Below are positions 1 through 64,000 of a stretch of 64,000 bases of DNA, piece after piece. Position 1 is the first letter of the stretch; each line of letters starts with the position of its first letter. The DNA comes from Deltaproteobacteria bacterium. Its GTDB lineage: Bacteria > Bdellovibrionota > Bdellovibrionia > Bdellovibrionales > Bdellovibrionaceae. The notes beneath the pieces were generated by a model that saw only the letters and a program-made list of their open reading frames with translations, searched no databases and was not told where the DNA came from. The position numbers were made by a program, and so were the translations under genes. Location of the stretch: contig JAFLCC010000002.1 in the NCBI GenBank assembly GCA_017302835.1, positions 186,001 through 250,000 on the forward strand. The letters run 5' to 3'.

Positions 1-431
1 GTTTTGCTTAGGTCATAGACGTTTCCAATTTGAATCAAATTGTTTTTCGTTTTGACAATGACTTTAGAGCTTATAGATTTGGGAAATACAAATCTGAAGT
101 TATCTCTTCTTTGAATTTGAAAAACATCAATGTCTAAATTTAGATAAATTGCGAACTTATCTTTAACAAATGATGTTTTGAAGAGGTATAAGTCCTTTTT
201 TTTATGGATAAATTGACAAACGACTTCAGTTCCGGACAGAATTTCTTTTTCAGCTTCATTGAATTTAAAATACAGCCTATTTGAATTTGTGATCTGAGAA
301 GGCGTTATTGGAAAAAAATCTGAATCAGTTTTACAAATGATATCTTCAGGATATTTAACTAAGTCAGAGAAAACAGCGTTTCTTTCTGAAGTGGATATTT
401 TTTTAAATTGATTATTTCCCTTTAAATCCAT
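1..431 (-). CDS. PilZ-domain protein, YcgR-like (3' end outside window)
   Basis: Reading from ATG at 431 toward base 1 gives an open frame of about 143 codons with no stop, so the C-terminus lies outside the window. After an N-terminal region resembling the YcgR-type flanking domain comes RRDNFRF (about residues 117-123), matching the RxxxR cyclic-di-GMP-binding signature that opens PilZ domains. The last visible residues, YDLSK, are where the second PilZ motif (D/NxSxxG) should begin, so that motif is cut. PilZ proteins bind c-di-GMP and adjust motility or exopolysaccharide. It lies 16 bases downstream of the 97-aa gene on the same strand, so the two are probably cotranscribed. Family call is fairly firm; the target is unknown. 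Confidence 0.72.
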   Translation of the reverse strand, partial: MDLKGNNQFKKISTSERNAVFSDLVKYPEDIICKTDSDFFPITPSQITNSNRLYFKFNEAEKEILSGTEVVCQFIHKKKDLYLFKTSFVKDKFAIYLNLDIDVFQIQRRDNFRFVFPKSISSKVIVKTKNNLIQIGNVYDLSK

Positions 432-447
432 AATACTGATATTTGCA

Positions 448-741
448 TTAAGCAGCTTTAGCCGTTGGACTAACGATTCCTTTGCTGGCCAGGGCTTGAC
501 AGCAACTCGCCCAAAAAGTTTCTTTTAGTTTCAGCTCATTGGAAGTAAATTTTAATTTGGGAAAATCATTTTTATCTAAACAGTCAATAAACGTTTCTTT
601 TGAACAATTTCGAAGAATTTTTATCAACATATTGAAGTGAACATCTGTAAAGTTTTTCGAGTCGACCATGATTTGCTTTAGGCCCTTCTCGGGTGTTTGG
701 GATAGAAAAGTGTGAATTTCATTTGAATCGTATTGAGACAT
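448..741 (-). CDS. conserved-looking small protein, unknown function
   Basis: 97 residues, no signal peptide or membrane segment, predicted mostly helical. I recognise no family. A good Shine-Dalgarno sequence (GGAGGT) sits six bases before the ATG, which supports a real gene. It precedes the partial PilZ gene with only 16 bases between them, so it may act with that c-di-GMP effector, but this is inference from position alone. Confidence 0.6.
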   Translation of the reverse strand: MSQYDSNEIHTFLSQTPEKGLKQIMVDSKNFTDVHFNMLIKILRNCSKETFIDCLDKNDFPKLKFTSNELKLKETFWASCCQALASKGIVSPTAKAA

Positions 742-813
742 GTGACCTCCATTGTTGGTTCTCTATCGGAATTTAGAAATAAATATTTAAAAATAAATTT
801 AATAATTTGGCTG

Positions 814-848
814 AAAAAAAAAGCGACGGATTTTATCCATCGCTTTTT
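814..848 (-). terminator. rho-independent terminator of the HPF gene
   Basis: Arms 819-830 and 836-847 pair over 12 positions with one mismatch and a five-base loop (831-835). On the minus strand the hairpin is followed by a T run (complement of 814-822). It lies just past the stop of the minus-strand HPF gene and so isolates it from the 97-aa/PilZ pair. Confidence 0.8.
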
Positions 849-882
849 GGTGCTAGATTCGAGCCTCCCTAACTTATTGTTT

Positions 883-1239
883 TCAATAAGTTAAAGCATG
901 TTCTCCTCTTCTTTTGAAACGACGATGATCGTTTTTTTTGGTTGAACACTTAGATAATGAGGCACTCACAGCTTTTGTTGCATTTTTAATGGCTAGGTAT
1001 AAATCTTCCTCCTGTTTTAGATATTTTTGGTAATTTTTGTTAAATTCTGTTTTAAGTATAATTTCACAGCTAAAAAGTGGGTGCCGGTACTCAGTTCTGG
1101 CCCGAATAATATTCAAATAGACATCAACATCAGGACTTTCGACATGGAATTTATTAAAAATATCGTCTAGGCTATCGAGTAAAAAATCATTAACGGCCTC
1201 AGACTTACTCATATTGTTGAAGTGAACATTGATTCTCAT
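883..1239 (-). CDS. hpf: short ribosome hibernation promoting factor (HPF/YfiA family)
   Basis: 118 residues, the length of short HPF/YfiA proteins, with the family's beta-alpha-beta-beta-beta-alpha pattern: an N-terminal strand (MRINVHFNNM), a helix, paired strands around residues 38-70, a second helix (YLAIKNATKAV), and a basic C-terminal tail (KKNDHRRFKRRGEH). It lacks the C-terminal dimerisation domain of long HPF. Such proteins bind the 30S decoding centre and hold ribosomes inactive. ATG is preceded by AGGAGGT at ideal spacing. It is monocistronic, with its own terminator, and divergent from the LysR gene. A second HPF-like gene lies at 55777. Confidence 0.8.
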   Translation of the reverse strand: MRINVHFNNMSKSEAVNDFLLDSLDDIFNKFHVESPDVDVYLNIIRARTEYRHPLFSCEIILKTEFNKNYQKYLKQEEDLYLAIKNATKAVSASLSKCSTKKNDHRRFKRRGEHALTY

Positions 1240-1369
1240 AAACTACCTCCTATGTTTAGCATCATTATGGAACAACAATATTCATAAATAAAATATATAA
1301 TATAAATACAATACATTTAAAATATTTATATGTTTACTTTGGAGATTATTTTGTTACATTTAACTTGAA

Positions 1370-2230
1370 GTGTTGAACTATAATCATCTGTATTATTTTT
1401 ATGAAGTGGCAAAGTTTGGAAGTATTTCCCATGCGGCTAAATATTTAAACCTTTCTCAACCCTCACTTAGTATTCAAATTAAGACTTTAGAAGGGAATTT
1501 AGGGTTCAAGCTAATTGAAAAAAAAGGACGAAATATAGCTTTAACTGAAAAAGGTCAAAAAGTCTTTTCTCAGTTTTCACGAGCCTTTCAATCCACACAA
1601 GATATGTTTTCTCGTATTGACAATAAAGACTTGAACAAATCACTCAAGATTGGAATCAACTTTGAGGTAGAGCCGGCCTTCGTCCTAGAAGTTTCTCAAA
1701 AGGTCCTTAAGAAAGTAAGTCATTTAGATAAAGTTAATTTGTCTTTAATAAAAGAAGAGCATTTGTTAGATAGGGATCCCTTCCTTGAGTTGGACATGTA
1801 CATAACGAATAGAAAAAGCACAGAAAGCAAGGTGTTTTTTCTTTTTAAAGCAATAAATATTCCCATCAATTTGTTTCAATCTAGAGTCCATAAAGTCAGT
1901 GAGGGAAATCTAATTTTGCCGGGAAAAGATCTGGTTTTAAGAGATGAAACGGAATTTTTTTTAGCGCAAAACACGATTGAACATTTGACTCCAGTGATTG
2001 AAACTGATTTTGTTTCATCCATAGTTAGATCGGTAATAGATGGATATGGAGTCTCGTATTTGCCCATTTCTTATATGCTCGAGCCAATGCAAGAGGGACT
2101 CGTTATGAAAAGTGGTCCCAAAAAAGGCTATTGGCAACACTCACTTTTTGTTTACTGGAAAAAACAAGATTTTTTGGCTGATTGGATATTTCATTTTTAT
2201 AAAATATTAAGTCACAGTATCAAGGGTTAG
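1370..2230 (+). CDS. LysR-type transcriptional regulator, NhaR-like
   Basis: 286 residues. Residues 1-60 form the LysR winged HTH (HAAKYLNLSQPSLSIQIKTLE), and the opening LNYNHLYYFYEVAKFGSIS matches the NhaR subgroup. Residues 90-280 would be the periplasmic-binding-protein-like effector domain. The start is uncertain: GTG at 1370 (given here) or TTG at 1373, which is better spaced from TTGAAG. NhaR responds to sodium in enterobacteria, but no nhaA antiporter is in view, so the regulated gene is unknown. It may control the divergent hpf across the 130-base shared upstream region. Confidence 0.85.
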   Translation: MLNYNHLYYFYEVAKFGSISHAAKYLNLSQPSLSIQIKTLEGNLGFKLIEKKGRNIALTEKGQKVFSQFSRAFQSTQDMFSRIDNKDLNKSLKIGINFEVEPAFVLEVSQKVLKKVSHLDKVNLSLIKEEHLLDRDPFLELDMYITNRKSTESKVFFLFKAINIPINLFQSRVHKVSEGNLILPGKDLVLRDETEFFLAQNTIEHLTPVIETDFVSSIVRSVIDGYGVSYLPISYMLEPMQEGLVMKSGPKKGYWQHSLFVYWKKQDFLADWIFHFYKILSHSIKG

Positions 2231-2251
2231 GATTTTATATTTAATATAAAG

Positions 2252-2683
2252 TTATTCACAAAAGTTTTTAAGTATTAAAAGAGCTTCCCGCGCTTCCTTA
2301 GATGGTTCTCTCACTTTTCTTGTATGATCCATATCCTCAAATTCGATTTGATGTGCTGTTTGTTGGCATTTTAACTTAGTAATTTTATCTTTTGTCAGAA
2401 TAAAAACAGGCTCCATCGAAAGGAAAAACATATAGATACGATCTGTTTCTATAGGGGTTTTGGTATTGCCTTTATTCTCAGAATCTTTGATAGCAAGGGA
2501 TACAATTTTTTCAAATTTTTGTAACAGTATAATTTTATTTTCTAAGTTTTTCTCTTGAGAAAGCGATTGATTTAATTTCTTTGATTCAATATATAAATCA
2601 CTAAGGCTTTGTGACTTGGACCAGGCAAACAATGAAAAAAATAAAATAAATTTAACTACGGATTTGGATAATTTATAAAGCAT
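2252..2683 (-). CDS. secreted protein of unknown function
   Basis: 143 residues with a cleavable-type signal peptide (hydrophobic stretch about residues 10-22, then WSKS). The rest is helical and charged, with one Cys pair candidate (K-L-K-C and the terminal N-F-C-E). AAGGAGAG precedes the ATG. It overlaps the 3' end of the upstream 441-aa secreted protein gene by 28 bases, so the two are translationally coupled. No family recognised; probably a periplasmic partner of the upstream protein. Confidence 0.6.
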   Translation of the reverse strand: MLYKLSKSVVKFILFFSLFAWSKSQSLSDLYIESKKLNQSLSQEKNLENKIILLQKFEKIVSLAIKDSENKGNTKTPIETDRIYMFFLSMEPVFILTKDKITKLKCQQTAHQIEFEDMDHTRKVREPSKEAREALLILKNFCE

Positions 2684-3981
2684 AAACTCTCTCCTTCCTG
2701 TTGTTCGGATGAACCAACTTGTCGTTGAAAATTCGCTTGTATTCTAGGATATAAGTCATTTTTTTTGTTAGCAACTTCCTTGATATAGGCGCTTGTTTGT
2801 AGTGCCGAGTTTATGGTCCTAGCATTCGAGTTTGGCGTTAGTCGAGACAACTTTAATTTTACAAATTTAATTCCTTCTCTACCGTAAGCTGCAGTGGTTG
2901 CACTTTTGATCGCTTCAGCCCAGTCGGCAGAATCATAAGTAAAAGAATTAAACTTCTTTAATTGTGGAATTATATAATTATCTCTTAATGTTAAGTAGTA
3001 ACCAATCGAATATATTAGACTTCGTGCGAGGCCATCACCTGGGCTAACCCAAGCGCAGACATCATTGGTATAGATTTTTGAAGGTGGTTTGTCTAATACA
3101 TTTTTAAACCCATTGCAATGTTTTGATTCACTTTCGGAGAGCTTTGCTAAAATAGCTTTTCCACTTTTTGATTCGGATAATTCTCTTATTGCAGGACTAG
3201 TAAGCTGTCCGATAGAAATGCCTTTTGCTGGATCCGCAAGCGTATAGTTAAAAGCACTTTCATTGGTTAATTTTTCAAAAATAAGTTTTGAGTCCAAGGG
3301 GCCAAAATCAGTTGTTTTACTTTCAGAAAAACATTGAATTGCTGAATTAACGGAAAAAGAAATATAGTCAACCATGGAATCGTCGATACATTCTTTAATG
3401 CTATTGTCGGGGATTTTTTTATTCAGTCGCTTTTTCTCAGGAGAGGATTTATCAATAGCAGTATTGCAATAAACACTATTTCCTCCAGTTTCATTTTTCA
3501 TTGCCTCTGAAATGCAAATCGTATTTATAATTGAACTTTTTGAACTATTTTTTGGTATTATTTGGGTGTTTTCTTGGATTGAATTTCTTTGCTGCTTTTC
3601 GTATCGAAGGTGCTCCCAATAATAGGTAAGTGTTTCCCAAAGTGCCAATTGAGGAAAGATAGTAGACATCAATTTAAAAGTCGTGTTGATGGCTTTTTTT
3701 AAAGGGGGTCTTGCTATACCATTACAATTCTGAGGTACGTCATTTTCCTCATTGCTCAATCTTTTGTTTTCTTCCTCTTTCTCTTTTTTAAATTCTAGGT
3801 AGGCTCTTTTTAGATCGGAATTAGTGTCTTGAGTGAAAGATGTGATCCATTTAGTACCTTTCGCATCTTTGCCATTAATGCATTTTAAGGTATTGGCCTG
3901 CGCTGATTGTGCGGAGCTATATGATACTGAAAGCGCAATAATTAAATTTAATAAGAAAAAGATGGATCTGCACTTTTGCAT
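2656..3981 (-). CDS. secreted protein with possible lytic-transglycosylase-like motif
   Basis: 441 residues, signal peptide ending near residue 28 (SAQA). Around residue 240 the sequence NESAFNYTLADPAKGISIGQ resembles the SLT lytic-transglycosylase signature, in which a catalytic Glu in an ES-type helix start is followed by a loop ending in G-x-x-Q(L). That would make it a peptidoglycan hydrolase, plausible for a predator, but the remainder, including eight or more Cys, is not one I can place. The similarity is local and could be coincidental. It leads the two-gene minus-strand operon with the 143-aa secreted protein. Confidence 0.6.
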   Translation of the reverse strand: MQKCRSIFFLLNLIIALSVSYSSAQSAQANTLKCINGKDAKGTKWITSFTQDTNSDLKRAYLEFKKEKEEENKRLSNEENDVPQNCNGIARPPLKKAINTTFKLMSTIFPQLALWETLTYYWEHLRYEKQQRNSIQENTQIIPKNSSKSSIINTICISEAMKNETGGNSVYCNTAIDKSSPEKKRLNKKIPDNSIKECIDDSMVDYISFSVNSAIQCFSESKTTDFGPLDSKLIFEKLTNESAFNYTLADPAKGISIGQLTSPAIRELSESKSGKAILAKLSESESKHCNGFKNVLDKPPSKIYTNDVCAWVSPGDGLARSLIYSIGYYLTLRDNYIIPQLKKFNSFTYDSADWAEAIKSATTAAYGREGIKFVKLKLSRLTPNSNARTINSALQTSAYIKEVANKKNDLYPRIQANFQRQVGSSEQQEGESLCFINYPNP

Positions 3982-4127
3982 GTGAATCTTTTCGGTTTTT
4001 ATTACAATAACTAAATGAAATTAAGGGACTATTTTAATAATGAAGTCAATTTACACCGGATTTTTCAATGAGGACGAATTCATGTAAGTCTCAACCAAAA
4101 GTCTGGTCAATTTCTGTCAGATAAGTT

Positions 4128-5981
4128 ATGGTTCTGCCTATGAATCTGTTGCAATTGCAAAAAGCAAATAAAAGTTTTGGGACCAAAGTTCTTTTTCAAG
4201 AGGCCAGTTTTTCTGTCAATGAGGGCGAACATATGGGGGTGATTGGGCCAAATGGTGCTGGAAAGTCAACCTTGTTTAAGGTCCTAGTTGGTGAGCAACT
4301 TTTAGATAGTGGGCAGCTGATAAAGTCTCAACAGTTGAGAATCGGGTATTTAGAGCAGGAATCGGAGTGGAATTTATCGCAAACGACGGAAGAATTTTTG
4401 AATGAAAATTGTAGTAAGAAAATATGGGAACTCAAGATTATTGGAGAAAGTTTAGGGTTAACAGAGACGCATTTTAAAACGCCTTTACATCAGTTAAGTG
4501 GTGGTTATCGGATGCGAATGAAACTGGTCTACTTGATTGGACTTGAGCCTAATCTGATGTTGTTGGATGAGCCAACAAATTTTTTAGATTTAGAAAGCAT
4601 CTTGGCTTTAGAAAATTTTTTGCAAAATTATGAAGGTGCTTTTTTATTGATATCGCACGATCGAGAGTTTTTAAGAAGAACCACAGAGTCAACTCTTGAG
4701 GTGGAGGCAGGAGATATTACTAAATTCCCTGGCCAAATTGATGATTATTTTGAACAAAAAAATCAATTAAGAATTATTTTGGAAGCGCAGATTTCAAATC
4801 AAGAAGCTAAAAGAAAAAGTATTCAAGATTTTGTCGATCGATTTGGGGCAAAGGCTACAAAAGCCAAACAGGCCCAAAGCCGATTAAAACAACTTGAAAA
4901 AATGGAACAAATCGAAATCAAAGATCTCTCTGTTAAAGCTAAGATAGCCATACCTGTTCCTATTCATACAGGCAAAGAGTCGTTGTATTTAGAAAATGCT
5001 GATTTGGGCTATCAAAATAATGCGATTCTTAAAAATGTCACGTTGAGGTTGAATCGAGGAACTCATTTAGGAATAGTTGGTGTTAATGGCGCTGGAAAAT
5101 CCACCTTATTAAGGTCCTTGTCTGGAGTACTACCATTAATTAAGGGAACATTGACCTTGGGTTACCAAGTAAATTTAGGATATTTCTCGCAACATTCTGC
5201 AGATCAGTTAGATGAAAATGATAGAATCATTGATGCATTAGAAAAAGCAGCTCATCCTGATTTAAAAAATCAGGAAATTTTAAATTTGGCTGGATCCTTA
5301 TTATTTTCAGGTGATGCTGTTTACAAAAAGATTAAAGTTTTATCCGGTGGCGAAAAATCAAGAGTCGCCCTGGGACAGATTTTATTAAAACGTTGTCCCT
5401 TTTTATTGTTGGATGAGCCCACAAATCATTTGGATTTTGAAACCGTGGAGGCCTTAACGGAAGCCTTGAGAGAGTTTGAGGGTACACTTGTTGTTGTCAG
5501 TCATGATCGGTCTTTTATTCGTAGAGTGTCAAGTCAGATTCTAGAAATAAAAGACGGAGGAGTGGATATTTACCCAGGAACCTATGATGAATATATTTGG
5601 AGCGTTCAAAGGCGTCAAAAAAATTCTATTTCAGATAAATCTAAATCTGAAATAAAAAATCATTTAGAGCAGGATGAACAAGTTAAAGTTTCTATTCCTA
5701 AAATTAATTTTAAAGAAGAAATAAGAAAACAAAATGTCAAAAACAGGGAATTTCAAAATCAATTATTAAAGATAGAAAAACAGTTAAAATTAGTAGAAGA
5801 ATTAAGACTGAAAAAAACAGAAGAATTAATCTCAGCAAATGGCCATAAAGCGATGGAATTGGTGAAAGAGCTTAAAGAACATTCAGACGAAATTATTCGT
5901 ATCGAAAATGATTGGGTTTCGGTGATGGAAAACTTAGATAGAGGATTAAAAAAGGTTGAAGATTGGACTAAGCAAAAATGA
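4128..5981 (+). CDS. ABC-F family ATPase (Uup/EttA type)
   Basis: 617 residues with two ABC domains and no membrane segments. Domain 1 has Walker A GPNGAGKST, signature LSGGY and Walker B LMLLDEPTN; domain 2 has GVNGAGKST, LSGGE and LLLDEPTNHLD. The linker between them (about residues 210-285) is charged and helical as in ABC-F proteins. The C-terminus (about 530-617) is a coiled coil like that of Uup. ABC-F proteins act on ribosomes (translation factors or antibiotic protection) or on DNA (Uup). No Shine-Dalgarno is evident; ATG at 4140 (MNLLQLQ) is an equally good start. It is coupled to sfsA by an ATGA overlap. Confidence 0.93.
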   Translation: MVLPMNLLQLQKANKSFGTKVLFQEASFSVNEGEHMGVIGPNGAGKSTLFKVLVGEQLLDSGQLIKSQQLRIGYLEQESEWNLSQTTEEFLNENCSKKIWELKIIGESLGLTETHFKTPLHQLSGGYRMRMKLVYLIGLEPNLMLLDEPTNFLDLESILALENFLQNYEGAFLLISHDREFLRRTTESTLEVEAGDITKFPGQIDDYFEQKNQLRIILEAQISNQEAKRKSIQDFVDRFGAKATKAKQAQSRLKQLEKMEQIEIKDLSVKAKIAIPVPIHTGKESLYLENADLGYQNNAILKNVTLRLNRGTHLGIVGVNGAGKSTLLRSLSGVLPLIKGTLTLGYQVNLGYFSQHSADQLDENDRIIDALEKAAHPDLKNQEILNLAGSLLFSGDAVYKKIKVLSGGEKSRVALGQILLKRCPFLLLDEPTNHLDFETVEALTEALREFEGTLVVVSHDRSFIRRVSSQILEIKDGGVDIYPGTYDEYIWSVQRRQKNSISDKSKSEIKNHLEQDEQVKVSIPKINFKEEIRKQNVKNREFQNQLLKIEKQLKLVEELRLKKTEELISANGHKAMELVKELKEHSDEIIRIENDWVSVMENLDRGLKKVEDWTKQK

Positions 5982-6685
5982 GGATAAGGTACGTACAACA
6001 ATTAGAAACAGGTATTCTATTAAAAAGGTATAAAAGGTTTTTTGCCGATATACAGTTTCAGGATAAACAAATTACGGCTCACGTTCCCAATACAGGAAGC
6101 CTTAAATCTTGCTTATTTGAAGGTCAGAAATGCTATTTTTCACATTCTTCTAATCCTGAAAGAAAATTAAAATACACTTTGGAAAGTTTAGAGACACCCA
6201 CAGGATTAGTAGGTGTTAATACACAGATGCCTAATCAGCTAGTTAAAAAGGCTTTGGAAAATAAATTTTTAAAACAGTGGAAAAATTTTGATATAATAAA
6301 GCCAGAATTTAAAATTAGTCCTGAAACGCGTATTGATTTTCGCGTTGAAGACTCCAATTCAAAAAAAGTTCATTATATCGAAGTCAAAAATGTGAGCCTC
6401 AAAGAAAAGGGAGTGGCTCTTTTTCCTGATGCTGTAACTGCCCGGGGGCAAAAACATTTAAATGAGTTAATGAAACTTCAAAAAGAGGGGAATACTTGTG
6501 AAATTATTTTTGTGATTCAGCGTGATGATGTGAAATCTTTTCAGGCAGCGAAAGAAATAGATTCTGATTATGCAAATCTGCTAAAACAAAGTCATGACTT
6601 AGGAGTTTTGATCACTCCGTTAGTTTGTCATTTGAATGATCAAGAGATTTTTTTAACGAATGAAATTCTACCGGTAGAATTTTAA
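5978..6685 (+). CDS. sfsA: SfsA family protein (putative sugar fermentation stimulation / nuclease fold)
   Basis: 235 residues, the usual SfsA length. Family hallmarks are visible: HVPNTGSLKSCL near residue 34, PTGLVGVNTQMPNQLV near 71, and the nuclease-like core with RIDFR, YIEVKNVSL and FPDAVTARGQKHL (about 112-157). E. coli SfsA was named for effects on maltose genes, and the fold resembles restriction-type nucleases; its role remains poorly defined. Start ATG overlaps the ABC-F stop by four bases. It converges on cpaF with five bases between the stop codons. Confidence 0.93.
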   Translation: MRIRYVQQLETGILLKRYKRFFADIQFQDKQITAHVPNTGSLKSCLFEGQKCYFSHSSNPERKLKYTLESLETPTGLVGVNTQMPNQLVKKALENKFLKQWKNFDIIKPEFKISPETRIDFRVEDSNSKKVHYIEVKNVSLKEKGVALFPDAVTARGQKHLNELMKLQKEGNTCEIIFVIQRDDVKSFQAAKEIDSDYANLLKQSHDLGVLITPLVCHLNDQEIFLTNEILPVEF

Positions 6686-6690
6686 TTTGA

Positions 6691-7797
6691 TCAGGCGGCT
6701 TTATTTGGAACAAATAGATCTTTATCAAAAAGTAAATTGTTATCAATGATTTCAGAATAGAAGGAGGGTCTTTGTCCTGTAGGTTCGAGCTGTCCTTCCA
6801 GTTTATCTCCTTTTCTTACCAGTCTTGGGATTTTAAATATGGGAACGACATTGTAACTGCCATCTGGATGGAAACCATGTACCTCGCTAATTTCTGTTAT
6901 TCTTCTTGATCCGTCACCAAGTCTGGATACTTGGATGATCATCTCAATGGCTGAAGAAACCTGGGAACGTAAGGCTTTTTCGCTGATCTTTGCTTCTCCA
7001 CTTTGTGCTAGAGCCTCCAATCGAATGATGGCATCTTCTGGAGTGTTAGCATGAACCGTTCCCATGCAGCCTTTATGGCCTGTATTCATCGCATTGATGA
7101 GCTCAATAGCCTCGCTAGAGCGAACCTCTCCTACAATAATTCTGTCTGGACGTAATCTTAACGAGGATTTCAACAAATCTTTCATTGAAACTTCAAACTT
7201 ACCTTGAGCATCGGCTTGTCGTGTTTCAAAAAAAACAACATGTTCATAAGTGATTTTTAACTCGTTTGAATCTTCGATGACAATAATTCTTTGACCAGGT
7301 GGTATATGGCTGCACAGTAAAGTAAGCAAAGTGGTTTTTCCCGAACCAGTTCCCCCACTGACAATTATATTTTTTCCAAGACGCATACAAATGACTAAAA
7401 AGAGAGCGGCTTTTTGTGATAAGGCCATTTTTACATAGTCGGCCCAACTGATTTTGGCTTGAGTAAATTTACGGATACTCACAATTGTTCCCTTTAAAGA
7501 ACAAGGGCGAATAACTGCGGCTATCCGGGATCCATTTTGCAATCTGGCATCTAATCTTGGATTTTCGTCATTGATTCTTCGACCAACACTTTGTGCTATT
7601 GAATTAACAGCTGCAAGCAAGACATCATCATTTGCAAATTTTGCTGGAGCTCTTTCTAATTTCCCTTTTTTTTCAATAAAAATTTCTTCTGGTCCATTAA
7701 TTAAAATTTCTGAAACCTGGGGGTCTTCCATGTAAGGCCAGATCACTGCCATATTTTGTTTAATCGCATCATCAAAAACATTGCTAATGGTGGACAT
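6691..7797 (-). CDS. cpaF: CpaF/TadA-type secretion or Flp-pilus ATPase
   Basis: 368 residues of the VirB11/CpaF family. The N-terminal part has INGPEEIFIEKKGKL and the R-x-G-D-like region NPRLDARLQNGSRI. Walker A is SGGTGSGKTTLL near residue 147, the Asp box lies around 175, Walker B is RPDRIIVGEVR near 220, and the His box is MGTVHANTPEDAI near 245. It is shorter at the N-terminus than typical CpaF (about 450 aa). Family members power Tad/Flp pilus assembly. No tadB/C, pilin or secretin genes are in view, so it is an orphan here, followed upstream by a secreted cupredoxin-like protein and a small protein on the same strand. Confidence 0.92.
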   Translation of the reverse strand: MSTISNVFDDAIKQNMAVIWPYMEDPQVSEILINGPEEIFIEKKGKLERAPAKFANDDVLLAAVNSIAQSVGRRINDENPRLDARLQNGSRIAAVIRPCSLKGTIVSIRKFTQAKISWADYVKMALSQKAALFLVICMRLGKNIIVSGGTGSGKTTLLTLLCSHIPPGQRIIVIEDSNELKITYEHVVFFETRQADAQGKFEVSMKDLLKSSLRLRPDRIIVGEVRSSEAIELINAMNTGHKGCMGTVHANTPEDAIIRLEALAQSGEAKISEKALRSQVSSAIEMIIQVSRLGDGSRRITEISEVHGFHPDGSYNVVPIFKIPRLVRKGDKLEGQLEPTGQRPSFYSEIIDNNLLFDKDLFVPNKAA

Positions 7798-7806
7798 CTA
7801 GTTTCC

Positions 7807-8313
7807 TTACTTAGAGTTTTCTGAGGCCAGCTTTCTGTCTTCAGGCACAATAATCACTTTCCCTTTCATTTCAGTTTCTGGACAATTAAAGGAAAATATT
7901 CCTTCTAATTTCGGATTTATTTGAAATGTTTTGGGCTTGCCAAAAAGAGTGTTGTGATATTCTGAAAAAGCCTCAAAGGAAAAGCTAATATTTTTATTTT
8001 TCTCACTAACGTTAACGATGTGGAATTTATAATTATTTCCTTTTTTTAGCTTAATCGTTTCGGGGACAAATCCCGTATCTGTATTCATAATCACGATCTC
8101 CTGAGTGGGACCAGTGGACTCAAAAACGGCTTCAAATAAGCTCATTTCCTTTTCTGATTTTAGAGCTGCAGGTGATCTTGATTCGTCCTTTACTTTTTCA
8201 AAATCAATTTGTCGTCGAGACAAATCAATTTCCCAAGCTTTGATATGAACCGATCCAAAAAAAACAAAAAAACTAATGAAGAGTCGAACGATCTTGATAC
8301 TCGCAGAATTCAC
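7807..8313 (-). CDS. secreted cupredoxin-like-fold protein
   Basis: 168 residues from GTG at 8313, chosen because GGAGG lies six bases before it; a TTG at 8319 is too close to that site. A signal peptide (hydrophobic residues about 9-25) is followed by a charged linker. The C-terminal 90 residues resemble a cupredoxin_1 domain: FVPETIKLKKGNNYKFHIVN, then FNCPETEMKGKVIIV. In copper-binding members a His sits where this protein has Glu between Cys and Met, and the first His is also not obvious, so copper binding is doubtful. It lies ten bases before cpaF and probably shares its transcript. Confidence 0.68.
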   Translation of the reverse strand: MNSASIKIVRLFISFFVFFGSVHIKAWEIDLSRRQIDFEKVKDESRSPAALKSEKEMSLFEAVFESTGPTQEIVIMNTDTGFVPETIKLKKGNNYKFHIVNVSEKNKNISFSFEAFSEYHNTLFGKPKTFQINPKLEGIFSFNCPETEMKGKVIIVPEDRKLASENSK

Positions 8314-8551
8314 GAGCAACCTCCATGGCTATATATTGCAGGTCCTTTTTATCCATTTTTCTCATCTCTGAAAGTATTCGTTCATAATCACTGGAACAGG
8401 AATTAATTTTTTTAAATGTTTGATATACAGTTTGAATATTATTTTCCATTTCATTAGATATTTGGCTCCAATCCATATTTAAAACGGGGTCAATAGCGCC
8501 AACTGTATAAAGAGCATCAAAAACTAATTGTAAGTTACCTTGTAAAAACAT
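8273..8551 (-). CDS. small cytoplasmic protein of unknown function
   Basis: 92 residues, helical and acidic, no signal peptide. A strong Shine-Dalgarno (GGAGGAA) sits just before the ATG. Its 3' end overlaps the start of the cupredoxin-like gene by about 40 bases, so it heads a three-gene set with that gene and cpaF. I recognise no family. Position suggests a role with the CpaF ATPase, but that is inference. Confidence 0.6.
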   Translation of the reverse strand: MFLQGNLQLVFDALYTVGAIDPVLNMDWSQISNEMENNIQTVYQTFKKINSCSSDYERILSEMRKMDKKDLQYIAMEVAREFCEYQDRSTLH

Positions 8552-8576
8552 ATTTCCTCCGAATTCCTAAGGGATT

Positions 8577-8597
8577 GTTTGAAAATCCTTTTCAAAC
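8577..8597. promoter_or_regulatory. perfect 9-bp inverted repeat upstream of the cpaF operon
   Basis: GTTTGAAAA and TTTTCAAAC form a perfect nine-base inverted repeat around a three-base centre, 26 bases upstream of the start of the 92-aa gene. It could be an operator for a dimeric regulator or a 5'-leader hairpin. No T run follows on the minus strand, so a terminator is less likely. Confidence 0.4.
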
Positions 8598-8742
8598 ACG
8601 TTCTTAATATGAAATTCGGCAGAATCAAAAATTTCTTGAGTCAAAATGAGATTATTTCTAAAAATAGGACCTAGAAGAAGATCCAAATGATTTTACGGTC
8701 CAACGAAGTAGATGACCTTGTGGGGACATTATCGAGTTAGTA

Positions 8743-9699
8743 TTATTTGAAGCATCCTGATTCATTATTTAACCAAGCATAAAATGCTTTATCCGTAGGA
8801 AATTTAAAGTGAGCGTCCTTAGACCCAATAGGTCTTGACCACAGTTTTTCAAAGGGAACAGAGCAGGGAGAAAATCCAGCTTTGTGAATGGTGGCTTTTG
8901 TTGCTGTTTCCATGTGGGATTTGGAATTTCCGTCAAGGCCCGTAGTCTGAATCATGATATTTTTTCCAGAATAGTTGAAAGTGCCAGCACTTCCTACTTT
9001 GACTGAACTTTCACTAAGTACACCTGCTTTGATTTTTCCCGTTGTTGAATCGAATACGATTTCTTCTTTATTCGCTAGGGTGACATTTATTTCATTATTT
9101 TTTTTATTTACTTTGTAATTCGGCACTTGATCTCTGGGAATAAAGACAACTTCGGTTATATGAGATACCGCCTTATCTGTATTGTGATAGCCATCTAAAA
9201 TGGTTAACCCCGTATCTTGTCTGGCAAAATTTTGGTGATGAAATTCAAAAACTCTTCGATCGATAAATTCTTTTCCTTGTCCGATAATATCAAATCGGTA
9301 GGGTCTTTGTTTTTTCATTTCATCAATACTTGTTTTGCCGGTTCTTAAATCTTGAAGAAATGAAGGATAGCATCTCTCAGTGCGAACGTCTTCACCGGTG
9401 ACACATCCCAATTGGGGCGGCTCTTTCTGAGGGTTTTCATCTGATTTAAATAGCCAAGTTTGACTGTCCTTCTCTGGAGGCAAGGACTCTAAAGGCAAAG
9501 TAGATTTAGCAACTGAAGTTTTAGAGTTGTTACATTCAGGGTGCGGAAAACTCTTTGAGTAGTTCAAATTAGTGAGTGCCGACAATTTTTCCCAAATTTG
9601 GGCAAAGAAATTAGGTTCAGTGACTATTTCCTCAGAAAAGGCTTGGTTAAAACCAAAAAAGAGCAATGAAATGGTAAAATTAAAGCATAATTTTTTCAA
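8743..9699 (-). CDS. secreted protein of unknown function
   Basis: 318 residues from a TTG start with AAGGAA upstream. A signal peptide (LLFFGFNQAFS) ends near residue 22. The mature part has a Pro/Lys-rich low-complexity region (about 60-95) and then a probable beta-rich domain: VFEFHHQNFARQDTGLTILDGYH and ITEVVFIPRDQVPNYKV. It carries six Cys, in line with disulfides in the periplasm. I cannot place it in a family. It lies 21 bases downstream of the 196-aa secreted gene and is likely in an operon with it. Confidence 0.6.
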   Translation of the reverse strand: MKKLCFNFTISLLFFGFNQAFSEEIVTEPNFFAQIWEKLSALTNLNYSKSFPHPECNNSKTSVAKSTLPLESLPPEKDSQTWLFKSDENPQKEPPQLGCVTGEDVRTERCYPSFLQDLRTGKTSIDEMKKQRPYRFDIIGQGKEFIDRRVFEFHHQNFARQDTGLTILDGYHNTDKAVSHITEVVFIPRDQVPNYKVNKKNNEINVTLANKEEIVFDSTTGKIKAGVLSESSVKVGSAGTFNYSGKNIMIQTTGLDGNSKSHMETATKATIHKAGFSPCSVPFEKLWSRPIGSKDAHFKFPTDKAFYAWLNNESGCFK

Positions 9700-9720
9700 C
9701 AGAGTTCCTTATGGTAAATA

Positions 9721-10299
9721 TCACTTTTGACTTGAATTCTTTTTATGCTCATCCAGGATGATCTTGGCTAATTCACTTGGGGAGACCCCCTCGGTCATCA
9801 GTCTTAGTTGTCTTTCTTTTCTAGCTTCTTTGGTAAGAATTATATTACTTTCGGAAATTTTAATAAGCATTTTCATCTCAAAGTTGCCATCTTTTATGTC
9901 GGGTTTAAATTCGGAAATAGTATTTTCTAAAAAAATTGAATAGGTGACTTGAACATCCCTTTTAAAGTTTTTGGTGTTCTTAAGGGCATAAATTGCTTCT
10001 TGAATCAATTCTTCAAATATAATTTCATAAGAAGATTCCTGATCAAGTTGATTGCGCAAAGGATCTCTCACTTTATTTATCATATCATCCGTATTAGGGC
10101 GTGAAAAAATGGCCTGGAGCGCTTCTTTTAATGGAACCAGTTTTCCTGAATAAGCCGATTTTGATTCTTTAATTTTATTTTTTATTAAGGCATTCATTTG
10201 GTCCAAATTTTTTAAAGTTAATTGATGATAAGTAAACAGAAGTCCCGCATGGGCTACTCCAGTTACAAAAAATAGGATCAAAGATGCTTTCTTTAACAT
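9721..10299 (-). CDS. secreted helical protein of unknown function
   Basis: 192 residues from ATG at 10299, which has GGGGTGA at suitable spacing; a GTG at 10311 in the same frame would add four residues. The signal peptide MLKKASLILFFVTGVAHA is clear. The mature protein is predicted largely helical with no Cys and one beta patch (NFEMKMLIKI). No family recognised. First gene of a secreted pair with the 318-aa protein. Confidence 0.58.
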   Translation of the reverse strand: MLKKASLILFFVTGVAHAGLLFTYHQLTLKNLDQMNALIKNKIKESKSAYSGKLVPLKEALQAIFSRPNTDDMINKVRDPLRNQLDQESSYEIIFEELIQEAIYALKNTKNFKRDVQVTYSIFLENTISEFKPDIKDGNFEMKMLIKISESNIILTKEARKERQLRLMTEGVSPSELAKIILDEHKKNSSQK

Positions 10300-10552
10300 A
10301 TGAGATTTCACCCCGGATTAGATGATTAAATGAACCCGACCTCGTTTAAGTGTAACTTATGATATGATAAATTTTAATTTAAAGATTGTTTTCAATTTAA
10401 AGAGCTAGACTCTCGTCTTGCTGAGTAACTTATGGTTTCATTGATATGCTAACGCGATGATTCAATGGGTAAAAATATTCCTAATTGAGATTATTAGTGT
10501 CAGACTATTTTTTAATTAATTTAAATAATAAATTAGCAAATTGGAGGCTATT

Positions 10553-11329
10553 TTGAAAAGAATATATAAGGTTTTGTTAACGGCTTCGTCTTTATCCCTA
10601 ACTTTTTGTGCCCCTACGGCCAAGCAGATAAAAGAAGTTATTGAAAAAGATCCATCAATTGTTTTTGTCGCAATTGAAAAGGAACCAGAGAAATTTATTG
10701 AGATCGTTAATAAGGCAGCACAAGAAGCTCAGAAGAAACAGCAAGAAAAAGCGTTCGATGAAGAAAAGAAGCAGCGAGATGCTGAATTTGCGAATCCATT
10801 GAAGCCAGAGATTCAAGATGATCGAGTTATGTTTGGTAAAAAAGATGCCCCAATCACTATTGTTGAGTATTCTGACTTTGAGTGTCCTTATTGCTCTCGG
10901 GGCTATCAGACGGTTAAGCAAGTAAAAGCTGAATACGGTGATAAAGTAAGAGTCATTTTCAAACATTTACCACTCGACTTTCATCCAATGGCAGAACCAG
11001 CTGCCAGATACTTTGAGGCTATTGCCATGCAGGACCATGCTAAAGCTGAAAAATTTCATGATGAGATCTTTGAAGGTCAAAGCAATCTTAAGTCTGAAAA
11101 AGAAGCCTTCCTTAAAAAAGTTGCTAAAAACGTAGGTGCTAATATGGCAAAGCTTGAGAAAGACTTAAAAGATGAAAAAATTTCTAAGAGAATCCGCGCT
11201 GATATGGAAGAGGCTCAAAAATTTGGAATCAGAGGAACCCCTGGTTTTGTAGTAAATGGAGTATCGCTAAAAGGAGCTTTGCCTTTAAGTGAGTTCAAGG
11301 ATGTTATCGACAAGCATTTAAAGAAATAA
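10553..11329 (+). CDS. DsbA-like thioredoxin-fold protein (exported)
   Basis: 258 residues from TTG at 10553, selected because TTGGAGG ends five bases before it. The N-terminus is a signal sequence ending LSLTFC-A; the Cys suggests a lipoprotein but Phe at -1 is unusual for a lipobox. A charged helical region (about 20-85) precedes the thioredoxin_4/DsbA domain with active site CPYC (FECPYCSRGY, near residue 111) and the cis-Pro loop GTPGFVVNG (near 231). Such proteins introduce or isomerise disulfides in the envelope. A strong terminator follows, so the gene is probably monocistronic. Substrates may include the Cys-rich secreted proteins nearby (inference). Confidence 0.88.
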   Translation: MKRIYKVLLTASSLSLTFCAPTAKQIKEVIEKDPSIVFVAIEKEPEKFIEIVNKAAQEAQKKQQEKAFDEEKKQRDAEFANPLKPEIQDDRVMFGKKDAPITIVEYSDFECPYCSRGYQTVKQVKAEYGDKVRVIFKHLPLDFHPMAEPAARYFEAIAMQDHAKAEKFHDEIFEGQSNLKSEKEAFLKKVAKNVGANMAKLEKDLKDEKISKRIRADMEEAQKFGIRGTPGFVVNGVSLKGALPLSEFKDVIDKHLKK

Positions 11330-11363
11330 TTTTTCTAAAAATAGATTGTCTAAAAATCGTTTG

Positions 11364-11405
11364 CCTAAACAAAAAAAGCCGCCTACGCGGCTTTTTTTGT
11401 TTAGG
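11364..11405. terminator. perfect 19-bp-stem bidirectional terminator
   Basis: Arms 11364-11382 and 11387-11405 are perfectly complementary over 19 bases, with loop CTAC. The stem has a GC core (GCCGC/GCGGC) flanked by A7/T7, so transcripts from either side meet a GC hairpin followed by U residues. It ends the DsbA-like gene. Confidence 0.93.
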
Positions 11406-11564
11406 GTGACTAAAAATGTCAATTTTTATCAAATAGAATTTTTATTGATATAAACTGAAAAGAAACATCTGTAGTAGCTAATTTTTTCAAATCACGAAAC
11501 ATATTGTTGTTAATTTCAAATTTTCATGTATTTTCCATCTCTGACAATTTTAATAGGAGATGAT

Positions 11565-12107
11565 ATGAAAATGAAAGTTTTAAGAAGTATGATTACTTTG
11601 ATATTTATTTTGTGTTTTGAAAAAATATTACTAGCTCAGGAATTGAGACAAGAATTTACATCAAGTTCTGGAGCTAAAATAGTATTTAACTATTCTTTCG
11701 AAAAAGATTGCTTAAAATATTCTGATAACAGTGGGCATATGAACGCTTTAAAGGTCGCAAACCCTGTGCAGATTAGCGTTTATGGTGTTAACACCCTTTC
11801 GGCAGCAACTGCTGAAGTTGAGTTTTGGGCTGTGAGCACAGTTTATCACGGCGGTGCTAAACCAGAATTATTTCGAGTTTACAATCACTATGACAGAATT
11901 GTTTCTCTAGCATCTGCAAGTAATTCATTGACGGGGAACTTAGGAAAAGTTGCCGTAAGACTTAGCAATGGTGGAGCCGCTACTGATTATAAAATAGTTC
12001 AGAAAATTAGAGTTAAAGTTAATAACAAAGCGCTCGTTGATCCCATTAGCAGAACTGATCAATTTCTTGTATCTTTAGACAATGGTGTCGCTTGTTTTAA
12101 TTTGTGA
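11565..12107 (+). CDS. secreted protein of unknown function
   Basis: 180 residues from ATG at 11565, which has AGGAGA four bases upstream. The upstream in-frame ATG at 11526 lacks a ribosome site and would weaken the signal peptide. The signal peptide (MITLIFILCFEKILLAQ) is followed by a beta-rich mature domain with two Cys (DCLKY and the terminal VACFNL) likely to be paired. I recognise no family. Monocistronic; the degraded ATPase remnant lies immediately downstream on the other strand. Confidence 0.65.
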   Translation: MKMKVLRSMITLIFILCFEKILLAQELRQEFTSSSGAKIVFNYSFEKDCLKYSDNSGHMNALKVANPVQISVYGVNTLSAATAEVEFWAVSTVYHGGAKPELFRVYNHYDRIVSLASASNSLTGNLGKVAVRLSNGGAATDYKIVQKIRVKVNNKALVDPISRTDQFLVSLDNGVACFNL

Positions 12108-12144
12108 TTTCTAGTAGTAGCTTTTTAGGCAAAGCTAGGATCTT

Positions 12145-12386
12145 CTAACTCAAATGGTCCCATGAGGTTCGCAGACCTATGTAAGTAAGCAACTCAAGGG
12201 CGTTCTTCTGAATTTCATCGATAATGGCAGGCGATTTAAGCGAATCGAAAAAGAGCGAGGATTCGCTGTTACCCTCAGCAAAATATCTGGATCTTCCAAA
12301 CGAAGATATTCAGCTTTTGGAAGTAAATGCTGCAACAAAAATGTTTTTCCAGTTCGTCTGGGTTCGGTAATGAATGAGACAACTAT
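12145..12386 (-). pseudogene. remnant of AAA_14/DUF4143-type ATPase gene (truncated, frameshifted)
   Basis: On the minus strand one frame reads FITEPRRTGKTFLLQHLLPK then AEYLRLEDPDILLRV, matching the Walker A region of the AAA_14/DUF4143 ATPases. After NPRSF near 12255 the frame breaks. In the next frame it continues DSLKSPAIIDEIQKNALELL, which is the Walker B region of the same family. The break falls in a T run (A run on the plus strand, about 12248-12252) and is explained by one missing T. The first Gly of the usual GPR motif is Glu, there is no start codon, and everything after Walker B (about 300 residues in intact members) is gone. This accounts for most of the gap between 12108 and 12521; the rest (12387-12521) shows only the short palindrome GCGTGCACGC at 12438-12447. 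Confidence 0.75.
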
Positions 12387-12521
12387 TTAAATATTTAGGT
12401 AAAATTAGAAAATGTAGAAATATTAAGAATCAAGATGGCGTGCACGCATTAACATTTCATTGTAACATCCTCGACAGAATTAAACTTGCAAGTCGTTTTG
12501 GTCTTCAGTAAATTTGATTAA

Positions 12522-13142
12522 ATGTGGTTTATTTTATTTTTTTTCTGTATAAAAGTTAACGCAGGCGAATGTGAAAGTTGGATGAAGAATTTAAAAATTA
12601 AAGGTACGTCTGAATGCTTATCAAAATGTTTTTCGGCAGAAACGAACCTTTCAACGTTTATGTGTCCTAATGAATGTAAGAGGCTCTGCAAAGCAACTGA
12701 AGATTCTTTTGGTTTGCTTAAATATTACGGTCTTAACAGTTCTGAAATTTCTTTCTGTGAAAATAATAAAGTTAAGTGTTTAAATGCCTATAAACTTTCA
12801 TGGGATGCGGAAAAGTTGTGTTTAAAAATTTATTCAAACAGTCGCGTAAATGATGAAAATGATGCTTGTAGACATTATGTATGGTCTATCTTAATGGCTA
12901 AAGATTTGGGAACAGATGTCGCTGAATCTATATTAACTGCCCATGAAGATAATCCCCAAGAGCCAATTAATGAGAAGGCAATGGACTTAGCAAATAATAG
13001 ATTAGGTCTGATTCAATATTCAAAATTTAAAAATAAAGAAATAACCTCTGAAGATATTTTAACTTCATTTAAAGAGCAAATGAAAAAAGATAAGTTTATT
13101 ATGTTAAAACCAAGATATCGTTCTCAGGGAGGCCTGCCGTGA
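12522..13142 (+). CDS. secreted DUF6973-like protein
   Basis: 206 residues. A short signal peptide (MWFILFFFCIKVNAG) is followed by a Cys-rich N-terminal half (12 Cys in residues 18-105) and a C-terminal domain with DACRHYVWSILMAKDLG, AHEDNP and MDLANNRLGL. This pattern (N/DA-x-RH...W, HE, MDL-x-NN-x-x-G) is what I know from DUF6973, a domain often found at the end of secreted or polymorphic-toxin-like proteins; its activity is not established to my knowledge. No clear Shine-Dalgarno precedes the ATG. The stop overlaps the start of the 132-aa secreted gene by four bases, so the two are coupled. Confidence 0.72.
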   Translation: MWFILFFFCIKVNAGECESWMKNLKIKGTSECLSKCFSAETNLSTFMCPNECKRLCKATEDSFGLLKYYGLNSSEISFCENNKVKCLNAYKLSWDAEKLCLKIYSNSRVNDENDACRHYVWSILMAKDLGTDVAESILTAHEDNPQEPINEKAMDLANNRLGLIQYSKFKNKEITSEDILTSFKEQMKKDKFIMLKPRYRSQGGLP

Positions 13143-13537
13143 AGAAAAAATTAATTATATTATTATTCTTTGCTGTTTTTCCGTTGGCCTCAAATGCGCA
13201 ATTATTTTGGGGAGGGAAAACTTTAAATCCTAAAGAAGTAAAGGAAAAATGGGGACATGAAAAGCTTGATTTGAAGAAATTTAAAGAGGGATCAGTGAAA
13301 GTAAAATCGTCTATGGCGTATTCAATTCTCTTGGATAAAACCTTAATTGGTAAATCTATAGATTATATTCGAAATAATTTGGGTAATCCTGATGGGTTTT
13401 ACTTTATAGATAGTTACCCTGCTTATCTTATTCAAGAAGGGGCGAGTCATAAAGAAGAAACATGGCAGATTGTTTTTAAGCTCAATGAAAAATATAATGT
13501 CAGGGAGGTTATCGTTCATAAAAATTGCTGCGAATAA
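13139..13537 (+). CDS. small secreted protein, possible BamE-like fold; partner of DUF6973 protein
   Basis: 132 residues from GTG overlapping the previous stop. Signal peptide ends SNA-Q near residue 20. The region LIGKSIDYIRNNLGNPDG followed by EETWQIVFKLNEKYNVREVIVH resembles the SmpA/OmlA/BamE-like arrangement (helix, G-x-P-D turn, then strands); the resemblance is modest and there is no lipobox. It ends in NCCE. Tight coupling to the DUF6973 gene suggests the products interact, for example as secreted effector and periplasmic protector, but nothing in the sequence proves this. Confidence 0.65.
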   Translation: MKKKLIILLFFAVFPLASNAQLFWGGKTLNPKEVKEKWGHEKLDLKKFKEGSVKVKSSMAYSILLDKTLIGKSIDYIRNNLGNPDGFYFIDSYPAYLIQEGASHKEETWQIVFKLNEKYNVREVIVHKNCCE

Positions 13538-13595
13538 AAAAATGATGATCAGATTCTTGTAAGTTAATTAGTGGAGCCCAGAGGCCATAAATTTT

Positions 13596-14408
13596 CTAGT
13601 AGGCAAACCAATCTATATTTAGACAACGAACCGTTTCTGATTTTGAGGGTCCAATTTCTGTTACCAAATTTTTTATGAATTCGGCGAGTTGACCTCTAAT
13701 CTGCTCAGCCAAGTCCTCCGATAAGGACATTGGCGCTGTGTAGAATAAGTCCTTTTCACTATGATTTTCCATTTCAACCAGGCTCTTGATGCGCCAATTT
13801 TGATGGTGTTTGGTGATAAATGGAGAATTACTTTCTAAATGGGTTTTCTGTGGCCCTGTAATTAATTTATTTTTTTCAAATGTCAGAAATTGATTTTGAA
13901 TCAGAAAATCAATAGCCTTATTAACTTGGTTAGGTGGTAATTTTAAACGCTCAGCCAATAAGTGGATTGAATTGTATTGCTCCGTAGCGATGAGATTTCT
14001 TAATCCCGTGTAAACCCAAGAAGAGTAGTAAACAGATTTCATTTCATCTGTAAGAACTTTGTCCTTTTCAACTTTGTTTACCAAGTCTTTTTGTTCGGTT
14101 TGAGTTTTTTGGATTTGTAAGCTCAACACTTTCTTTAGTTTATGAGAACTCGTTCTTGAATAGTCAGTTAGAAGTAAAAAATAAAGGAGCTCTTTTGGGT
14201 TAAAATTAAATTCCTCAGAAAGTTCCAATGCATGTTCTTGGCTCATTTCTCTGTGCCCTTTAAAAATTTGGGTAACTGCTGCATTGCTGGTGGATAGTTT
14301 TCTTGCCAATTGATTAAAAAAACCACGTCCTTTATGAGGTTGTTGTGCAAGCCAAGTAGAGACAAACTTTCGGTAATCTGAAAAGTCAAATATGGATATA
14401 TATTTCAT
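13596..14408 (-). CDS. TIGR02147/DUF4423-family regulatory protein
   Basis: About 270 residues from ATG at 14408 (MKYISIFDFSDYRKFV); ATG 14414 and a further in-frame ATG at 14456 are possible but would add a non-conserved tail. The N-terminal half holds the family's HTH-like part (GFFNQLARKLSTSNAAVTQIFKGHREMS, about 28-55) and LSEEFNFNPKELLYFLLL. The C-terminal DUF4423 region has a second winged-helix-like stretch (HLLAERLKLPPNQVNKAIDFLIQNQFL). Proteins of this family are common in Bdellovibrionota and Fibrobacteres and are assumed to regulate transcription. It diverges from the 461-aa secreted protein, its likely target. Confidence 0.82.
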   Translation of the reverse strand: MKYISIFDFSDYRKFVSTWLAQQPHKGRGFFNQLARKLSTSNAAVTQIFKGHREMSQEHALELSEEFNFNPKELLYFLLLTDYSRTSSHKLKKVLSLQIQKTQTEQKDLVNKVEKDKVLTDEMKSVYYSSWVYTGLRNLIATEQYNSIHLLAERLKLPPNQVNKAIDFLIQNQFLTFEKNKLITGPQKTHLESNSPFITKHHQNWRIKSLVEMENHSEKDLFYTAPMSLSEDLAEQIRGQLAEFIKNLVTEIGPSKSETVRCLNIDWFAY

Positions 14409-14636
14409 TTCCATAAATATAATAAATATCATAAAGTTAAACAAGATATTTGTCAAAAATGATAATTTTAAATGATCAAGTTAAGTAATTTAATAATGAA
14501 AAATAGCGCGGCGTGATATACGTTGGCCCTAACAAATAAACGATACCAAAACAAAAACAAAAAAACAGGCCGTGATGTTGCAGTTTTCTGTTAAAGAAAT
14601 GGAGCATCACTGGGTTGCTAGCCAATAGGAGTTATT

Positions 14637-16022
14637 ATGAGTTTTTCAAAGATATTTCAGACCTTTATGAGTGCCATTTTTATTTTATTGTCCACAAAAA
14701 TTGGCTTCGCTGATCCAAAAGGTGGTTCAAGCGGTGGCTCGACCAAGGGCACACTTGATGGCGGAGGAGCAAACGGTATCAATTTCAAACTTATTGAAAG
14801 TTATAAAATTAACGAAAAGGATCTGCCTCAAGAAAACTATATAAAACCTTTCCTAGATTTCTTAACTCAATCTAGTCAGAGGGACATTAGTTTCACTGAT
14901 CCTGATCCAAGTGCAGAGTATAATTATGGGTACAGTATGGAACCCTATAGATTATTTATCATCAATTTTTTAAAATCGAATCCAGTTTATAATTTACCAG
15001 TTGAGATGGATGATATTGGATCAAGTCTTCATGGGATTCCATTTACGACAAGTCAATTTGCCGTTCAAACAGCTAGTGATGTCTATCTCCCTCAGGAAAT
15101 TTATAACGAATTAATTCAAAAGAACTCTCTTGAAGCTGAGAAAATTATTCTTCATGAGATTTTTATGGGAATGAAAATTTTAATGAAGATGGATAAGTAT
15201 ACTCAATGTCGATATACGAAGGCGAATCCAAACTCCGTATATAGATCTGATAATTGTGATGGAGAAAGCCATGACTTTGACGGATCCTTTTTCATTACTC
15301 CCAAGGAACACGCACAGGTGCGTGCTTTAACTAATTTAGTCGTTGAAAAATCAGAAGATTTTAAAGATCCAAATAAAAGATCAGAGTTAGTTTATATTTT
15401 TATCAATGCGCTATTTGAAAATAAAATGCAAAATTCCTTTTTGCGAGTTTATAGAAGTGGAACGGAAGTGATAAAAGCAGTTGATTTGATAAAAATAATT
15501 AAAGGCGTGGAACTTATTAATACAAACACACTTTTCTGTAATCATTGGAAAGATTTATCTGAAGATCAATTGAAAAACTTAAAAGAAGATTTTGATAAGG
15601 CACCCATAGGAAAAACGTTTTCGTTTCGATCGAAATTCAAAGTTAAATTGGTTACCGTTGAGAATGGAAATAACATGCAGATTAAATTAATAGATGAAAA
15701 AGGGAAAATGATTCCTAACTCAGTTGTTGAATTAAATGAATCTATAAGAGGTTATAGAACTTCAAAAATAAATGATAAGAATATTCTTTCAAGGGATAAT
15801 CAGTTGGTAGATTTCTTATTAATTGAAAATAGGGGCGGAAGAAAGTTTGGAGATAAATTTCTGGGAATAGATTTAGTATTAAATAAAGAAAGTTCGGAAA
15901 TTTCATCTTATAGGGTTTATGAATCCGTCACCTACAGAGCAGCAGATAAGAGGACAAGTTCCAAACAAAATGACATTTATAATTGTACTGATGAGGAAAC
16001 GATAACTTTGACTAAACAATAA
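14637..16022 (+). CDS. secreted protein of unknown function
   Basis: 461 residues, ATG with TAGGAG seven bases upstream. The signal peptide (about residues 10-25, ending GFA) is followed by a Gly/Ser-rich stretch GGSSGGSTKGTLDGGGANG and a mature region without a family I can name. A helix EKIILHEIFMGMKILMKMDK near residue 180 has the H-E spacing of some metallopeptidase helices but lacks the second His, so catalysis is not supported. It is divergent from a TIGR02147 regulator with a 228-base intergenic region, a pairing that suggests regulated expression. Confidence 0.62.
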   Translation: MSFSKIFQTFMSAIFILLSTKIGFADPKGGSSGGSTKGTLDGGGANGINFKLIESYKINEKDLPQENYIKPFLDFLTQSSQRDISFTDPDPSAEYNYGYSMEPYRLFIINFLKSNPVYNLPVEMDDIGSSLHGIPFTTSQFAVQTASDVYLPQEIYNELIQKNSLEAEKIILHEIFMGMKILMKMDKYTQCRYTKANPNSVYRSDNCDGESHDFDGSFFITPKEHAQVRALTNLVVEKSEDFKDPNKRSELVYIFINALFENKMQNSFLRVYRSGTEVIKAVDLIKIIKGVELINTNTLFCNHWKDLSEDQLKNLKEDFDKAPIGKTFSFRSKFKVKLVTVENGNNMQIKLIDEKGKMIPNSVVELNESIRGYRTSKINDKNILSRDNQLVDFLLIENRGGRKFGDKFLGIDLVLNKESSEISSYRVYESVTYRAADKRTSSKQNDIYNCTDEETITLTKQ

Positions 16023-16035
16023 GAATGGTAATCAA

Positions 16036-16079
16036 TGGTATTGAATTCTTATCCGATAGGGTGAGAACTCGATACCATC
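16036..16079 (+). terminator. 17-bp hairpin after the 461-aa secreted gene
   Basis: Arms 16036-16052 and 16063-16079 pair over 17 positions, including several G-U wobbles in RNA, around a ten-base loop. The wobbles fall so that the plus-strand RNA pairs fully, which favours a role in the transcript of the upstream gene. No T run follows, so it may be a stabilising or rho-associated hairpin, not a classical terminator. Confidence 0.5.
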
Positions 16080-16094
16080 AATAGAGCATTTAGT

Positions 16095-16120
16095 TTATTA
16101 ACGCCAATTATTAACGCCAA
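16095..16120. repeat. two tandem copies of a 13-bp repeat
   Basis: TTATTAACGCCAA occurs twice without a gap (16095-16107 and 16108-16120) in the intergenic region before the 334-aa gene. Two direct copies on one helical face (about 13 bp apart) could be a regulator binding site or simple slippage; the sequence does not decide. Confidence 0.6.
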
Positions 16121-16195
16121 GTTGAAATATGCATAAAAATGTAACAAAATCAAAAAATAATAGACCCACCCCCGAATTCTCGGTAAAAATGCTGG

Positions 16196-17200
16196 GTGTT
16201 TTTTAGCTGTAAGATCTCGAATGCATTTATAAATTATCTGGAAGATAAAGGCGAAGATATCTCCTTTATGTACGAGTCTTCTCCTTTGCCCATGGAGCTG
16301 CTGCGTGACCCTTCCTATTGGATTTCAGCACCTAAACTAGAAAACTTTTTACAAGCTGTGGTTTCTCAAAAATGGAAATTTCGTTATGATGATCTCATTC
16401 AAGAGGTAGGTCACTCGAACTCCCAACTGCATGCGTGGGGAGTTCTTGATAGTGTGCTTAAAATGATGACTCACCCACGGGAAATATTCCATCAGCCAGA
16501 TAAATTTTTAGCTTATTTTATTTCCCCCGAGCCTCCCATTGAAAATTTAAATAAAAATGATAAATTTATTTCCTTTGATTTACCTTTGGTTGCAGAACAA
16601 TATCCGATTATTACGAAGTATTTAATATCCTCATTTGAAGCCCTTCCAAAATACTCTGGACAGGGATTGGCACAATGTGAGTGGCATCATATTCATTTAA
16701 AAATTGTTTGGCCAGAAGTTAGTGAAGTCTTATTTGAAAAAGAAGTGAACCCGCAAATTAGTCCCATGTTCTTACAAAATATTATTGAGGACTTACAAAA
16801 AAATCAAAAAGATCTCGAGGAAAAAAACCGTGAGTTAATGCGAGTCAATGATGAGTTGGTTTTGGTTCATGAAGAGTTGAACAAAAATCCTCACTTTAAA
16901 TCAAAGGATGAGAATCAATTTTCATTAACTTCCAATCCGAGCTACAGTCAACAGCAAATAAATATTGGAGTCGATGAATCTTTGGATGGCGAGGCTAATA
17001 AAATCGGTCATAATTTAGCACGACTTCATGATTATATGGTTCGTGCCCAACAATTGATAACGATTCTATCCAGTCAAGCCAAAATGAATTCTGGAATAAA
17101 AGAAGCCATGAGAAGAATGGATTGGAACTATGTGAAGTCACAGTACCCAATGACTATTTCTGAATCTATGGATGCTTTAAGAAAATTGCAAAAAAAATAA
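16196..17200 (+). CDS. cytoplasmic coiled-coil protein, possible signalling accessory
   Basis: 334 residues from GTG at 16196; no ribosome site is visible, and ATG at 16269 is a possible later start. Residues 1-195 form a globular domain resembling the sensory N-terminal regions I have seen in deltaproteobacterial-type sensor kinases ([19 protein letters not shown]), though I cannot name it. Residues 195-235 are a coiled coil ([25 protein letters not shown] cut here to its core) and the C-terminal 80 residues are helical. No kinase or receiver domain follows. It lies 11 bases before eno, so it is likely cotranscribed with it. Confidence 0.65.
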
Positions 17201-17211
17201 AGGAGACAATT

Positions 17212-18480
17212 ATGTCAATAATTACGAATGTACATGCAAGAGAAATTTTAGATAGCCGTGGGAACCCAACTCTCGAAGTTGAAGTTCTGACAGAGACCAA
17301 TGCGTTGGGAAGAGCGGCCGTACCTTCTGGGGCTTCTACCGGTGCCCATGAAGCTTGTGAGTTGAGAGATCAAGATGCCAAAAGATATCAAGGCAAAGGA
17401 GTTTTAAAAGCCATACAACATGTTAAGGAAAAAATCGCTCCAGAATTAATTGGTTTAAATGTGGAAGATCAAGTTTTCATTGATAAATTTTTAAGAGATT
17501 TAGATGGAACAGAAAACAAAACAAATTTAGGGGCTAATGCGATCTTGGGCGTTTCCCTAGCTTGCGCAAGATCAGCCAGTGTGGAGTTGGGTATCCCGCT
17601 TTATCGCTATGTGGGAGGTTCCCAGGCCGTTCGATTGCCCGTGCCATTAATGAATGTTTTAAATGGCGGAGCTCATGCTAATAATGGATTAGATATTCAG
17701 GAATTTATGATTGTGCCTACGGTGAAAAATTCTTTTTCAGAATCACTACGTGCGGGATCTGAAATTTTTCATACTTTGAAAAAGATTTTGGCTAAAAGAG
17801 GCTTATCAACGGCGGTGGGCGATGAAGGCGGATTTGCTCCCGTTTTAAAATCGAATCAAGAAGCTATGGAGCTATTGATGGAAGCCATTCTTCAGGCCGG
17901 TTATGAACCAGGACAAAATGTATTTTTAGCATTAGATGTCGCAGCTACAGAATTATTTAACGAAGGAAAATATCGTTGGGAAAAAAATCTCATCTCAGCT
18001 TCAGATCTTCAAGGAGTTTACAAGTCTTGGTCAGAGAAGTACCCGCTAGTGAGCATTGAAGATGGTTTTTCTGAAGACGATTGGACCGCTTGGCAAAAAA
18101 CAACAGCCGATCTTGGCAGCACTTTGCAGCTTGTTGGTGACGACTTATTTGTTACAAATCCAAAGCGATTAAAGCAAGGAATTGAAAGAAAAACAGCAAA
18201 TGCCCTATTGGTAAAAGTGAATCAAATTGGAACTCTGACTGAAACTTTTGAGGCTGTAAATTTAGCTCAAAGAAATAATTACAAAACCGTCATGTCCCAT
18301 CGAAGTGGAGAAACTGAAGACACAACCATTGCCGATTTAGCAGTTGGTTTTCATTGTCATCAAATAAAAACAGGTAGTTTATGCCGAGCCGAACGAACGG
18401 CAAAATACAATCAATTGTTGCGAATTGAAGAAGAGCTGGGTGAAATTGGTTTCTATTGGGACAAATCAGCTTTTAGATAA
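17212..18480 (+). CDS. eno: enolase
   Basis: 422 residues, normal enolase length. It converts 2-phosphoglycerate to phosphoenolpyruvate in glycolysis. Visible marks: [14 protein letters not shown] at the N-terminus, [30 protein letters not shown] (about 147-166), metal ligands in [19 protein letters not shown] and VGDDLFVTN, catalytic Lys in [11 protein letters not shown], and the signature [18 protein letters not shown] near 362. AAAGGAGAC precedes the ATG. The eno-ftsB order is shared with enterobacteria, where pyrG also lies upstream; here pyrG is about 8 kb downstream. Confidence 0.98.
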
Positions 18481-18503
18481 AGAATAATTTTATTAAAGTG
18501 GTT

Positions 18504-18606
18504 AGGATCTGTAGATAACTTATTTATTCACAGATCCTTAGTTGCTAAACCTTTGTCTAATTTTATTTAATAGCACTGCAACTAAGTAGGGCTATTAAAT
18601 AAAATT
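18504..18606 (+). ncRNA. structured intergenic segment with possible pseudoknot between eno and ftsB
   Basis: Three sets of perfect complementary arms occur here. A: 18504-18512 with 18530-18538 (9 bp). B: 18537-18545 with 18578-18586 (9 bp). C: 18559-18574 with 18591-18606 (16 bp). B and C interleave (B left, C left, B right inside the loop of C, C right), the geometry of an H-type pseudoknot or of mutually exclusive hairpins. It ends 38 bases before the ftsB start. C alone, AT-rich with a 16-base loop, might be a simple terminator-like hairpin for eno. No known RNA family is recognised. Confidence 0.5.
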
Positions 18607-18643
18607 CATTATGTTGACTAGGTTTTTGATTTAAAATCTACCT

Positions 18644-18952
18644 ATGGTAGTCAAAAAGCCTTTTATTTTAGTTAGAAAAATTCTAAACTCGCCCCGTAAA
18701 GTTTTGTTGTTTTCTCTTATATTTCTTTTCATTAATATGATGAGTACAGGAAATATTGTAAAACTTCTAAATTTAAAAAATGAATTAGATAGGTTGGGTT
18801 TCGTCTTAGAGAAAAATAAATTAGAAATCGAGCAGATAGAACAAAACATAAGTAAATCTAAGGACACAAATTTTATTGAAAGACAAGCTCGTGAAAAGTT
18901 AGATCTTGTTGAAGAGGGAGATTTAGTTTTTATTTTTCCTGGAGACGAATAA
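18644..18952 (+). CDS. ftsB: FtsB/DivIC-family cell division protein
   Basis: 102 residues: short basic cytoplasmic tail, one membrane segment (about residues 20-36, VLLFSLIFLFINMMSTG), then a coiled coil (about 38-78) and the family's C-terminal region (FIERQAREKLDLVEEGDLVFIFP), which matches the conserved E-x-x-AR-x-x-L-x-(M/L)-x-x-x-x-E motif. FtsB bridges FtsL and FtsQ in the divisome. Its place right after eno supports the call. A longer open frame on the other strand over the same bases is a shadow. Confidence 0.88.
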   Translation: MVVKKPFILVRKILNSPRKVLLFSLIFLFINMMSTGNIVKLLNLKNELDRLGFVLEKNKLEIEQIEQNISKSKDTNFIERQAREKLDLVEEGDLVFIFPGDE

Positions 18953-19162
18953 GGGCCCATACTGTCAAAAGAGAAGTCACAATCTGGGTAGATTTGGCTA
19001 GATATCATACAGAAAAAAATTCACTTATTTTTTTATTGTTAATTTATCAAAACATTGTTGAGTTTTTCATAATTATATATAGAATCGAAGCTCTATTGTG
19101 TATTTAGCTGAAACATAAAGGGAGTTGCTGACATCCCTCAAAAGGACAACTAAGGTGGGTAT

Positions 19163-19447
19163 ATGAGCGTTTTGAATCTAAATTGGACTTCAAACAGGAT
19201 CCATTCATTAAGGTTAAGACTTGGGTGGAGTTGTAGTGATTTGGCTCGAAGATTAAATTGTTCGTCTATTGAGGTTCTAAAGTGGGAACGAAAAGAATTA
19301 GCTCCAGAAGAAAAATATTTTTCTTTGTTGGAATTTATGGAAATTCAAGCAGAAGAAGTCTCCAATGAAATACAAATTTGCCCCCTTGCTGAGTCCATAT
19401 TAGAATCCTCATCTCAAGATCAAATTTTACTTGATGAATTAATATAA
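19163..19447 (+). CDS. small HTH (XRE-like) DNA-binding protein
   Basis: 94 residues. An HTH covers about residues 12-45 (IHSLRLRLGWSCSDLARRLN, followed by SSIEVLKWERKE). This resembles the XRE/Cro fold (R-x-x-x-G-x-S-x-x-x-L-A-x-x-L, then V-x-x-W-E). The acidic C-terminal tail (about 55-94) has no recognised domain. ATG is preceded by a rather distant AAGGTGG. It lies 18 bases before polA and likely shares its transcript. Target unknown. Confidence 0.75.
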   Translation: MSVLNLNWTSNRIHSLRLRLGWSCSDLARRLNCSSIEVLKWERKELAPEEKYFSLLEFMEIQAEEVSNEIQICPLAESILESSSQDQILLDELI

Positions 19448-19465
19448 GACCACTAGCTTTGCTGA

Positions 19466-22036
19466 ATGAAAAAAATATGTATTGTTGATGTGAGTGCCAT
19501 GTTTTTTAGGGCCTTTTATGCGATAAGACCCTTAACATCCCCGCAAGGTCTTCCTGTCAATGCTCTTTATGGCTACTTGTCCATGATCGTAAAATTAATA
19601 AAAGAAGAAAAACCAGATTTTTTAGCACTATGTTATGATTTAAAAGAACCCAGTTTTAGAAAAGATTTATATCCAGAATATAAAAGTAATCGCACCGAGA
19701 TGCCTCCGGAATTAGTTCTTCAGATTCCTTATTTAAAATTAATTAATCAAGCCCTAGGATTAAAGGCTTTTGAAAAAAGCAGTTATGAGGCTGATGATTT
19801 AGTAGGGGCAATTTGTGAGTGGTCAGTAAAAAATAACCTAGAGGTTTATATTGTAAGTGGGGATAAGGATTTCGCCCAGCTCGTTCGACCCCATGTTTAT
19901 TTGTATGATACGATGAAAAATACCAAATTGGATTCTGCTGGAGTAAAAGAAAAATGGGGAGTGCCTCCAGAGCATTTCCGTGATTATCTAGCTTTGATGG
20001 GGGATGCTAGTGATAATATTCCCGGAGTTGATGGGATAGGGACCAAAGGCGCGCAAAAATTAATTAACGAATACGGAACCCTAGATCAAATTTATGAAAA
20101 TATCGAGAAGTTGAATGGCAAGATCAAAGAAAACTTAATTAAAGATAAAGAAAATGCTTATCTCTCAAAAAAATTAGTGACTATTGAAACTAATATTTCC
20201 TTAGACTTGACAGAAGAAAATTTAAAACCACAAAAAATAAATAAGGAAGACTTAAAAAAAATTCTAGATGAATTAAACTTTAAGAACTTTCAAAAGCTTT
20301 TAATTGATGAGAATGCAGAACCAGCTGTTCAACAGGCCAACCAAGTTCAACAGGTCAATCAAGCTCAACAGGCTAATCAAGGATTGGGGAATGTTAAAAC
20401 AATTCTTCTTTCAGATTTTTTAGAAAAATATGGTTTAGAAAAAAATTATTTTTTCCTTTGGGGTGATAAGCTTTTCGTCACAACAGGAAATGAGTTTTTA
20501 GAAATCCAAAAACACAAAAAAGAAACTTTTAATACTATTGATATTTCAGAAACTTTAGAAAATAAATTAAACTGGCCTAAGGGTTTTAAATGGTTTGGAT
20601 TTAATTTAAAAGAAATTTGGAAATGGCTTCAAATAGATGATCTTTCTGGCTCTGAAGTTGTATTAGATACGATGCTCATGGCGTATGTCATCAGATCCAA
20701 AAACTGCTCAGAGATACCCATCGTGATTAAAGATTTTTTGCAGGTAGAATTAGTTGAAAAAATAAATGCGGAAGAGGTATCAGAATATTTACAAACTCTA
20801 AACTTAAAGCTAGAAGAGGAATTAAAAAATTTTGATCAGGTGGCTATTCTGTATCAATTTGAATACCCATTGATTTCCATTCTTTATAAAATGGAAAGAA
20901 AAGGATTTTTGATAAATACGGACGAGCTGAAGATTTTTAGTTCAGAGCTCAAGAGAGAGATAGGGGCGATTGAACAGCAGATTTATGCTATTTCTGGAGA
21001 TAAATTTAATGTAGCTAGTCCCAAGCAATTGAGTGAGGTGCTATTTAAAAAGTTACAGTTGGAAGCAGTTAAAAAGACAAAAACGGGATTTTCTACTGAT
21101 AACGATGTTTTAGAAAGAATGAATCATCCTATTGCTAAATTTATTTTAGATTTTAGAGAGTTATCAAAATTAAAACTTACCTATGTTGATGTTCTTCCAA
21201 CTTTAGTGAACCCCGAAGATAAAAGAATTCATACTACATTTAATCAGGCATTAACAACAACGGGAAGGCTTTCAAGCTCCAACCCAAACTTACAAAATAT
21301 TCCTATTAAAACCCTTCGAGGACAAAGGGTCAGAAAAAGTTTTATCGCGGGGGTAAATAAAAAAATACTTTCTCTAGACTATTCTCAAATTGAATTGAGA
21401 GTGTTAGCTCATTTCGCAGACGATCCGGGACTAAAAAAAGCTTTCAGCGAAGATATTGATATCCATTCCATGACTGCGGCTGAGGTTTTCAATGTGAATA
21501 TCTCTGAAGTCACCTCAGAGTTGCGGAGAATCGCTAAAGCTGTGAATTTTGGGATTGCCTATGGCCAGGGGGCCTTTGGCTTGGCCGAGACTTTAAATAT
21601 ACCTCGTGGAGAAGCATCAGCCATCATTAAAAATTATTTTCAAAAGTTTAAAAATGTTAAAAACTATATTGAAGATACCATAAGCTTTGCTCACAAAAAT
21701 AATTATGTTGAAACTCTGTTCGGGCGTAGACGTTACCTTCCAGAGCTTCAAAGCAAATCTCCTATGATTAAAAAATTTGGCGAAAGGGCAGCGATCAATG
21801 CTCCTATCCAAGGAACAGCAAGCGATATTGTGAAATTAGCAATGATTAAATTAGATCAATCTGTAAAGTCCTGCATGATTCTTCAAGTTCATGATGAATT
21901 GCTCTTTGAGGAAGAAGAAAACTTATTATTAGCAGAGCTACCTCAAATTAGAACCATTATGGAAAATGTCGTCAATCTCAAGGTTCCTCTCAAAGTTAAT
22001 TACAGTATAGGAATAAACTGGGACGAAGCACACTGA
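19466..22036 (+). CDS. polA: DNA polymerase I
   Basis: 856 residues. The 5'-3' nuclease domain spans about 1-285 (YEADDLVGAI, VSGDKDFAQLV, LMGDASDNIPGV). The middle domain (about 310-470) lacks the proofreading DxE motifs (no FDTET equivalent), so 3'-5' exonuclease activity is probably lost. The polymerase domain follows with motif A LSLDYSQIELRVLAHF near 634, motif B RRIAKAVNFGIAYG near 686 and motif C QVHDELLFE near 805. The linker at residues 288-305 is a Gln/Asn-rich repeat encoded by three 18-bp units. It handles Okazaki-fragment maturation and repair. Confidence 0.97.
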   Translation: MKKICIVDVSAMFFRAFYAIRPLTSPQGLPVNALYGYLSMIVKLIKEEKPDFLALCYDLKEPSFRKDLYPEYKSNRTEMPPELVLQIPYLKLINQALGLKAFEKSSYEADDLVGAICEWSVKNNLEVYIVSGDKDFAQLVRPHVYLYDTMKNTKLDSAGVKEKWGVPPEHFRDYLALMGDASDNIPGVDGIGTKGAQKLINEYGTLDQIYENIEKLNGKIKENLIKDKENAYLSKKLVTIETNISLDLTEENLKPQKINKEDLKKILDELNFKNFQKLLIDENAEPAVQQANQVQQVNQAQQANQGLGNVKTILLSDFLEKYGLEKNYFFLWGDKLFVTTGNEFLEIQKHKKETFNTIDISETLENKLNWPKGFKWFGFNLKEIWKWLQIDDLSGSEVVLDTMLMAYVIRSKNCSEIPIVIKDFLQVELVEKINAEEVSEYLQTLNLKLEEELKNFDQVAILYQFEYPLISILYKMERKGFLINTDELKIFSSELKREIGAIEQQIYAISGDKFNVASPKQLSEVLFKKLQLEAVKKTKTGFSTDNDVLERMNHPIAKFILDFRELSKLKLTYVDVLPTLVNPEDKRIHTTFNQALTTTGRLSSSNPNLQNIPIKTLRGQRVRKSFIAGVNKKILSLDYSQIELRVLAHFADDPGLKKAFSEDIDIHSMTAAEVFNVNISEVTSELRRIAKAVNFGIAYGQGAFGLAETLNIPRGEASAIIKNYFQKFKNVKNYIEDTISFAHKNNYVETLFGRRRYLPELQSKSPMIKKFGERAAINAPIQGTASDIVKLAMIKLDQSVKSCMILQVHDELLFEEEENLLLAELPQIRTIMENVVNLKVPLKVNYSIGINWDEAH
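20327..20380 (+). repeat. three 18-bp tandem repeats inside polA
   Basis: Three adjacent 18-bp units (20327-20344, 20345-20362, 20363-20380) differ at a few positions and each encodes a six-residue unit close to V/A-Q-Q-A/V-N-Q. They sit in the flexible linker between the nuclease and Klenow-like parts. In-frame unit length means copy-number change would not break the gene. Confidence 0.9.
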
Positions 22037-22102
22037 ATCTTCTTCTTTGGCGCCTTGATTTGATTCTTATGGTTAACCCTTGCGAACGTACAGGCGTCGG
22101 TA

Positions 22103-22663
22103 TTATTCAGTTTCCCAGCCAACCACTTTTCCGCCTTCGAAATACACGGTACGCTTTTCTTGCTTAAAACCTTCGGGAGAGGAAAGGCTTCGCAGATATT
22201 TCCACTTTTCATTTTTATATAAAGGGTTTCCAGAAGTTTCGATTTGTAGAGGTGGCCCCCAGCTCTTTTTTACAAACTCGTTTGGCATGCCAATGGCAAT
22301 ATCCTGCGCCTCAATGACGCGTTTAAATTTTTGCATCACTTTGTTTGGTCTGTTAAGAATTCCGGTTGATTGAACCCACTCTTGTCGATCTTCAGAACGT
22401 GGTTGATTCAAATATCGGACTCTTTCCTCATCATTCGTGAACCAGGGCAAAAGTTTAGAATATAGTTGTTTTTCTTGTTGAGTTGAAAGTTTGTTCTCTA
22501 AATCAGAGACATTTCTTTTATATAACACTTGTTTTGACGTGGCCGTTTCTTCTTTGCCAAATTCGCTGGTGCTCATATTTGTTCTTCTTAAAAAATGCTC
22601 GCAACCAATAAAAAAAAATAAGCTGTAAGAAATAAATAGAAAACTAACAACTCTATTACCCAT
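22103..22663 (-). CDS. lipoprotein with BamE/SmpA-like C-terminal domain
   Basis: 186 residues. The N-terminus is a lipoprotein signal (LFFFIGC, lipidated Cys at 21). The last 70 residues, with IGMPNEFVKKSWGPPLQI and then EKWKYL and TVYFEGGKVVGWE, look like the SmpA/OmlA-type fold seen in BamE: a short helix with G-x-x-x-x-x-V, W-G-x-P turn and strands. No Asp at +2, so outer-membrane sorting is possible. It converges on polA and diverges from the FliL-like gene. Functional role not certain. Confidence 0.7.
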   Translation of the reverse strand: MGNRVVSFLFISYSLFFFIGCEHFLRRTNMSTSEFGKEETATSKQVLYKRNVSDLENKLSTQQEKQLYSKLLPWFTNDEERVRYLNQPRSEDRQEWVQSTGILNRPNKVMQKFKRVIEAQDIAIGMPNEFVKKSWGPPLQIETSGNPLYKNEKWKYLRSLSSPEGFKQEKRTVYFEGGKVVGWETE

Positions 22664-22729
22664 AGAAACACACTACTACAAAATATAAAACTCTTGCAGT
22701 CTATATCCAATTTAACCTACAATAGTCCT

Positions 22730-23626
22730 ATGTCGAATACCCCTTTGAATAAGGACCAAGATCCTGAAGATCACGAATCTTTGCTTAAGTTAGAAAAAGC
22801 TATCTTAGACAACGACCCTCATTTTCAGGAGGAAATTCAGGATTTAACTTCTATTGCTAATGAGAATTTAAATTTAGAATTACTAGATATTGATAAGGTT
22901 TTAGAAGATGAAAACTCAAATACATTAAAGGCAAAGCTCCATAGATTTTCAAATTTAATTAACTCTGGATTTACAAGACTTGTTTTGTTTTTTATTTGGT
23001 TCTTTGAGTTCTTAGTGAAAGAACTTATTCCAAATTTTATAAGTATTTTAATAGGTCAAAGTAAAAAACTGGTGGCAGCTGTATCTTCTTTTTTACTTTT
23101 TACGAGCCGTTTGTCAGCAAAAAAAAAGAGTATTTTAGTTTTGCTTATTTTGGGGAGTGTTGGCTCAGTTTATTATTTTTTTAAGGTGTTTAAGGATGGT
23201 ATTTTATCCCATGAACAACGACCCTTTATATACTCCATCGAGGAGCTTGCAGAAAACAAGTACATCATTGATCAGGATCTTTTTGAAGATTTTTATTCTT
23301 CGCCAAGATTTAATCAGAATATCATTTCTCTTCGGAGGATCGTGGTTAATTTAAAAAAATCAAAAAATTCTTCTTCCAATCCCATGGTTGCCATCGAGTT
23401 GTTTCTTCAGGGGAACTCTTCAGAGGTGTTAATAGAAGTTAGAGACCGCGAGTCAGAAATTCTTGATTTGTTTCAAGGTGAGATAAGAGCTTTTAATTAT
23501 GATGATTTAGATACTGTTTCGGGTAAAAACAAACTAACTGAGAAGTTGAAGTTTCAAATTGACCAAATCTTAGTCAAAGGAAAAATAAATAAAATTTTTT
23601 ATAAAACATTTGTGATAAAAAGATAA
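22730..23626 (+). CDS. FliL-like membrane protein
   Basis: 298 residues from ATG at 22730 (MSNTPLNKDQ); a TTG at 22694 in frame is less likely. About 75 acidic cytoplasmic residues, two hydrophobic stretches (about 84-120 and 142-154, LVLLILGSVGSVYYFF), then a periplasmic domain whose last 100 residues follow FliL: SLRRIVVNLKKS, VAIELFLQGNSSEVLIEVRDRESEILDL, SGKNKLTEKLKFQIDQIL and INKIFYKTFVIKR. FliL supports the flagellar stator; the long N-terminal part is atypical. No flagellar gene is nearby, so it may serve another motor, possibly the TolQR-type ones in this window (speculation). Confidence 0.72.
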   Translation: MSNTPLNKDQDPEDHESLLKLEKAILDNDPHFQEEIQDLTSIANENLNLELLDIDKVLEDENSNTLKAKLHRFSNLINSGFTRLVLFFIWFFEFLVKELIPNFISILIGQSKKLVAAVSSFLLFTSRLSAKKKSILVLLILGSVGSVYYFFKVFKDGILSHEQRPFIYSIEELAENKYIIDQDLFEDFYSSPRFNQNIISLRRIVVNLKKSKNSSSNPMVAIELFLQGNSSEVLIEVRDRESEILDLFQGEIRAFNYDDLDTVSGKNKLTEKLKFQIDQILVKGKINKIFYKTFVIKR

Positions 23627-23637
23627 AGTAAGGTACC

Positions 23638-23673
23638 AAAGGAACTGTCCACCTTTTTTTAGACAGTTCCTTT
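23638..23673. terminator. 12-bp hairpin between convergent genes
   Basis: AAAGGAACTGTC (23638-23649) pairs perfectly with GACAGTTCCTTT (23662-23673) around a 12-base loop. A second short hairpin CCCGAA/TTCGGG follows. It lies between the ends of the FliL-like gene and the convergent FHA/sigma-54 activator, where a two-way terminator is expected; the T run is weak. Confidence 0.65.
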
Positions 23674-23728
23674 GCGCCCGAACAAGGTTTCGGGTGTAAG
23701 CCCTGGGCAAAATCAGAATTCTTGGTTT

Positions 23729-24967
23729 TTATTTATAAATTTTAAATGTTTTAACATCAATATCATAATATTTCAGCCGATCATGAAGAGTACTTTTTGG
23801 CATTCCTAAGTCATTGGCGGTGAGTCTTTGATTTCCTTTATTGACTTTAAGCCTTTTGATAATCATTTGCCTTTCGATTTCTTTGATAACAGGAAGGGTT
23901 GACGTATTTTCCTGAGTTTCTTCATCCGTATTTTTTTTAATCGGTTTGTCTAATAGTTTTTCGACTAAGGATTCTGTTATTTGTTGGGATGGATAAAGAG
24001 CACTGGCCCGAGCAATGAGGTTCTTTAATTCCCGAATATTTCCAGGCCAAGAATATTTTTTTAATAAGCTTATACCGTTAAAATTAAATCTCACCCGGTA
24101 GTGGCGGCAAAACTCTCCCAGGAGTAAGTCAAAATCTTCCATTCTGTTAATTAAATCAGGAGGGGTGACTTGAATTACATTAAGTCTGTAATAAAGATCA
24201 AATCGAAAAGAGCCTTCTCTAATTTTTTCTAATAAATTTTGATGTGTAGCTGCAATAATTCTAACATCAGTTTGAATGGTTTTATCACTTCCCACAGGTC
24301 TGATTTCATTGTTTTCAAGGGCTCTTAATAGTTTTGCTTGGAGCGTGTAGCTTAAATCACCAATCTCATCTAAAAAAAGAGTTCCCCCTCTTGCAGACTC
24401 AAAAGCGCCTTTTCTGTCTTGGATAGCTCCTGTGAAACTCCCTTTGACATGACCGAAGAGTTCGGATTCAACAAGTGTTTCAGTAAGGGCCGAACAGTTT
24501 ACCGAGATCAAAGGTCCATTTTTTCGTTTTGAAGATTCATGAATCGCTTTAGCTAGAACTTCTTTTCCTGTTCCAGAAGACCCTAAAATTAAAATTGGAA
24601 AATCACTTTTTGATCCTGATCCAAGGCTTAAAAGTTCTGTATTCCATACGACATTTTTACTTTTTAATGGAAACTGGGTGGCAAGTGCCTTATCTATAAA
24701 TTGAAGTTCAACTTCGCCCATTTTGATGATGTCATTATGATTAAGTATGGAGTCCTCAGTTTTTATATCATTTAGCCATGTTCCTGTTCGACTTCGGAGG
24801 TCTTTAAGGAAGGGAAGATTGTTTCTAAATTCAATTCGGAAGTGACGTTCTTCAATTTGACTTTCTGAAAAGTGGATATGACAACTTTTATCTGAGCCGA
24901 TGGTCATAAAATCGACGACTTCAATTTCATCATGATCTCTGTTAAGTGCTTTTAATGTAAATTTCAT
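23729..24967 (-). CDS. FHA-domain sigma-54-dependent transcriptional activator
   Basis: 412 residues in three parts. Residues 1-95 are an FHA domain ([32 protein letters not shown]). Residues 105-330 are the sigma-54 AAA+ domain, with Walker A GSSGTGKE in place of the usual GETGTGKE, sigma-54 contact loop GSFTGA in place of GAFTGA, Walker [13 protein letters not shown], and [10 protein letters not shown]. Residues 355-412 carry a Fis-type HTH ([20 protein letters not shown]). FHA activators respond to phosphothreonine-bearing partners, so a Ser/Thr kinase input is implied. Its sigma factor RpoN is encoded at 43039. Regulated genes are not evident. Confidence 0.93.
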
Positions 24968-25221
24968 AATTATATTCTCCGAAATGGTTAGGTGTTGAGT
25001 TGATAAACGGAGTAATCAATTCTGATGCCATTTGTTTTTGATTAAGGGAGGTCCTTATAAATATTTTACGTGATATTGAGCGAAGCATTCTTTCTTAATT
25101 CTGAGAATAGAGAAATAATGGAACTTTGGACTTGATAAATTCTTTAAATGCGACGCTGTCAGTTACAAGGCAAGTTTTACATGCCTATTGACCTCGTTCT
25201 TAATAGGTATTAATTAAAAAT

Positions 25222-25800
25222 ATGCCATCTGTAAAATATATTAAAAGTGCTGTTTTTCCAAAGGATTTTCCCGTAACAAAACTTAAAGAGGTAGCCTTCG
25301 CAGGGCGATCCAATGCGGGAAAGTCTTCACTGATTAACTCTTTGGTTGATCGCAAAATAGCAAATGTAAGTAAAACACCAGGAAAAACTCGTCTTCTCAG
25401 TTTTTTCAACTTTAATGACCAATACCTTTTGGTTGATATGCCTGGATACGGATTTGCGGCAAGAAGTCGAGATGAAGTTGATAGTTGGAATGAGATGATT
25501 GAAGGATATCTGAGTCATTCTGAAAAACTGAAAGCTATTGTTTTAGTAATGGATATCCGTCGCGATTGGGCTCAAGAAGAAAAACAAATGAAAGAATATG
25601 CCGAACATTTTGGACTTTCATTGATTTTAGTTCTGACGAAGGCGGATAAGCTTGGTAATTCTCAAATACTTAAACGTGTGCAATTGATTAAAGAAGAAGC
25701 GTTATTAAAAAATATTTTTGTCTGTTCATCTTTAAAAAAAAAGGGTCTAGATGATTTGCGCGAACATATTCTTAAAAAAATTGTATATTCTAAATTATAA
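25222..25800 (+). CDS. engB: ribosome biogenesis GTPase YsxC/EngB
   Basis: 192 residues of the EngB family, which helps assemble the 50S subunit. G1 FAGRSNAGKSSLINSL (about 29-44), G3 VDMPGYGFA, G4 TKADK and G5 CSSLKKKG are all present. No Shine-Dalgarno is clear before the ATG. It starts a run with kdsB and pyrG (15- and 68-base gaps) after a 254-base intergenic region, in which I see no structure beyond AT-rich promoter-like sequence. Confidence 0.96.
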   Translation: MPSVKYIKSAVFPKDFPVTKLKEVAFAGRSNAGKSSLINSLVDRKIANVSKTPGKTRLLSFFNFNDQYLLVDMPGYGFAARSRDEVDSWNEMIEGYLSHSEKLKAIVLVMDIRRDWAQEEKQMKEYAEHFGLSLILVLTKADKLGNSQILKRVQLIKEEALLKNIFVCSSLKKKGLDDLREHILKKIVYSKL

Positions 25801-25815
25801 GAACAGGTCGACTTT

Positions 25816-26580
25816 ATGGAAAAGTTTAAAGTTTTTGGAGTGATTCCTTCGCGACTGAAGTCAACTCGGTTTCCTAATAAACCGCTAGCTAAAATCGCTG
25901 GAAAATCGATGATAAAGAGGGTCGTTGAAAATTGTTTAAAATCTAAAATGCTGACTGAACTTATTGTGGCCACAGACAGTGTAGAAATTGCCAATGAATT
26001 ATCAAATGAAAATATTCAAGTTATAATGACAGACCCTAATTTGCCGTCGGGAACTGACAGAGTCTATTCTGCCATTAAAAATAGAAAGCCAGATATAGTG
26101 ATAAATATACAAGGTGACGAGCCTTTGATTCATCCAGAAGTTATAGATCAGATAGTCAATTGCTTCGTTTCAACATTGGAAATAGATATGGTTACCCTGG
26201 GGCAAGATTTCAAAGAACTAAATGAATTGAGTTCTTTGAATAACGTAAAAGTTATTTGCAATCAAAAATCAGAGGCTATTTATTTTAGCCGTTTCCCAAT
26301 TCCCTTTTCAAGAGGGCTAAATCAGAAATTAGATTTTCCTTTAACCGCCTGCATGAAGCATATTGGTATTTATGGTTATCAGTATGCTTTTCTTGAGCGT
26401 TTTTGCAAAGCAGATCCAGTAGAGTTAGAGCTTCAGGAAAATTTAGAACAACTAAGAGCCTTGTACTTGGGAGCTAAAATTAAAGTTTTAAAAACAAATC
26501 ATTTTTTTCATGGTGTGGATGTCCCGGAAGATATACAAAAGGTTGAAAAACAGTTAAAACAATTAGGATTGCAGAATTAG
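25816..26580 (+). CDS. kdsB: 3-deoxy-manno-octulosonate cytidylyltransferase (CMP-Kdo synthetase)
   Basis: 254 residues, family length. KdsB activates Kdo with CTP for lipid A-core assembly. The N-terminal nucleotide-binding motif is IPSRLKSTRFPNKPLAKIAGKSMI (split here: IPSRLKSTRFPNKPL then AKIAGK), with VATDS, the motif DPNLPSGTDRVYSA, and NIQGDEPLIHPEVID. Later, YFSRFPIPFSR and HIGIYGY are typical. It sits beside pyrG, which makes its CTP, and close to kdsD and kdsC, so Kdo supply is grouped here. Confidence 0.96.
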   Translation: MEKFKVFGVIPSRLKSTRFPNKPLAKIAGKSMIKRVVENCLKSKMLTELIVATDSVEIANELSNENIQVIMTDPNLPSGTDRVYSAIKNRKPDIVINIQGDEPLIHPEVIDQIVNCFVSTLEIDMVTLGQDFKELNELSSLNNVKVICNQKSEAIYFSRFPIPFSRGLNQKLDFPLTACMKHIGIYGYQYAFLERFCKADPVELELQENLEQLRALYLGAKIKVLKTNHFFHGVDVPEDIQKVEKQLKQLGLQN

Positions 26581-26648
26581 AACTATACAATAGAACTAAA
26601 TAACTAAAGTGAGCCGAACGCTCCTAACAACAAAATAATGAGAGTTAA

Positions 26649-29319
<2,671 letters not shown>

Positions 29320-29515
29320 TCTTTATTTTTATTTCTGTTTCTATCAATTTGAATTAACTTGTAACTAGTCTTTCGTCGACACTCATAGAAATAATAGAAA
29401 AATCTACTGGGCCATCTCTGCCGAATTTATTTCATTATAGACTTTAGGTCGAGAATCTAGTCCTGAAAATAAGGGAGCACTTGCCCAAGTCTATTATATT
29501 TCTGAGAATAGATTC

Positions 29516-30010
29516 ATGTTGTTATCAGTAGACAAAGTTAAACCATTAAAACTTATAGCCTTTGATGTGGATGGTATCATGACAGATAATCATGTTTGGA
29601 TGATACAGCCGGGTGAATGGCGAAGAAATTTTTCGATCCGTGATGGTTATGGAATTCAAAAACTAATTGAAAGAGGCTACCAAATTGCTTTCATTACGGG
29701 GAGTCGAAGTGAAGATGTAAAAGAAAGAGCCAAAGTTTTGAAAATTCATTTTTTCTATGAAGGCAGTTTGAATAAGCTTCCAGCCTATCAGGAAATAAAA
29801 GAAAAAACAGGCTTTAACGATGAACAAATTCTATATATGGGGGACGATATTTTTGATATCCCATTAATTGAAAAAGCAGGATTTGGTGTGACAGTTCCAG
29901 AAGCACTTCCAAGTGTAAGAGAGAAAGCCAATTATATTACGCAAAACCATGGTGGCAAGGGTGCAGTTCGTGAAATATGCGAAATTGTGCTTGAAAATGG
30001 AAGTTTGTAA
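29516..30010 (+). CDS. kdsC: 3-deoxy-manno-octulosonate-8-phosphate phosphatase
   Basis: 164 residues, HAD superfamily without a cap domain, the KdsC size. Motif I is FDVDGIMTDN (nucleophile DxD), motif II ITGSRS, motif III Lys in the NKLPAY region, and motif IV MGDDIFDIPLI. It releases Kdo from Kdo-8-phosphate. Eleven bases separate its stop from the first gene of the glt1 cluster (AAGGGG ribosome site between), so LPS precursor synthesis and the motor genes probably share a transcript. Confidence 0.93.
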   Translation: MLLSVDKVKPLKLIAFDVDGIMTDNHVWMIQPGEWRRNFSIRDGYGIQKLIERGYQIAFITGSRSEDVKERAKVLKIHFFYEGSLNKLPAYQEIKEKTGFNDEQILYMGDDIFDIPLIEKAGFGVTVPEALPSVREKANYITQNHGGKGAVREICEIVLENGSL

Positions 30011-30021
30011 AGGGGAATGTA

Positions 30022-30774
30022 ATGGTTCGAAAGGGAATTAAAATTATAATTATTTTTATTCTGATTTTGCAGCCTTGTGGAGTTAGGGCCTTAATTCAGT
30101 TACCTGTGGAAGAATTGGCAAAAGAGTCAGTGACGCCGGTTTTTGATAAAAACGATAGTGTACGCAGCCGTAATATTGTAACCGCCAATAAAATGGAAAT
30201 GTCATTTTTCTACGGCTGGGCTTTGACAGAGCCAATAGCCAATGTCAGTAAGCTGGGTTTTAGTGGATATTATCACGCGTCTGAGGAAAATGCTTATGGC
30301 TTGATGTTAAGTAAAAATTTTTCTGGAGTTTCAACGTATGCCAAACAATTAAATGATGAATACAAGCTCGATTTTACAAGAGCTCCAACGATTGATTCCA
30401 GTTTATTTTTTGATTACAATTGGAAAGCCTTTTACGGAAAATTTAGCTTATCAAAATATATCGTAACCAATTTTCATTTTTTTGGAACTTTAGCTGCGGG
30501 ACTTTTAAAATACCCACACAAAACCTTTCCAGGAGTCGCGGCAGGGCTGGGGCAAAAATTTTATTTCAATAAAAATTTTTCATTTAGATTTGATTTTAGA
30601 GTTTTTGTAAATCAGGCGCCTATTCCATTTTTGAAGTGTGAACCTGGAAAGCATGAAGGCATAAAAAACTCAACAACAGATAGTTGCAATGAACCGGCTC
30701 CGAAGTATTCTGATTTTTCGGAAAGACTGACTTTGACCTCGGTTCTTGATTTAGGAATAAGCTATATATTTTAA
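30022..30774 (+). CDS. glt1: predicted outer-membrane beta-barrel (GltA/GltB-like)
   Basis: 250 residues. Signal peptide (about 7-24, IIIIFILILQPCGVRA), then alternating aromatic strands ending in the aromatic-terminated DLGISYIF, typical of outer-membrane barrels. Strand-like segments include MEMSFFYGWAL, GFSGYYHA and KFYFNKNFSFRFDFRVFV. Size and position just before GltB/GltC-like genes fit the GltA/GltB barrels of the Myxococcus gliding machine (myxococcal-type OMP family). Barrel sequence is poorly conserved, so orthology rests on context. First gene of the cluster. Confidence 0.7.
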   Translation: MVRKGIKIIIIFILILQPCGVRALIQLPVEELAKESVTPVFDKNDSVRSRNIVTANKMEMSFFYGWALTEPIANVSKLGFSGYYHASEENAYGLMLSKNFSGVSTYAKQLNDEYKLDFTRAPTIDSSLFFDYNWKAFYGKFSLSKYIVTNFHFFGTLAAGLLKYPHKTFPGVAAGLGQKFYFNKNFSFRFDFRVFVNQAPIPFLKCEPGKHEGIKNSTTDSCNEPAPKYSDFSERLTLTSVLDLGISYIF

Positions 30775-30785
30775 ACAAAGGGTAA

Positions 30786-31574
30786 GTGATGAGTAACTGG
30801 ACAAAAATAATAAAAAATATAATGGTCATTGTTATTTATTTATTTCCTTTTGCTATCCTGTCTCAAGAAACTGAAAATGAAGAATTAAATATTATCGAAC
30901 TTGAATTAGAAGGATCTAAACCTAAACCTAAAACAAGAAAGTCTTTTATTCCCACAGATACTTCAATAAAAAGAAATGAGTTTTCTGAATTAACTAGTTT
31001 AGCTCCTTTTAGTGAGGTTTCGGTTATTCAAAAAAGATTTTTACCTAAGACAAATAGATTTCAAATATTTGGTGGGCTGTCTTTAACAACCAATGATCCC
31101 TTTTATAATACTTTTGGGGCCACGTTAAAAGGGAGCTATTTTTTAACCGAAATGTTCGGCATTGAATTGCAATATTTTTCTTTAAGTTCAACAGAAGCGC
31201 AAGCAACCAAAGAACTTTTCTCTGTTCAAAACATAGGAACCGACAGCTTGAGTTACACAAAGGAGTATTTGGGGGCGAATTTATTATGGGTGCCTATATA
31301 TGGTAAAATGACTTGGTTTAACAAAAAGATAATACCCTTTGATTTCTATTTTGGATTAGGAGGAGGGAAAACAAAAACCCATGCTAAAAATGGAATAGGA
31401 ACGGTGCAAGTTTCTACTGGTCAAATATTTGCGGTGAGTAAAAGTTTTGCGCTACGATGGGATTTTAGTTGGAATTTTTTTAGTGCAAAAGCAATAAACG
31501 AAGAGGGGATGATTAATAACTTATTCTTTTCAGCGGGTGCAAGTTTTTTCTTGCCGGAGGCCAAATATAGATGA
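30786..31574 (+). CDS. glt1: second predicted outer-membrane beta-barrel (GltA/GltB-like)
   Basis: 262 residues with a signal peptide (about 9-27), an acidic/Lys-Pro linker and a barrel domain from about residue 85: NRFQIFGGLSLTTNDPFYNT, GSYFLTEMFGIELQYFSL, LLWVPIYGKMTW, FDFYFGLGGGKTKTH. The W-V-P-I-Y-G-K motif recurs in the glt2 barrel at 44558, showing common descent. An ATGA overlap couples it to the GltC-like gene. Probably the outer-membrane anchor of the trans-envelope complex. Confidence 0.75.
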   Translation: MMSNWTKIIKNIMVIVIYLFPFAILSQETENEELNIIELELEGSKPKPKTRKSFIPTDTSIKRNEFSELTSLAPFSEVSVIQKRFLPKTNRFQIFGGLSLTTNDPFYNTFGATLKGSYFLTEMFGIELQYFSLSSTEAQATKELFSVQNIGTDSLSYTKEYLGANLLWVPIYGKMTWFNKKIIPFDFYFGLGGGKTKTHAKNGIGTVQVSTGQIFAVSKSFALRWDFSWNFFSAKAINEEGMINNLFFSAGASFFLPEAKYR

Positions 31575-33121
31575 AGACAATTCTAATTATCATTTTACTT
31601 TCAACGGTGACCCTAGCCAGGACAAGGAAACAACTTATACAAGAAAAGCCTGTCGCCACGACAATAAAAGATAGTTCGTTGAAGAATCAATTATCCAACG
31701 CTTTAAATTTGGCTCAGTCAGGTCAATATCAATCGGCCGCTCAGGCATTATTTAACTTAGTGAGAAGGCCTGAATTGGTAAATGAAAGACCACAAATAAA
31801 ATATATCTTGGGAAAAATGTTGCAAGAGATGAAGTATTCTCAAGTGGCGGCCTACCAGTATGTTGATGTCATTCGAAGTGGCAATCAAAGATATCTTAAA
31901 AAAGCAATAGAGGAGTTATCTTTAGTTGCTGATTCTTTGGGAGATGATACTTTGTTGAATTACGCCGTATCAAAAGTGGATGTGAATGATTTTCCTGAAA
32001 ACAATAAAGATATGATTTACTTTAGAATAGGTGAAATCAAGTTGAAAAATAAAGACTTTGAGGATGCCGTTAATTCCTTTGGAAAGGTTTCATTTGGTAG
32101 TAGTTATAATAACCAGGCTCTTTTTAATAAGGCAATGGCATATTTGGAGATGAATAAAACGGAGCCAGCATTAGCGACCTTCAAGCAGTTGATTGAACAT
32201 CGAAGCAATGGATCGATTACCGATACTAATAAGATAGCTGCACAAATGGGAATGGCGAGGGCCTACTATCAAAAGCAGGACTGGGATACGGCGATCGAGA
32301 TGTACGCTCAAATACCGCGAGACCATTTTATGTGGCATGATGCTTTGTTTGAGCAATCATGGGCGATGTTAAGGGGCGCCAGATTCAGATCCGCATTGTC
32401 AAATTTTCAATCCTTACATTCCGCCTATTATGATGATTTCTATATTCCTGAATCCTTATTGTTAAGAGCTATCGTATATTTATATATCTGTAAATATGAT
32501 GAAATGGAAAAAGTTTTGACTTTGTTTGAAAAGACTTATGAGCCAGTCAAAGCGAAAATATCAAATTTTCTGAACAACAATAGTGAAGCGATATCCTATT
32601 ATAATGAATTAGAGAAAAAACTTTTTGATAAAAAGTTAGATGGAAACTCTGGTTCATTGAAAATACCTTATTTGGTTTTAAAAAATATTGGTGAAGAGGG
32701 TGATGTTCGAAGAAGTTTAAATTATCTGAAAAAAATTCAAGATGAAAAAACATCAATTGAATCGAGCGGATCATATCGTGCGTCTGGCTTAGGGCAATAC
32801 TCTGTCCGAGTTCTTAATACGAGAATCAAAAATACCAAAGTATTGATTGGTGATCTAGTAAAAATTCATTTGCAAAACATGAAGGAGGACCTGTTAGATC
32901 TTTTTGAACAATCAAGTTTTATTCGGTACGAGATGATCAATGGAAAAAAGGAACTGTTACGAAAGAAAATTGGTGGAAGAGATTTGCCTTCACCTATAGA
33001 TAATCAGTTAGATAGAGAATTTTATATTGAAAATGGTTTTGAATTTTATCCTTTTAAAGGTGAATATTGGTTAGATGAAATAGGAAATTATCACTATTTA
33101 GGGAAGCAAAGTTGTGAGTAA
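31571..33121 (+). CDS. gltC: glt1: GltC-like periplasmic TPR protein
   Basis: 516 residues, signal peptide to about residue 16, then TPR-type helix pairs through most of the chain (ALNLAQSGQYQSAAQALFNL, FRIGEIKLKNKDFEDAVNSF, ARAYYQKQDWDTAIEMYAQI). The C-terminus EYWLDEIGNYHYLGKQSC is shared with the shorter glt2 paralogue, which ends EEWLDEIGSHIYIGPSEC. In Myxococcus GltC is a periplasmic TPR protein encoded with the GltA and GltB barrels; the same order here supports the name. Start overlaps the barrel gene stop. Confidence 0.8.
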   Translation: MKTILIIILLSTVTLARTRKQLIQEKPVATTIKDSSLKNQLSNALNLAQSGQYQSAAQALFNLVRRPELVNERPQIKYILGKMLQEMKYSQVAAYQYVDVIRSGNQRYLKKAIEELSLVADSLGDDTLLNYAVSKVDVNDFPENNKDMIYFRIGEIKLKNKDFEDAVNSFGKVSFGSSYNNQALFNKAMAYLEMNKTEPALATFKQLIEHRSNGSITDTNKIAAQMGMARAYYQKQDWDTAIEMYAQIPRDHFMWHDALFEQSWAMLRGARFRSALSNFQSLHSAYYDDFYIPESLLLRAIVYLYICKYDEMEKVLTLFEKTYEPVKAKISNFLNNNSEAISYYNELEKKLFDKKLDGNSGSLKIPYLVLKNIGEEGDVRRSLNYLKKIQDEKTSIESSGSYRASGLGQYSVRVLNTRIKNTKVLIGDLVKIHLQNMKEDLLDLFEQSSFIRYEMINGKKELLRKKIGGRDLPSPIDNQLDREFYIENGFEFYPFKGEYWLDEIGNYHYLGKQSCE

Positions 33122-33124
33122 TTT

Positions 33125-36100
33125 ATGGATGTAAAGCATGTAAATCAGGGGAATCAATTCCTCATAGTTTTAGTTATAGTAAGTAATTTGTTTTTGAATC
33201 CATCTTATGGAAAAACTAAAAAAACAGTGGGAGAGTTGCTGTCTCAAGTAAGCTTAAAAAGTAGGGGTGGGAAATTAAATTCCAGTGAAAAAGGAAAGGC
33301 GCTCATACCTAAGTATGACCCGATTCAATTCGAAAAAGTGAGAAATGAGCACAATTTGGATAGCGTCAAACCCATTAAAGCTTACGAGATCATAAAATCA
33401 GATAGTATTTCTAAGATGGTGGAATATGAAAAAATTTTAGATGAACAAATTCAAGAGCTATTTAAGTTAACAAAAAAATTTAAAGATTCAAATAATCGTG
33501 GAGAGCTGTGGCTAAGATTAGCTGAACTTTATGTTGAAAAGGGATCCTTAATAGATTATCGGATGCAAAAAGAATTTGATAAAAAATTGGTTTTGTATCA
33601 GCAAAAAAAAATCAGTCAAAAACCGAAACTAGACACAGAAGAGGCAAAGAATTATTTCAAAAAATCAGTTCAGCTTTACGAGTGGTTTCAGAAAGATTTC
33701 CCTAAGGATCCAAAAGTTCCCCAAGCGCTCTATTTTTTAGGATTTAATTATTTTGAATTAGGTGAGCCAGCAAAGGCAGAGAAATATTATTCTGAATTGA
33801 CAGCAAAATACCCGCAAAGCCCTTTTGTCGACGAGTCCAATTTTGCTCTTGGCGAGCATTATTTCGAACTTGAAAAATGGAAAGTGGCCTATCAAAAGTA
33901 TTCTTCAGTAATAAAGAATCAACGTCATAGTTTGAATGTCATGGCTACTTATAAAGGGGCATGGTGTCTGTATAGGTTGGGAAGATTCAACGAGGCACTT
34001 AAATACATGGAGCATATTATTCAGAAGAATAGAAATCTTGAAGATCGTGACAACGCCAAAAAGATTAAAGCTAAATTAGAGGGTGAAGCTCTTAAGGATA
34101 TCATTGTTTTTTACGCAGCGGCAGGAGATCTTGAGAATTCAATTCAGTATTTCAATGATTTGACGGGAGCGCAGGCTAATTTTTATTTAGAGAAATTGGC
34201 CTATTACTCAGCAGACAAAGGGCAAAAACAATCTGCTCATAAGATTTTTCAATATTTGATTTCACAAAATCCAACTAGTCCTAAAGCTTTTGAGTTTCAA
34301 TATCAAATAGTTCAGATCTATTTTTACTCAAAAAATTCGCCAGCCTTTAAATCAGAATTATATAAATGGATTAAGGAATATGGTTCGACGTCGCCTTGGT
34401 ACCAGGCTAATCAGTCAAATGCTGAATTAATAGAAAACTCAATGAAGTTAAGAGAAAAAACTTTAAGAATTTGGACATTGCAACAACATCAAACGGCTCA
34501 AAATTCACGATCGAAGAACTCACAAAGCATGGCTATTGAGGGGTATAATTTGTATCTGTCTGAATTTGCAACGACTCAGCAAAGTTCGGATATGCATTTT
34601 TATTATGGAGAATTACTTTATGATATGAAAAAGTACGATGAGGCGGGTGTGCAATATAAATGGATTATTGACAACTCTCCGCAGAGTAAATTTTACGAAA
34701 ATTCAGCTTCGAGTTTGTTGATTGCAGTTGAAAAAAGTTTACCTGGTGAAAAAGATTTGGCCAAAAGAGATTCTAAAAGCTTAGAACCCATTCCGTTGAG
34801 TCCTACAGTGGATAGATTTATTAAAGCGTCTAACTGGTATCTGGAAAAACTTCCAAATTCAGATAAGGTTCCTGAGATAAAATTTAGACAGGGTCGTTTG
34901 ATGTATCAACACAATTATTTTGCAGATGCGAATAAGGTTTTTAAGGAAATTGTTTCAAAATATCCTAAAACTAAATATGCCGAATATTCAGCAAATTTAA
35001 TGTTGGATATCTATAATCTAAAGAAAGACTATGTGGGTCTAGAGTTCGCAGCAAGCGAGCTTTTAAAGAATGAAAGTCTGGCCGCAACCAAGGCGGGTAG
35101 TGAAATTAAGGAAGTATTAGAAAAGGCAAGTTTTAAAAAAGGTCAGGACTTTGAAGCAGAGGGTAAATATTTGGAAAGTGCGGAAGCTTTTTTTAATTTT
35201 GCAAAACAGAATCCAAAATCTACTTTTGCTATCATTGCTTTGTTTAATGCAGGAGTTAATTATGAAAAATCTGCTCAAAATGAGAAAGCAAAAAACTCTT
35301 ATTTGTTAGTTCTTAATTCGAATCAAGACAAAAAAGATCTCAAATATAAAGCGAAGATATTTCTTGCTAAACTTTTTCAGGAAGCTGTTTTGTTTGATGA
35401 GTCCATCAAGTTATATAAACAACTGATTAAGGAAGATCAAAAGTCTAAACAAAATCAGAACTTTTTATACAATATTGCTGTTATGAAAGAGGCTCAAGGC
35501 CACTATGTTCAGGCGATAGCAGATTATGAGGAGTATGTTAAGGGTCTTAAAAAGTGGAAAGAAAAATTAGATTTGATGTATGTACTTGCCGATTTATATA
35601 GAAAATCTGATCAGCTTACTAAGGCGCAAGAAAAATATAAAGAGTATATAGATAACAATCCAGGAGATGGAGAAAAGTTACTTGAGTCTTACTATTGGAT
35701 GGGAAAGATTTATGAACTCAAAGGATCAAGTCAGTCGTATCAGTGGGAAGATAGATTGTTAGGTGTTCAAAAACGATTATCTGTTGCCAAAAAAAATATT
35801 GGAAGCAAATGGGTTGCAATGGTTAAGTTAAAAAAAGCCAAAGAAACGTTTTCAGAATTGATCGAAGTAAAAATTCCTAACCAACCAGAAAAGCAAAAAA
35901 AAGCAGTTGAAGAAAAAATCAGTGTGCTAAATAAATTAAATAAAGAATTAAACGATGTTGTGGCTTTAAATAGCCCAAATGAGATCATTAGCGCTTTAAG
36001 CTTATTAGGTGAAGCTAATGAGCACATGGCAAGTGCCATTTTAAAGTCACCTGTTCCTAAAGGATTAGGTGCTGACTTAGAAAAGCAGTACAGAGATTCA

Positions 36101-36301
36101 TTGCCAAAACTAGCTGAACCATTTTTAAATCGTTCAAGAGAAAGTTATAAATTAGCAGTAGAAAGAGGATTTGAGTTTGAAAGTTATAATTATGATTTTG
36201 AAAAATCATATCAATTTATGAATAAACAAGATCCAAAAAGATATTATAATTCTGGAGAAATGAAATTTGATACTCGTTTTATCAACTGGATGTCCTTATG
36301 A
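33125..36301 (+). CDS. gltD: glt1: large periplasmic TPR protein, GltD (AgnA)-like
   Basis: 1058 residues. An N-terminal signal peptide (about 12-29) and then TPR or TPR-like repeats across nearly the full length (for example LYFLGFNYFELGEPAKAEKY, FALGEHYFELEKWKVAYQKY, FNAGVNYEKSAQNEKAKNSY). The C-terminal 250 residues are helical with the motif ASAILKSPVPKGLGA, whose equivalent AQSIKNSPPPQGLDE occurs in the 1008-aa glt2 paralogue. Length and place before GltE-, GltF- and GltG-like genes fit GltD. It likely forms the periplasmic scaffold between motor and outer membrane. Stop overlaps the next start (ATGA). Confidence 0.78.
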   Translation: MDVKHVNQGNQFLIVLVIVSNLFLNPSYGKTKKTVGELLSQVSLKSRGGKLNSSEKGKALIPKYDPIQFEKVRNEHNLDSVKPIKAYEIIKSDSISKMVEYEKILDEQIQELFKLTKKFKDSNNRGELWLRLAELYVEKGSLIDYRMQKEFDKKLVLYQQKKISQKPKLDTEEAKNYFKKSVQLYEWFQKDFPKDPKVPQALYFLGFNYFELGEPAKAEKYYSELTAKYPQSPFVDESNFALGEHYFELEKWKVAYQKYSSVIKNQRHSLNVMATYKGAWCLYRLGRFNEALKYMEHIIQKNRNLEDRDNAKKIKAKLEGEALKDIIVFYAAAGDLENSIQYFNDLTGAQANFYLEKLAYYSADKGQKQSAHKIFQYLISQNPTSPKAFEFQYQIVQIYFYSKNSPAFKSELYKWIKEYGSTSPWYQANQSNAELIENSMKLREKTLRIWTLQQHQTAQNSRSKNSQSMAIEGYNLYLSEFATTQQSSDMHFYYGELLYDMKKYDEAGVQYKWIIDNSPQSKFYENSASSLLIAVEKSLPGEKDLAKRDSKSLEPIPLSPTVDRFIKASNWYLEKLPNSDKVPEIKFRQGRLMYQHNYFADANKVFKEIVSKYPKTKYAEYSANLMLDIYNLKKDYVGLEFAASELLKNESLAATKAGSEIKEVLEKASFKKGQDFEAEGKYLESAEAFFNFAKQNPKSTFAIIALFNAGVNYEKSAQNEKAKNSYLLVLNSNQDKKDLKYKAKIFLAKLFQEAVLFDESIKLYKQLIKEDQKSKQNQNFLYNIAVMKEAQGHYVQAIADYEEYVKGLKKWKEKLDLMYVLADLYRKSDQLTKAQEKYKEYIDNNPGDGEKLLESYYWMGKIYELKGSSQSYQWEDRLLGVQKRLSVAKKNIGSKWVAMVKLKKAKETFSELIEVKIPNQPEKQKKAVEEKISVLNKLNKELNDVVALNSPNEIISALSLLGEANEHMASAILKSPVPKGLGADLEKQYRDSLPKLAEPFLNRSRESYKLAVERGFEFESYNYDFEKSYQFMNKQDPKRYYNSGEMKFDTRFINWMSL

Positions 36302-37179
36302 TAAAAATTCTATGGTGCATGAGTTATTTGATCCTTTCAGCTTGTTCCAGCTCATATAAAAATAATGCGGTAAGTGCAAGCTCCAAGAATGAAAACGAAA
36401 GATTAGACTTCGGTGAAAATAATTCAATGAATGTAAGAAAAGAGAAATCGGCTCAGTCTTCTGATCGAAATCAATCGGCGCCACAGCCAATGATGGGGAC
36501 AAGTGAAAGCGCGGCAAGCTCATCTTCACAATTAGCTGTGTACATAAAAAATCAAGATGATGAAGGGGTTTTAAAAGAAAGCTCACGGTTGTTGATTCAA
36601 AATTCAAATGATTTCAAAGCGCTCAATGCTATGGCAATGGTTTATTACAAAAAAGGGCAATTTAACCTTGCTAAGAATTTACTTTTTAGGGCCCAGAAAA
36701 ATAATCCTACTTTTGAAGTCTATTCAAACTTGGGAATTGTGTTATTGGGTAATGAGGAAAGAAATGAAGCGTTAAGGCAATTTAAAAAGGCTCTAGAGTT
36801 AAATCCAAATGATTCCGTGAGTGCGAGCAATGCGGGCTCAATCTACATAAAAGCCTATGACTATGAAAAAGCTAACTTGGTTTTAGAAAATTCTTATAAA
36901 CGGGGAATTAAGGATTTTCGGGTTCTAAATAATTATGCCATTTCACTGGTTGGGTTGGGTAAATATGAAAATGCAGAATCTGTATACAGAGAGGCCCTGA
37001 AGGAGAATAGTAGTAACAAGGAAGTGTTATTTAATTTTTCGATTTTACTGATTGAACATTTGAAAAAGAATCAAGAGGGCTTGGAAGTTTTGCAGAAATT
37101 GAAGTTTATTGGAATCCCTGAACAGTCAAGGAATAAGATACAAGAGCTTGAGTTGATAGCACGAAAGGGGCAAAAGTGA
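36298..37179 (+). CDS. gltE: glt1: TPR lipoprotein, GltE (AglT)-like
   Basis: 293 residues with lipobox LILSAC (Cys16, Ser +2), a Ser/Asn-rich linker to about residue 75, then four or more TPRs (AMAMVYYKKGQFNLAKNLLF, SNLGIVLLGNEERNEALRQF, NNYAISLVGLGKYENAESVY). Ser at +2 predicts the outer membrane. Adventurous-gliding TPR lipoproteins such as AglT have this layout, and it lies between GltD- and GltF-like genes. No counterpart exists in glt2. Overlaps both neighbours by four bases. Confidence 0.75.
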   Translation: MIKILWCMSYLILSACSSSYKNNAVSASSKNENERLDFGENNSMNVRKEKSAQSSDRNQSAPQPMMGTSESAASSSSQLAVYIKNQDDEGVLKESSRLLIQNSNDFKALNAMAMVYYKKGQFNLAKNLLFRAQKNNPTFEVYSNLGIVLLGNEERNEALRQFKKALELNPNDSVSASNAGSIYIKAYDYEKANLVLENSYKRGIKDFRVLNNYAISLVGLGKYENAESVYREALKENSSNKEVLFNFSILLIEHLKKNQEGLEVLQKLKFIGIPEQSRNKIQELELIARKGQK

Positions 37180-37466
37180 GTAGAACACAAAAGTTATTAT
37201 TAATTTTTCTTTTAGGACTTTCGTATAGTTTTGCCCAGTCAACAAACGTGACTAATAAATCTAATTATGTGAAAATCAAAGACAAGAAGGCCACGTTAAA
37301 TTTTGAGAATGAATTAGTGGAAGGTTCCACACAAAAACCAGAACTTTTTTATTTATTTCAAAAGAAAAATTTTAACTATAAGAGGCTAATCAAATTGAGA
37401 GAAAACTTTTTACCTGAGATGCGAAAAACCTCAGAGGATGTTCAGCGAGTTCGGGGTGTTAATTGA
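37176..37466 (+). CDS. glt1: GltF-like small periplasmic protein
   Basis: 96 residues, signal peptide to about residue 20 (SYSFAQ). The core ATLNFENELVEGSTQKPELF matches ILDFEGEVIEGERRRPDLF in the 128-aa protein of glt2, a small motif that seems to mark this family. In both clusters the gene lies immediately before the FHA/GltG-like gene. GTG start overlaps the previous stop; its own stop overlaps the next TTG start. Function unknown beyond its place in the complex. Confidence 0.68.
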   Translation: MSRTQKLLLIFLLGLSYSFAQSTNVTNKSNYVKIKDKKATLNFENELVEGSTQKPELFYLFQKKNFNYKRLIKLRENFLPEMRKTSEDVQRVRGVN

Positions 37467-39541
37467 AACCACCAGTAATATTGCGAGTTTACAAAAACAA
37501 TCAACTGAATGAAGTGAAGCAATTCACTATTGATCAAATTGTTGTGGGTTCTAATTTAGAAGCGCAATTGGTATTGTCCGACGATTCCATTTCCCCTATT
37601 CATTGTTTAATTGAAAAAAGAGATAGCGGATATTATATCTGTGATTTAGGTTCGCAAAACGGCACCTTTAAAAATGGTCAAGCCGTTCTTGATGAACCCA
37701 TTCAATCTGGGGATGAAATTTTTGTTGGCAAATTTAAACTCGTGTTTTTCATTGGAATTCCAAAGCCAGTTGGGATTCCTAAGTCTCAAGAGACCCTTGA
37801 TTCATCAGCTGTGAAGACAGAAGGCATTGACGTCGTCAAGGTTCAAGATAAACAACCATTGTCGAAGCAGACATCTGCTAACGACAACCTTATAAAAAAA
37901 ACAAAGGAAATTAAAGACTCTAAGAAATCTAATTTTAATCAAGTTTCAAAACCCCAAATTGATAAATTAAGTCCTGTAAAGTCAACGCGCAAAAAGAAGA
38001 GGGTCTCTTTTGCTCCTCCAGGTCAGATTCATAGTTTGAAGTCATATTTATCGCCGACGAGGGGTAGTGTGATTGAAGTCAACCTTACTTGGAATGAAAG
38101 AGTTATTCAGAGTTATCATTTTAAGCATAAAGGAATAGTTAAGGTCGGGCCAGAACAGGAAAAGCAGATTAATATCCCATCAAGTTCGTTACCCTTAAAT
38201 TGGCCACTTCTTGAAATTTCAACAACCTTGAAAGTTTTTTTACCAGTGGGTTCGGAAGTTGAGCTTCTTAATTTAAAAACCTCATTGACTGAGGAAACTT
38301 TATTTTCCATGGGAAAAGCCAGTAAAATGTCACAAGGCTTTCAGGTGAGATTAGATCAGGGGGATTTGCTCTTTGTAAACTTACCGGATAAAAATCTGGG
38401 GCTTTGCATTCGTTTTGTTGAGAATACGGGCGTTGTGCCGTTTGCCCCGTTGTTGTTATCGAGTTCTGAAATTGGTAGCATTGCATTGTCAGTTTTGATG
38501 TCCTTGATGTTAGCATTTTATGTTTCAACGATGACTTCAAAAACTCAACCTAATCCAACAGAAATAAAAACAACTTACACTGCAGAAGTTTTATTCAATG
38601 AAAAACCAAAACAACCTAAACCTCCCGAGCCGCCAACTCCTCCAGAGTTGCCAAAAATAAAACCTCCCGAGCCCGAGATCGTAAAGGTGAAAGCCTCCGA
38701 TGCAAATCGTGAAGCTTCGGTAAAAGGAAAGATTCCTTCTCAAAATAAAGCGGTATCAAATCAAGTTGCCAAAAAAGCTGTTGAAGTGGCGCCTATTGCC
38801 AATTCACAAAATAAGCTCAAAAAATTTACATCATTACGTCAAGGTGGAGCTGTTAAAATTGGATCTCAAGCTGGAGCCAATGCACAAAGTGATAAAAAAG
38901 ATGTCAGTAAAATTGGTTTATTTAGTGCATTCGGTTCGGGGGGAGTAAGATCTAAAATGGATCAGGCCTATCAGGGAGCTGGAGATATTTTAGGGAGCGC
39001 AGATAAAGCCAGTGGATCAACAGGATTTGGTGAAGACCGTCCAGGTGAAGATTTAGGATCAAAATTTAAAGACACGGGCCGTGGAGGAAAAGGGACAGCT
39101 ACCGAAGGCATTTCGGGAATTGGGACAAAAGGCCGAGCTGGAGGAACCAGTAGTTATGGGTCCATTGATGGTTTCGGAGATAAAACAACAGTTGCTATTC
39201 AAGCTGGTGGAAGTGAGGAGAGTTTTGAGGGTTCCATTGATAAAGATGCTGTAAGAAGAAGAATCACTTATAATTTAAATTTAATAAGAGGTTGTTACAA
39301 TCAAGAGCTGAATAGGTTAGATAAATCAGGACGAAAATCTTTAGAAGGAAAGGTTGTCTTAAAGTGGGAGATAGTAAATAATGGAGTAGCTAAAAATGTG
39401 AGAGTTTCAAGCTCGACACTTAACAATCGGGAAATTGAAAAGTGTATCGCAGAAAGGCTTGCAACTATTGTTTTTCCTGATCCGCCAAAGGATACGACGG
39501 CAGAGGTTATGTATCCATTTGTTTTTAGAAATGATAAATAA
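37463..39541 (+). CDS. gltG: glt1: GltG-like FHA, single-pass, AgmX/PglI-tail protein
   Basis: 692 residues from a TTG start overlapping the previous stop. Residues 20-95 are a canonical FHA domain (VVGSNLEAQLVL, SISPIHCLIE, LGSQNGTFKNG) in the cytoplasm. A cytoplasmic linker leads to one membrane segment (about 335-355, IALSVLMSLMLAFYVSTM). A Pro-rich stretch (about 375-410, KPPEPPTPPELP) and Gly-rich region follow in the periplasm. The last 95 residues are the AgmX/PglI-type, TonB-C-like tail (GCYNQELNR, VVLKWEIVNNGVAKNV, VMYPFVF). GltG links the cytoplasm and inner-membrane motor to periplasmic Glt proteins. Confidence 0.88.
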   Translation: MKPPVILRVYKNNQLNEVKQFTIDQIVVGSNLEAQLVLSDDSISPIHCLIEKRDSGYYICDLGSQNGTFKNGQAVLDEPIQSGDEIFVGKFKLVFFIGIPKPVGIPKSQETLDSSAVKTEGIDVVKVQDKQPLSKQTSANDNLIKKTKEIKDSKKSNFNQVSKPQIDKLSPVKSTRKKKRVSFAPPGQIHSLKSYLSPTRGSVIEVNLTWNERVIQSYHFKHKGIVKVGPEQEKQINIPSSSLPLNWPLLEISTTLKVFLPVGSEVELLNLKTSLTEETLFSMGKASKMSQGFQVRLDQGDLLFVNLPDKNLGLCIRFVENTGVVPFAPLLLSSSEIGSIALSVLMSLMLAFYVSTMTSKTQPNPTEIKTTYTAEVLFNEKPKQPKPPEPPTPPELPKIKPPEPEIVKVKASDANREASVKGKIPSQNKAVSNQVAKKAVEVAPIANSQNKLKKFTSLRQGGAVKIGSQAGANAQSDKKDVSKIGLFSAFGSGGVRSKMDQAYQGAGDILGSADKASGSTGFGEDRPGEDLGSKFKDTGRGGKGTATEGISGIGTKGRAGGTSSYGSIDGFGDKTTVAIQAGGSEESFEGSIDKDAVRRRITYNLNLIRGCYNQELNRLDKSGRKSLEGKVVLKWEIVNNGVAKNVRVSSSTLNNREIEKCIAERLATIVFPDPPKDTTAEVMYPFVFRNDK

Positions 39542-39566
39542 AGTTATTTAATTAAGGAGGACTAAA

Positions 39567-40232
39567 GTGAACCCAATACAACAATGTGATCCGAATAGTT
39601 TTATCGCCAGAGCTTTCTGTGAGGGTGGATGGGTCATGTATATCATTGCTATTTTTGCCATATTAACGGTTATTCTTGTTATTGAAAGGATGATGAAGCT
39701 GAATTCTTTACTTGTTAATAAACGGGATTTTACGGACAGCATTTTTAGGATGGTTGTTAATGGCGACATTCGACAAGCTATTTCACATTGTGATTCAAGG
39801 CCGTCTCCCTTAACGAACACAGTCAAGGCAGGGTTAGTGCAAGCATTAAATAAAAGACCTGATGAGGAAATTCAAGTCGCTATGGACGCTTCGGTTCTGA
39901 GAGAAATGCCTAAGATAGAAGGTATGACATCCTTTTTAGCTGTATTTGGAAATGTGGCGGTGTTAGCTGGGTTATTGGGTACAATCATGGGAATGATTGG
40001 ATCTTTTAGAGCTGTTTCTGAGGCAGATAACGCGACAAAAGCTCAGCTTCTTTCTCAAGGAATTTCCCATGCTCTGAATTGCACCGCTTTCGGTCTTTTA
40101 GTTGCTATTGTGGCAATCGTTTCTTACGGAGTGTTTCAACATCAAATTCAAAAAACAGAAAATGAAGTTGTAGAGACGAGCATGTCATTACTCAATTTAG
40201 TAGTTGCCAACAGAGACAAGATAAAGGATTAG
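39567..40232 (+). CDS. aglR: glt1: TolQ/ExbB/MotA-family motor protein, AglR-like
   Basis: 221 residues from GTG with AAGGAGG six bases upstream. Three membrane segments: about 20-42 (GGWVMYIIAIFAILTVILVIE), 127-152 (VFGNVAVLAGLLGTIMGMIGSF) and 172-195 (ALNCTAFGLLVAIVAIVSYG). The G-L-L-G-T-x-x-G-M and T-A-F-G-L-x-V-A-I motifs are those of TolQ/ExbB. With two TolR-like proteins downstream it forms a proton-channel motor as AglRQS does for Myxococcus gliding. Confidence 0.92.
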   Translation: MNPIQQCDPNSFIARAFCEGGWVMYIIAIFAILTVILVIERMMKLNSLLVNKRDFTDSIFRMVVNGDIRQAISHCDSRPSPLTNTVKAGLVQALNKRPDEEIQVAMDASVLREMPKIEGMTSFLAVFGNVAVLAGLLGTIMGMIGSFRAVSEADNATKAQLLSQGISHALNCTAFGLLVAIVAIVSYGVFQHQIQKTENEVVETSMSLLNLVVANRDKIKD

Positions 40233-40233
40233 C

Positions 40234-40710
40234 ATGTCACATATTGATTCAGGAGGAGCAAGGGGAAGGCCTGTCAGTGTTGAACTTAACTTAGTTCCTT
40301 TTATTGATTTGATGAGTGTTCTTATTACATTCCTGTTGATCACAGCGGTGTGGACTCAGGTATCAATGATTCAGATAGGGAGCTCTCTCTATGCTAAAAA
40401 AGATGAGAGTGCAAGCTCACCTAAACCTCCTCCCAATGCTGACATCGCTTTAAAAGTCGACGTGAAAAATGATGGCTATGTTTTAACCGTAGGCACTCAA
40501 GTCATTTCCATTCCAAAGGTGGCGGCTTCTTATGACAATTCCAGCTTAGTTGCTCAGCTACAACGGTTCAAACAACTTTATCCGGATAAAATTGACGGAA
40601 TCGTGAGCATGAGTGATCAGGTTCCTTATGAACAGTTAATAATCATTATGGATTATTTTTTAGTTGCCGGGTTTCCTAATATTTCTATAGCTACAGGGGG
40701 GCCTTACTAA
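40234..40710 (+). CDS. aglQ: glt1: TolR/ExbD-family motor protein, AglQ-like
   Basis: 158 residues. One N-terminal membrane segment (about 22-45) has the proton-carrying Asp in VPFIDLMSVLITFLL. The periplasmic domain ends with the ExbD-like strand-helix VPYEQLIIIMDYFLVAGFPNISIA. It lies one base after the TolQ-like gene and abuts the next TolR-like gene, so stoichiometric motor assembly is implied. AglQ versus AglS naming follows order only. Confidence 0.88.
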   Translation: MSHIDSGGARGRPVSVELNLVPFIDLMSVLITFLLITAVWTQVSMIQIGSSLYAKKDESASSPKPPPNADIALKVDVKNDGYVLTVGTQVISIPKVAASYDNSSLVAQLQRFKQLYPDKIDGIVSMSDQVPYEQLIIIMDYFLVAGFPNISIATGGPY

Positions 40711-41300
40711 TGCCGATTCGACGACCAGGAGAAAGATATAGATATCATCGAATACTTAATCGAAAAAAAGGCAAAAGATCTTTAACGGCCATTCTCTCTT
40801 TGACGGCCATGGTAGACATGTTTACGGTGTTAGCTATTTTTCTTTTGCAAAACTACAATGTTAAGGATTTTATTGTTTATACCCCTAAAGAAGTTATTTT
40901 ACCAAAGGCTCAATCAACAAAGGAATTAAAACCTGCCTTTGTAATTACGATATCAAAAAAAGAAATTCTATTGGATAAAACGGCGGTAGCCTCTTTTGCT
41001 GAAGTTCAATCTCAGCAAGATTGGTTAATTAAATCATTATATGATCAATTACAGCAAGGATTGATAAGATCAAAGCAAGAATTTTTAGGTAAGCTGCAAA
41101 ATAAAATTAAAACAGCGGTTGAAGATGCGCGAGGAGAAAAAGACGAAGATCCATTTGCATGGAAAAAAATTACGATTCAATCAGATAAAGATATTGATTT
41201 TCTGACTGTTAAAAAAATTATGTACACTGTCACTGAGGCCGGAGCTGGTGAAATTAATTTTGCTGTTATTAAAAAAACTGATAAAGAAATTGCAAAATAA
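40710..41300 (+). CDS. aglS: glt1: second TolR/ExbD-family motor protein, AglS-like
   Basis: 196 residues. Basic N-terminus (RRPGERYRYHRILNRKKGKR), one membrane segment (about 27-46) with Asp in TAMVDMFTVLAIFLL, then a periplasmic domain longer than usual because of a charged insertion (about 105-150) before the ExbD-like tail (DFLTVKKIMYTVTEAGAGEINFAV). Start overlaps the AglQ stop by one base. Last gene of glt1; lptCA begins 25 bases later. Confidence 0.86.
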   Translation: MPIRRPGERYRYHRILNRKKGKRSLTAILSLTAMVDMFTVLAIFLLQNYNVKDFIVYTPKEVILPKAQSTKELKPAFVITISKKEILLDKTAVASFAEVQSQQDWLIKSLYDQLQQGLIRSKQEFLGKLQNKIKTAVEDARGEKDEDPFAWKKITIQSDKDIDFLTVKKIMYTVTEAGAGEINFAVIKKTDKEIAK

Positions 41301-41324
41301 GCAAAATCAATCATTATCAATCTC

Positions 41325-42272
41325 ATGCGGAATTTAAAAAGAACCATATTTTTATTCTTATTATTTTTAATTATTCTTGAAGTTATTTTTATTTTTCCAA
41401 AACAATTAGAGACAGCAAATAATATTGTAGACTCGAATCCTTTAACTCAAGAAAAAGCAGAGCAAAAAATGGATGGAGTTCATCTTGTTGAATCTCAAAA
41501 GGGCAATCGGGATTGGGAGCTTTTTGCGGAAAATGCCAGAGGTTATCAGGGAGAAGGTGATTGGTTTTTAAAAAAAGTGAAGGTTCAATTTTATAATAAA
41601 GATAAAATTGATTTTATCGTTACTGGTGATGAGGGTGAAATTGATGGAATAACCAGAAACATGAAAGTGAAAGGAAATGTCGTTATTACATCCAGCAATG
41701 GATATCTATTTTATACCGCGGAGTTATTTTATAATTCTATTTTAAGAAAAATAATCTCTCCAGGAGAGATTAAAATGGTGGGGCCCGGAGATGAGCAAGG
41801 GGAAGGGCTCGTATTAAATGGAAGAAATATGCATGTTTTGATTGATATATCGGAGATGAAAATATTTAAAGATGTACAATCTTCTAAAAAACTAAAGAAT
41901 ATGAATAATTTAAATATTCAAAGTGAGTCGGCACTTTTTAGCAGTCAAAATAAAGAAGTTCATTTTCAGAATAATGTTATTCTTATCTACAATGATATGA
42001 TCATTCGTGGGCCTGATTGTTATTTTAATTATTCTCATAATATGAAAACTTTGGAGTATATTCGAGTCAAAGGTGGTGTCGAAGTTAAAGACAAGAAACG
42101 CAGGGCGATCAGTGAGGAGCTGGAAGTTAACTTGCAGAGCAATATACTTAAATTCAATGGGAATCCAAAAATCTATCAAGATGAAGATGAAATTAGTGGA
42201 GATGAAATTTTATTTTTTGATGGTGGAAAAAAAATAAAAATTCAAAAAGTAAAGGCTTCAAGCCAGATTTGA
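41325..42272 (+). CDS. lptC: LptC-LptA fusion: periplasmic LPS transport protein
   Basis: 315 residues, far longer than LptC alone (about 190). Membrane anchor at about 7-23 (IFLFLLFLIILEVIFIF). Residues 35-190 follow LptC: WELFAENARGYQG, VTGDEGEIDGITRNMKVKGN, YTAELFYNSILRKI and GEGLVLNGRNM. Residues 195-310 follow the LptA/OstA fold: IQSESALFSSQNKEVHFQNN, YIRVKGGVEVKDKKRRAISE, LKFNGNPKIYQDEDEISGDE. LptC receives LPS from the LptBFG extractor and LptA forms the periplasmic bridge. lptB follows after 33 bases with no separate lptA, which supports a true fusion. No clear ribosome site precedes the ATG. Confidence 0.87.
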   Translation: MRNLKRTIFLFLLFLIILEVIFIFPKQLETANNIVDSNPLTQEKAEQKMDGVHLVESQKGNRDWELFAENARGYQGEGDWFLKKVKVQFYNKDKIDFIVTGDEGEIDGITRNMKVKGNVVITSSNGYLFYTAELFYNSILRKIISPGEIKMVGPGDEQGEGLVLNGRNMHVLIDISEMKIFKDVQSSKKLKNMNNLNIQSESALFSSQNKEVHFQNNVILIYNDMIIRGPDCYFNYSHNMKTLEYIRVKGGVEVKDKKRRAISEELEVNLQSNILKFNGNPKIYQDEDEISGDEILFFDGGKKIKIQKVKASSQI

Positions 42273-42305
42273 CATTAGCAGAATAGCTATCTATATTGAT
42301 AGAAT

Positions 42306-43028
42306 ATGAGTCTGCTAAGAATCGAAAATATTTCTAAAACCTATAAAAAAAGAAAAGTTGTAGATGGAGTATCCTTTAAGATTGAGTCTGGTCAAGTTAT
42401 TGGATTGTTAGGACCTAATGGCGCTGGGAAAACTACTTCTTTTTATATGGTTGTGGGAATAATTAGTCCAGATCAGGGTGAAATTATTTTAGATGATTTA
42501 GTCATTACCAAAGATCCAATGTATAAAAGAGCTAGAGTTGGATTGAGTTACTTGGCGCAAGAGCCAAGCATATTCAGAAAACTAACTGTTGAAGAAAATT
42601 TAATGGTAGCTTTGGAAGCCCAAGGTCTAAATCAGACAGAGCAAAATGAGAAACTTGAAAATCTATTAAATAATTTCAGAGTTCAACATATTAGGTCTAG
42701 TTTAGGGTTTTCCTTATCTGGAGGCGAAAGGCGAAGAGTAGAAATCGCAAGAGCTTTGGCTGGCAGTCCTAAATTTATTCTACTCGACGAGCCTTTTGCT
42801 GGGATTGATCCGATTGCAGTCAATGATATACAAAATATAATTCGTGAATTAAAATCTCAAGGAATTGGGGTCCTGATTACTGATCATAATGTGCGAGAAA
42901 CCTTGGGGATTTGTGATTTTGCTTATATACTTAAAGACGGAAGAATTCAGGTTTGTGGTTCTGCTGATGAAATTACGAATAGTGAAATAGCAAGAAAATT
43001 TTATCTTGGAGAGAATTTTAAGCTTTAA
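42306..43028 (+). CDS. lptB: LPS export ABC transporter ATPase
   Basis: 240 residues, LptB length. Walker [19 protein letters not shown], the Q-loop [19 protein letters not shown] that marks LptB, signature [15 protein letters not shown], Walker [17 protein letters not shown] and the H-loop DHNVRET. It powers extraction of LPS from the inner membrane with LptFG, which are not in this window. The C-terminus overlaps the ribosome site of rpoN. Confidence 0.97.
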
Positions 43029-43038
43029 GGAGAAGTTA

Positions 43039-44472
43039 ATGGCTTTAAGACAGACAATGAGCCTTGGTCAAAATTTAGTTATTACACCTCAATTGCAGCA
43101 GGCAATTAAGCTTTTACAAATGTCACGTCTGGAGTTAGAAAGTAATGTTAGATCAGAGTTAGAAGAAAATCCCATCTTAGAAGAAGCAGAAATTTTAAAA
43201 GAAGAAGATTTAAAGCTTACCAAAGAAATAGCTGAAAATATTGAGTCCAGAGAAGTTGAAGTAAATGAAAATGCTACTCAGGATCCACAAAAACAAGATG
43301 AATTCGAATGGGAAAGTTATTTTGAGCAGAATCAAAAGGCACCTCAATCAGGGATGAGTGGCAGCGAAGAAATAATGAACTACGAAAATGTGATTACGGC
43401 CCATGAGACATTGCATGAGTACTTGATGTGGCAAGTTCAAATGAATGGTTTTAGTGATTTTGAAGAAAAAACAGCTGAAGTACTTATTAGTTATATTGAT
43501 GATGATGGTTATTTAAAAACCCCTCTAGAACAAATTGCCAAAGAAGAAAATATTCCGATTGAGGATATTGAAGATACCTTGCCCCTTATTCACGAATTTG
43601 ACCCTCCAGGTGTTGGAGCAAGGGACCTGAAGGAATGCATGTTAATTCAGGCAAAACATTTAGAAGAAGATACTCAAGATCTGGTATTTCTGATTAGTCA
43701 TCATTTAAAGGATTTAGAAAAGAAAAATTATGATGGAATTGCGAAAGCTTTGAATAAAGACGTCCAGGAAGTGATTGAAATTTGCAAAATTATATACTCG
43801 ATGGAGCCAAAGCCAGGGAGAGCCTTTTCGCCGCAAGATACTCATTATGTTTCTCCGGATGTCTATGTATATAAAGTAGGTGATGACTACATAGTATCTT
43901 TAAACGAAGATGGACTGCCTAGGTTAAAGATATCTAATTTCTATAGAAATATGTTGAAAGAAGGAAGTAGCAAAAAAGATCATGATTATATTCAAGAAAA
44001 GCTAAAGTCAGCTGTCTGGTTAATAAAATCGATTCATCAAAGACAAAGAACTATATTTAAAGTGGCAGATAGTATTGTAAAGCACCAAAAAGAATTTTTT
44101 GATAAAGGGGCTGGGCATTTGAAGCCAATGATTTTAAGAGACATTGCTAATGATATAGGAATGCATGAATCCACGGTCAGTCGTGTGACAACAGCTAAAT
44201 ACATGCATACACCTCAAGGTATTTACGAGTTAAAATATTTTTTTAGTTCAGGAATTAGTAGTTCAACGGGTGGAGATGCTGTAGCCAGTGAATCAGTCAA
44301 ATTAAAAATAAGGGATTTAGTATCCAAAGAAGATCCCAAGTCACCTTTATCTGATCAAAAATTGGCACAACTTCTTTCCAAAGATGGAGTACAGATTGCC
44401 AGAAGAACCGTTGCAAAATATAGAGAAATTTTGAAATTGTTGCCATCAAGTCAAAGAAAAAAATATTATTAG
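43039..44472 (+). CDS. rpoN: RNA polymerase sigma-54 factor
   Basis: 477 residues from ATG at 43039, chosen for AAGGAGA six bases before it and because the conserved region I starts there (MALRQTMSLGQNLVITPQLQ). Region I is Gln/Leu-rich; an acidic region II follows (about 50-105); the core-binding domain is about 120-310. The HTH lies near 370-395 (LRDIANDIGMHESTVSRVTT), and the RpoN box ARRTVAKYRE is near 460. The lptB-rpoN pair is the classical proteobacterial order. hpf usually follows rpoN; here glt2 does instead. Confidence 0.97.
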   Translation: MALRQTMSLGQNLVITPQLQQAIKLLQMSRLELESNVRSELEENPILEEAEILKEEDLKLTKEIAENIESREVEVNENATQDPQKQDEFEWESYFEQNQKAPQSGMSGSEEIMNYENVITAHETLHEYLMWQVQMNGFSDFEEKTAEVLISYIDDDGYLKTPLEQIAKEENIPIEDIEDTLPLIHEFDPPGVGARDLKECMLIQAKHLEEDTQDLVFLISHHLKDLEKKNYDGIAKALNKDVQEVIEICKIIYSMEPKPGRAFSPQDTHYVSPDVYVYKVGDDYIVSLNEDGLPRLKISNFYRNMLKEGSSKKDHDYIQEKLKSAVWLIKSIHQRQRTIFKVADSIVKHQKEFFDKGAGHLKPMILRDIANDIGMHESTVSRVTTAKYMHTPQGIYELKYFFSSGISSSTGGDAVASESVKLKIRDLVSKEDPKSPLSDQKLAQLLSKDGVQIARRTVAKYREILKLLPSSQRKKYY

Positions 44473-44557
44473 TAAAGGGCTTGGGACAAGTGTCTAGTAT
44501 TATTTTAAAAGCTAAAATAATTTATTAAAATCAGTAAAAATAGTTAAAAATGAAGTT

Positions 44558-45277
44558 ATGAAATTAAATAAAAAAACCATTTTCATATTATTGTCTATTT
44601 TTTTATTCGCTAGTGAAAGCTTTTGCCAGACAAAAAGCGTTGAGGGAAGTAAAAAATCTACGTTAGATCGTTCTTTGGAGCCAACAGTTTCAGATGAAAT
44701 ATCATCCTTGTTTGAAAATGTAGTTGCAGTTCAAAGAAAGGCGAAAGTAAAATCTGGAAAATTTTTGTTTGCTCCCTATTTGTCTTTTGATTTTTCGGAT
44801 TCACCGCAAACGATGTATGCCTTTAATTTCAATATGGGATATGCTATCGGCGAGTTTTTTGAGATTTATTTAAATTATGTTCCCTCCTATGTAAATAATG
44901 AAAGAAGTATTTCGAAAAAAGTTCGTGAATTGCGACCTTATCCTGATGATGGCACGACTCCTTACATAGATGTCGAAAAAGTAAAGAACTCTTTCGGGCT
45001 TGAGTTAAATTGGGTTCCCATTTATGGGAAAGATTCTTGGGGTCCCTATGGAATTATTCGTTCTGATACCTATTTAAATGTGGGCTTCAGTCGAATTAAC
45101 TATACGACTAATTCTGGTTATAAAACGAAGTTAGCTATGGGGAAAACATGGTTTATATCAGATTATTGGAATCTAAGGTTGCAAGCGGGCGGATCATTTT
45201 TAGAAACTTTTTCTAAAGGAAAAAAAGAAATTATTGTGATTGGCTTATTAGAGGGCGGTTTGGTTTACTATTTTTAA
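44558..45277 (+). CDS. glt2: predicted outer-membrane beta-barrel (GltA/GltB-like)
   Basis: 239 residues with signal peptide to about residue 23. Barrel strands from about 70 (KFLFAPYLSFDFSD, MYAFNFNMGYAIGEFFEIYL, LNWVPIYGKDSWGPYG), ending in GLLEGGLVYYF with a terminal aromatic. The W-V-P-I-Y-G-K motif is the same as in the second barrel of glt1. Only one barrel gene is present here, against two in glt1. It starts glt2 85 bases after rpoN. Confidence 0.74.
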   Translation: MKLNKKTIFILLSIFLFASESFCQTKSVEGSKKSTLDRSLEPTVSDEISSLFENVVAVQRKAKVKSGKFLFAPYLSFDFSDSPQTMYAFNFNMGYAIGEFFEIYLNYVPSYVNNERSISKKVRELRPYPDDGTTPYIDVEKVKNSFGLELNWVPIYGKDSWGPYGIIRSDTYLNVGFSRINYTTNSGYKTKLAMGKTWFISDYWNLRLQAGGSFLETFSKGKKEIIVIGLLEGGLVYYF

Positions 45278-45296
45278 TTATATTTAAGGAGACTCT

Positions 45297-45935
45297 ATGT
45301 TTATCATTAACTCATTGGAAATTTTATTTAAAGAAGGTGGTGCCACTGCTTATTTTATAGTTGGAAGCGGCATTGCACTTGTCATTTTAGCAATTGCAAA
45401 AATTAACTACTTGTATGTTCAGCTGCGGCCAGCAGGAGATAGCAATTTAAAAGAAGTGAGCCGTTTGGTTTTGAAAAAAGAATACACAGCTGCTATCCAA
45501 GTATGTAATACCGTGAAGAATGTTCCCGAATTCGAAGTTATTAAGTCAGGACTTATGGCCGTTGATGGGGGTAGGGAAGCGATGAAATCTTCATTGGGAT
45601 CAGCGGTTGTTGATATCATGAAGAATTGCGAAAAAGGGATTCAGTTTTTAGCTTTGATAGCTAGTGTGGCAACTTTGTTAGGATTGCTTGGAACTATTTC
45701 AGGGCTAATGAAAACATTTGCGGCATTAAAAGATATTGATCCCGCGAAAAAAGCAGAGCTTTTGGGAACGGGAATTTCAGAGGCCATGACTGCAACTGCA
45801 GCAGGACTTGTTGTTGGTATTTCAGCAATGGTGATTCATACTTTATGCACACAAAAAATTGATCAAATTATTGGGCAGGCCAAAAAAACTGGTTTTGATA
45901 TCATTACCTTAGTAGAGCAAAGCGAAAGAGCATGA
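45297..45935 (+). CDS. glt2: TolQ/ExbB-family motor protein, AglR-like
   Basis: 212 residues, AAGGAGA before the ATG. Three membrane segments: about 18-40 (AYFIVGSGIALVILAIAKINY), 110-132 (LALIASVATLLGLLGTISGLM) and 158-182 (ATAAGLVVGISAMVIHTL). The LLGLLGTISG and T-A-T-A-A-G-L motifs are standard. It shares the fold but little close identity with the glt1 protein. The motor genes here precede GltC, whereas in glt1 they close the cluster. Confidence 0.9.
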   Translation: MFIINSLEILFKEGGATAYFIVGSGIALVILAIAKINYLYVQLRPAGDSNLKEVSRLVLKKEYTAAIQVCNTVKNVPEFEVIKSGLMAVDGGREAMKSSLGSAVVDIMKNCEKGIQFLALIASVATLLGLLGTISGLMKTFAALKDIDPAKKAELLGTGISEAMTATAAGLVVGISAMVIHTLCTQKIDQIIGQAKKTGFDIITLVEQSERA

Positions 45936-46456
45936 GTTTAGAGTTTGCAGAAATCCAAAGAAGACACACGCCTGAGCCAGAATTGGTACCCATTCTGGAC
46001 GCGTTGACTTGTATCATCTTTTTTTTGATGTACACGACTACCTTTATGGAACTGACAAGCCTAACTCTGCCCCCCTCTGCCGTGAGTGTGGTCAAAGAAC
46101 AAAATGTTGCTGATGGTAATCCTTTGACGCCAAAAATATTTGTGAACATCGTAAATTCAAATTTAGAAGTCATTTTGAAATGGACGGGAAGCGCTCCTGG
46201 GAAAATTAAGAAAACAATTAGTCGGTTTAAGTCTGAAAGATATTCCAAAGACCTTGAAATAGCGATGACTGTACTTATCGAGGAATTTGTCAAAAAATTT
46301 CCAAAAGAAAAAACAATTCAATTGGGATTGGCAGAAGGTAGCACCTATCAAGAACTAATCACTATCATGGATGGAATACGAAAGAATATACAGGATATTG
46401 TCCTGATGTCACCTGATGATGTGACTCACTTTAATGAGGAGTCAAATGGATCTTGA
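45932..46456 (+). CDS. glt2: TolR/ExbD-family motor protein, AglQ/AglS-like
   Basis: 174 residues. Membrane segment about 20-42 with Asp in LVPILDALTCIIFFLMY. The periplasmic region is basic in the middle (KIKKTISRFKSERYSKD) and ends with the ExbD-like motif STYQELITIMDGIRKNIQDIVLMSP. Start overlaps the TolQ stop (ATGA). Together with the next gene it completes a one-TolQ, two-TolR set like that of glt1. Confidence 0.86.
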   Translation: MSLEFAEIQRRHTPEPELVPILDALTCIIFFLMYTTTFMELTSLTLPPSAVSVVKEQNVADGNPLTPKIFVNIVNSNLEVILKWTGSAPGKIKKTISRFKSERYSKDLEIAMTVLIEEFVKKFPKEKTIQLGLAEGSTYQELITIMDGIRKNIQDIVLMSPDDVTHFNEESNGS

Positions 46457-46919
46457 ATCTTTAGAAACTCAGAAAAGGCATCCTCTCAGGTTGCAATTGG
46501 CTCCGATGATAGACATCTTTTTCTTAATCATCATTTTTTTATTGAAATCAACAATCGTTGCAGATGTTTCGATTATTTTTCCGAGCCAAATGCATCCTCC
46601 AATAAGTCTTAGCAAGGAAGGATTAGAAACATTTCCTGAGGTGGTTCTTACTGACAAAGAAGTAAATATAAGTTTTTTAAATGAGAATTTGAATCTTTCT
46701 CAAATAAATAATATGACGGAAGAAAAAATTGAAGAATTAAAGTTAAAAGTGGAAGCCTACATTAGGAATAAAGATGAAAAGATAAGAGCTCAATCAATCA
46801 ATGTAAACTTTCTGACATCACGTGAAAATAGTTATAAGAATATTTTTATCGCAGTCAAATTTCTAAGGAAAATAGGATTTCAGTCAATTCAGTTTATCGC
46901 AGAAGGTGAATCTAAATGA
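46446..46919 (+). CDS. glt2: second TolR/ExbD-family motor protein
   Basis: 157 residues from ATG at 46446, which has GAGG seven bases upstream; ATG 46434 would add four residues. Membrane segment about 17-38 with Asp in LAPMIDIFFLIIIFLL. The periplasmic domain ends YKNIFIAVKFLRKIGFQSIQFIAE, the typical ExbD tail. It overlaps the preceding gene by 11 bases and the GltC-like gene by four. Confidence 0.85.
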   Translation: MDLESLETQKRHPLRLQLAPMIDIFFLIIIFLLKSTIVADVSIIFPSQMHPPISLSKEGLETFPEVVLTDKEVNISFLNENLNLSQINNMTEEKIEELKLKVEAYIRNKDEKIRAQSINVNFLTSRENSYKNIFIAVKFLRKIGFQSIQFIAEGESK

Positions 46920-48100
46920 GAATTTTTCGAATAGAAAATATCTCAAGAATGTTTTTCATTTTAACATCAATGGTGATGATGTCTAAGACGGTGAGTTTTG
47001 CAGAATCTTTGGTGAGTGTGCTTCGTGAAATGGAAAAAAAATCTGATGATTTAGGTATTAGAATTGTTATTCGCAAAAATTTCAAAAAGTCCTTGAGTAT
47101 TCAAGAGTGGTTTGAAATAAGAAAGATCCTGATTAGAAGACCAAAAGTGGGTTTTGACGCGAAAACCGCTTGGGATAGACAAATTTCTTTAAGATCTTCT
47201 AACCTACAAAAAGAATCGGATAAGATTTTTTTGTTTTTAGAAAAAGCAGATGAATACACACTCAATCAGCAATATGAAAAGAGTTTTGATATGTATCAGC
47301 GGGCCGCGAAGTATTTTAAAACTTCGAATAAGGGCAGAGTTCCTAAAGGGAACCAACAGCTGTACTTAAATATTATTCATCAAATGGGCAGAACGCTCTA
47401 CGCTCAAAAAAGATTTAATGAGGCTTTGGAAGTTTACAGCTGGATATCCCCCGTTTATCCTCAAATTCGGCAGGTTTTATTTGAAAAAATGTGGACAGCC
47501 TTTCGTGCAGGAAAGTATGACCTAGCTCTAGGTGCGATCGCTTCACAGCAGTCTGGTTATTTTTCGGAATATTTACATCCGGAAAGTTATTTGATTAAAG
47601 TCTATATTTTTAAGCGCCTATGTCGGAAAAAAGATTTGGTTTACACGGTTGAGGCATTAAAGAATTATTTAGCCAGTCTTAAAAGTGGGAAATTCGATGC
47701 GATTGAATGGGCTAAATCAGACCTGTATTATATGTCTTTAGCTCAGCTCATAGAGGTTTCTAAAAACTCTAAAATGGAGCTATTGAAGTATGCTTCTAGA
47801 GTCGAAAGACAAAATGAAATTAAAAAAATTCATGAATCTCTAAAGGAGAGATTTAAAGTTCATAAAGAGGTTTTGCAAAACCAACTTGAGCGAGTTTATG
47901 GTTATGCTTCCTTGGCTCTAAGTAACGAACAGGATTTTCTGAAACCAATAAGTACGTTGCCAGAAGCAAAGGTATTGGAAAAAAAAGGATACGAGCTATG
48001 GCCTTCCGGGGATGCTGAAGAATGGTTAGACGAGATTGGCAGCCACATATATATTGGTCCATCAGAATGTAAAGAAAATGCAAGCAATACAGAAAAATAA
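46916..48100 (+). CDS. glt2: GltC-like periplasmic TPR protein
   Basis: 394 residues, with a signal peptide (about 10-30, ending SFA). The middle has TPR-like helices (YTLNQQYEKSFDMYQRAAKY, GRTLYAQKRFNEALEVYSWI, FRAGKYDLALGAIASQQSGY). The tail EEWLDEIGSHIYIGPSEC matches the end of the 516-aa glt1 GltC. Compared with that protein it lacks about 120 residues of repeats. ATGA overlap with the TolR gene couples motor and periplasmic parts. Confidence 0.78.
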   Translation: MRIFRIENISRMFFILTSMVMMSKTVSFAESLVSVLREMEKKSDDLGIRIVIRKNFKKSLSIQEWFEIRKILIRRPKVGFDAKTAWDRQISLRSSNLQKESDKIFLFLEKADEYTLNQQYEKSFDMYQRAAKYFKTSNKGRVPKGNQQLYLNIIHQMGRTLYAQKRFNEALEVYSWISPVYPQIRQVLFEKMWTAFRAGKYDLALGAIASQQSGYFSEYLHPESYLIKVYIFKRLCRKKDLVYTVEALKNYLASLKSGKFDAIEWAKSDLYYMSLAQLIEVSKNSKMELLKYASRVERQNEIKKIHESLKERFKVHKEVLQNQLERVYGYASLALSNEQDFLKPISTLPEAKVLEKKGYELWPSGDAEEWLDEIGSHIYIGPSECKENASNTEK

Positions 48101-48115
48101 GATTGAAGACATAGA

Positions 48116-51100
48116 ATGAAGAAGAAATTGTGCATCGTCATTATCATGATTCCATTTTTAATTTTTTCTGAAGAGAAGAAGGCTCAGGGAAAATTAGATA
48201 GCTCTGGTCTGGTGCGAATAGATCAAGATAATAAAAAAACATTGGAAACAAGAAAAGCGCCTCCTGCAAATAATAAAGAAAAACTTAAAGTAGAAATGTT
48301 AATTGAGGATGATCCTTCTAAGCTAGAAAAACAAGTTAAGGCATTGCAGCTGATATTAAAAAATGAAAAAGATCGAAATAAAAAAATTAATTTATATTTA
48401 AGGTTAAGTTACTTACATGTTTCGATTGCTAAAAAATATGGGATTAAAAGAGTTGCTGGGGAAAAGATAAACGATCAAGAAAAAAAACATTTAGATGAAG
48501 CCATCAAAGTTATTAATTTTCTGCTCAAAAATATTGAAAATAATAAAAGATCGCTATCGACTTTATATAACATTAAAGGTTTGGTCAGTTTTGAGTTAGA
48601 TGATCTTAAAGAAACAATAGCTAATTTTATTAAATCCATCGAATTAAATCCAAAAAATACACAAGCTGAAGTCATGTCTATATTTATTGGAGAGTATTAC
48701 TTTGATGAAGAAAAATATGATGATGCCATAAAATATTATCAACTTTTTTACAATAGAATGAGCAAAACCCAGAAAGCTCTTTCTGACTATAAAGTCGCCT
48801 GGTCCTATTTAAATAAAAAAGATTCAGAAAAAGCTGAGATGCAATTTATCAAGGTCATCGTTCAAGATTTAGATAAGGGTACAACAGAAGATGCTTATAA
48901 AGATTTGGCGTTTATTTTGACACAAAATAATGATGAATTGCATCTTATTAACAAAGTAAATTCATTTACAAAATCGAATGTCGTTAAGGGGCATTTATAC
49001 TATTACTGTCTTCTCTTTTATTTACAGAATTCTAAAGATAAATCCAGGGATGATCTCTTTAAAGAAGTGTTAGGTATTGAAAAAGATCCCTATAAACAAT
49101 TAAAGATTTTAGTTTTAAAAGTCAGTTTCGAAAAGAAAGATATTCCTACTAAAGGAATGGTTGTTGCTTTGGATAATGTTGCAAAAAAATTGAAAATTTT
49201 AGATATCGAATCTAGATCAAGATTTTTTAAATTAGATGCAAATCAATTAGAAGACGATTCCGAATTTAATATCAGAGTTCATATTGATGCTTACACCGGA
49301 AGATTAAAGGCCGAAGAAAGTGTGTCGAAACTGGAGCTAGGTAATGAAGCTGTAAAACACATTCAAAGACACATTGAATGGTTTCCGTTGTCCAAGAAAA
49401 AAAATATATTGTACAACCTATGGATAGATACCTGTGTTGATTTGAAGAACTCAACATGCTTATTTGAGCTGGAATCACTTTTTAAAACAGGCATGAAAAA
49501 CATTCCTTCTATTGAGTATCTTAAAAAGGTACAAATTGAACTTCTGGCCTTATATGATGCTGCTTTTGAAAAGGATAGGATCAAGCACCAGCAAGCTTTT
49601 GTGAAGAGACTGAAATCATTTGCTGAGCAGTTTCCATCGGATCCAATTTCACTAAAAAGCCAGAAAAGACTATTCGGCATTTACTTAGATAGTAAAAATT
49701 ATGCAGAGGCATTGCCCTATGCAGAGAACCTTTTTAAGGTCGAAAAAAATGCCGAAAGTGTACAAAAAATTCTCATTTGTTTATATGAAATGCAAAGATA
49801 TGAAATGGTTTTGAATGATCCAGTATATAATCAATTCAGTTCAGTTGAAATAACAGACATCAGACGAGAGGCAAGTCTTAAATCAGCTATGATTAATGCA
49901 ACTAAAGGAGATTTCGAAAAATATGAAAACGATATTCAGGCCTACCTAAAAACAAAACCAAGTGAAGAAAAGGCAATGGTCGTCTATGTTGACTATTTTA
50001 AAAAATTAATCGAGCTCAATTTCTTTCAAAAATTTATTGATGAATGGAAAAAATTGACACCCCAAATGCAATCAAGAAAAACATTCACCTCAATCAAATC
50101 CTTCTATTTTGATAAAACATTAAGTGAGGGTGACTTTGTGCCTTCATCCTTGTTTTGGACGTACGGTGAAGATAAGGACCTGAATGCAAAAATCGTCATT
50201 AATAAAATTGCCTTTAATACCCAATTGACATCAACGGATTTGGTGTTTTTTAGCAATCTGAGCGAAGAGAAGAAAAACTACCTGCTGGCTCTTATGAATT
50301 ACTTGAATCCAACAGAGGTGCTCTCCATTCTAAAACTTAATAAAAATCTTTCCGAAGAGCAGAAAAAAATCTATTTAGTATCGTTGTTGTTAAAAGCGGG
50401 AACTATAAATGTGAAATTTGAACAAAATGAAATCAGTGCTATTAAGAATATAGTTCCCGAGAAATACCTTAAAGATACTGAATTGAAAATAGAAGAAAAT
50501 ATCAAAAACGTTATTTTTCCAAACTCAAAGATGAAACCGAAAACCTATGAGTCCTATGTTGTCAACAATGTGGATAATATAAAATTCTTAAGGGCGCGCG
50601 TACTTAAATCTTTGAAAACGGCCACTCAAGTTCAAAAAATGAGAATTTTTGATAAAATGTCCAAGGTCGAGTTAGGGATGGCTCAATCTATTAAAAATTC
50701 TCCGCCACCACAGGGGTTGGATGAAGCACAGCTTTCTGAATACAAATCAGGTTTAGTTGAGATGGCCAAGGACTATGAAAAGCAAGGTCAAGAGTTTGCT
50801 GCGGCAAAATTGGAAATTGAAAACATTCTGAAAAAGCAAAGCGATGATGATCTGGCTTCGGTTTTGCCTGAAATTAGCATTGAAGATTGGAATGTGTCTC
50901 ATAGTGATACTAGGGAAAAACTGAACAAAATAATTTCCAAGACATCGGCGAAAGCTGTTATGATGTACCTAGATAATCTACTGTATTCTAAGAAGATAGA
51001 ATTGGAAGAGTATTATAATTACAAAACGTGGGTTATATTAAAAATGAAACCAAATGAGGCTTTGCGAAAGTATTATTTTGAAGAGTTGATGGCAGCAAAT

Positions 51101-51142
51101 CAAACAGCGCAAATAAGTAAATGGAGATCTTTAAAAAAATGA
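48116..51142 (+). CDS. glt2: large periplasmic TPR protein, GltD-like
   Basis: 1008 residues, signal peptide to about residue 18 (MIPFLIFSEE). TPR-like repeats are recognisable at about 85-260 (YLRLSYLHVSIAKKYG, YNIKGLVSFELDDLKETIAN, MSIFIGEYYFDEEKYDDAIK) and again near 520-570; the middle is diverged. Residues near 855-870 (AQSIKNSPPPQGLDE) align with a motif in the glt1 GltD-like protein. Its 3' end overlaps the next gene by about 22 bases. No GltE-like lipoprotein gene follows, unlike glt1. Confidence 0.74.
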   Translation: MKKKLCIVIIMIPFLIFSEEKKAQGKLDSSGLVRIDQDNKKTLETRKAPPANNKEKLKVEMLIEDDPSKLEKQVKALQLILKNEKDRNKKINLYLRLSYLHVSIAKKYGIKRVAGEKINDQEKKHLDEAIKVINFLLKNIENNKRSLSTLYNIKGLVSFELDDLKETIANFIKSIELNPKNTQAEVMSIFIGEYYFDEEKYDDAIKYYQLFYNRMSKTQKALSDYKVAWSYLNKKDSEKAEMQFIKVIVQDLDKGTTEDAYKDLAFILTQNNDELHLINKVNSFTKSNVVKGHLYYYCLLFYLQNSKDKSRDDLFKEVLGIEKDPYKQLKILVLKVSFEKKDIPTKGMVVALDNVAKKLKILDIESRSRFFKLDANQLEDDSEFNIRVHIDAYTGRLKAEESVSKLELGNEAVKHIQRHIEWFPLSKKKNILYNLWIDTCVDLKNSTCLFELESLFKTGMKNIPSIEYLKKVQIELLALYDAAFEKDRIKHQQAFVKRLKSFAEQFPSDPISLKSQKRLFGIYLDSKNYAEALPYAENLFKVEKNAESVQKILICLYEMQRYEMVLNDPVYNQFSSVEITDIRREASLKSAMINATKGDFEKYENDIQAYLKTKPSEEKAMVVYVDYFKKLIELNFFQKFIDEWKKLTPQMQSRKTFTSIKSFYFDKTLSEGDFVPSSLFWTYGEDKDLNAKIVINKIAFNTQLTSTDLVFFSNLSEEKKNYLLALMNYLNPTEVLSILKLNKNLSEEQKKIYLVSLLLKAGTINVKFEQNEISAIKNIVPEKYLKDTELKIEENIKNVIFPNSKMKPKTYESYVVNNVDNIKFLRARVLKSLKTATQVQKMRIFDKMSKVELGMAQSIKNSPPPQGLDEAQLSEYKSGLVEMAKDYEKQGQEFAAAKLEIENILKKQSDDDLASVLPEISIEDWNVSHSDTREKLNKIISKTSAKAVMMYLDNLLYSKKIELEEYYNYKTWVILKMKPNEALRKYYFEELMAANQTAQISKWRSLKK

Positions 51143-51507
51143 AAGTAATGGTGTTTGTCATTTTATCCTCAGTGTTTGTCTTTTCTCAGGAGCAGGAAAA
51201 TACGGATTCGCTAACTTTACCAACGGAAGAAGCTAAATTTCCCGTAGTCGAGTCTGGAAAGTCGAGCACTTCCAATTCAAGTACTTCGAAGACAAGTTCA
51301 ACGCCGAACAAGGCAAAAGACAACGTGGGAGCCATTCTAGATTTTGAGGGCGAAGTGATCGAGGGAGAGAGAAGAAGGCCAGATTTATTTTTGCAAATAT
51401 CTATTGATAATGTAAAGTTTGATTCTTTAATTTATAATAGAGATGATTTTAATGATTATTTAGAAGTAGATAGAAAAAGTAGAAATAAATTTTTTAAAAT
51501 GAAGTAA
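51139..51507 (+). CDS. glt2: GltF-like small periplasmic protein
   Basis: 122 residues from ATG at 51139 (MKVMVFVILSSVFVFSQ), giving a regular signal peptide; ATG 51121 in frame adds MEIFKK and also overlaps GltD. A Ser/Thr-rich linker (about 40-62) is followed by ILDFEGEVIEGERRRPDLFL, the motif shared with the glt1 protein, and FDSLIYNRDDFNDYLEVDRK. Both copies precede a GltG-like gene. Role unknown. Confidence 0.7.
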   Translation: MKVMVFVILSSVFVFSQEQENTDSLTLPTEEAKFPVVESGKSSTSNSSTSKTSSTPNKAKDNVGAILDFEGEVIEGERRRPDLFLQISIDNVKFDSLIYNRDDFNDYLEVDRKSRNKFFKMK

Positions 51508-51510
51508 CCA

Positions 51511-53382
51511 ATGAAAGTTTTAGTTTTAAAGAAAAACAATAAAGAAATTGGCAGAGTGAGCCCGGACAGAAGAAGTCTTCTGATCGGTAGGTCTCCTGTG
51601 TGCGATCTTGTTATCCGAAAAATTGAACACATCAAACCTCTGCACTTTCTAATGGAATGGACAGGGGAAGGCAGTTTTGATCCTTATTCTGGATTTTGGA
51701 CAATCATTGATATTTCTGGATCTGAGTCTGAAGAGGTAAATAAAGATTATCATGGCGAAGCACATGTTTTGATTGAGAGTGAAATTGAAATTGGAGAATT
51801 TCAATTTTCTTTTGTTGAAGAAAAGTTGGCAAAAACAGCCTTGGCAAAAGGTGTTATTTCACGTTCTCTAGAATACGATAATAATGGGGCAACATTTGTT
51901 AGAAATGATGCTGAGTCTGTATTAGAATTGGTTACCTATAGTCGTAGTAATGATCTGGTGACTTCAATCAACCACTTCTCTAAAGATGTTTTAGCCCGAG
52001 GGATTAAAATCAACTCCCTGGCAAATTTGGAGTTCACATACAATTCATCACGGCCCAACATACTTTCATTTGAGAATCTAGGAGAAAAAAATTTAGTTGA
52101 TATTTATAATCGCTCCGAGCGCCTTATAGATTATTTTTCAAAAGAAAATTCAGTTTGTCAAATTGATATAGAGGATTTTTATTTACTGTCCTCAATAGAA
52201 AATGCTTATTACTTAAGGTGGGTTCCAAAAGTTCAAGTCTCGCCACCTCCTAGAGCTTGGAAAAAAGATCCAGTTATTTTAACCTTGATATTTGTTATTT
52301 TCTCCATGTTTTTGTTTGGGCTTCTGATGCAGTCGATAAAAAAACCAGTTACGATGGATATTCCAATTCCCAAAAGAGTGGCAACTGTTCAAATTTTAGA
52401 TCTACAGCCAGTACTTAAAGAAGAGCCTCCTCTTCCCGTTATTGACAAAGAGGTTAGCCCGGAGACTGTTCAACCCCCTCCTGTCGAGCTCCCTAAGGAT
52501 CAGGTCAAGGTAGATTCAGAAAAAGATAAACCAAAAATGGATAAGCCTCAGACCAAACCAAAAAACGAAGATTTTAACCCAGCAAAAAAGACACCTCCTA
52601 AAATTCAGGGTGCCAGAGCTACGATAAAAAATTTATCTAAGAATGATGAACCATCCCAAGGTCTAAATCAAAAAGCTCCAATAAAAAACGTCAACTCAGT
52701 TGGATTGTTAGGTAAACTCAGTGGTGGGAAAAAAACTGGCTCTGGTGTGGATGCTAAATTGTTAGTTTCAAGTGTGACTCCAACCGATGCTGCAGTTGGT
52801 TCAGAGGGAAGAGTTAAACTTAAAGGCTCTCCGTCTGGAAACGTCAATTTAACTTCTGGAAAAACAGAAGCAAGTGCGGATGAGGGGGCTGGATTATCTG
52901 CAGCGGCGACAACTTTAAAAATGGATAACATGTCCAAGGGAACTAATATTTCAGGTATGGTTTCATCCAAGGCGACAGGAGGAATTGGTTCTGGATTATT
53001 TGGTGGAAATAAAAAAGAGGGTTCGGATTCCATTGAAAGCTTGGGAGGATCTGTTTCTATCGAAGTTAAATCGATGGAAATTCAAGGGGGATTGACTAAA
53101 GAACAGGTGAGGCAGGCGATTTCAGATAACAGGAGGTCACTGCGAAACTGTCATGAACAGTACTTAACGTATAAAAAAGATTTAGGTGGACGTCTTGTTT
53201 TGCGGTGGAAAGTGAATGGTGAAGGTCCTGTAGATACAGCCTCAATTCAGAGCTCTGATACCAAATATGGAATCTTTGATTCCTGTGTTTTAGAAGTTAT
53301 CAAAAAAATTGTCTTTCCTAAAGCCGCGAGTGGTAACTCGACATTGGTAATTTATCCATTTGTATTTCAACCGAAAAAATAA
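51511..53382 (+). CDS. glt2: GltG-like protein with degenerate FHA and AgmX/PglI tail
   Basis: 623 residues. The N-terminal 100 residues keep an FHA outline (LLIGRSPVCDLVI, IKPLHFLMEW) but lack the N-G(T) phosphothreonine-contact motif, so ligand binding is doubtful. One membrane segment (about 252-272, VILTLIFVIFSMFLFGLLM) and a Pro/Lys-rich stretch (about 300-365) follow. The last 95 residues are an AgmX/PglI-type tail (RRSLRNCHEQYL, GRLVLRWKVNGEGPVDT, IYPFVFQP). Same architecture as glt1 GltG. Last gene of glt2. Confidence 0.84.
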   Translation: MKVLVLKKNNKEIGRVSPDRRSLLIGRSPVCDLVIRKIEHIKPLHFLMEWTGEGSFDPYSGFWTIIDISGSESEEVNKDYHGEAHVLIESEIEIGEFQFSFVEEKLAKTALAKGVISRSLEYDNNGATFVRNDAESVLELVTYSRSNDLVTSINHFSKDVLARGIKINSLANLEFTYNSSRPNILSFENLGEKNLVDIYNRSERLIDYFSKENSVCQIDIEDFYLLSSIENAYYLRWVPKVQVSPPPRAWKKDPVILTLIFVIFSMFLFGLLMQSIKKPVTMDIPIPKRVATVQILDLQPVLKEEPPLPVIDKEVSPETVQPPPVELPKDQVKVDSEKDKPKMDKPQTKPKNEDFNPAKKTPPKIQGARATIKNLSKNDEPSQGLNQKAPIKNVNSVGLLGKLSGGKKTGSGVDAKLLVSSVTPTDAAVGSEGRVKLKGSPSGNVNLTSGKTEASADEGAGLSAAATTLKMDNMSKGTNISGMVSSKATGGIGSGLFGGNKKEGSDSIESLGGSVSIEVKSMEIQGGLTKEQVRQAISDNRRSLRNCHEQYLTYKKDLGGRLVLRWKVNGEGPVDTASIQSSDTKYGIFDSCVLEVIKKIVFPKAASGNSTLVIYPFVFQPKK

Positions 53383-53394
53383 AAATTTAAAACA

Positions 53395-53408
53395 CCTGTC
53401 AAAACAGG
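53395..53408. terminator. short hairpin between convergent GltG-like and PilZ genes
   Basis: CCTGT (53395-53399) and ACAGG (53404-53408) form a five-base stem with a four-base loop in an AT-rich gap between two converging genes. It is weak; a terminator is inferred mainly from location. Confidence 0.35.
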
Positions 53409-53447
53409 CTCAACGAAGAAAACCTGCAATTTCTTGGTGCGTGAATT

Positions 53448-54458
53448 CTAGGCTACCTGATTTTTCTCTAGATCCCTTAACCATTGATCTAATTTAAGTA
53501 AATTTTTTTCATCAGCCTTTGAGAATGAAAATCTGTTGGGTTGATTTAAATCTCCAACGGGATGACATCTGAATAGAATGCTTTTTTTGCCTCCAGGATC
53601 GGAAATATAAACCTCAATCTCTGCATTTAAAATATCTTGGGGAATTGAATTTTCGGTTTGAATTCCTCCAAGAGAGATATCTCTTGTGTAAGTCATAAAT
53701 GCTTTAGCTTTATTTGTAATAATCGTTCTTAATCGACCTCGAATCCGAGGGTATCGTCGGGTGTGCTTTTTTTCTTTTTTAGGTGCGGCGTTAATTGGAT
53801 TTGTATTTCCATGAAAATGTCCATTGGAAGTATTTTTTTCTATTTCGTGAAAGGCTATATGTGTAGGATTCGCTGGGGATTCATTTGTAACTGTCGTGCT
53901 GGGTGTTGATGCGGGTAACTGGATGGTCGTTATCGTTTTATCAAAGGAACCAGGTATGATGCGAGAGATACTTTGCGTTTCTTCAAGCTTCGGAGTGTTT
54001 TCATGAGAAAACTTCATTGTATTTTCAAACCGATTTGGATCATTAGAGATGTTGGTGTGAGTTTGATCCAATATATCTGATTTATCAGCCTCTTCAAAAT
54101 CAATAACCGTTCCTGAAAAAGTGAGAATGCCTGGTTCTTTATTTTTTTCATCATTAACTGGGTCTGAAAATTCGACGACAGAGTCAGGTGTTTCTATTAT
54201 TACTTTTTGGGATTTATAAGAAACATGAGAATAAGGGCTAGGCAGAGGAGGAATCTCTTGGGTTTCATTCCACGTGAAAGATAGCCATTCAAGAACTTCT
54301 GGAGACTCAGAAACAAGCTTCCAGCTAGGTAACCCTTGGGTCCAGTAATAAAAATCACTAGGTTGAGATTTTTTTTGGACAATTTCAACAAGTTGTTTTT
54401 TGTTGAGTTGTTCAAACTTTTCCTCATTGGTTTTATTAAATAAATAATATTTCGACAT
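53448..54458 (-). CDS. GYF_2-PilZ protein, putative c-di-GMP effector
   Basis: 336 residues. Residues 1-60 match the GYF_2 pattern (YYLFNKTNEEKFEQLNKKQL, then FYYWTQGLPSWKLVSESPEV). A long low-complexity linker (about 80-225) leads to a PilZ domain from about 228 with RRYPRIRGRLR (RxxxR) and DISLGGI (DxSxxG), both c-di-GMP contacts present. It lies convergent to the end of glt2, 65 bases away. GYF domains occur in Myxococcus GltJ, which makes a regulatory link with the Glt machine plausible, but this is inference from position and domain. Confidence 0.82.
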   Translation of the reverse strand: MSKYYLFNKTNEEKFEQLNKKQLVEIVQKKSQPSDFYYWTQGLPSWKLVSESPEVLEWLSFTWNETQEIPPLPSPYSHVSYKSQKVIIETPDSVVEFSDPVNDEKNKEPGILTFSGTVIDFEEADKSDILDQTHTNISNDPNRFENTMKFSHENTPKLEETQSISRIIPGSFDKTITTIQLPASTPSTTVTNESPANPTHIAFHEIEKNTSNGHFHGNTNPINAAPKKEKKHTRRYPRIRGRLRTIITNKAKAFMTYTRDISLGGIQTENSIPQDILNAEIEVYISDPGGKKSILFRCHPVGDLNQPNRFSFSKADEKNLLKLDQWLRDLEKNQVA

Positions 54459-54564
54459 TTGAACCTCGAAAATAACTTCGGTGATTAGATGAAAGACTTA
54501 ATAGAAATAAAAAATTTAGTCTAAGAAACCTTGTCATCCAGACCAAAGTTGGGTATTAAGTGCC

Positions 54565-55062
54565 ATGGATTTGAAAAAATATATACACTCTGTGCCGGAT
54601 TTTCCTATAAAAGATGTTTTATTTCGAGATATTTCACCTTTGTTGAAAAGTTCTGAAGCTTTAGATTTTGTTGCTAAAAAGTTAATTGAAAAAATAAATT
54701 TTAATGAAGTTGATTATATAGCTGGAATTGAATCAAGGGGATTTATTTTGGCCATGTTATTAGCGGCAAAAACAAACAAAGGATTTATTCCTATTCGGAA
54801 AGCTGGCAAGTTGCCTCCACCGGTTGTGTATGAAAAATATTCCTTAGAGTATGGTCAAGCAAGCCTGGAGTTAAACCCCGGCAAAGGAAGAATAGTTATT
54901 TTGGATGATGTTTTAGCAACTGGTGGTACCTTGTTGGCGGCAGTTTCATTAGCTGAGAAAGCTGGTTATCAAGTGCTGGATGTGGCTGTTTTGATAAATC
55001 TAACATTCTTAAATAATATTGAGTTTAATCATCAGAAAATTTATTCATTGATAGAGTACTAG
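54565..55062 (+). CDS. apt: adenine phosphoribosyltransferase
   Basis: 165 residues, Apt length. It makes AMP from adenine and PRPP. FPIKDVLFRDISPLL at the N-terminus, YIAGIESRGFILA, VPIRKAGKLPPP-like FIPIRKAGKLPPPVVYEKYS, and the PRPP loop IVILDDVLATGGTL (about 112-125) are all typical. It lies four bases before the nucleosidase gene, whose product would supply adenine. Promoter sequence divergent from the GYF-PilZ gene lies in the 106-base gap. Confidence 0.96.
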   Translation: MDLKKYIHSVPDFPIKDVLFRDISPLLKSSEALDFVAKKLIEKINFNEVDYIAGIESRGFILAMLLAAKTNKGFIPIRKAGKLPPPVVYEKYSLEYGQASLELNPGKGRIVILDDVLATGGTLLAAVSLAEKAGYQVLDVAVLINLTFLNNIEFNHQKIYSLIEY

Positions 55063-55066
55063 AGGC

Positions 55067-55648
55067 GTGAGTCATCATAATTTCCATATATTTTTCGCCC
55101 TGAAACAGGAAATAGATGCAAGATTCTTCGATGAAAAATGCCCTCTCACAGTAATGGGAATGGGTAAAGTGAATGCAACTATCGCTGTTATGAATTACTT
55201 GAATCAAGTGCAAAATAAAACGAATTTGTTGATCGTCAATCTGGGAACGGCTGGAAGTCGAAAAATTAAAGTGGGAACTCTTGTTGAAATCACTGAGTTT
55301 TATGAACGTGATACGTCCTTTAGATCGATCCCAATCAAAATCAAACCTTGTACTGAATTGCCAGTGGGTAAGTGTGGCACGGGAGATTCAATAGATATGC
55401 TTTCGGAAGATTATTCTTGCAATCTTTCTATGATAAAGCAGAGCGAACCCCCATGGGATTGTCTCGATATGGAGGCTTACGCGTTGGCAAAAACCTGTAC
55501 ATTGAAAAATATTCCTTTTGTTTCAATTAAATACATAACGGATATTTCTGATTCTCAAGTCAAAGTTCAATGGAAAGAAAACCTGGAAAAAGCGCGTGTT
55601 AATTTGTTTCATTTTTGGAAAGATTACATAAAAAACAAATCATTTTGA
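55067..55648 (+). CDS. nucleoside phosphorylase/MTA-SAH nucleosidase-like protein
   Basis: 193 residues from GTG, shorter than E. coli MTAN (232). Features of the PNP/UDP phosphorylase superfamily: VMGMGKVNATIAVMNYL near 27, VNLGTAGSRKIKVGTLVEI near 63, and LDMEAYALAKTC near 140, with the ribose-binding M-E pair, then the usual late Asp in YITDIS. Coupling to apt and closeness to metK suggest cleavage of methylthioadenosine or adenosylhomocysteine and recycling of adenine. Substrate is inferred, not shown. Confidence 0.82.
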   Translation: MSHHNFHIFFALKQEIDARFFDEKCPLTVMGMGKVNATIAVMNYLNQVQNKTNLLIVNLGTAGSRKIKVGTLVEITEFYERDTSFRSIPIKIKPCTELPVGKCGTGDSIDMLSEDYSCNLSMIKQSEPPWDCLDMEAYALAKTCTLKNIPFVSIKYITDISDSQVKVQWKENLEKARVNLFHFWKDYIKNKSF

Positions 55649-55776
55649 AATCCTATTAAATTTATAGATACCATTAAAAAATAATTTTAAAAAATGTCTT
55701 ATGAGTTAGCTTCTCATCCCCGATAACTTCACAGATGATTCTAATGCTATAGCAACTAAAAGGTGGGAGGATTACG

Positions 55777-56148
55777 ATGAAGCTGTCGTTCAATTTTAAA
55801 CAACTTGATTACTCTAAAAGTCTTGAAAATTACACTCAAGAAGAGTTTGATAAAATTTCATTTTATTTATTAAAGGAAGATCCAGGATCAGTGTTTTTTA
55901 GTAAATCGAATAATCATTTTATGGTACAAATGACGATTCCGAGCCGACTTAAATTTTTTAAAGCCGAGGCAGTGCATTTTGATGTTTATTCAGCGGTAGA
56001 TTTGGTCATTAAAAAAATTCAAAAACAAATACTTAAAATCAACAAAATTAATAAAAATCACAAAAAAGCTAAATTGTCAAAATGGGGTAAGCTTGAGAAG
56101 TTGAACTCAAGATTTGAGATCAAAGTAAAATACAGAAAAGCAGCTTGA
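55777..56148 (+). CDS. HPF/RaiA-like ribosome-binding protein (second copy)
   Basis: 123 residues, with GGGAGG before the ATG. The order of predicted strands and helices follows HPF (MKLSFNFKQL, helix at YTQEEFDKIS, strands to HFMVQMTIPS, helix VYSAVDLVIKKIQKQI, basic tail), but sequence match is weaker than for the gene at 883 and it may have diverged in role. The basic tail KNHKKAKLSKWGK would suit rRNA contact. metK begins 54 bases downstream. Confidence 0.65.
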   Translation: MKLSFNFKQLDYSKSLENYTQEEFDKISFYLLKEDPGSVFFSKSNNHFMVQMTIPSRLKFFKAEAVHFDVYSAVDLVIKKIQKQILKINKINKNHKKAKLSKWGKLEKLNSRFEIKVKYRKAA

Positions 56149-56170
56149 CCCCATTTTGGGTCGATGTTAG

Positions 56171-56200
56171 GTAATACCTCTTAAGCAAAAGAGGTATTAC
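56171..56200 (+). promoter_or_regulatory. hairpin covering the metK ribosome-binding site
   Basis: A perfect 12-base stem (56171-56182 with 56189-56200) around a six-base loop ends one base before the GTG start of metK. Its right arm contains AAGAGG, the only plausible Shine-Dalgarno, so the folded RNA would block initiation. A smaller hairpin GACCC/GGGTC (56147-56151 with 56158-56162) lies just upstream, overlapping the end of the HPF-like gene. The layout suggests translational control of SAM synthetase; no known SAM riboswitch class was matched. Confidence 0.6.
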
Positions 56201-56201
56201 T

Positions 56202-57350
56202 GTGAAAAATTATTTGTTTACAAGTGAGTCCGTCTCTGAAGGACATCCTGATAAAATGGCTGATCAAATTTCTGATGCTGTTTTGGATGAGATTCTTAAG
56301 CAAGATCCTAAAGGACGAGTTGCTTGTGAGACTCTTTTAACTACCGGTTTGGTTGTGGTCGCGGGAGAAATCACAACAACGGCAAAAATTAATATTTCTG
56401 AGATTGCTAGAAACACGATAAAAAAGATTGGTTATGATCACACGGATAAGGGTTTTGATTATAAAACTTGTGGAGTTGTGGTTTCTGTTGGACAACAGAG
56501 TCCTGATATTGGTCAGGGCGTGAAGGAAACGGGTAGTGATGAGCAAGGGGCTGGGGATCAGGGTTTAATGTTTGGTTATGCTGTGAATGAGACTCCTGAA
56601 TTTATGCCACTTTCAATTTCAATCTCCCACAAGCTTGTAAAAGAGTTAGCTTTATTGAGAAAAGCAAATAAGGTGAATTGGTTAAGGCCTGATGCAAAAT
56701 CGCAAGTGACTGTTCAGTATGAAAATGGAGTGGCAAAAAGGATTGATACCGTTGTTATTTCAACTCAGCATTCCGAGGATGTTTCTCAATCTCAAATTAA
56801 AGAGTTTATTAGGGAAGAGCTAATTAAAAAAGTAATACCTTCTCACTGGCTAGACAAAAATACTCAGTTCCATATAAATCCCACGGGTAGGTTTGTTACC
56901 GGTGGTCCTATGGGAGATGCGGGACTTACTGGTAGAAAAATTATAGTTGATACCTATGGTGGGCATGGAGCTCACGGAGGCGGAGCTTTTTCTGGAAAGG
57001 ATCCATCGAAAGTGGATAGATCTGCGGCCTATGCGGCAAGACATATTGCAAAAAATATTGTTGCTGCACAATTGGCAACGAAATGCTTGGTGCAAGTCGC
57101 TTATGCTATTGGAGTGGCAGAGCCAGTCAGTATCACTGTGAATGATTATGGCACAAGTATTTTAGGTCCTGAAAAACTTGAAAAAATTGTTAAGGAGTGT
57201 TGGAATTTAAAACCGGCTCATATTCTTAAAAATTTTGATCTGTTAAGACCCATTTATTCCCCAACGGCGGCCTATGGTCATTTTGGGAGAAATGAAGAAA
57301 CCTTTACTTGGGAAAAATTGGATAAGATTGATAAACTAAAATCATTTTAA
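56202..57350 (+). CDS. metK: S-adenosylmethionine synthetase
   Basis: 382 residues, MetK length, GTG start. It makes SAM from methionine and [23 protein letters not shown] at the N-terminus, [12 protein letters not shown] near 116, [20 protein letters not shown] near 227 and [19 protein letters not shown] near 259 are hallmark motifs. Its ribosome site lies inside a hairpin, so translation is probably controlled. lepA follows after 21 bases. Confidence 0.98.
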
Positions 57351-57371
57351 AGACCTAGGTAGGGGTGGCCA

Positions 57372-59171
57372 TTGGATCCTAAGTACATTCGAAATTTTTC
57401 GATTATCGCACATATTGACCATGGAAAATCAACCCTTGCAGATGCCCTGTTAAATGCGACGGGGTCCTTATCTCAACGTGAAGAGAAGGCTCAATTCTTA
57501 GATAATATGGATTTGGAGCGTGAACGCGGTATCACGATAAAGGCGCAGACGGTGTGTTTGCCTTTTACTTCCAAAAATGGAAATCAATATCAAATCAATC
57601 TTATAGACACTCCGGGGCATGTTGATTTTAGTTACGAAGTTTCAAGATCCCTTGCCGCTTGTGAAGGAGCTATTTTAGTGGTTGATGCGGCCCAGGGAGT
57701 GGAGGCGCAAACATTGGCCAATGTTTATTTGGCAATGCAAAATAACTTAGAAATTATTCCAGTTTTAAATAAAATAGATTTGCCATCGGCAGACCCCGAG
57801 GGAGTCAAGAAACAAATTGAGGATACGGTTGGTCTGGATTGCTCTGGTATCATCCATGCTTCTGCAAAGGAACGTGTGGGTATCACAGAAATATTAGAAG
57901 CTATTGTTGAAAAAGTCCCTCCGCCCAAAGCGGATAGGTCCTTACCCTTAAGAGCATTGATTTTTGATTCTTGGTTCGATTCCTATCAGGGCGTCGTTAT
58001 TTTAGTTAGGTCAATTGATGGGATTGTCAAAAAAGGCGATCGTATAAAATTCATGGCAACCGATAGAAATTATGAAGTATTAAAACTGGGTAAATATGCT
58101 CCCTTTCCACTTTCTGTCGATCAGCTGGATGCGGGTGAGGTAGGATTTTTAATTTGTGGAATTAAAGATATTCGTGATGTCAAAGTTGGCGATACGGTGA
58201 CTTCCTACAAAATGCCAGCAAAGGAACCTTTGCCAGGATTTCAAAGAATTAAGCCTATGGTTTTTGCTGGAATCTTTCCTATCGATGCCACTGATTACGA
58301 GAACCTTAAGGATGCCTTGGAAAAATTGGTTTTAAACGATTCCAGCTTAAGCTATGAAGTTGAAAAGTCAGCTGCCCTAGGTTTTGGATTTCGGTGTGGA
58401 TTTCTTGGGCTTTTGCACATGGAAATTGTTCAGGAAAGATTGGAACGAGAATTTAAGTTAAATTTAATAACTACAGCCCCCACGGTGGTCTATAAGATTC
58501 ATTCAACAGACGGCTCAGTGAAAGAGTTGGACAATCCTTCGCAAATTCCCGATGAGGCTAAAATTGTCAAGATGGAAGAGCCCTATGTAAAGTTAACCAT
58601 TCACACTCCGACCGAATATATTGGAAGTATTTTAAGACTTTGTGAAGATAAGCGCGGACATCAGATCAAAATGGATTATGTGACTGAAACGAAAGTGATT
58701 ATTGAATATAAGCTTCCCATGAATGAAATGGTGATGGATTTTTATGATCGTCTTAAATCCATTTCAAAGGGTTATGCGTCGTTAGAATATGAGCTGTTAG
58801 ATTTTGAGGAGTCGGATCTCGTAAAAATGGATGTGTTGATTAATGGAGAGCCAATAGATGCCCTTTCATTAATTGTTCATCGATCAAAGGCTCAGGCCAG
58901 AGGAAGATCTTTAGTTGAAAAAATGAAAGAGCTTATTCCTAGGCAGCAGTATCAAGTTGCTATTCAGGCAGCAATCAGTTCAAAAATTGTCGCCAGGGAA
59001 ACTCTTGGGGCTTTAAGAAAAGATGTGACAGCGAAATGTTATGGTGGAGATATTTCAAGGAAGCGCAAACTTCTCGAGCGGCAAAAAGAAGGTAAGAAAA
59101 GAATGAAACAAATTGGCTCGGTAGAAGTTCCCCAAGAAGCCTTTCTAGCAATCTTAAAGGTGGAAGACTAA
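57372..59171 (+). CDS. lepA: elongation factor 4 (LepA)
   Basis: 599 residues, LepA length, TTG start with AGGGGTGG upstream. GTPase motifs: [45 protein letters not shown]. Then EF-G-like domains II, III and V and the LepA-specific C-terminus ([20 protein letters not shown] cut to 20 residues here). LepA is a ribosome-associated GTPase that aids translation initiation and elongation. Operon with metK likely. Confidence 0.98.
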
Positions 59172-59332
59172 GTTCGTGTTTGAAATGTCTTTTTTGAAAT
59201 AATCTTTAAGACCCATTCTTCTTTCTACGCAAGCAGTTAAAACTATTCAAAAAAACTGGTTTATTGATTCTCAATTCAGAGTATCTTAAATTAGGAGGGG
59301 TAGAACTTTTTGACGTCCCTGGGAGCAAAAAA

Positions 59333-60124
59333 ATGAGTAATGAAAATAATAAAAATACATCGACTAATGATTCTTTTTGGAATGTGGCAACCAAACATTT
59401 TTGGACAGATGGCTGGGGTTCCATTGTTGCTGCCATTGGAGTCGCTCTTTTTATTAGATGGGGTTTTTTTGAGGCCTATGTGATTCCCTCTGGCAGCATG
59501 CTCCCTTCTTTACTTATTCATGATCATATCTTTGTAAATAAATTCGTGTATGGAATCAGAATGCCCTTCAGCGAGAAATGGTTGATCGAATTTGGAGATG
59601 TTAAACGGGGTGATGTTATCGTCTTTAAATATCCTGAAGACATGAGCACCTTTTATATCAAGAGAGTGGTTGGGATTCCTGGAGATAAAATTGAGTATGA
59701 TAATGGAACTCTTTATTTGAATGATAAAATAGTAGATAAAAATGTTCCCCTTTCTCAAGAGGACTGGAATTGGCTACGAACAGAGGATTTTGAACGAGGC
59801 CATGTCGGCTTGGGCTCTAGGGATCAGTTTGCTCATTTTACAGAGGTTTTGGGAGACAAAAATCATAGTATTATTTTACAAAAAAATAGAGTTTTTGATG
59901 CCAAGTTTGGTCCTTACACCGTTCCTCAGAATAGTCTTTTTATGATGGGTGATAATAGGGATAACTCTAGAGATTCGAGATACTGGGGATTTTTACCAAA
60001 AGAAAATATATTAGGTAAAGCTATGTTTGTTTGGTTAAGCTGTGAGGAAACTCTTCCAGGTCTTAATTTTCTATGTGATCCAACAACCATTCGATGGAAA
60101 AGATTTTACCATCAAGTTAATTAA
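59333..60124 (+). CDS. lepB: signal peptidase I, first of three tandem copies
   Basis: 263 residues from ATG at 59333, supported by GGGAG eight bases upstream; the upstream in-frame ATG at 59264 has no such site. One membrane segment (about 24-45, GSIVAAIGVALFIRWGF). Catalytic Ser in IPSGSMLPSLL, Lys in YIKRVVGIPGDKIE, and GDNRDNSRDSRYWGFLP. A loop of about 40 residues (120-165) separates boxes D and E. The end ETLPGLNFLCDPTTIRWKRF is shared with copy two, which indicates recent duplication. Cleaves signal peptides at the periplasmic face. Confidence 0.95.
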   Translation: MSNENNKNTSTNDSFWNVATKHFWTDGWGSIVAAIGVALFIRWGFFEAYVIPSGSMLPSLLIHDHIFVNKFVYGIRMPFSEKWLIEFGDVKRGDVIVFKYPEDMSTFYIKRVVGIPGDKIEYDNGTLYLNDKIVDKNVPLSQEDWNWLRTEDFERGHVGLGSRDQFAHFTEVLGDKNHSIILQKNRVFDAKFGPYTVPQNSLFMMGDNRDNSRDSRYWGFLPKENILGKAMFVWLSCEETLPGLNFLCDPTTIRWKRFYHQVN

Positions 60125-60134
60125 TAGTTAAAAT

Positions 60135-60842
60135 ATGTCTAATAACTTAAGTGCTATTTCTTTAAAAGGAAGTTGGAAACAGGCACTGGTAACTTTTTTT
60201 TCGCCACTACTACTATTTTTAACGATGAGATGGGCAGTCGTTGAGCCTTTCGTTATTCCTTCAGAAAGCATGGTCCCTAATTTATTAAAACATGATCATA
60301 TCTTAGTTTTTAAATCTGTCTTTGGATTAAAATTGCCTTTTTCAGACATTTGGGTCTCATCGTGGAATGATCCAAAAACAGGTGATGTTGTCGTTTTTAA
60401 ATACCCTCGAAATCCTAACTTATTTTATATTAAAAGAGTTATTGGTAGGCCTGGAGATCAAGTTAAAATCCATAGCGGTAGGGTTATATTAAATAACACT
60501 CCAGCAACCTATTTAGAATTATCAAAAGATAAGGATCAAACCCTTTTTGTTGAGTCAATTAATGGGCATAAACATATAGTCAGATATGTATTTTCTCAAG
60601 TCGCAGATAGTGAAGAACAAATAATAAATGTTCCTGAAAATAAGTATTTTGTTATGGGCGATAATCGAGATTTTTCTAGCGATTCGCGAGTTTGGGGTTT
60701 TGTGCCTAAAAATAATCTTGTAGGTAAAGCTTGGCTCATTTGGTTAAGTTGTGATGAGACCCTATCAGATGTAGATTTTTTATGTGATCCTATGAAAATA
60801 AGGTGGGGTAGGTTTTTTAAAAAAGTAGAAAAAAATTTATGA
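60135..60842 (+). CDS. lepB: signal peptidase I, second tandem copy
   Basis: 235 residues. Membrane segment about 17-37 (LVTFFSPLLLFLTMRWAVV). Catalytic Ser in IPSESMVPNLL and Lys in YIKRVIGRPGDQVK; GDNRDFSSDSRVWGFVP is intact. The tail ETLSDVDFLCDPMKIRWGRF mirrors copy one, so the two arose by duplication. It starts ten bases after copy one and overlaps copy three by four bases. Likely active. Confidence 0.94.
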   Translation: MSNNLSAISLKGSWKQALVTFFSPLLLFLTMRWAVVEPFVIPSESMVPNLLKHDHILVFKSVFGLKLPFSDIWVSSWNDPKTGDVVVFKYPRNPNLFYIKRVIGRPGDQVKIHSGRVILNNTPATYLELSKDKDQTLFVESINGHKHIVRYVFSQVADSEEQIINVPENKYFVMGDNRDFSSDSRVWGFVPKNNLVGKAWLIWLSCDETLSDVDFLCDPMKIRWGRFFKKVEKNL

Positions 60843-61456
60843 AACTTCAAAAGTGGTCAGATTATTATAATGTATTATTTCTGGGTTTATTTATTGCTAT
60901 CATAGTTAGATGGACCATTTTATCTTTTTATTATTTTCCCTCAGAGAGTATGATTCCGGGGATTCTGCCTCACCATTATGTTTTGGTAAATAAGTTAGCC
61001 TATGGTTTAAGATTGACGCCGGGAGGGAGTGTTTATTTTGAACAAAAAGTGCAAACTGGCGACTTGGTTTTATTTGCCTTGCCAGGTAATGAAGAGAAAA
61101 AATTTGTAAAAAGAGTGATAGCCGCTGCTGGTGATTTTGTTGAAATCAAGGCTGGAAGAGTGTGGATAAATGGCGCTCCCTTAGATGTAAGGGTAAAAAA
61201 TAAATTAGAAACAGTTTTTGAAGAGAAATTTAGAGAAACAGTTTGGGAAATTTTTTCTTTGAGGCTTCATTCGCCAACGGCAAACTTTAATAAAACTCAG
61301 GTTCCCGAGGGGCATTTTTTTGTTTTAAATGATAATAGAGATCAACTGGAAGACTCTAGAACCTTTGGAATGGTACCAGCAAAATTTTTAAGTGGAAAAG
61401 TTTTGGTGTCATTTAGAGTCTCGGATATTCTTAGGACCCATGCAATAACAAACTGA
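60839..61456 (+). CDS. lepB: signal peptidase I, third and most diverged tandem copy
   Basis: 205 residues. Membrane segment about 13-33. Catalytic Ser in FPSESMIPGIL and Lys in KFVKRVIAAAGDFVE are kept, but the G-D-N-R motif reads NDNRDQLEDSRTFGMVP (Gly lost), and the CDP/RW tail of the first two copies is missing. It may have different substrates or be less active. ATGA overlap with copy two. Confidence 0.88.
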   Translation: MKLQKWSDYYNVLFLGLFIAIIVRWTILSFYYFPSESMIPGILPHHYVLVNKLAYGLRLTPGGSVYFEQKVQTGDLVLFALPGNEEKKFVKRVIAAAGDFVEIKAGRVWINGAPLDVRVKNKLETVFEEKFRETVWEIFSLRLHSPTANFNKTQVPEGHFFVLNDNRDQLEDSRTFGMVPAKFLSGKVLVSFRVSDILRTHAITN

Positions 61457-61502
61457 CTTAGACATTGACATTATTTCTGGTCTCAAGTTAGTTTTTGTTT
61501 TA

Positions 61503-62384
61503 ATGTCTTTTTTGTCAGTTAGGAACTTCACAGCAGAACAAGTAGAAAATCTTTTTACTGATGCTATTTTTTTTAAAACTAAAGAAGCTAAGCCCAAGTT
61601 AGAGAATAAAGTTATTTCCCTTATTTTTTTTGAACCAAGCACGCGTACAAGAATCAGTTTTGAAATGGCAGCTCTTAGATTGGGGGCCAAGGTTTCATTA
61701 TTAAATGGTAAAGTTGGTACCAGTTTAGAAAAAGATGAAACGCCTGAAGATACGATAAAAAATATCGCAGCAATGAAACCAGATTTACTGGTGATAAGAG
61801 CTAATGATAATGTAAACTTAAACCAAATGATCAATGAGGTCTCTCCACCAATAATAAATGCAGGATGGGGCACCAAGGGGCATCCGACCCAGGCGTTGTT
61901 GGATATTTTAACAATTAAAGATTCTAACCGAAATATTGAAAATGAGAAAATTTTATTTGTAGGGGATATTCGCCATTCGCGAGTCGTGTCTTCACATCTA
62001 GAATTAGCAAAGATTTTGGGTTACAAAATAGCTTTTTGTGCCCCCAAAGAAATGATTCCAGAAAACAGTTCTCAAGTCTACTTTGATAATTTGAAGGATG
62101 GTTTAGATTGGGCGAGCAGTGTGTACTCGTTAAGAATGCAAATTGAGAGACATACGGAAAAATATTCTTTAAATAATATCAGTACCCAATTTCAAATTAA
62201 TAATAAAAGTCTGAAGGGTTGGAAAAAAGACGGCTTGATCCTGCATCCTGGTCCTGTAAATTATGGTATTGAGCTCGCTGAAGAAATTTTAATCGATTCT
62301 AGAAATATTATTTTAAAACAAGTGCAATATGGTGTTTTGATTCGTATGGCCTTAATTTATCACTTTTTAAAGGAAACTCTATGA
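61503..62384 (+). CDS. pyrB: aspartate carbamoyltransferase catalytic subunit
   Basis: 293 residues. Carbamoyl-phosphate site FEPSTRTRISFEMAALRLGA near 40, HPTQALLDI near 127, R-H-S-R-V near 158 and HPGPVNYGIEL near 248. It makes carbamoyl-aspartate, the committed step of pyrimidine synthesis. No regulatory pyrI is present. Its stop overlaps the carA start by four bases, so substrate supply and use are coupled. Confidence 0.96.
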   Translation: MSFLSVRNFTAEQVENLFTDAIFFKTKEAKPKLENKVISLIFFEPSTRTRISFEMAALRLGAKVSLLNGKVGTSLEKDETPEDTIKNIAAMKPDLLVIRANDNVNLNQMINEVSPPIINAGWGTKGHPTQALLDILTIKDSNRNIENEKILFVGDIRHSRVVSSHLELAKILGYKIAFCAPKEMIPENSSQVYFDNLKDGLDWASSVYSLRMQIERHTEKYSLNNISTQFQINNKSLKGWKKDGLILHPGPVNYGIELAEEILIDSRNIILKQVQYGVLIRMALIYHFLKETL

Positions 62385-63508
62385 AAGGTTATCTGGTTCT
62401 TGAATCCAATGAGGTTTTTCAAGGAGAATTGTCTTTTCCGGAAGAAAAAAGTGAAAAGGAATTTTATTCTTTTGAGCGAGCCGGGGAGGTGGTATTTAAT
62501 ACCTCTCACTTTGGATACGAGGAAATTGCTACGGATCCTTCCTACTTCTCTCAGATTGTTGTGCTCACAGCGCCTCAGCAAGGAAATTATGGAATTAGTA
62601 AAGAGGTTTGGGAATCAAGACGAATTTGGATTGAAGGTTTCGTTGCTTTGGATGTTCAAGACTCGGTGAGGGATCATTCTTGGAGAAAGCAATTACAGGA
62701 ACATCACGTTCCTGTATTGTCAGGATTGGACACTCGATTTATCACCCTTCGCCTCAGAGAAAAGGGAACTCCTTGGGGAGCTATTGTTGTTGCTAATTCA
62801 AAAGAGCAGGCTCTAAAGAAAGCACATGTATTAATTTCACAAAAGAAAATGAATCCTAAGGATTGGGTTTTTGAAGTGTCCAGAAAAGAAACTGAATTGA
62901 GAAGAGGAGAGATTCCTTTTGGGCCCAAATTGGCAGTTTTAGATTTCGGAGTTAAGGAAAATATAATCAAATTACTTTGTCGTTACTCTAAGGAAGTGGC
63001 TATTTTTAATAGCCGTACTTCTTACGAAAACCTGCAAGCATACATGCCAGATGCATTGATGTTAACAAATGGCCCTGGGGACCCCGCTGAAGTTCAAATC
63101 GTCGTTGATGTTGTTAAAAGATTTCTTGGTAAGATTCCAGTATTTGGAATTTGTATGGGACATCAAATACTCGCTTTGGCAATTGGAGCTAGAACTTACA
63201 AATTAAAGTTTGGCCATAGAGGGAGTAATCATCCCATTGATGACAAATTATTGAACCAAATCTATGTATCCAGCCAAAATCATGGTTATGCAGTTGATAA
63301 AGAGTCCCTTCCGAAAAATGTTCAAGTAACACAAATAAATCTTAATGATAATACCGTGGCTGGTTTTTACTCTCAGGATCGAAATTTTTTGGGAATTCAG
63401 TATCATCCAGAGGCCTGCCCTGGTCCTCATGAGGCCATGAATTTATTTAAGTTTTTCTTTGAAAAAATGTTTTTGCAAGGTTCTCAAAAGGCCAAGGATC
63501 AATTATGA
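62381..63508 (+). CDS. carA: carbamoyl-phosphate synthase small (glutaminase) subunit
   Basis: 375 residues. The N-terminal domain carries TSHFGYEEIATDPSYF and GYEE-type motifs; the C-terminal class I amidotransferase domain has catalytic Cys in FGICMGHQILALAIG near 255 and His/Glu in YHPEACPGPHEAM near 340. It supplies ammonia to CarB for carbamoyl phosphate. carB is not in view. An ATGA-type overlap joins it to the next gene. Confidence 0.96.
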   Translation: MKGYLVLESNEVFQGELSFPEEKSEKEFYSFERAGEVVFNTSHFGYEEIATDPSYFSQIVVLTAPQQGNYGISKEVWESRRIWIEGFVALDVQDSVRDHSWRKQLQEHHVPVLSGLDTRFITLRLREKGTPWGAIVVANSKEQALKKAHVLISQKKMNPKDWVFEVSRKETELRRGEIPFGPKLAVLDFGVKENIIKLLCRYSKEVAIFNSRTSYENLQAYMPDALMLTNGPGDPAEVQIVVDVVKRFLGKIPVFGICMGHQILALAIGARTYKLKFGHRGSNHPIDDKLLNQIYVSSQNHGYAVDKESLPKNVQVTQINLNDNTVAGFYSQDRNFLGIQYHPEACPGPHEAMNLFKFFFEKMFLQGSQKAKDQL

Positions 63509-64000
63509 TGAGTCACGAAAAACTTATTGAAAAAATTTTAAACCACTTTGCGGGACCTCTTTTTTTTGACGAGCTGAAAATAGCACAAAAAGAATTTTTT
63601 GATCAGACATCTTTAGATCAGGACTTTTCAAAACATTTTGAATTAAGAATGAATCAATTTTATGATTGGTACTTTTTTTCCAGAAAGCTAAGTAATTTTG
63701 GTCAAACGCCGCTGGAGTCTTGTTTTCTGGTGAGAGAGCTTAGGTTTACCGAGGAAGAAATTGCAATGATCGATATATTGAAAAAAAATATTCATTCCTT
63801 GTTTGAGTTTGTTAAGATTAAAAATTCAGATGTTTACATTAAGGATTTAGTAAAAAACCAAAAAATGGTTGTAAAGAACTCTCATGTGATTTTTGGTTTT
63901 AATGAGGACGAGCTTTTTGAAACCAGACTCATCGAGATTAATGGTTATTATGTATTTCTTAAGGGTTTTTGCTTTCATCCCTCAACAGTAAAAAATATTA
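63505..64000 (+). CDS. unknown protein (3' end outside window)
   Basis: Open frame from ATG at 63505 (or 63508) to the window end, 165 codons with no stop. It overlaps the carA stop by four bases, so it is coupled to carA. The visible part is helical, rich in Phe and Leu, with acidic and basic patches (NQFYDWYFFSRKLSNFG, TPLESCFLVRELRFTEEE) and no signal peptide or membrane span. I recognise no family; it is clearly not carB. Confidence 0.62.
   Translation, partial: MMSHEKLIEKILNHFAGPLFFDELKIAQKEFFDQTSLDQDFSKHFELRMNQFYDWYFFSRKLSNFGQTPLESCFLVRELRFTEEEIAMIDILKKNIHSLFEFVKIKNSDVYIKDLVKNQKMVVKNSHVIFGFNEDELFETRLIEINGYYVFLKGFCFHPSTVKNI

Follow-up and report, generated by a model that had tools for sequence, protein, structure and literature searches.

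The stretch of DNA analysed here (the window, 64,000 nucleotides from a genome of the family Bdellovibrionaceae) carries a block of ten genes resembling the gliding machinery of Myxococcus xanthus, which raises the question whether it encodes a machine of this type and what such a machine would do for the cell. Our analysis showed that this block, here termed system A, is a real, well conserved and already described machine. It is probably an Agl-Glt-type, proton-driven force transducer that spans the envelope, is ancestral in the Bdellovibrionales and most likely serves attachment and gliding in the attack phase.

An initial annotation had described ten plus strand genes between kdsC and lptCA, mostly overlapping by 1-4 bases, that encode two barrels, GltC, D, E, F and G homologues and a TolQ-TolR-TolR motor. 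The ORF listing of the window does contain ten ORFs at 30022-41300, all on the plus strand, and profile searches confirmed the flanks (Table 1). The protein assignments were likewise borne out by Pfam and NCBIfam profiles, that of GltD by TPR content, size and position, because the GltD model had no match in the profile search of the locus. The statement on overlaps is barely true: five of nine internal junctions (barrel 2-gltC, gltD-gltE, gltE-gltF, gltF-gltG and R1-R2) overlap by 1-4 bases and the other four are gapped by 1-25 bases. The cluster starts 11 bases after kdsC and ends 24 bases before an ORF in which LptC and LptA are joined according to the profile search, followed by lptB and then rpoN (by eye, from the ORF listing). 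A promoter/terminator scan returned 12 terminator-like sites against 12.5 expected and is uninformative.

Table 1. Genes of system A, flanking genes and system B in the window.
Feature	Coordinates	Strand	Evidence
kdsC, flank outside the machine	29516..30010	+	TIGR01670 154.2 bits
Barrel 1, GltA/B-like outer-membrane barrel	30022..30774	+	TIGR04565 78.2 bits, cut-off 60
Barrel 2, GltA/B-like outer-membrane barrel	30786..31574	+	TIGR04565 103.5 bits, cut-off 60; 8-stranded AlphaFold2 model
GltC-like TPR protein, long C-terminal helix, tail ExWxDExG...C	31571..33121	+	NF033756 E 7.6e-52; alignments; model
GltD-like large TPR protein	33125..36301	+	TPR profiles; position and size; GltE fusion in relatives
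GltE-like TPR lipoprotein, lipobox LSAC (by eye)	36298..37179	+	NF033758 E 2.2e-17
GltF/CglF-like small exported protein	37176..37466	+	NF033764 E 9.4e-11
GltG-like force transducer: FHA, Pro-rich linker, AgmX/PglI (TonB-like) tail	37463..39541	+	NF033760, NF033768 and FHA profiles
Q, AglR-like TolQ/ExbB-family motor subunit	39567..40232	+	PF01618 (MotA_ExbB) E 2.8e-27; motor tree
R1, AglQ-like TolR/ExbD-family subunit	40234..40710	+	PF02472 (ExbD) E 1.5e-16; membrane Asp present
R2, AglS-like TolR/ExbD-family subunit	40710..41300	+	PF02472 (ExbD) E 2.6e-10; membrane Asp present
lptC-lptA fusion, flank outside the machine	41325..42272	+	TIGR04409 on 8-184, TIGR03002 on 193-307
System B: barrel, TolQ, TolR, TolR, GltC-, GltD-, GltF-, GltG-like; no GltE	44558..53382	+	profiles

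Profiles were taken from NCBIfam and Pfam. Glt-family models did match the cluster, though below their curated cut-offs: GltG over its whole length (NF033760; E 2e-64, 218.3 bits, cut-off 650), GltC (NF033756; 176.9 bits, cut-off 450), GltE (NF033758; 63.1 bits, cut-off 225) and CglF/GltF (NF033764; 41.6 bits, cut-off 90). These four proteins are therefore homologues and not certified Myxococcus equivalogs. Within GltG, the AgmX/PglI tail (NF033768) scored 86.6 bits at a cut-off of 40 and the FHA domain was detected with E 6.4e-15. With GltC, GltG or Q as query, fold and solved-structure searches returned nothing beyond generic TPR, FHA and TolQ/ExbB matches. All ten components of the Agl/Glt core of Luciano et al. 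2011 (AglR, Q and S with GltD, E, F, G, C, A and B) are clustered here, GltD again by TPR content and position, including a TolQ-like ring protein with two distinct TolR-like subunits of the AglQ and AglS types. Profiles and gene order thus agree with the view of the initial annotation that Agl/Glt homologues form a single unit; in M. xanthus, the corresponding homologues (AglR, Q and S, GltA/B, C, D, E, F and G) are distributed over three loci (G1, G2 and M1). The machine was also called complete, and this does not hold. GltJ is absent from the window's own genome, where the profile search gave seven partial matches, all below cut-off and limited to a shared tail domain and to short stretches (best 43.8 bits, cut-off 450), and the A locus encodes no adhesin, neither a MIDAS/VWA protein nor a CglB-like one. 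The part of Luciano et al. 2011 available to us reports that GltH, GltI, GltJ and GltK are missing from Bdellovibrio. Genomes G000, G005 and G073 encode a small GTPase of 197 aa that contains the motif TVPGQ; it was taken for MglA by eye and was unmatched by the NCBIfam MglA model.

The A locus is widespread. In a phylum sample of 114 genomes, among them 27 of the order (the window's own, 14 of the same family and 12 of the same order), the A-type GltC query had matches in 100 genomes and in all 27 of the order, with 35-62% identity in the other 26. Presence of the locus throughout these 27 genomes, usually in the same setting, is new here. We fetched 24 of the 26 order loci (leaving out G048 and G061), of which 17 have the full ten-gene order, six keep that order with GltD and GltE in a single ORF and one is cut by a contig end. 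The upstream neighbour is pyrG, kdsD or kdsC in 21 of the 23 complete loci and directly kdsC in 15, while lptC follows directly downstream in 18. By the same test, the best 80 of 264 loci comprised 41 full, 11 fused and 28 incomplete ones; the latter lie mostly on short contigs judging by gene lists, and L130, L144, L147 and L156 were given a closer look. As the same gene order occurs in distant relatives, a chance arrangement is excluded. A tblastn search detected no relatives on viral contigs.

Barrel 1 opens the cluster in 23 of the 24 fetched order loci, the remaining one being cut by the contig end. The AlphaFold2 model of barrel 2 has eight strands (pLDDT 84.2, pTM 0.69), and its nearest Foldseek matches are OmpA (E 7.3e-6) and OmpW (E 1.1e-5). 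In the model of GltC, a TPR solenoid and a long helix (406-467) precede residues 473-516, which are poorly predicted yet contain E498, W500, E503, G505 and C515, invariant among 46 aligned sequences; this fits what is expected of a tail that would fold on a partner. In 6 of 23 complete order loci, and in four loci from other parts of the phylum (L084, L087, L088 and L090, by the GltE profile), GltD continues at its C-terminus into GltE; this fusion argues that both proteins would work as a single piece. The arginine by which FHA domains normally read phosphothreonine is kept in 5 of 24 A-type GltG proteins and is missing from that of the window.

Genome G073 consists of one contig with 3,782,950 bases and is taken by us, from this length, to be B. 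bacteriovorus HD100. This is supported by agreement with published gene numbers: its D-type cluster (see below) has the order VWA, PilZ, Q and R1 and would run Bd1483, 1482, 1481 and 1480, and the literature, as far as available to us, describes Bd1483 as a MIDAS protein, Bd1481 as aglR and Bd1480 as aglQ. Judging by gene order, position (L064 in G073) and Q, R and GltC trees, the window locus is orthologous to Bd0828-0838, known as a 'tonB-like/agl operon' (Lambert 2010, Luciano 2011), which has the same ten genes in the same order and the same kdsC/lptCA flanks. No difference in parts was found; the two genomes carry different genus labels (g1 and g3), and their GltC proteins share 62% identity. 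The single-locus arrangement is thus not new, having been published for Bd0828-0838 in 2010-2011. In the accessible sections of Lambert et al. 2010, Bd0828-0838 is one of four tonB-like/agl operons in HD100 and its array signal is up in host-independent growth and not at 30 min of predation. Luciano et al. 2011, in the portion at hand, named it the best gliding candidate and reported a two-hybrid contact between AglR and GltG in M. xanthus. According to excerpts of Duncan et al. 2019, the Bd0838 (AglS) insertion mutant Bd0838::tn is defective in prey attachment, killing and rounding, the attachment tests having used host-independent mutants, and Bd0836, which counting back from Bd0838 would be the TolQ-like gene, is among the genes required for predation. 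These data lend support to the prey-contact half of the initial proposal of a prey-contact or gliding motor. For the gliding half, we found no gliding assay of the window locus or of Bd0828-0838 in the literature, and a 2026 review, in the text we could access, still calls the gliding machinery of Bdellovibrio unidentified.

System A is not the only Glt machine of its genome. The genome encodes 15 MotA/TolQ/ExbB proteins and four Glt systems, namely A and B in the window plus C (contig 17) and D (contig 6). The order of system B recurs in one other genome of the family (G094, L176). In G073, the Glt clusters that were located do not include B; they are A, two clusters of C type, one of D type and a mini-cluster lacking a motor (barrel, GltC, GltF and barrel), whose GltC is weakly placed as sister to the A clade (83/83). 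Both G073 clusters matching Bd0411-0421 and Bd2368-2377 are C-type. Together with the D-type Bd1473-1483, they contain the same kinds of parts as A, save a GltE-like gene, which was not found, but differ in gene order, in a shorter GltG and in a MIDAS/VWA lipoprotein gene within the cluster. In the HD100 proteome, as far as that report was accessible, the level of Bd0411-0421 is highest in early bdelloplasts and that of Bd2368-2377 during exit. The second Glt machine in the window and the two others in the genome, the GltD-GltE fusions and the A-only genome described below are new here.

In C-type clusters the VWA lipoprotein gene is coupled to GltC in five of five cases (by 1-4 base overlaps or a 2-base gap), and in D-type clusters it lies upstream with a PilZ gene in between (3/3 with the upstream end in the stretch). 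Both VWA proteins of the window's genome match the NCBIfam Bdellovibrio MIDAS adhesin model below its cut-off (1.7e-8 and 1.1e-17). We also considered a MIDAS gene in or beside A and rejected it, since among 104 A loci (111 loci searched) only L144 had one nearby, with flagellar genes intervening. MIDAS relatives are encoded elsewhere in 13 of 13 genomes. Six of them (G073, G112, G083, G005, G107 and G036) have a Bd0875-like gene on the strand of A, about 26-41 kb further downstream, which may be plain synteny; in the other seven it is on a different contig or far off. Deletion of Bd0875 leaves invasion at about 90%, so that Bd0875 is not the sole adhesin. Our literature search, thin on subscription papers, yielded no paper treating MIDAS lipoproteins as adhesins of Glt clusters; nearest to this come, in the passages available, Medina et al. 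2008, where Bd1483 figures as a putative protein of a gliding motility cluster, and Lowry et al. 2022, where bd3099, a VWA gene, is counted with the gliding genes. The occurrence of a MIDAS/VWA lipoprotein gene in C- and D-type clusters and its absence from A is new here.

One genome, G005, presumably that of the non-invading predator B. exovorus JSS (one contig of 2,657,893 bases, listed as 100% complete), keeps A alone by three markers. Only one of its four MotA/ExbB-family matches lies at a Glt cluster, which is A; both barrels above cut-off are within A; and one GltG is in a Glt cluster, a second protein with the tail domain having no Glt neighbours. Further Glt systems are kept in G089 and G107 of the same labelled genus. 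This single A-only genome, combined with the proteome timing in HD100, fits a division of labour in which A would serve contact and C-type machines would act inside prey and at exit.

A motor drawn from the TolQ and TolR families could also belong to a Tol-Pal- or TonB-like system for envelope stability or uptake that was wrongly named gliding, with the TolQ model TIGR02796 as top TolQ match to Q, if only at 87.3 bits under a cut-off of 221. We regard this as highly improbable. A tree of 43 TolQ-family proteins, to be read with a long-branch warning, places Glt-type Q proteins apart from TolQ and three ExbBs of the window's genome with support of 100/99, and in a tree of 84 TolR-family proteins, drawn without M. 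xanthus sequences, the R1 and R2 proteins of systems A-D separate into two groups of paralogues. None of the best 80 of 264 loci was named Myxococcus, and the closeness to AglRQS is taken from Luciano et al. The position of Q and both R subunits outside the Tol/Exb clades is in line with the initial annotation, and a Tol-Pal origin was rejected because of this tree and because the genome has a Tol-Pal-like locus of its own (L025, where an ORF that looks TolB-like by eye accompanies Q and R). In addition, Pfam and NCBIfam profiles found no TolA, TolB or Pal in the A locus, and GltG carries the AgmX/PglI tail. The membrane Asp that acts as proton carrier is conserved in 24 of 24 R1 and 24 of 24 R2 proteins of A loci. 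In D-type clusters, HD100 included, R1 has Ala at this position (4/4), so a D-type motor would keep one carrier only.

Two other readings accept an Agl/Glt-type machine and assign it a different task. The Nfs machine of M. xanthus, a Glt-like outer part that is driven by the AglRQS motor and to our knowledge has no motor genes of its own, differs from the window locus in its role in sporulation and is likened to it here by description only. System A might similarly move a surface polymer or build the envelope, with a role in LPS or polysaccharide behind its kdsC/lptCA setting. The conserved position beside Kdo and Lpt genes speaks for this, as does the movement of polymer on the M. xanthus spore surface by Agl-Nfs (PMC3858216, accessible part). 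The cluster is however intact where kdsC is absent or displaced, and from what was available of the mutant study, Bd0838 insertion mutants grow host-independently yet fail to attach to prey. A functional LPS link was thus demoted to a rival, as neighbours vary and the cluster is constant, and we consider it unlikely. It is also rather doubtful that A is mainly an engine for gliding on abiotic surfaces with a secondary attachment defect. Homology to M. xanthus A-motility would agree with such an engine, and B. bacteriovorus gliding is independent of type IV pili in the source sections seen; but the same limited material assigns the surface-induced aglQ to Bd1480 and the biofilm-predation mutants to Bd1481 and Bd1483, all of which are in the D-type cluster and not in A.

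The most likely function of the A cluster is accordingly grip on surfaces and prey with a gliding-type motion, gliding itself being predicted. Direct results cover the gene content and distribution of the locus, its conservation, the residues of the motor and, as a model, the fold of barrel 2; a need in attachment comes from published work on the orthologue. For the A locus, we infer the order of force transfer, the identity of the adhesin and gliding as follows. The TolQ-family ring Q with the R1/R2 heterodimer would use the proton motive force, and the resulting motion would be taken up by GltG, with its FHA domain and TonB-like periplasmic tail. GltG would hand the force to a TPR scaffold of GltF, GltD and GltE and then to GltC, from which it would reach the two small barrels; these would engage an adhesin at the surface whose gene lies elsewhere and which may be a MIDAS/VWA lipoprotein. 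The A machine would most likely be active in the attack phase, when it would hold the cell to surfaces and prey and move it along them, and other stages would be served by the C- and D-type machines, which both have a MIDAS lipoprotein gene of their own. Points that count against this account are the scores below the Glt equivalog cut-offs, the lack of GltJ and of a MIDAS/VWA gene in the A operon, the array signal of Bd0828-0838, the invasion left after Bd0875 deletion and the use of host-independent mutants in the tests of attachment. More tentatively, and as a possibility we hold with some reserve, duplication of an ancestral attack-grip motor A may have given rise to the machines for life inside and exit from prey (C and D) with their own MIDAS/VWA adhesins, and A might work with interchangeable outer parts such as unlinked Bd0875-family MIDAS adhesins and the motor-less barrel-GltC-GltF-barrel modules of some genomes. 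A predator that never enters prey would then keep only A.

The comparison of these systems offers a direct route to assigning the Glt loci of Bdellovibrio to life stages. One locus is universal; accessory Glt loci with their own adhesins are absent from G005, the genome that we take to be of a non-invading predator, and the comparison predicts which adhesins would pair with which motor.

The ten-gene Glt cluster A is separated in the window from a second Glt-type cluster, its paralogue B, only by lptCA, lptB and rpoN. Cluster B differs from A in gene order and lacks GltE, and its GltG shows, by eye, an FHA-like stretch at the start. Downstream of A, LptC and LptA domains are encoded together in a single ORF (41325-42272), and three signal peptidase I (S26) genes lie in tandem at 59264-61456.

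In G005 (locus L070), which by its length is probably the epibiotic predator B. exovorus, A is the sole Glt system of the genome. A record titled Streptomyces griseus MAG (L124, CALQIT020000007.1) holds an A cluster of Bdellovibrionales type in the customary gene neighbourhood, and is probably mislabelled.

GltD and GltE are fused into a single protein in L071, L072, L073, L074, L078 and L083, and also in L084, L087, L088 and L090. A barrel-GltC-GltF-barrel mini-cluster is paralogous to the outer components of A. An AgmX/PglI-tail protein of ~262-267 aa (G000:C18:27184-27453; L012, L024) is not part of any Glt cluster, and proteins of similar length with this tail occur in relatives.

The membrane Asp that carries protons is replaced by Ala in all four D-type AglQ-like R1 motor subunits (L023, L172, L184, L185), including the one corresponding to Bd1480 'aglQ'. 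The VWA/MIDAS lipoproteins of the C- and D-type clusters are relatives of the Bd0875 invasion adhesin; in L144, flgK/flgL-like flagellar genes (by eye) separate a MIDAS/VWA lipoprotein gene from A.

Features in and around the Glt clusters
Feature	Location	Strand	Remark
Glt-type cluster B	window 44558-53382		
VWA/MIDAS lipoprotein gene	L022 14766-15944		C-type cluster
VWA/MIDAS lipoprotein gene	L023 15920-17047		D-type cluster
MIDAS/VWA lipoprotein gene	L144 2610-3779		~5 kb upstream of A
AglQ-like R1	L023 14044-14580		D-type
Mini-cluster	L174 7755-11079; also L180, L181		without motor genes
PilZ gene	window 53448-54458	-	directly adjoins B
PilZ gene with GYF domains	L131 19910-20617	-	directly adjoins A of L131

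The position of both PilZ neighbours parallels that of the GYF-PilZ gene in the D-type cluster, and such adjoining genes suggest that c-di-GMP may control Glt clusters.

Follow-up and report, generated by a model that had tools for sequence, protein, structure and literature searches.

The window analysed here, a stretch of 64,000 nucleotides from a genome of the family Bdellovibrionaceae, contains two gliding-type gene clusters only 3.2 kb apart: cluster 1 (30022-41300) and a second cluster, glt2. This raises the question of whether glt2 is a spare copy of its neighbour or a machine in its own right, and what work it might do. A sequence-only reading had described glt2 as eight genes at 44558-53382 that repeat the architecture of cluster 1 in a different order. 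All eight are indeed intact plus-strand open reading frames at these positions, encoding in turn a barrel, TolQ, TolR, TolR, GltC, GltD, GltF and GltG (Table 1). The architecture is real, with several of the proteins scoring below the cut-offs of the corresponding equivalog models.

Table 1. Features of the glt2 locus, with one gene of cluster 1 (positions in the window)
Feature	Length (aa)	Position	Strand	Evidence
Outer-membrane beta-barrel (OMP)	239	44558..45277	+	Homology with OMP2 of cluster 1; TIGR04565 50 bits against a cut-off of 60
TolQ/ExbB/AglR-type proton-channel subunit	212	45297..45935	+	PF01618 91.6 bits; 15-row ortholog alignment
TolR/ExbD-type subunit a	174	45932..46456	+	PF02472 34.5 bits (above cut-off); putative proton-carrying Asp in PILDAL
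TolR/ExbD-type subunit b	161	46434..46919	+	PF02472 33.9 bits (above cut-off); putative proton-carrying Asp in APMIDIF
GltC-like periplasmic TPR protein	394	46916..48100	+	Homology with GltC of cluster 1; NF033756 39 bits against a cut-off of 450
GltD-like large periplasmic TPR protein	1008	48116..51142	+	Weak TPR; alignment with cluster 1 GltD z = 7.7
GltF/CglF-like small periplasmic protein	128	51121..51507	+	NF033764 26 bits (below cut-off, 90); motif FEGEVIEG
GltG-like force transducer	623	51511..53382	+	NF033760 73.5 bits, residues 469-621 (below cut-off, 650); NF033768 70 bits (cut-off 40)
GYF-like + PilZ protein	336	53448..54458	-	PF07238 22.9 bits (just over cut-off, 22.5); conserved glt2 neighbour
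Cluster 1 GltF		37176..37466		GTG start

Single-sequence phmmer comparison of glt2 with cluster 1 returns matches for the barrel, TolQ, both TolRs, GltC and GltG, with E values from 3e-5 to 5e-25. Global identities are 35% for TolQ, 30% for TolRa, 29% for TolRb, 28% for OMP, 29% for GltF, 24% for both GltC and GltG and 21% for GltD, all of them 5-30 SD above shuffled controls (z = 16 for GltC; Table 1 for GltD). Because the glt2 barrel is only 18% identical to OMP1 of cluster 1 (2.9 SD above shuffled controls), we pair it with the second barrel of that cluster. The short motifs reported earlier as common to the two clusters (WVPIYGK in the barrels, WLDEIG in GltC and FExx[LV][VI]EG in GltF) are found exactly as described, and since almost every orthologue repeats WxPxYGK and FE-x-[ED]-[VIL]-[VI]-EG they are not chance resemblances. 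The two clusters are thus homologous and deeply diverged (18-35% identity), in agreement with the common descent and low similarity first proposed. As had also been noted, GltC is some 120 residues shorter than in cluster 1 (516 residues in the latter), and glt2 has neither GltE nor a second barrel. The lack of GltE is genuine but does not distinguish glt2 from related clusters, as the GltE of cluster 1 finds matches only in cluster 1-type loci.

We took the core complex of Luciano 2011 as the reference set for membership of the AglRQS-Glt/Nfs machines. The glt2 cluster supplies a TolQ-type channel subunit, two different TolR-type subunits with a transmembrane aspartate that is kept in 15 of 15 orthologs, GltC and GltD recognized by homology to cluster 1, and a GltG (GltG2) with the AgmX/GltG C-terminal tail. 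There is no gene for a GltE TPR lipoprotein in the cluster, and we therefore describe glt2 as Glt-like rather than as a complete published core. The M. xanthus-type gliding equivalogs of NCBIfam (GltC, GltG and CglF) all fall short of their cut-offs (Table 1), and glt2 TolQ is likewise below those of Tol-Pal TolQ (TIGR02796, 66 against 221 bits) and ExbB (TIGR02797, 55 against 206 bits). Its general TolQ/ExbB identity is clear in NCBIfam, and PDB searches with the TolQs of both clusters returned TolQ/ExbB only. Cluster 1 is closer to M. xanthus Glt than glt2 is (218 versus 73 bits for GltG and 177 versus 39 bits for GltC). GltG2 consists of a degenerate cytoplasmic FHA-like domain (FHA E value 0.035), one transmembrane segment at about residues 254-274, a proline-rich linker and a TonB/AgmX-type tail. 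An ortholog profile of GltD has full-length matches only within the Bdellovibrionaceae. The AF2 model of the barrel is of low confidence (pLDDT 55), showing about 10-12 strands, and is too weak to be decisive; its best PDB matches are OmpW, OmpX and OmpA, none of them at E < 0.001.

In a concatenated tree that included GltG, and whose rows held no Myxococcota sequences, the glt2 class is monophyletic (support 100, 21 rows), and glt2 and cluster 1 fall in different, fully supported clades. The proximity of the clusters and their common motifs would suit a recent tandem duplication that left glt2 redundant, but the phylogenetic check that had been proposed for this case rules such a duplication out (AU test, p 0.0002; delta lnL 638). 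Moreover, nine genera have glt2 orthologues, in most cases not beside cluster 1, and the motor residues are kept in every one of the aligned rows. A recent, redundant duplicate is hardly credible, although the two machines may overlap in function.

B. bacteriovorus HD100 carries four known Agl/Glt clusters (PMC2797640, PMC3169522), and cluster 1 is, by rpoN synteny, the counterpart of Bd0828-0838. The glt2 cluster lies inside none of the four HD100 class clades (Bd0411, Bd0828, Bd1473 and Bd2368), forming instead a long-branched clade of its own. This clade is weakly placed as sister to the Bd1473-1483 class (support 84), and a grouping with cluster 1 is also compatible with the data (p 0.16, not rejected). 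As judged from sequence comparison, glt2 is a fifth class of AglRQS-Glt machine, anciently separate from cluster 1. The picture of two motors is too small, however: like HD100 with its four, the window genome has four complete clusters of gliding type, namely cluster 1, glt2, C6 and C17.

Of 66 Bdellovibrionaceae genomes, 18, spread over nine genera, have full-length GltC2; none of the 24 Bdellovibrio genomes has it, HD100 included, nor does any of 78 genomes from the rest of the class Bdellovibrionia. Profile scores are bimodal, with 307-566 bits in the 18 genomes and at most 68 bits elsewhere. The eight genes keep the same order whether they lie at rpoN, as in two genera, or elsewhere in the genome, as in the other seven. 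The adjacency to rpoN pointed out earlier therefore holds for the window but is lineage-specific. A search for sigma-54 sites gave none upstream of or near glt2 and, over the window as a whole, fewer matches than expected by chance. Sigma-70-like and terminator-like sites were not above chance, and no RNA families were found.

Of the known systems, Bd1473-1483 resembles glt2 in having TolQ, two TolRs, GltD, GltG, GltC, a barrel and, beside TolQ, a related GYF-PilZ gene (Bd1482). It differs in gene order and clade and in possessing the MIDAS lipoprotein Bd1483, and its class extends across the order Bdellovibrionales, whereas glt2 is confined to one family. The aglQ gene of that cluster, bd1480, is surface-induced in a Bd0367-dependent manner, and gliding is lost when Bd0367 is deleted (PMC9140294, PMC3271064). 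Bd0828-0838, the cluster 1 type, has homologous components, and its AglS, Bd0838, is required for prey attachment (PMC6561027); unlike glt2 it has two barrels, GltE, a longer GltC and a conserved FHA domain, and it belongs to a separate clade. It had been suggested, by way of example, that one of the two motors serves gliding and the other entry into prey or septation within it. The HD100 clusters are stage-specific by proteomics, Bd0411-0421 peaking in the early bdelloplast and Bd2368-2377 at exit (PMC12546842), and the window genome's sole member of the clade formed by these two sits in a third subclade (L044), so that a different cluster might have assumed the role. Against this, the clade of glt2 is fully supported and distinct from theirs, none of the 24 Bdellovibrio genomes carries glt2, and its nearest, weakly placed kin is the surface-induced Bd1473-1483. 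We find no support for entry or septation, and consider it improbable that glt2 has a part like that of Bd0411-0421 in HD100, be it during entry into prey or within the bdelloplast.

A GYF-PilZ gene on the minus strand lies one gene beyond the limit of the sequence-only reading, which had omitted it. Of the 18 genomes with glt2, 17 also carry this gene, and 13 have it next to the cluster; in three (G007, G011 and G028) it is not adjacent. Three arrangements are seen, downstream convergent, downstream on the same strand and upstream divergent, and adjacency holds even where glt2 is at another locus and the gene is on the opposite flank. In the AF2 model residues 1-65 and 231-335 have a pLDDT of about 90 and the linker, 72-230, is disordered. 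The only GYF match in the PDB by Foldseek is the GYF domain of M. xanthus GltJ (7z3c; probability 0.96, E value 0.14), and in Pfam the orthologue L082 scores 20.7 bits for GYF_2 against a cut-off of 25.8. The C-terminal region has the features of a PilZ receptor: the Pfam domain, the fold (Foldseek matches MotI, the best, MapZ and YcgR) and the c-di-GMP motifs R234xxxR238 and D260xSxxG265, both of which almost every complete copy retains (NISLTG in one). The GYF-PilZ proteins of the Bd1473-1483 class, by contrast, mostly lack D/NxSxxG (SVSENG in HD100). The window genome encodes 4 GGDEF and 13 PilZ domains.

YcgR and MotI are c-di-GMP proteins that act on flagellar motors, MotI being a motility inhibitor of B. 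subtilis. The GYF-PilZ proteins share their PilZ fold and possibly work in a similar way; they differ in that GYF replaces the YcgR-type N-domain and that the gene is linked to a TolQ/TolR rather than a MotA/MotB motor. We tentatively propose, as a possibility we would not yet favour, that they serve Glt/TolQ-type motors as a c-di-GMP clutch, in which the GYF domain docks on the machine and the PilZ domain senses c-di-GMP. A candidate GYF target, PPPR, precedes the GltG2 transmembrane segment in the window genus and in g9, with a weak PP in g7; the proline-rich stretch is absent elsewhere and was rejected as a general docking site. The gene might instead be a mere neighbour that moved with the cluster, leaving glt2 outside c-di-GMP control: it is usually not co-directional with glt2, HD100 has an unlinked homologue (L110) and PilZ motifs are no proof of binding (PMC8316039). 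The frequent co-occurrence, the three arrangements around the same cluster and the presence of an independent gene of this type in the Bd1473-1483 class speak against this explanation, which we regard as rather doubtful.

Our preferred reading, to which we give an even chance, is that glt2 encodes a trans-envelope machine driven by protons and set by c-di-GMP through the GYF-PilZ protein, whose job would most likely be movement that depends on a surface or on contact, or else remodelling of the surface. TolQ and the two different TolRs would form a proton-driven inner-membrane motor, from which GltG2, anchored in the inner membrane, would pass force through its TonB-like tail across the periplasm to GltF, GltD, GltC and the single barrel. 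The dedicated GYF-PilZ protein would use its GYF domain to dock on the cytoplasmic face and, on binding c-di-GMP by its PilZ domain, either engage or brake the machine, which would work alongside one of the Bd1473-1483 type.

The M. xanthus AglRQS-Glt system shares the motor type, the GltG tail and GltC, GltD, GltF and a barrel; glt2 differs from it in lacking GltE, H, I, J and K in the cluster and in having PilZ fused to GYF. M. xanthus also has a sister Glt-type system, nfsA-H, which serves spores and not motility and, like glt2, has a Glt-type core without GltI/J/K (PMC3169522). There is no adhesin gene in the glt2 cluster, which counts against our preferred reading and would suit a motor of this kind whose load is a surface polymer or coat, moved or assembled by it, rather than the cell. 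The neighbours of glt2, on the other hand, are rpoN, a phosphoribosyltransferase gene and a nucleoside-phosphorylase-type gene, no polymer-synthesis genes being seen beside it, and we think such a function unlikely.

Enzymes of c-di-GMP and cGAMP are known to control Bdellovibrio gliding. The machinery for surface movement in Bdellovibrio, with four clusters known, is still unidentified (PMC13104615), and the searched passages of a comparative genomic account covering 18 obligate predators contain no discussion of Glt clusters. The Glt-type machine itself is known; what is new is the glt2 class, absent from B. bacteriovorus, together with a dedicated gene for a putative c-di-GMP switch. If the proposed clutch is correct, a second messenger would control a TolQR motor in a way comparable to the action of YcgR and MotI on flagella, and glt2 would be the class that keeps the full ligand motifs. 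A fifth class with a conserved PilZ partner, along with a GYF-PilZ gene in the surface-induced class, provides a short list of candidate signal-to-motor receptors, and HD100 is not representative of the full set of such machines in the Bdellovibrionaceae.

The eight glt2 genes, which encode a barrel, TolQ, TolRa, TolRb, GltC, GltD, GltF and GltG, are intact and lie on one strand as the sequence-only reading placed them, and the short motifs that it listed are exact and recur across the orthologues. TolQ and both TolRs score above the Pfam cut-offs and the GltG tail domain above that of NCBIfam. The barrel, GltC and GltF are sub-threshold against the M. xanthus-based NCBIfam models and match their cluster 1 counterparts directly, with 18–35% identity. 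Judged by these profile and pairwise searches, the genes are of the Agl/Glt kind. A membrane aspartate is conserved in both TolRs (15 of 15 orthologous rows), so that, from the known role of this residue in TolR/ExbD, glt2 is expected to be a working proton motor.

Coordinates of the features discussed
Feature	Sequence	Position	Strand	Length (aa)
Cluster 1	window	30022–41300		
glt2	window	44558–53382	+	
GYF-PilZ gene beside glt2	window	53448–54458	-	336
LptC plus LptA/LptD_N domain protein	window	41325–42272		
FHA-domain sigma-54 activator-like protein	window	23729–24967	-	
GYF-PilZ with threonine-motif linker	L020	18206–19537	-	
Unlinked GYF-PilZ homologue, G029	L110	3682–4551	-	289
Unlinked GYF-PilZ homologue, window genome	contig C8	92395–92961		

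Neighbourhoods of rpoN and loci bearing GltG were collected from about 30 relatives. In a tree built from concatenated TolQ, TolRa, TolRb and GltG-tail sequences, branches with support of 98–100 set apart five groups. With its 21 rows, glt2 is one of them and a class of its own; the others are the classes of cluster 1, Bd1473 and Bd2368/Bd0411 and one small group. The sequence-only reading had proposed a phylogeny as the check on recent tandem duplication; this origin from cluster 1 is ruled out, as holding the cluster 1 and glt2 of the genus together was rejected (p = 0.0002). Constraining glt2 as a whole with cluster 1 was not rejected (p = 0.16), and the union of glt2 with the Bd1473 class (support 84) is only suggestive of kinship. 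The glt2 stem is long (1.4 changes per column) and its deep position may therefore suffer from long-branch effects. We note a further small class in several families of the order (L053, L088, L098 and L100), in which a TolQ/TolR/GltG/GltD cluster has other partners.

One relative, G029, has four strong GltG loci at 392, 786, 1396 and 2277 kb, which fit the published Bdellovibrio bacteriovorus HD100 clusters Bd0411–0421, Bd0828–0838, Bd1473–1483 and Bd2368–2377 (PMC2797640, PMC12546842); by inference, we treat G029 as HD100. Because lptC-lptB-rpoN comes next in both genomes, cluster 1 is, on gene order, the counterpart of Bd0828–0838; no glt-like genes follow rpoN in HD100. The other glt clusters of the 3.63 Mb window genome are on contigs C6 (Bd1473 class) and C17. 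As the latter falls in a separate subclade with members from G001, G012 and G042, distinct from Bd0411 and Bd2368, the genome lacks a close orthologue of Bd0411–0421 or Bd2368–2377, the clusters that HD100 raises inside prey. Between cluster 1 and lptB lies an apparent LptC-LptA fusion, and upstream of cluster 1 an activator-like protein with FHA, AAA+ and HTH domains (by eye).

Of the 66 family genomes, 18 (nine genera, 20 loci) score 307–566 bits with the GltC2 profile and the remainder at most 68 bits, two well separated bands; the profile found no GltC2 in any of the 24 Bdellovibrio genomes or in 78 genomes of the same class outside the family. The GltD2 profile is consistent with this distribution (six candidates scored per genome). 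The gene order does not differ between the genera in which glt2 adjoins rpoN (g9 and that of the window) and those in which it lies elsewhere (g3, g4, g5, g7, g8, g14 and g39). G007 has two copies (L070/L071), and the second glt2-type cluster of G003 (L107, contig C24) is rearranged, with a diverged GltC gene. Branching inside glt2 appears broadly similar to that of cluster 1, and the distribution is most simply explained by descent within the family and several losses.

Beside glt2, on the opposite strand, is a gene that the sequence-only reading passed over, for a protein with a GYF-like N-terminal and a PilZ C-terminal domain. Of the 18 genomes with glt2, 17 have a strong homologue (at least 100 bits), and the one without is 67% complete; among the 48 others, a single genome has one. 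The gene adjoins glt2 in 13 genomes; in G002 a contig break between them is compatible with adjacency, in G028 it is a few genes (~9 kb) away and in G007 and G011 it is elsewhere. It is convergent and downstream at rpoN, in g7 and in g14, co-directional and downstream in g39, and divergent and upstream in g5 and g3. The main argument that it belongs to the glt2 system is that linkage survives such relocation and re-orientation. Another homologue, kept across Bdellovibrio genomes, is unlinked to any glt cluster and lies beside genes for a HAD phosphatase and an OmpA-like lipoprotein.

AlphaFold2 predicts two confident domains separated by a disordered linker of ~160 residues. Foldseek matched the C-terminal domain to PilZ proteins, with B. 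subtilis MotI ranked first; the only GYF match was that of M. xanthus GltJ (rank 38, probability 0.96, E = 0.14). In L020 and other members of the genus the linker repeats DFEKT/DFDKT-like motifs (by eye), the threonines of which are possible phosphosites; GltG has an FHA-like domain. A 206-residue GYF-PilZ protein also adjoins TolQ of Bd1473–1483. We take this to be Bd1482, a PilZ protein encoded at the 5' end of a gliding operon, which Hobley and others put forward as a candidate for receiving signals from DgcA (PMC3271064); bd1480 of the same cluster is induced on surfaces in a Bd0367-dependent manner (PMC9140294). RxxxR and D/NxSxxG are conserved in the glt2-linked copies, except in L104 (NISLTG) and one copy cut at a contig end, whereas Bd1482 has RKCPR but SVSENG in place of the second motif, and the glt2-linked copies thus look better equipped for ligand binding. 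In M. xanthus, PlpA retains the motif yet fails to bind the ligand, and motility did not require ligand binding by PixA (PMC8316039).

The second cluster described by the sequence-only reading is thus confirmed, and its interpretation is supported in part and extended. The components of glt2, its conserved motor residues, its class and its linkage to the GYF-PilZ gene are established. From known families, TolQ and TolR would form a 5:2-type proton motor, GltG2 would transduce force (an AglR–GltG interaction has been demonstrated in M. xanthus; PMC3169522) and TPR proteins and the barrel would form the outer parts. With four GGDEF domains the window genome can make c-di-GMP, and it encodes 13 PilZ domains. 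We infer that the GYF domain would dock, that c-di-GMP would exert control and that glt2 may have a job on surfaces.
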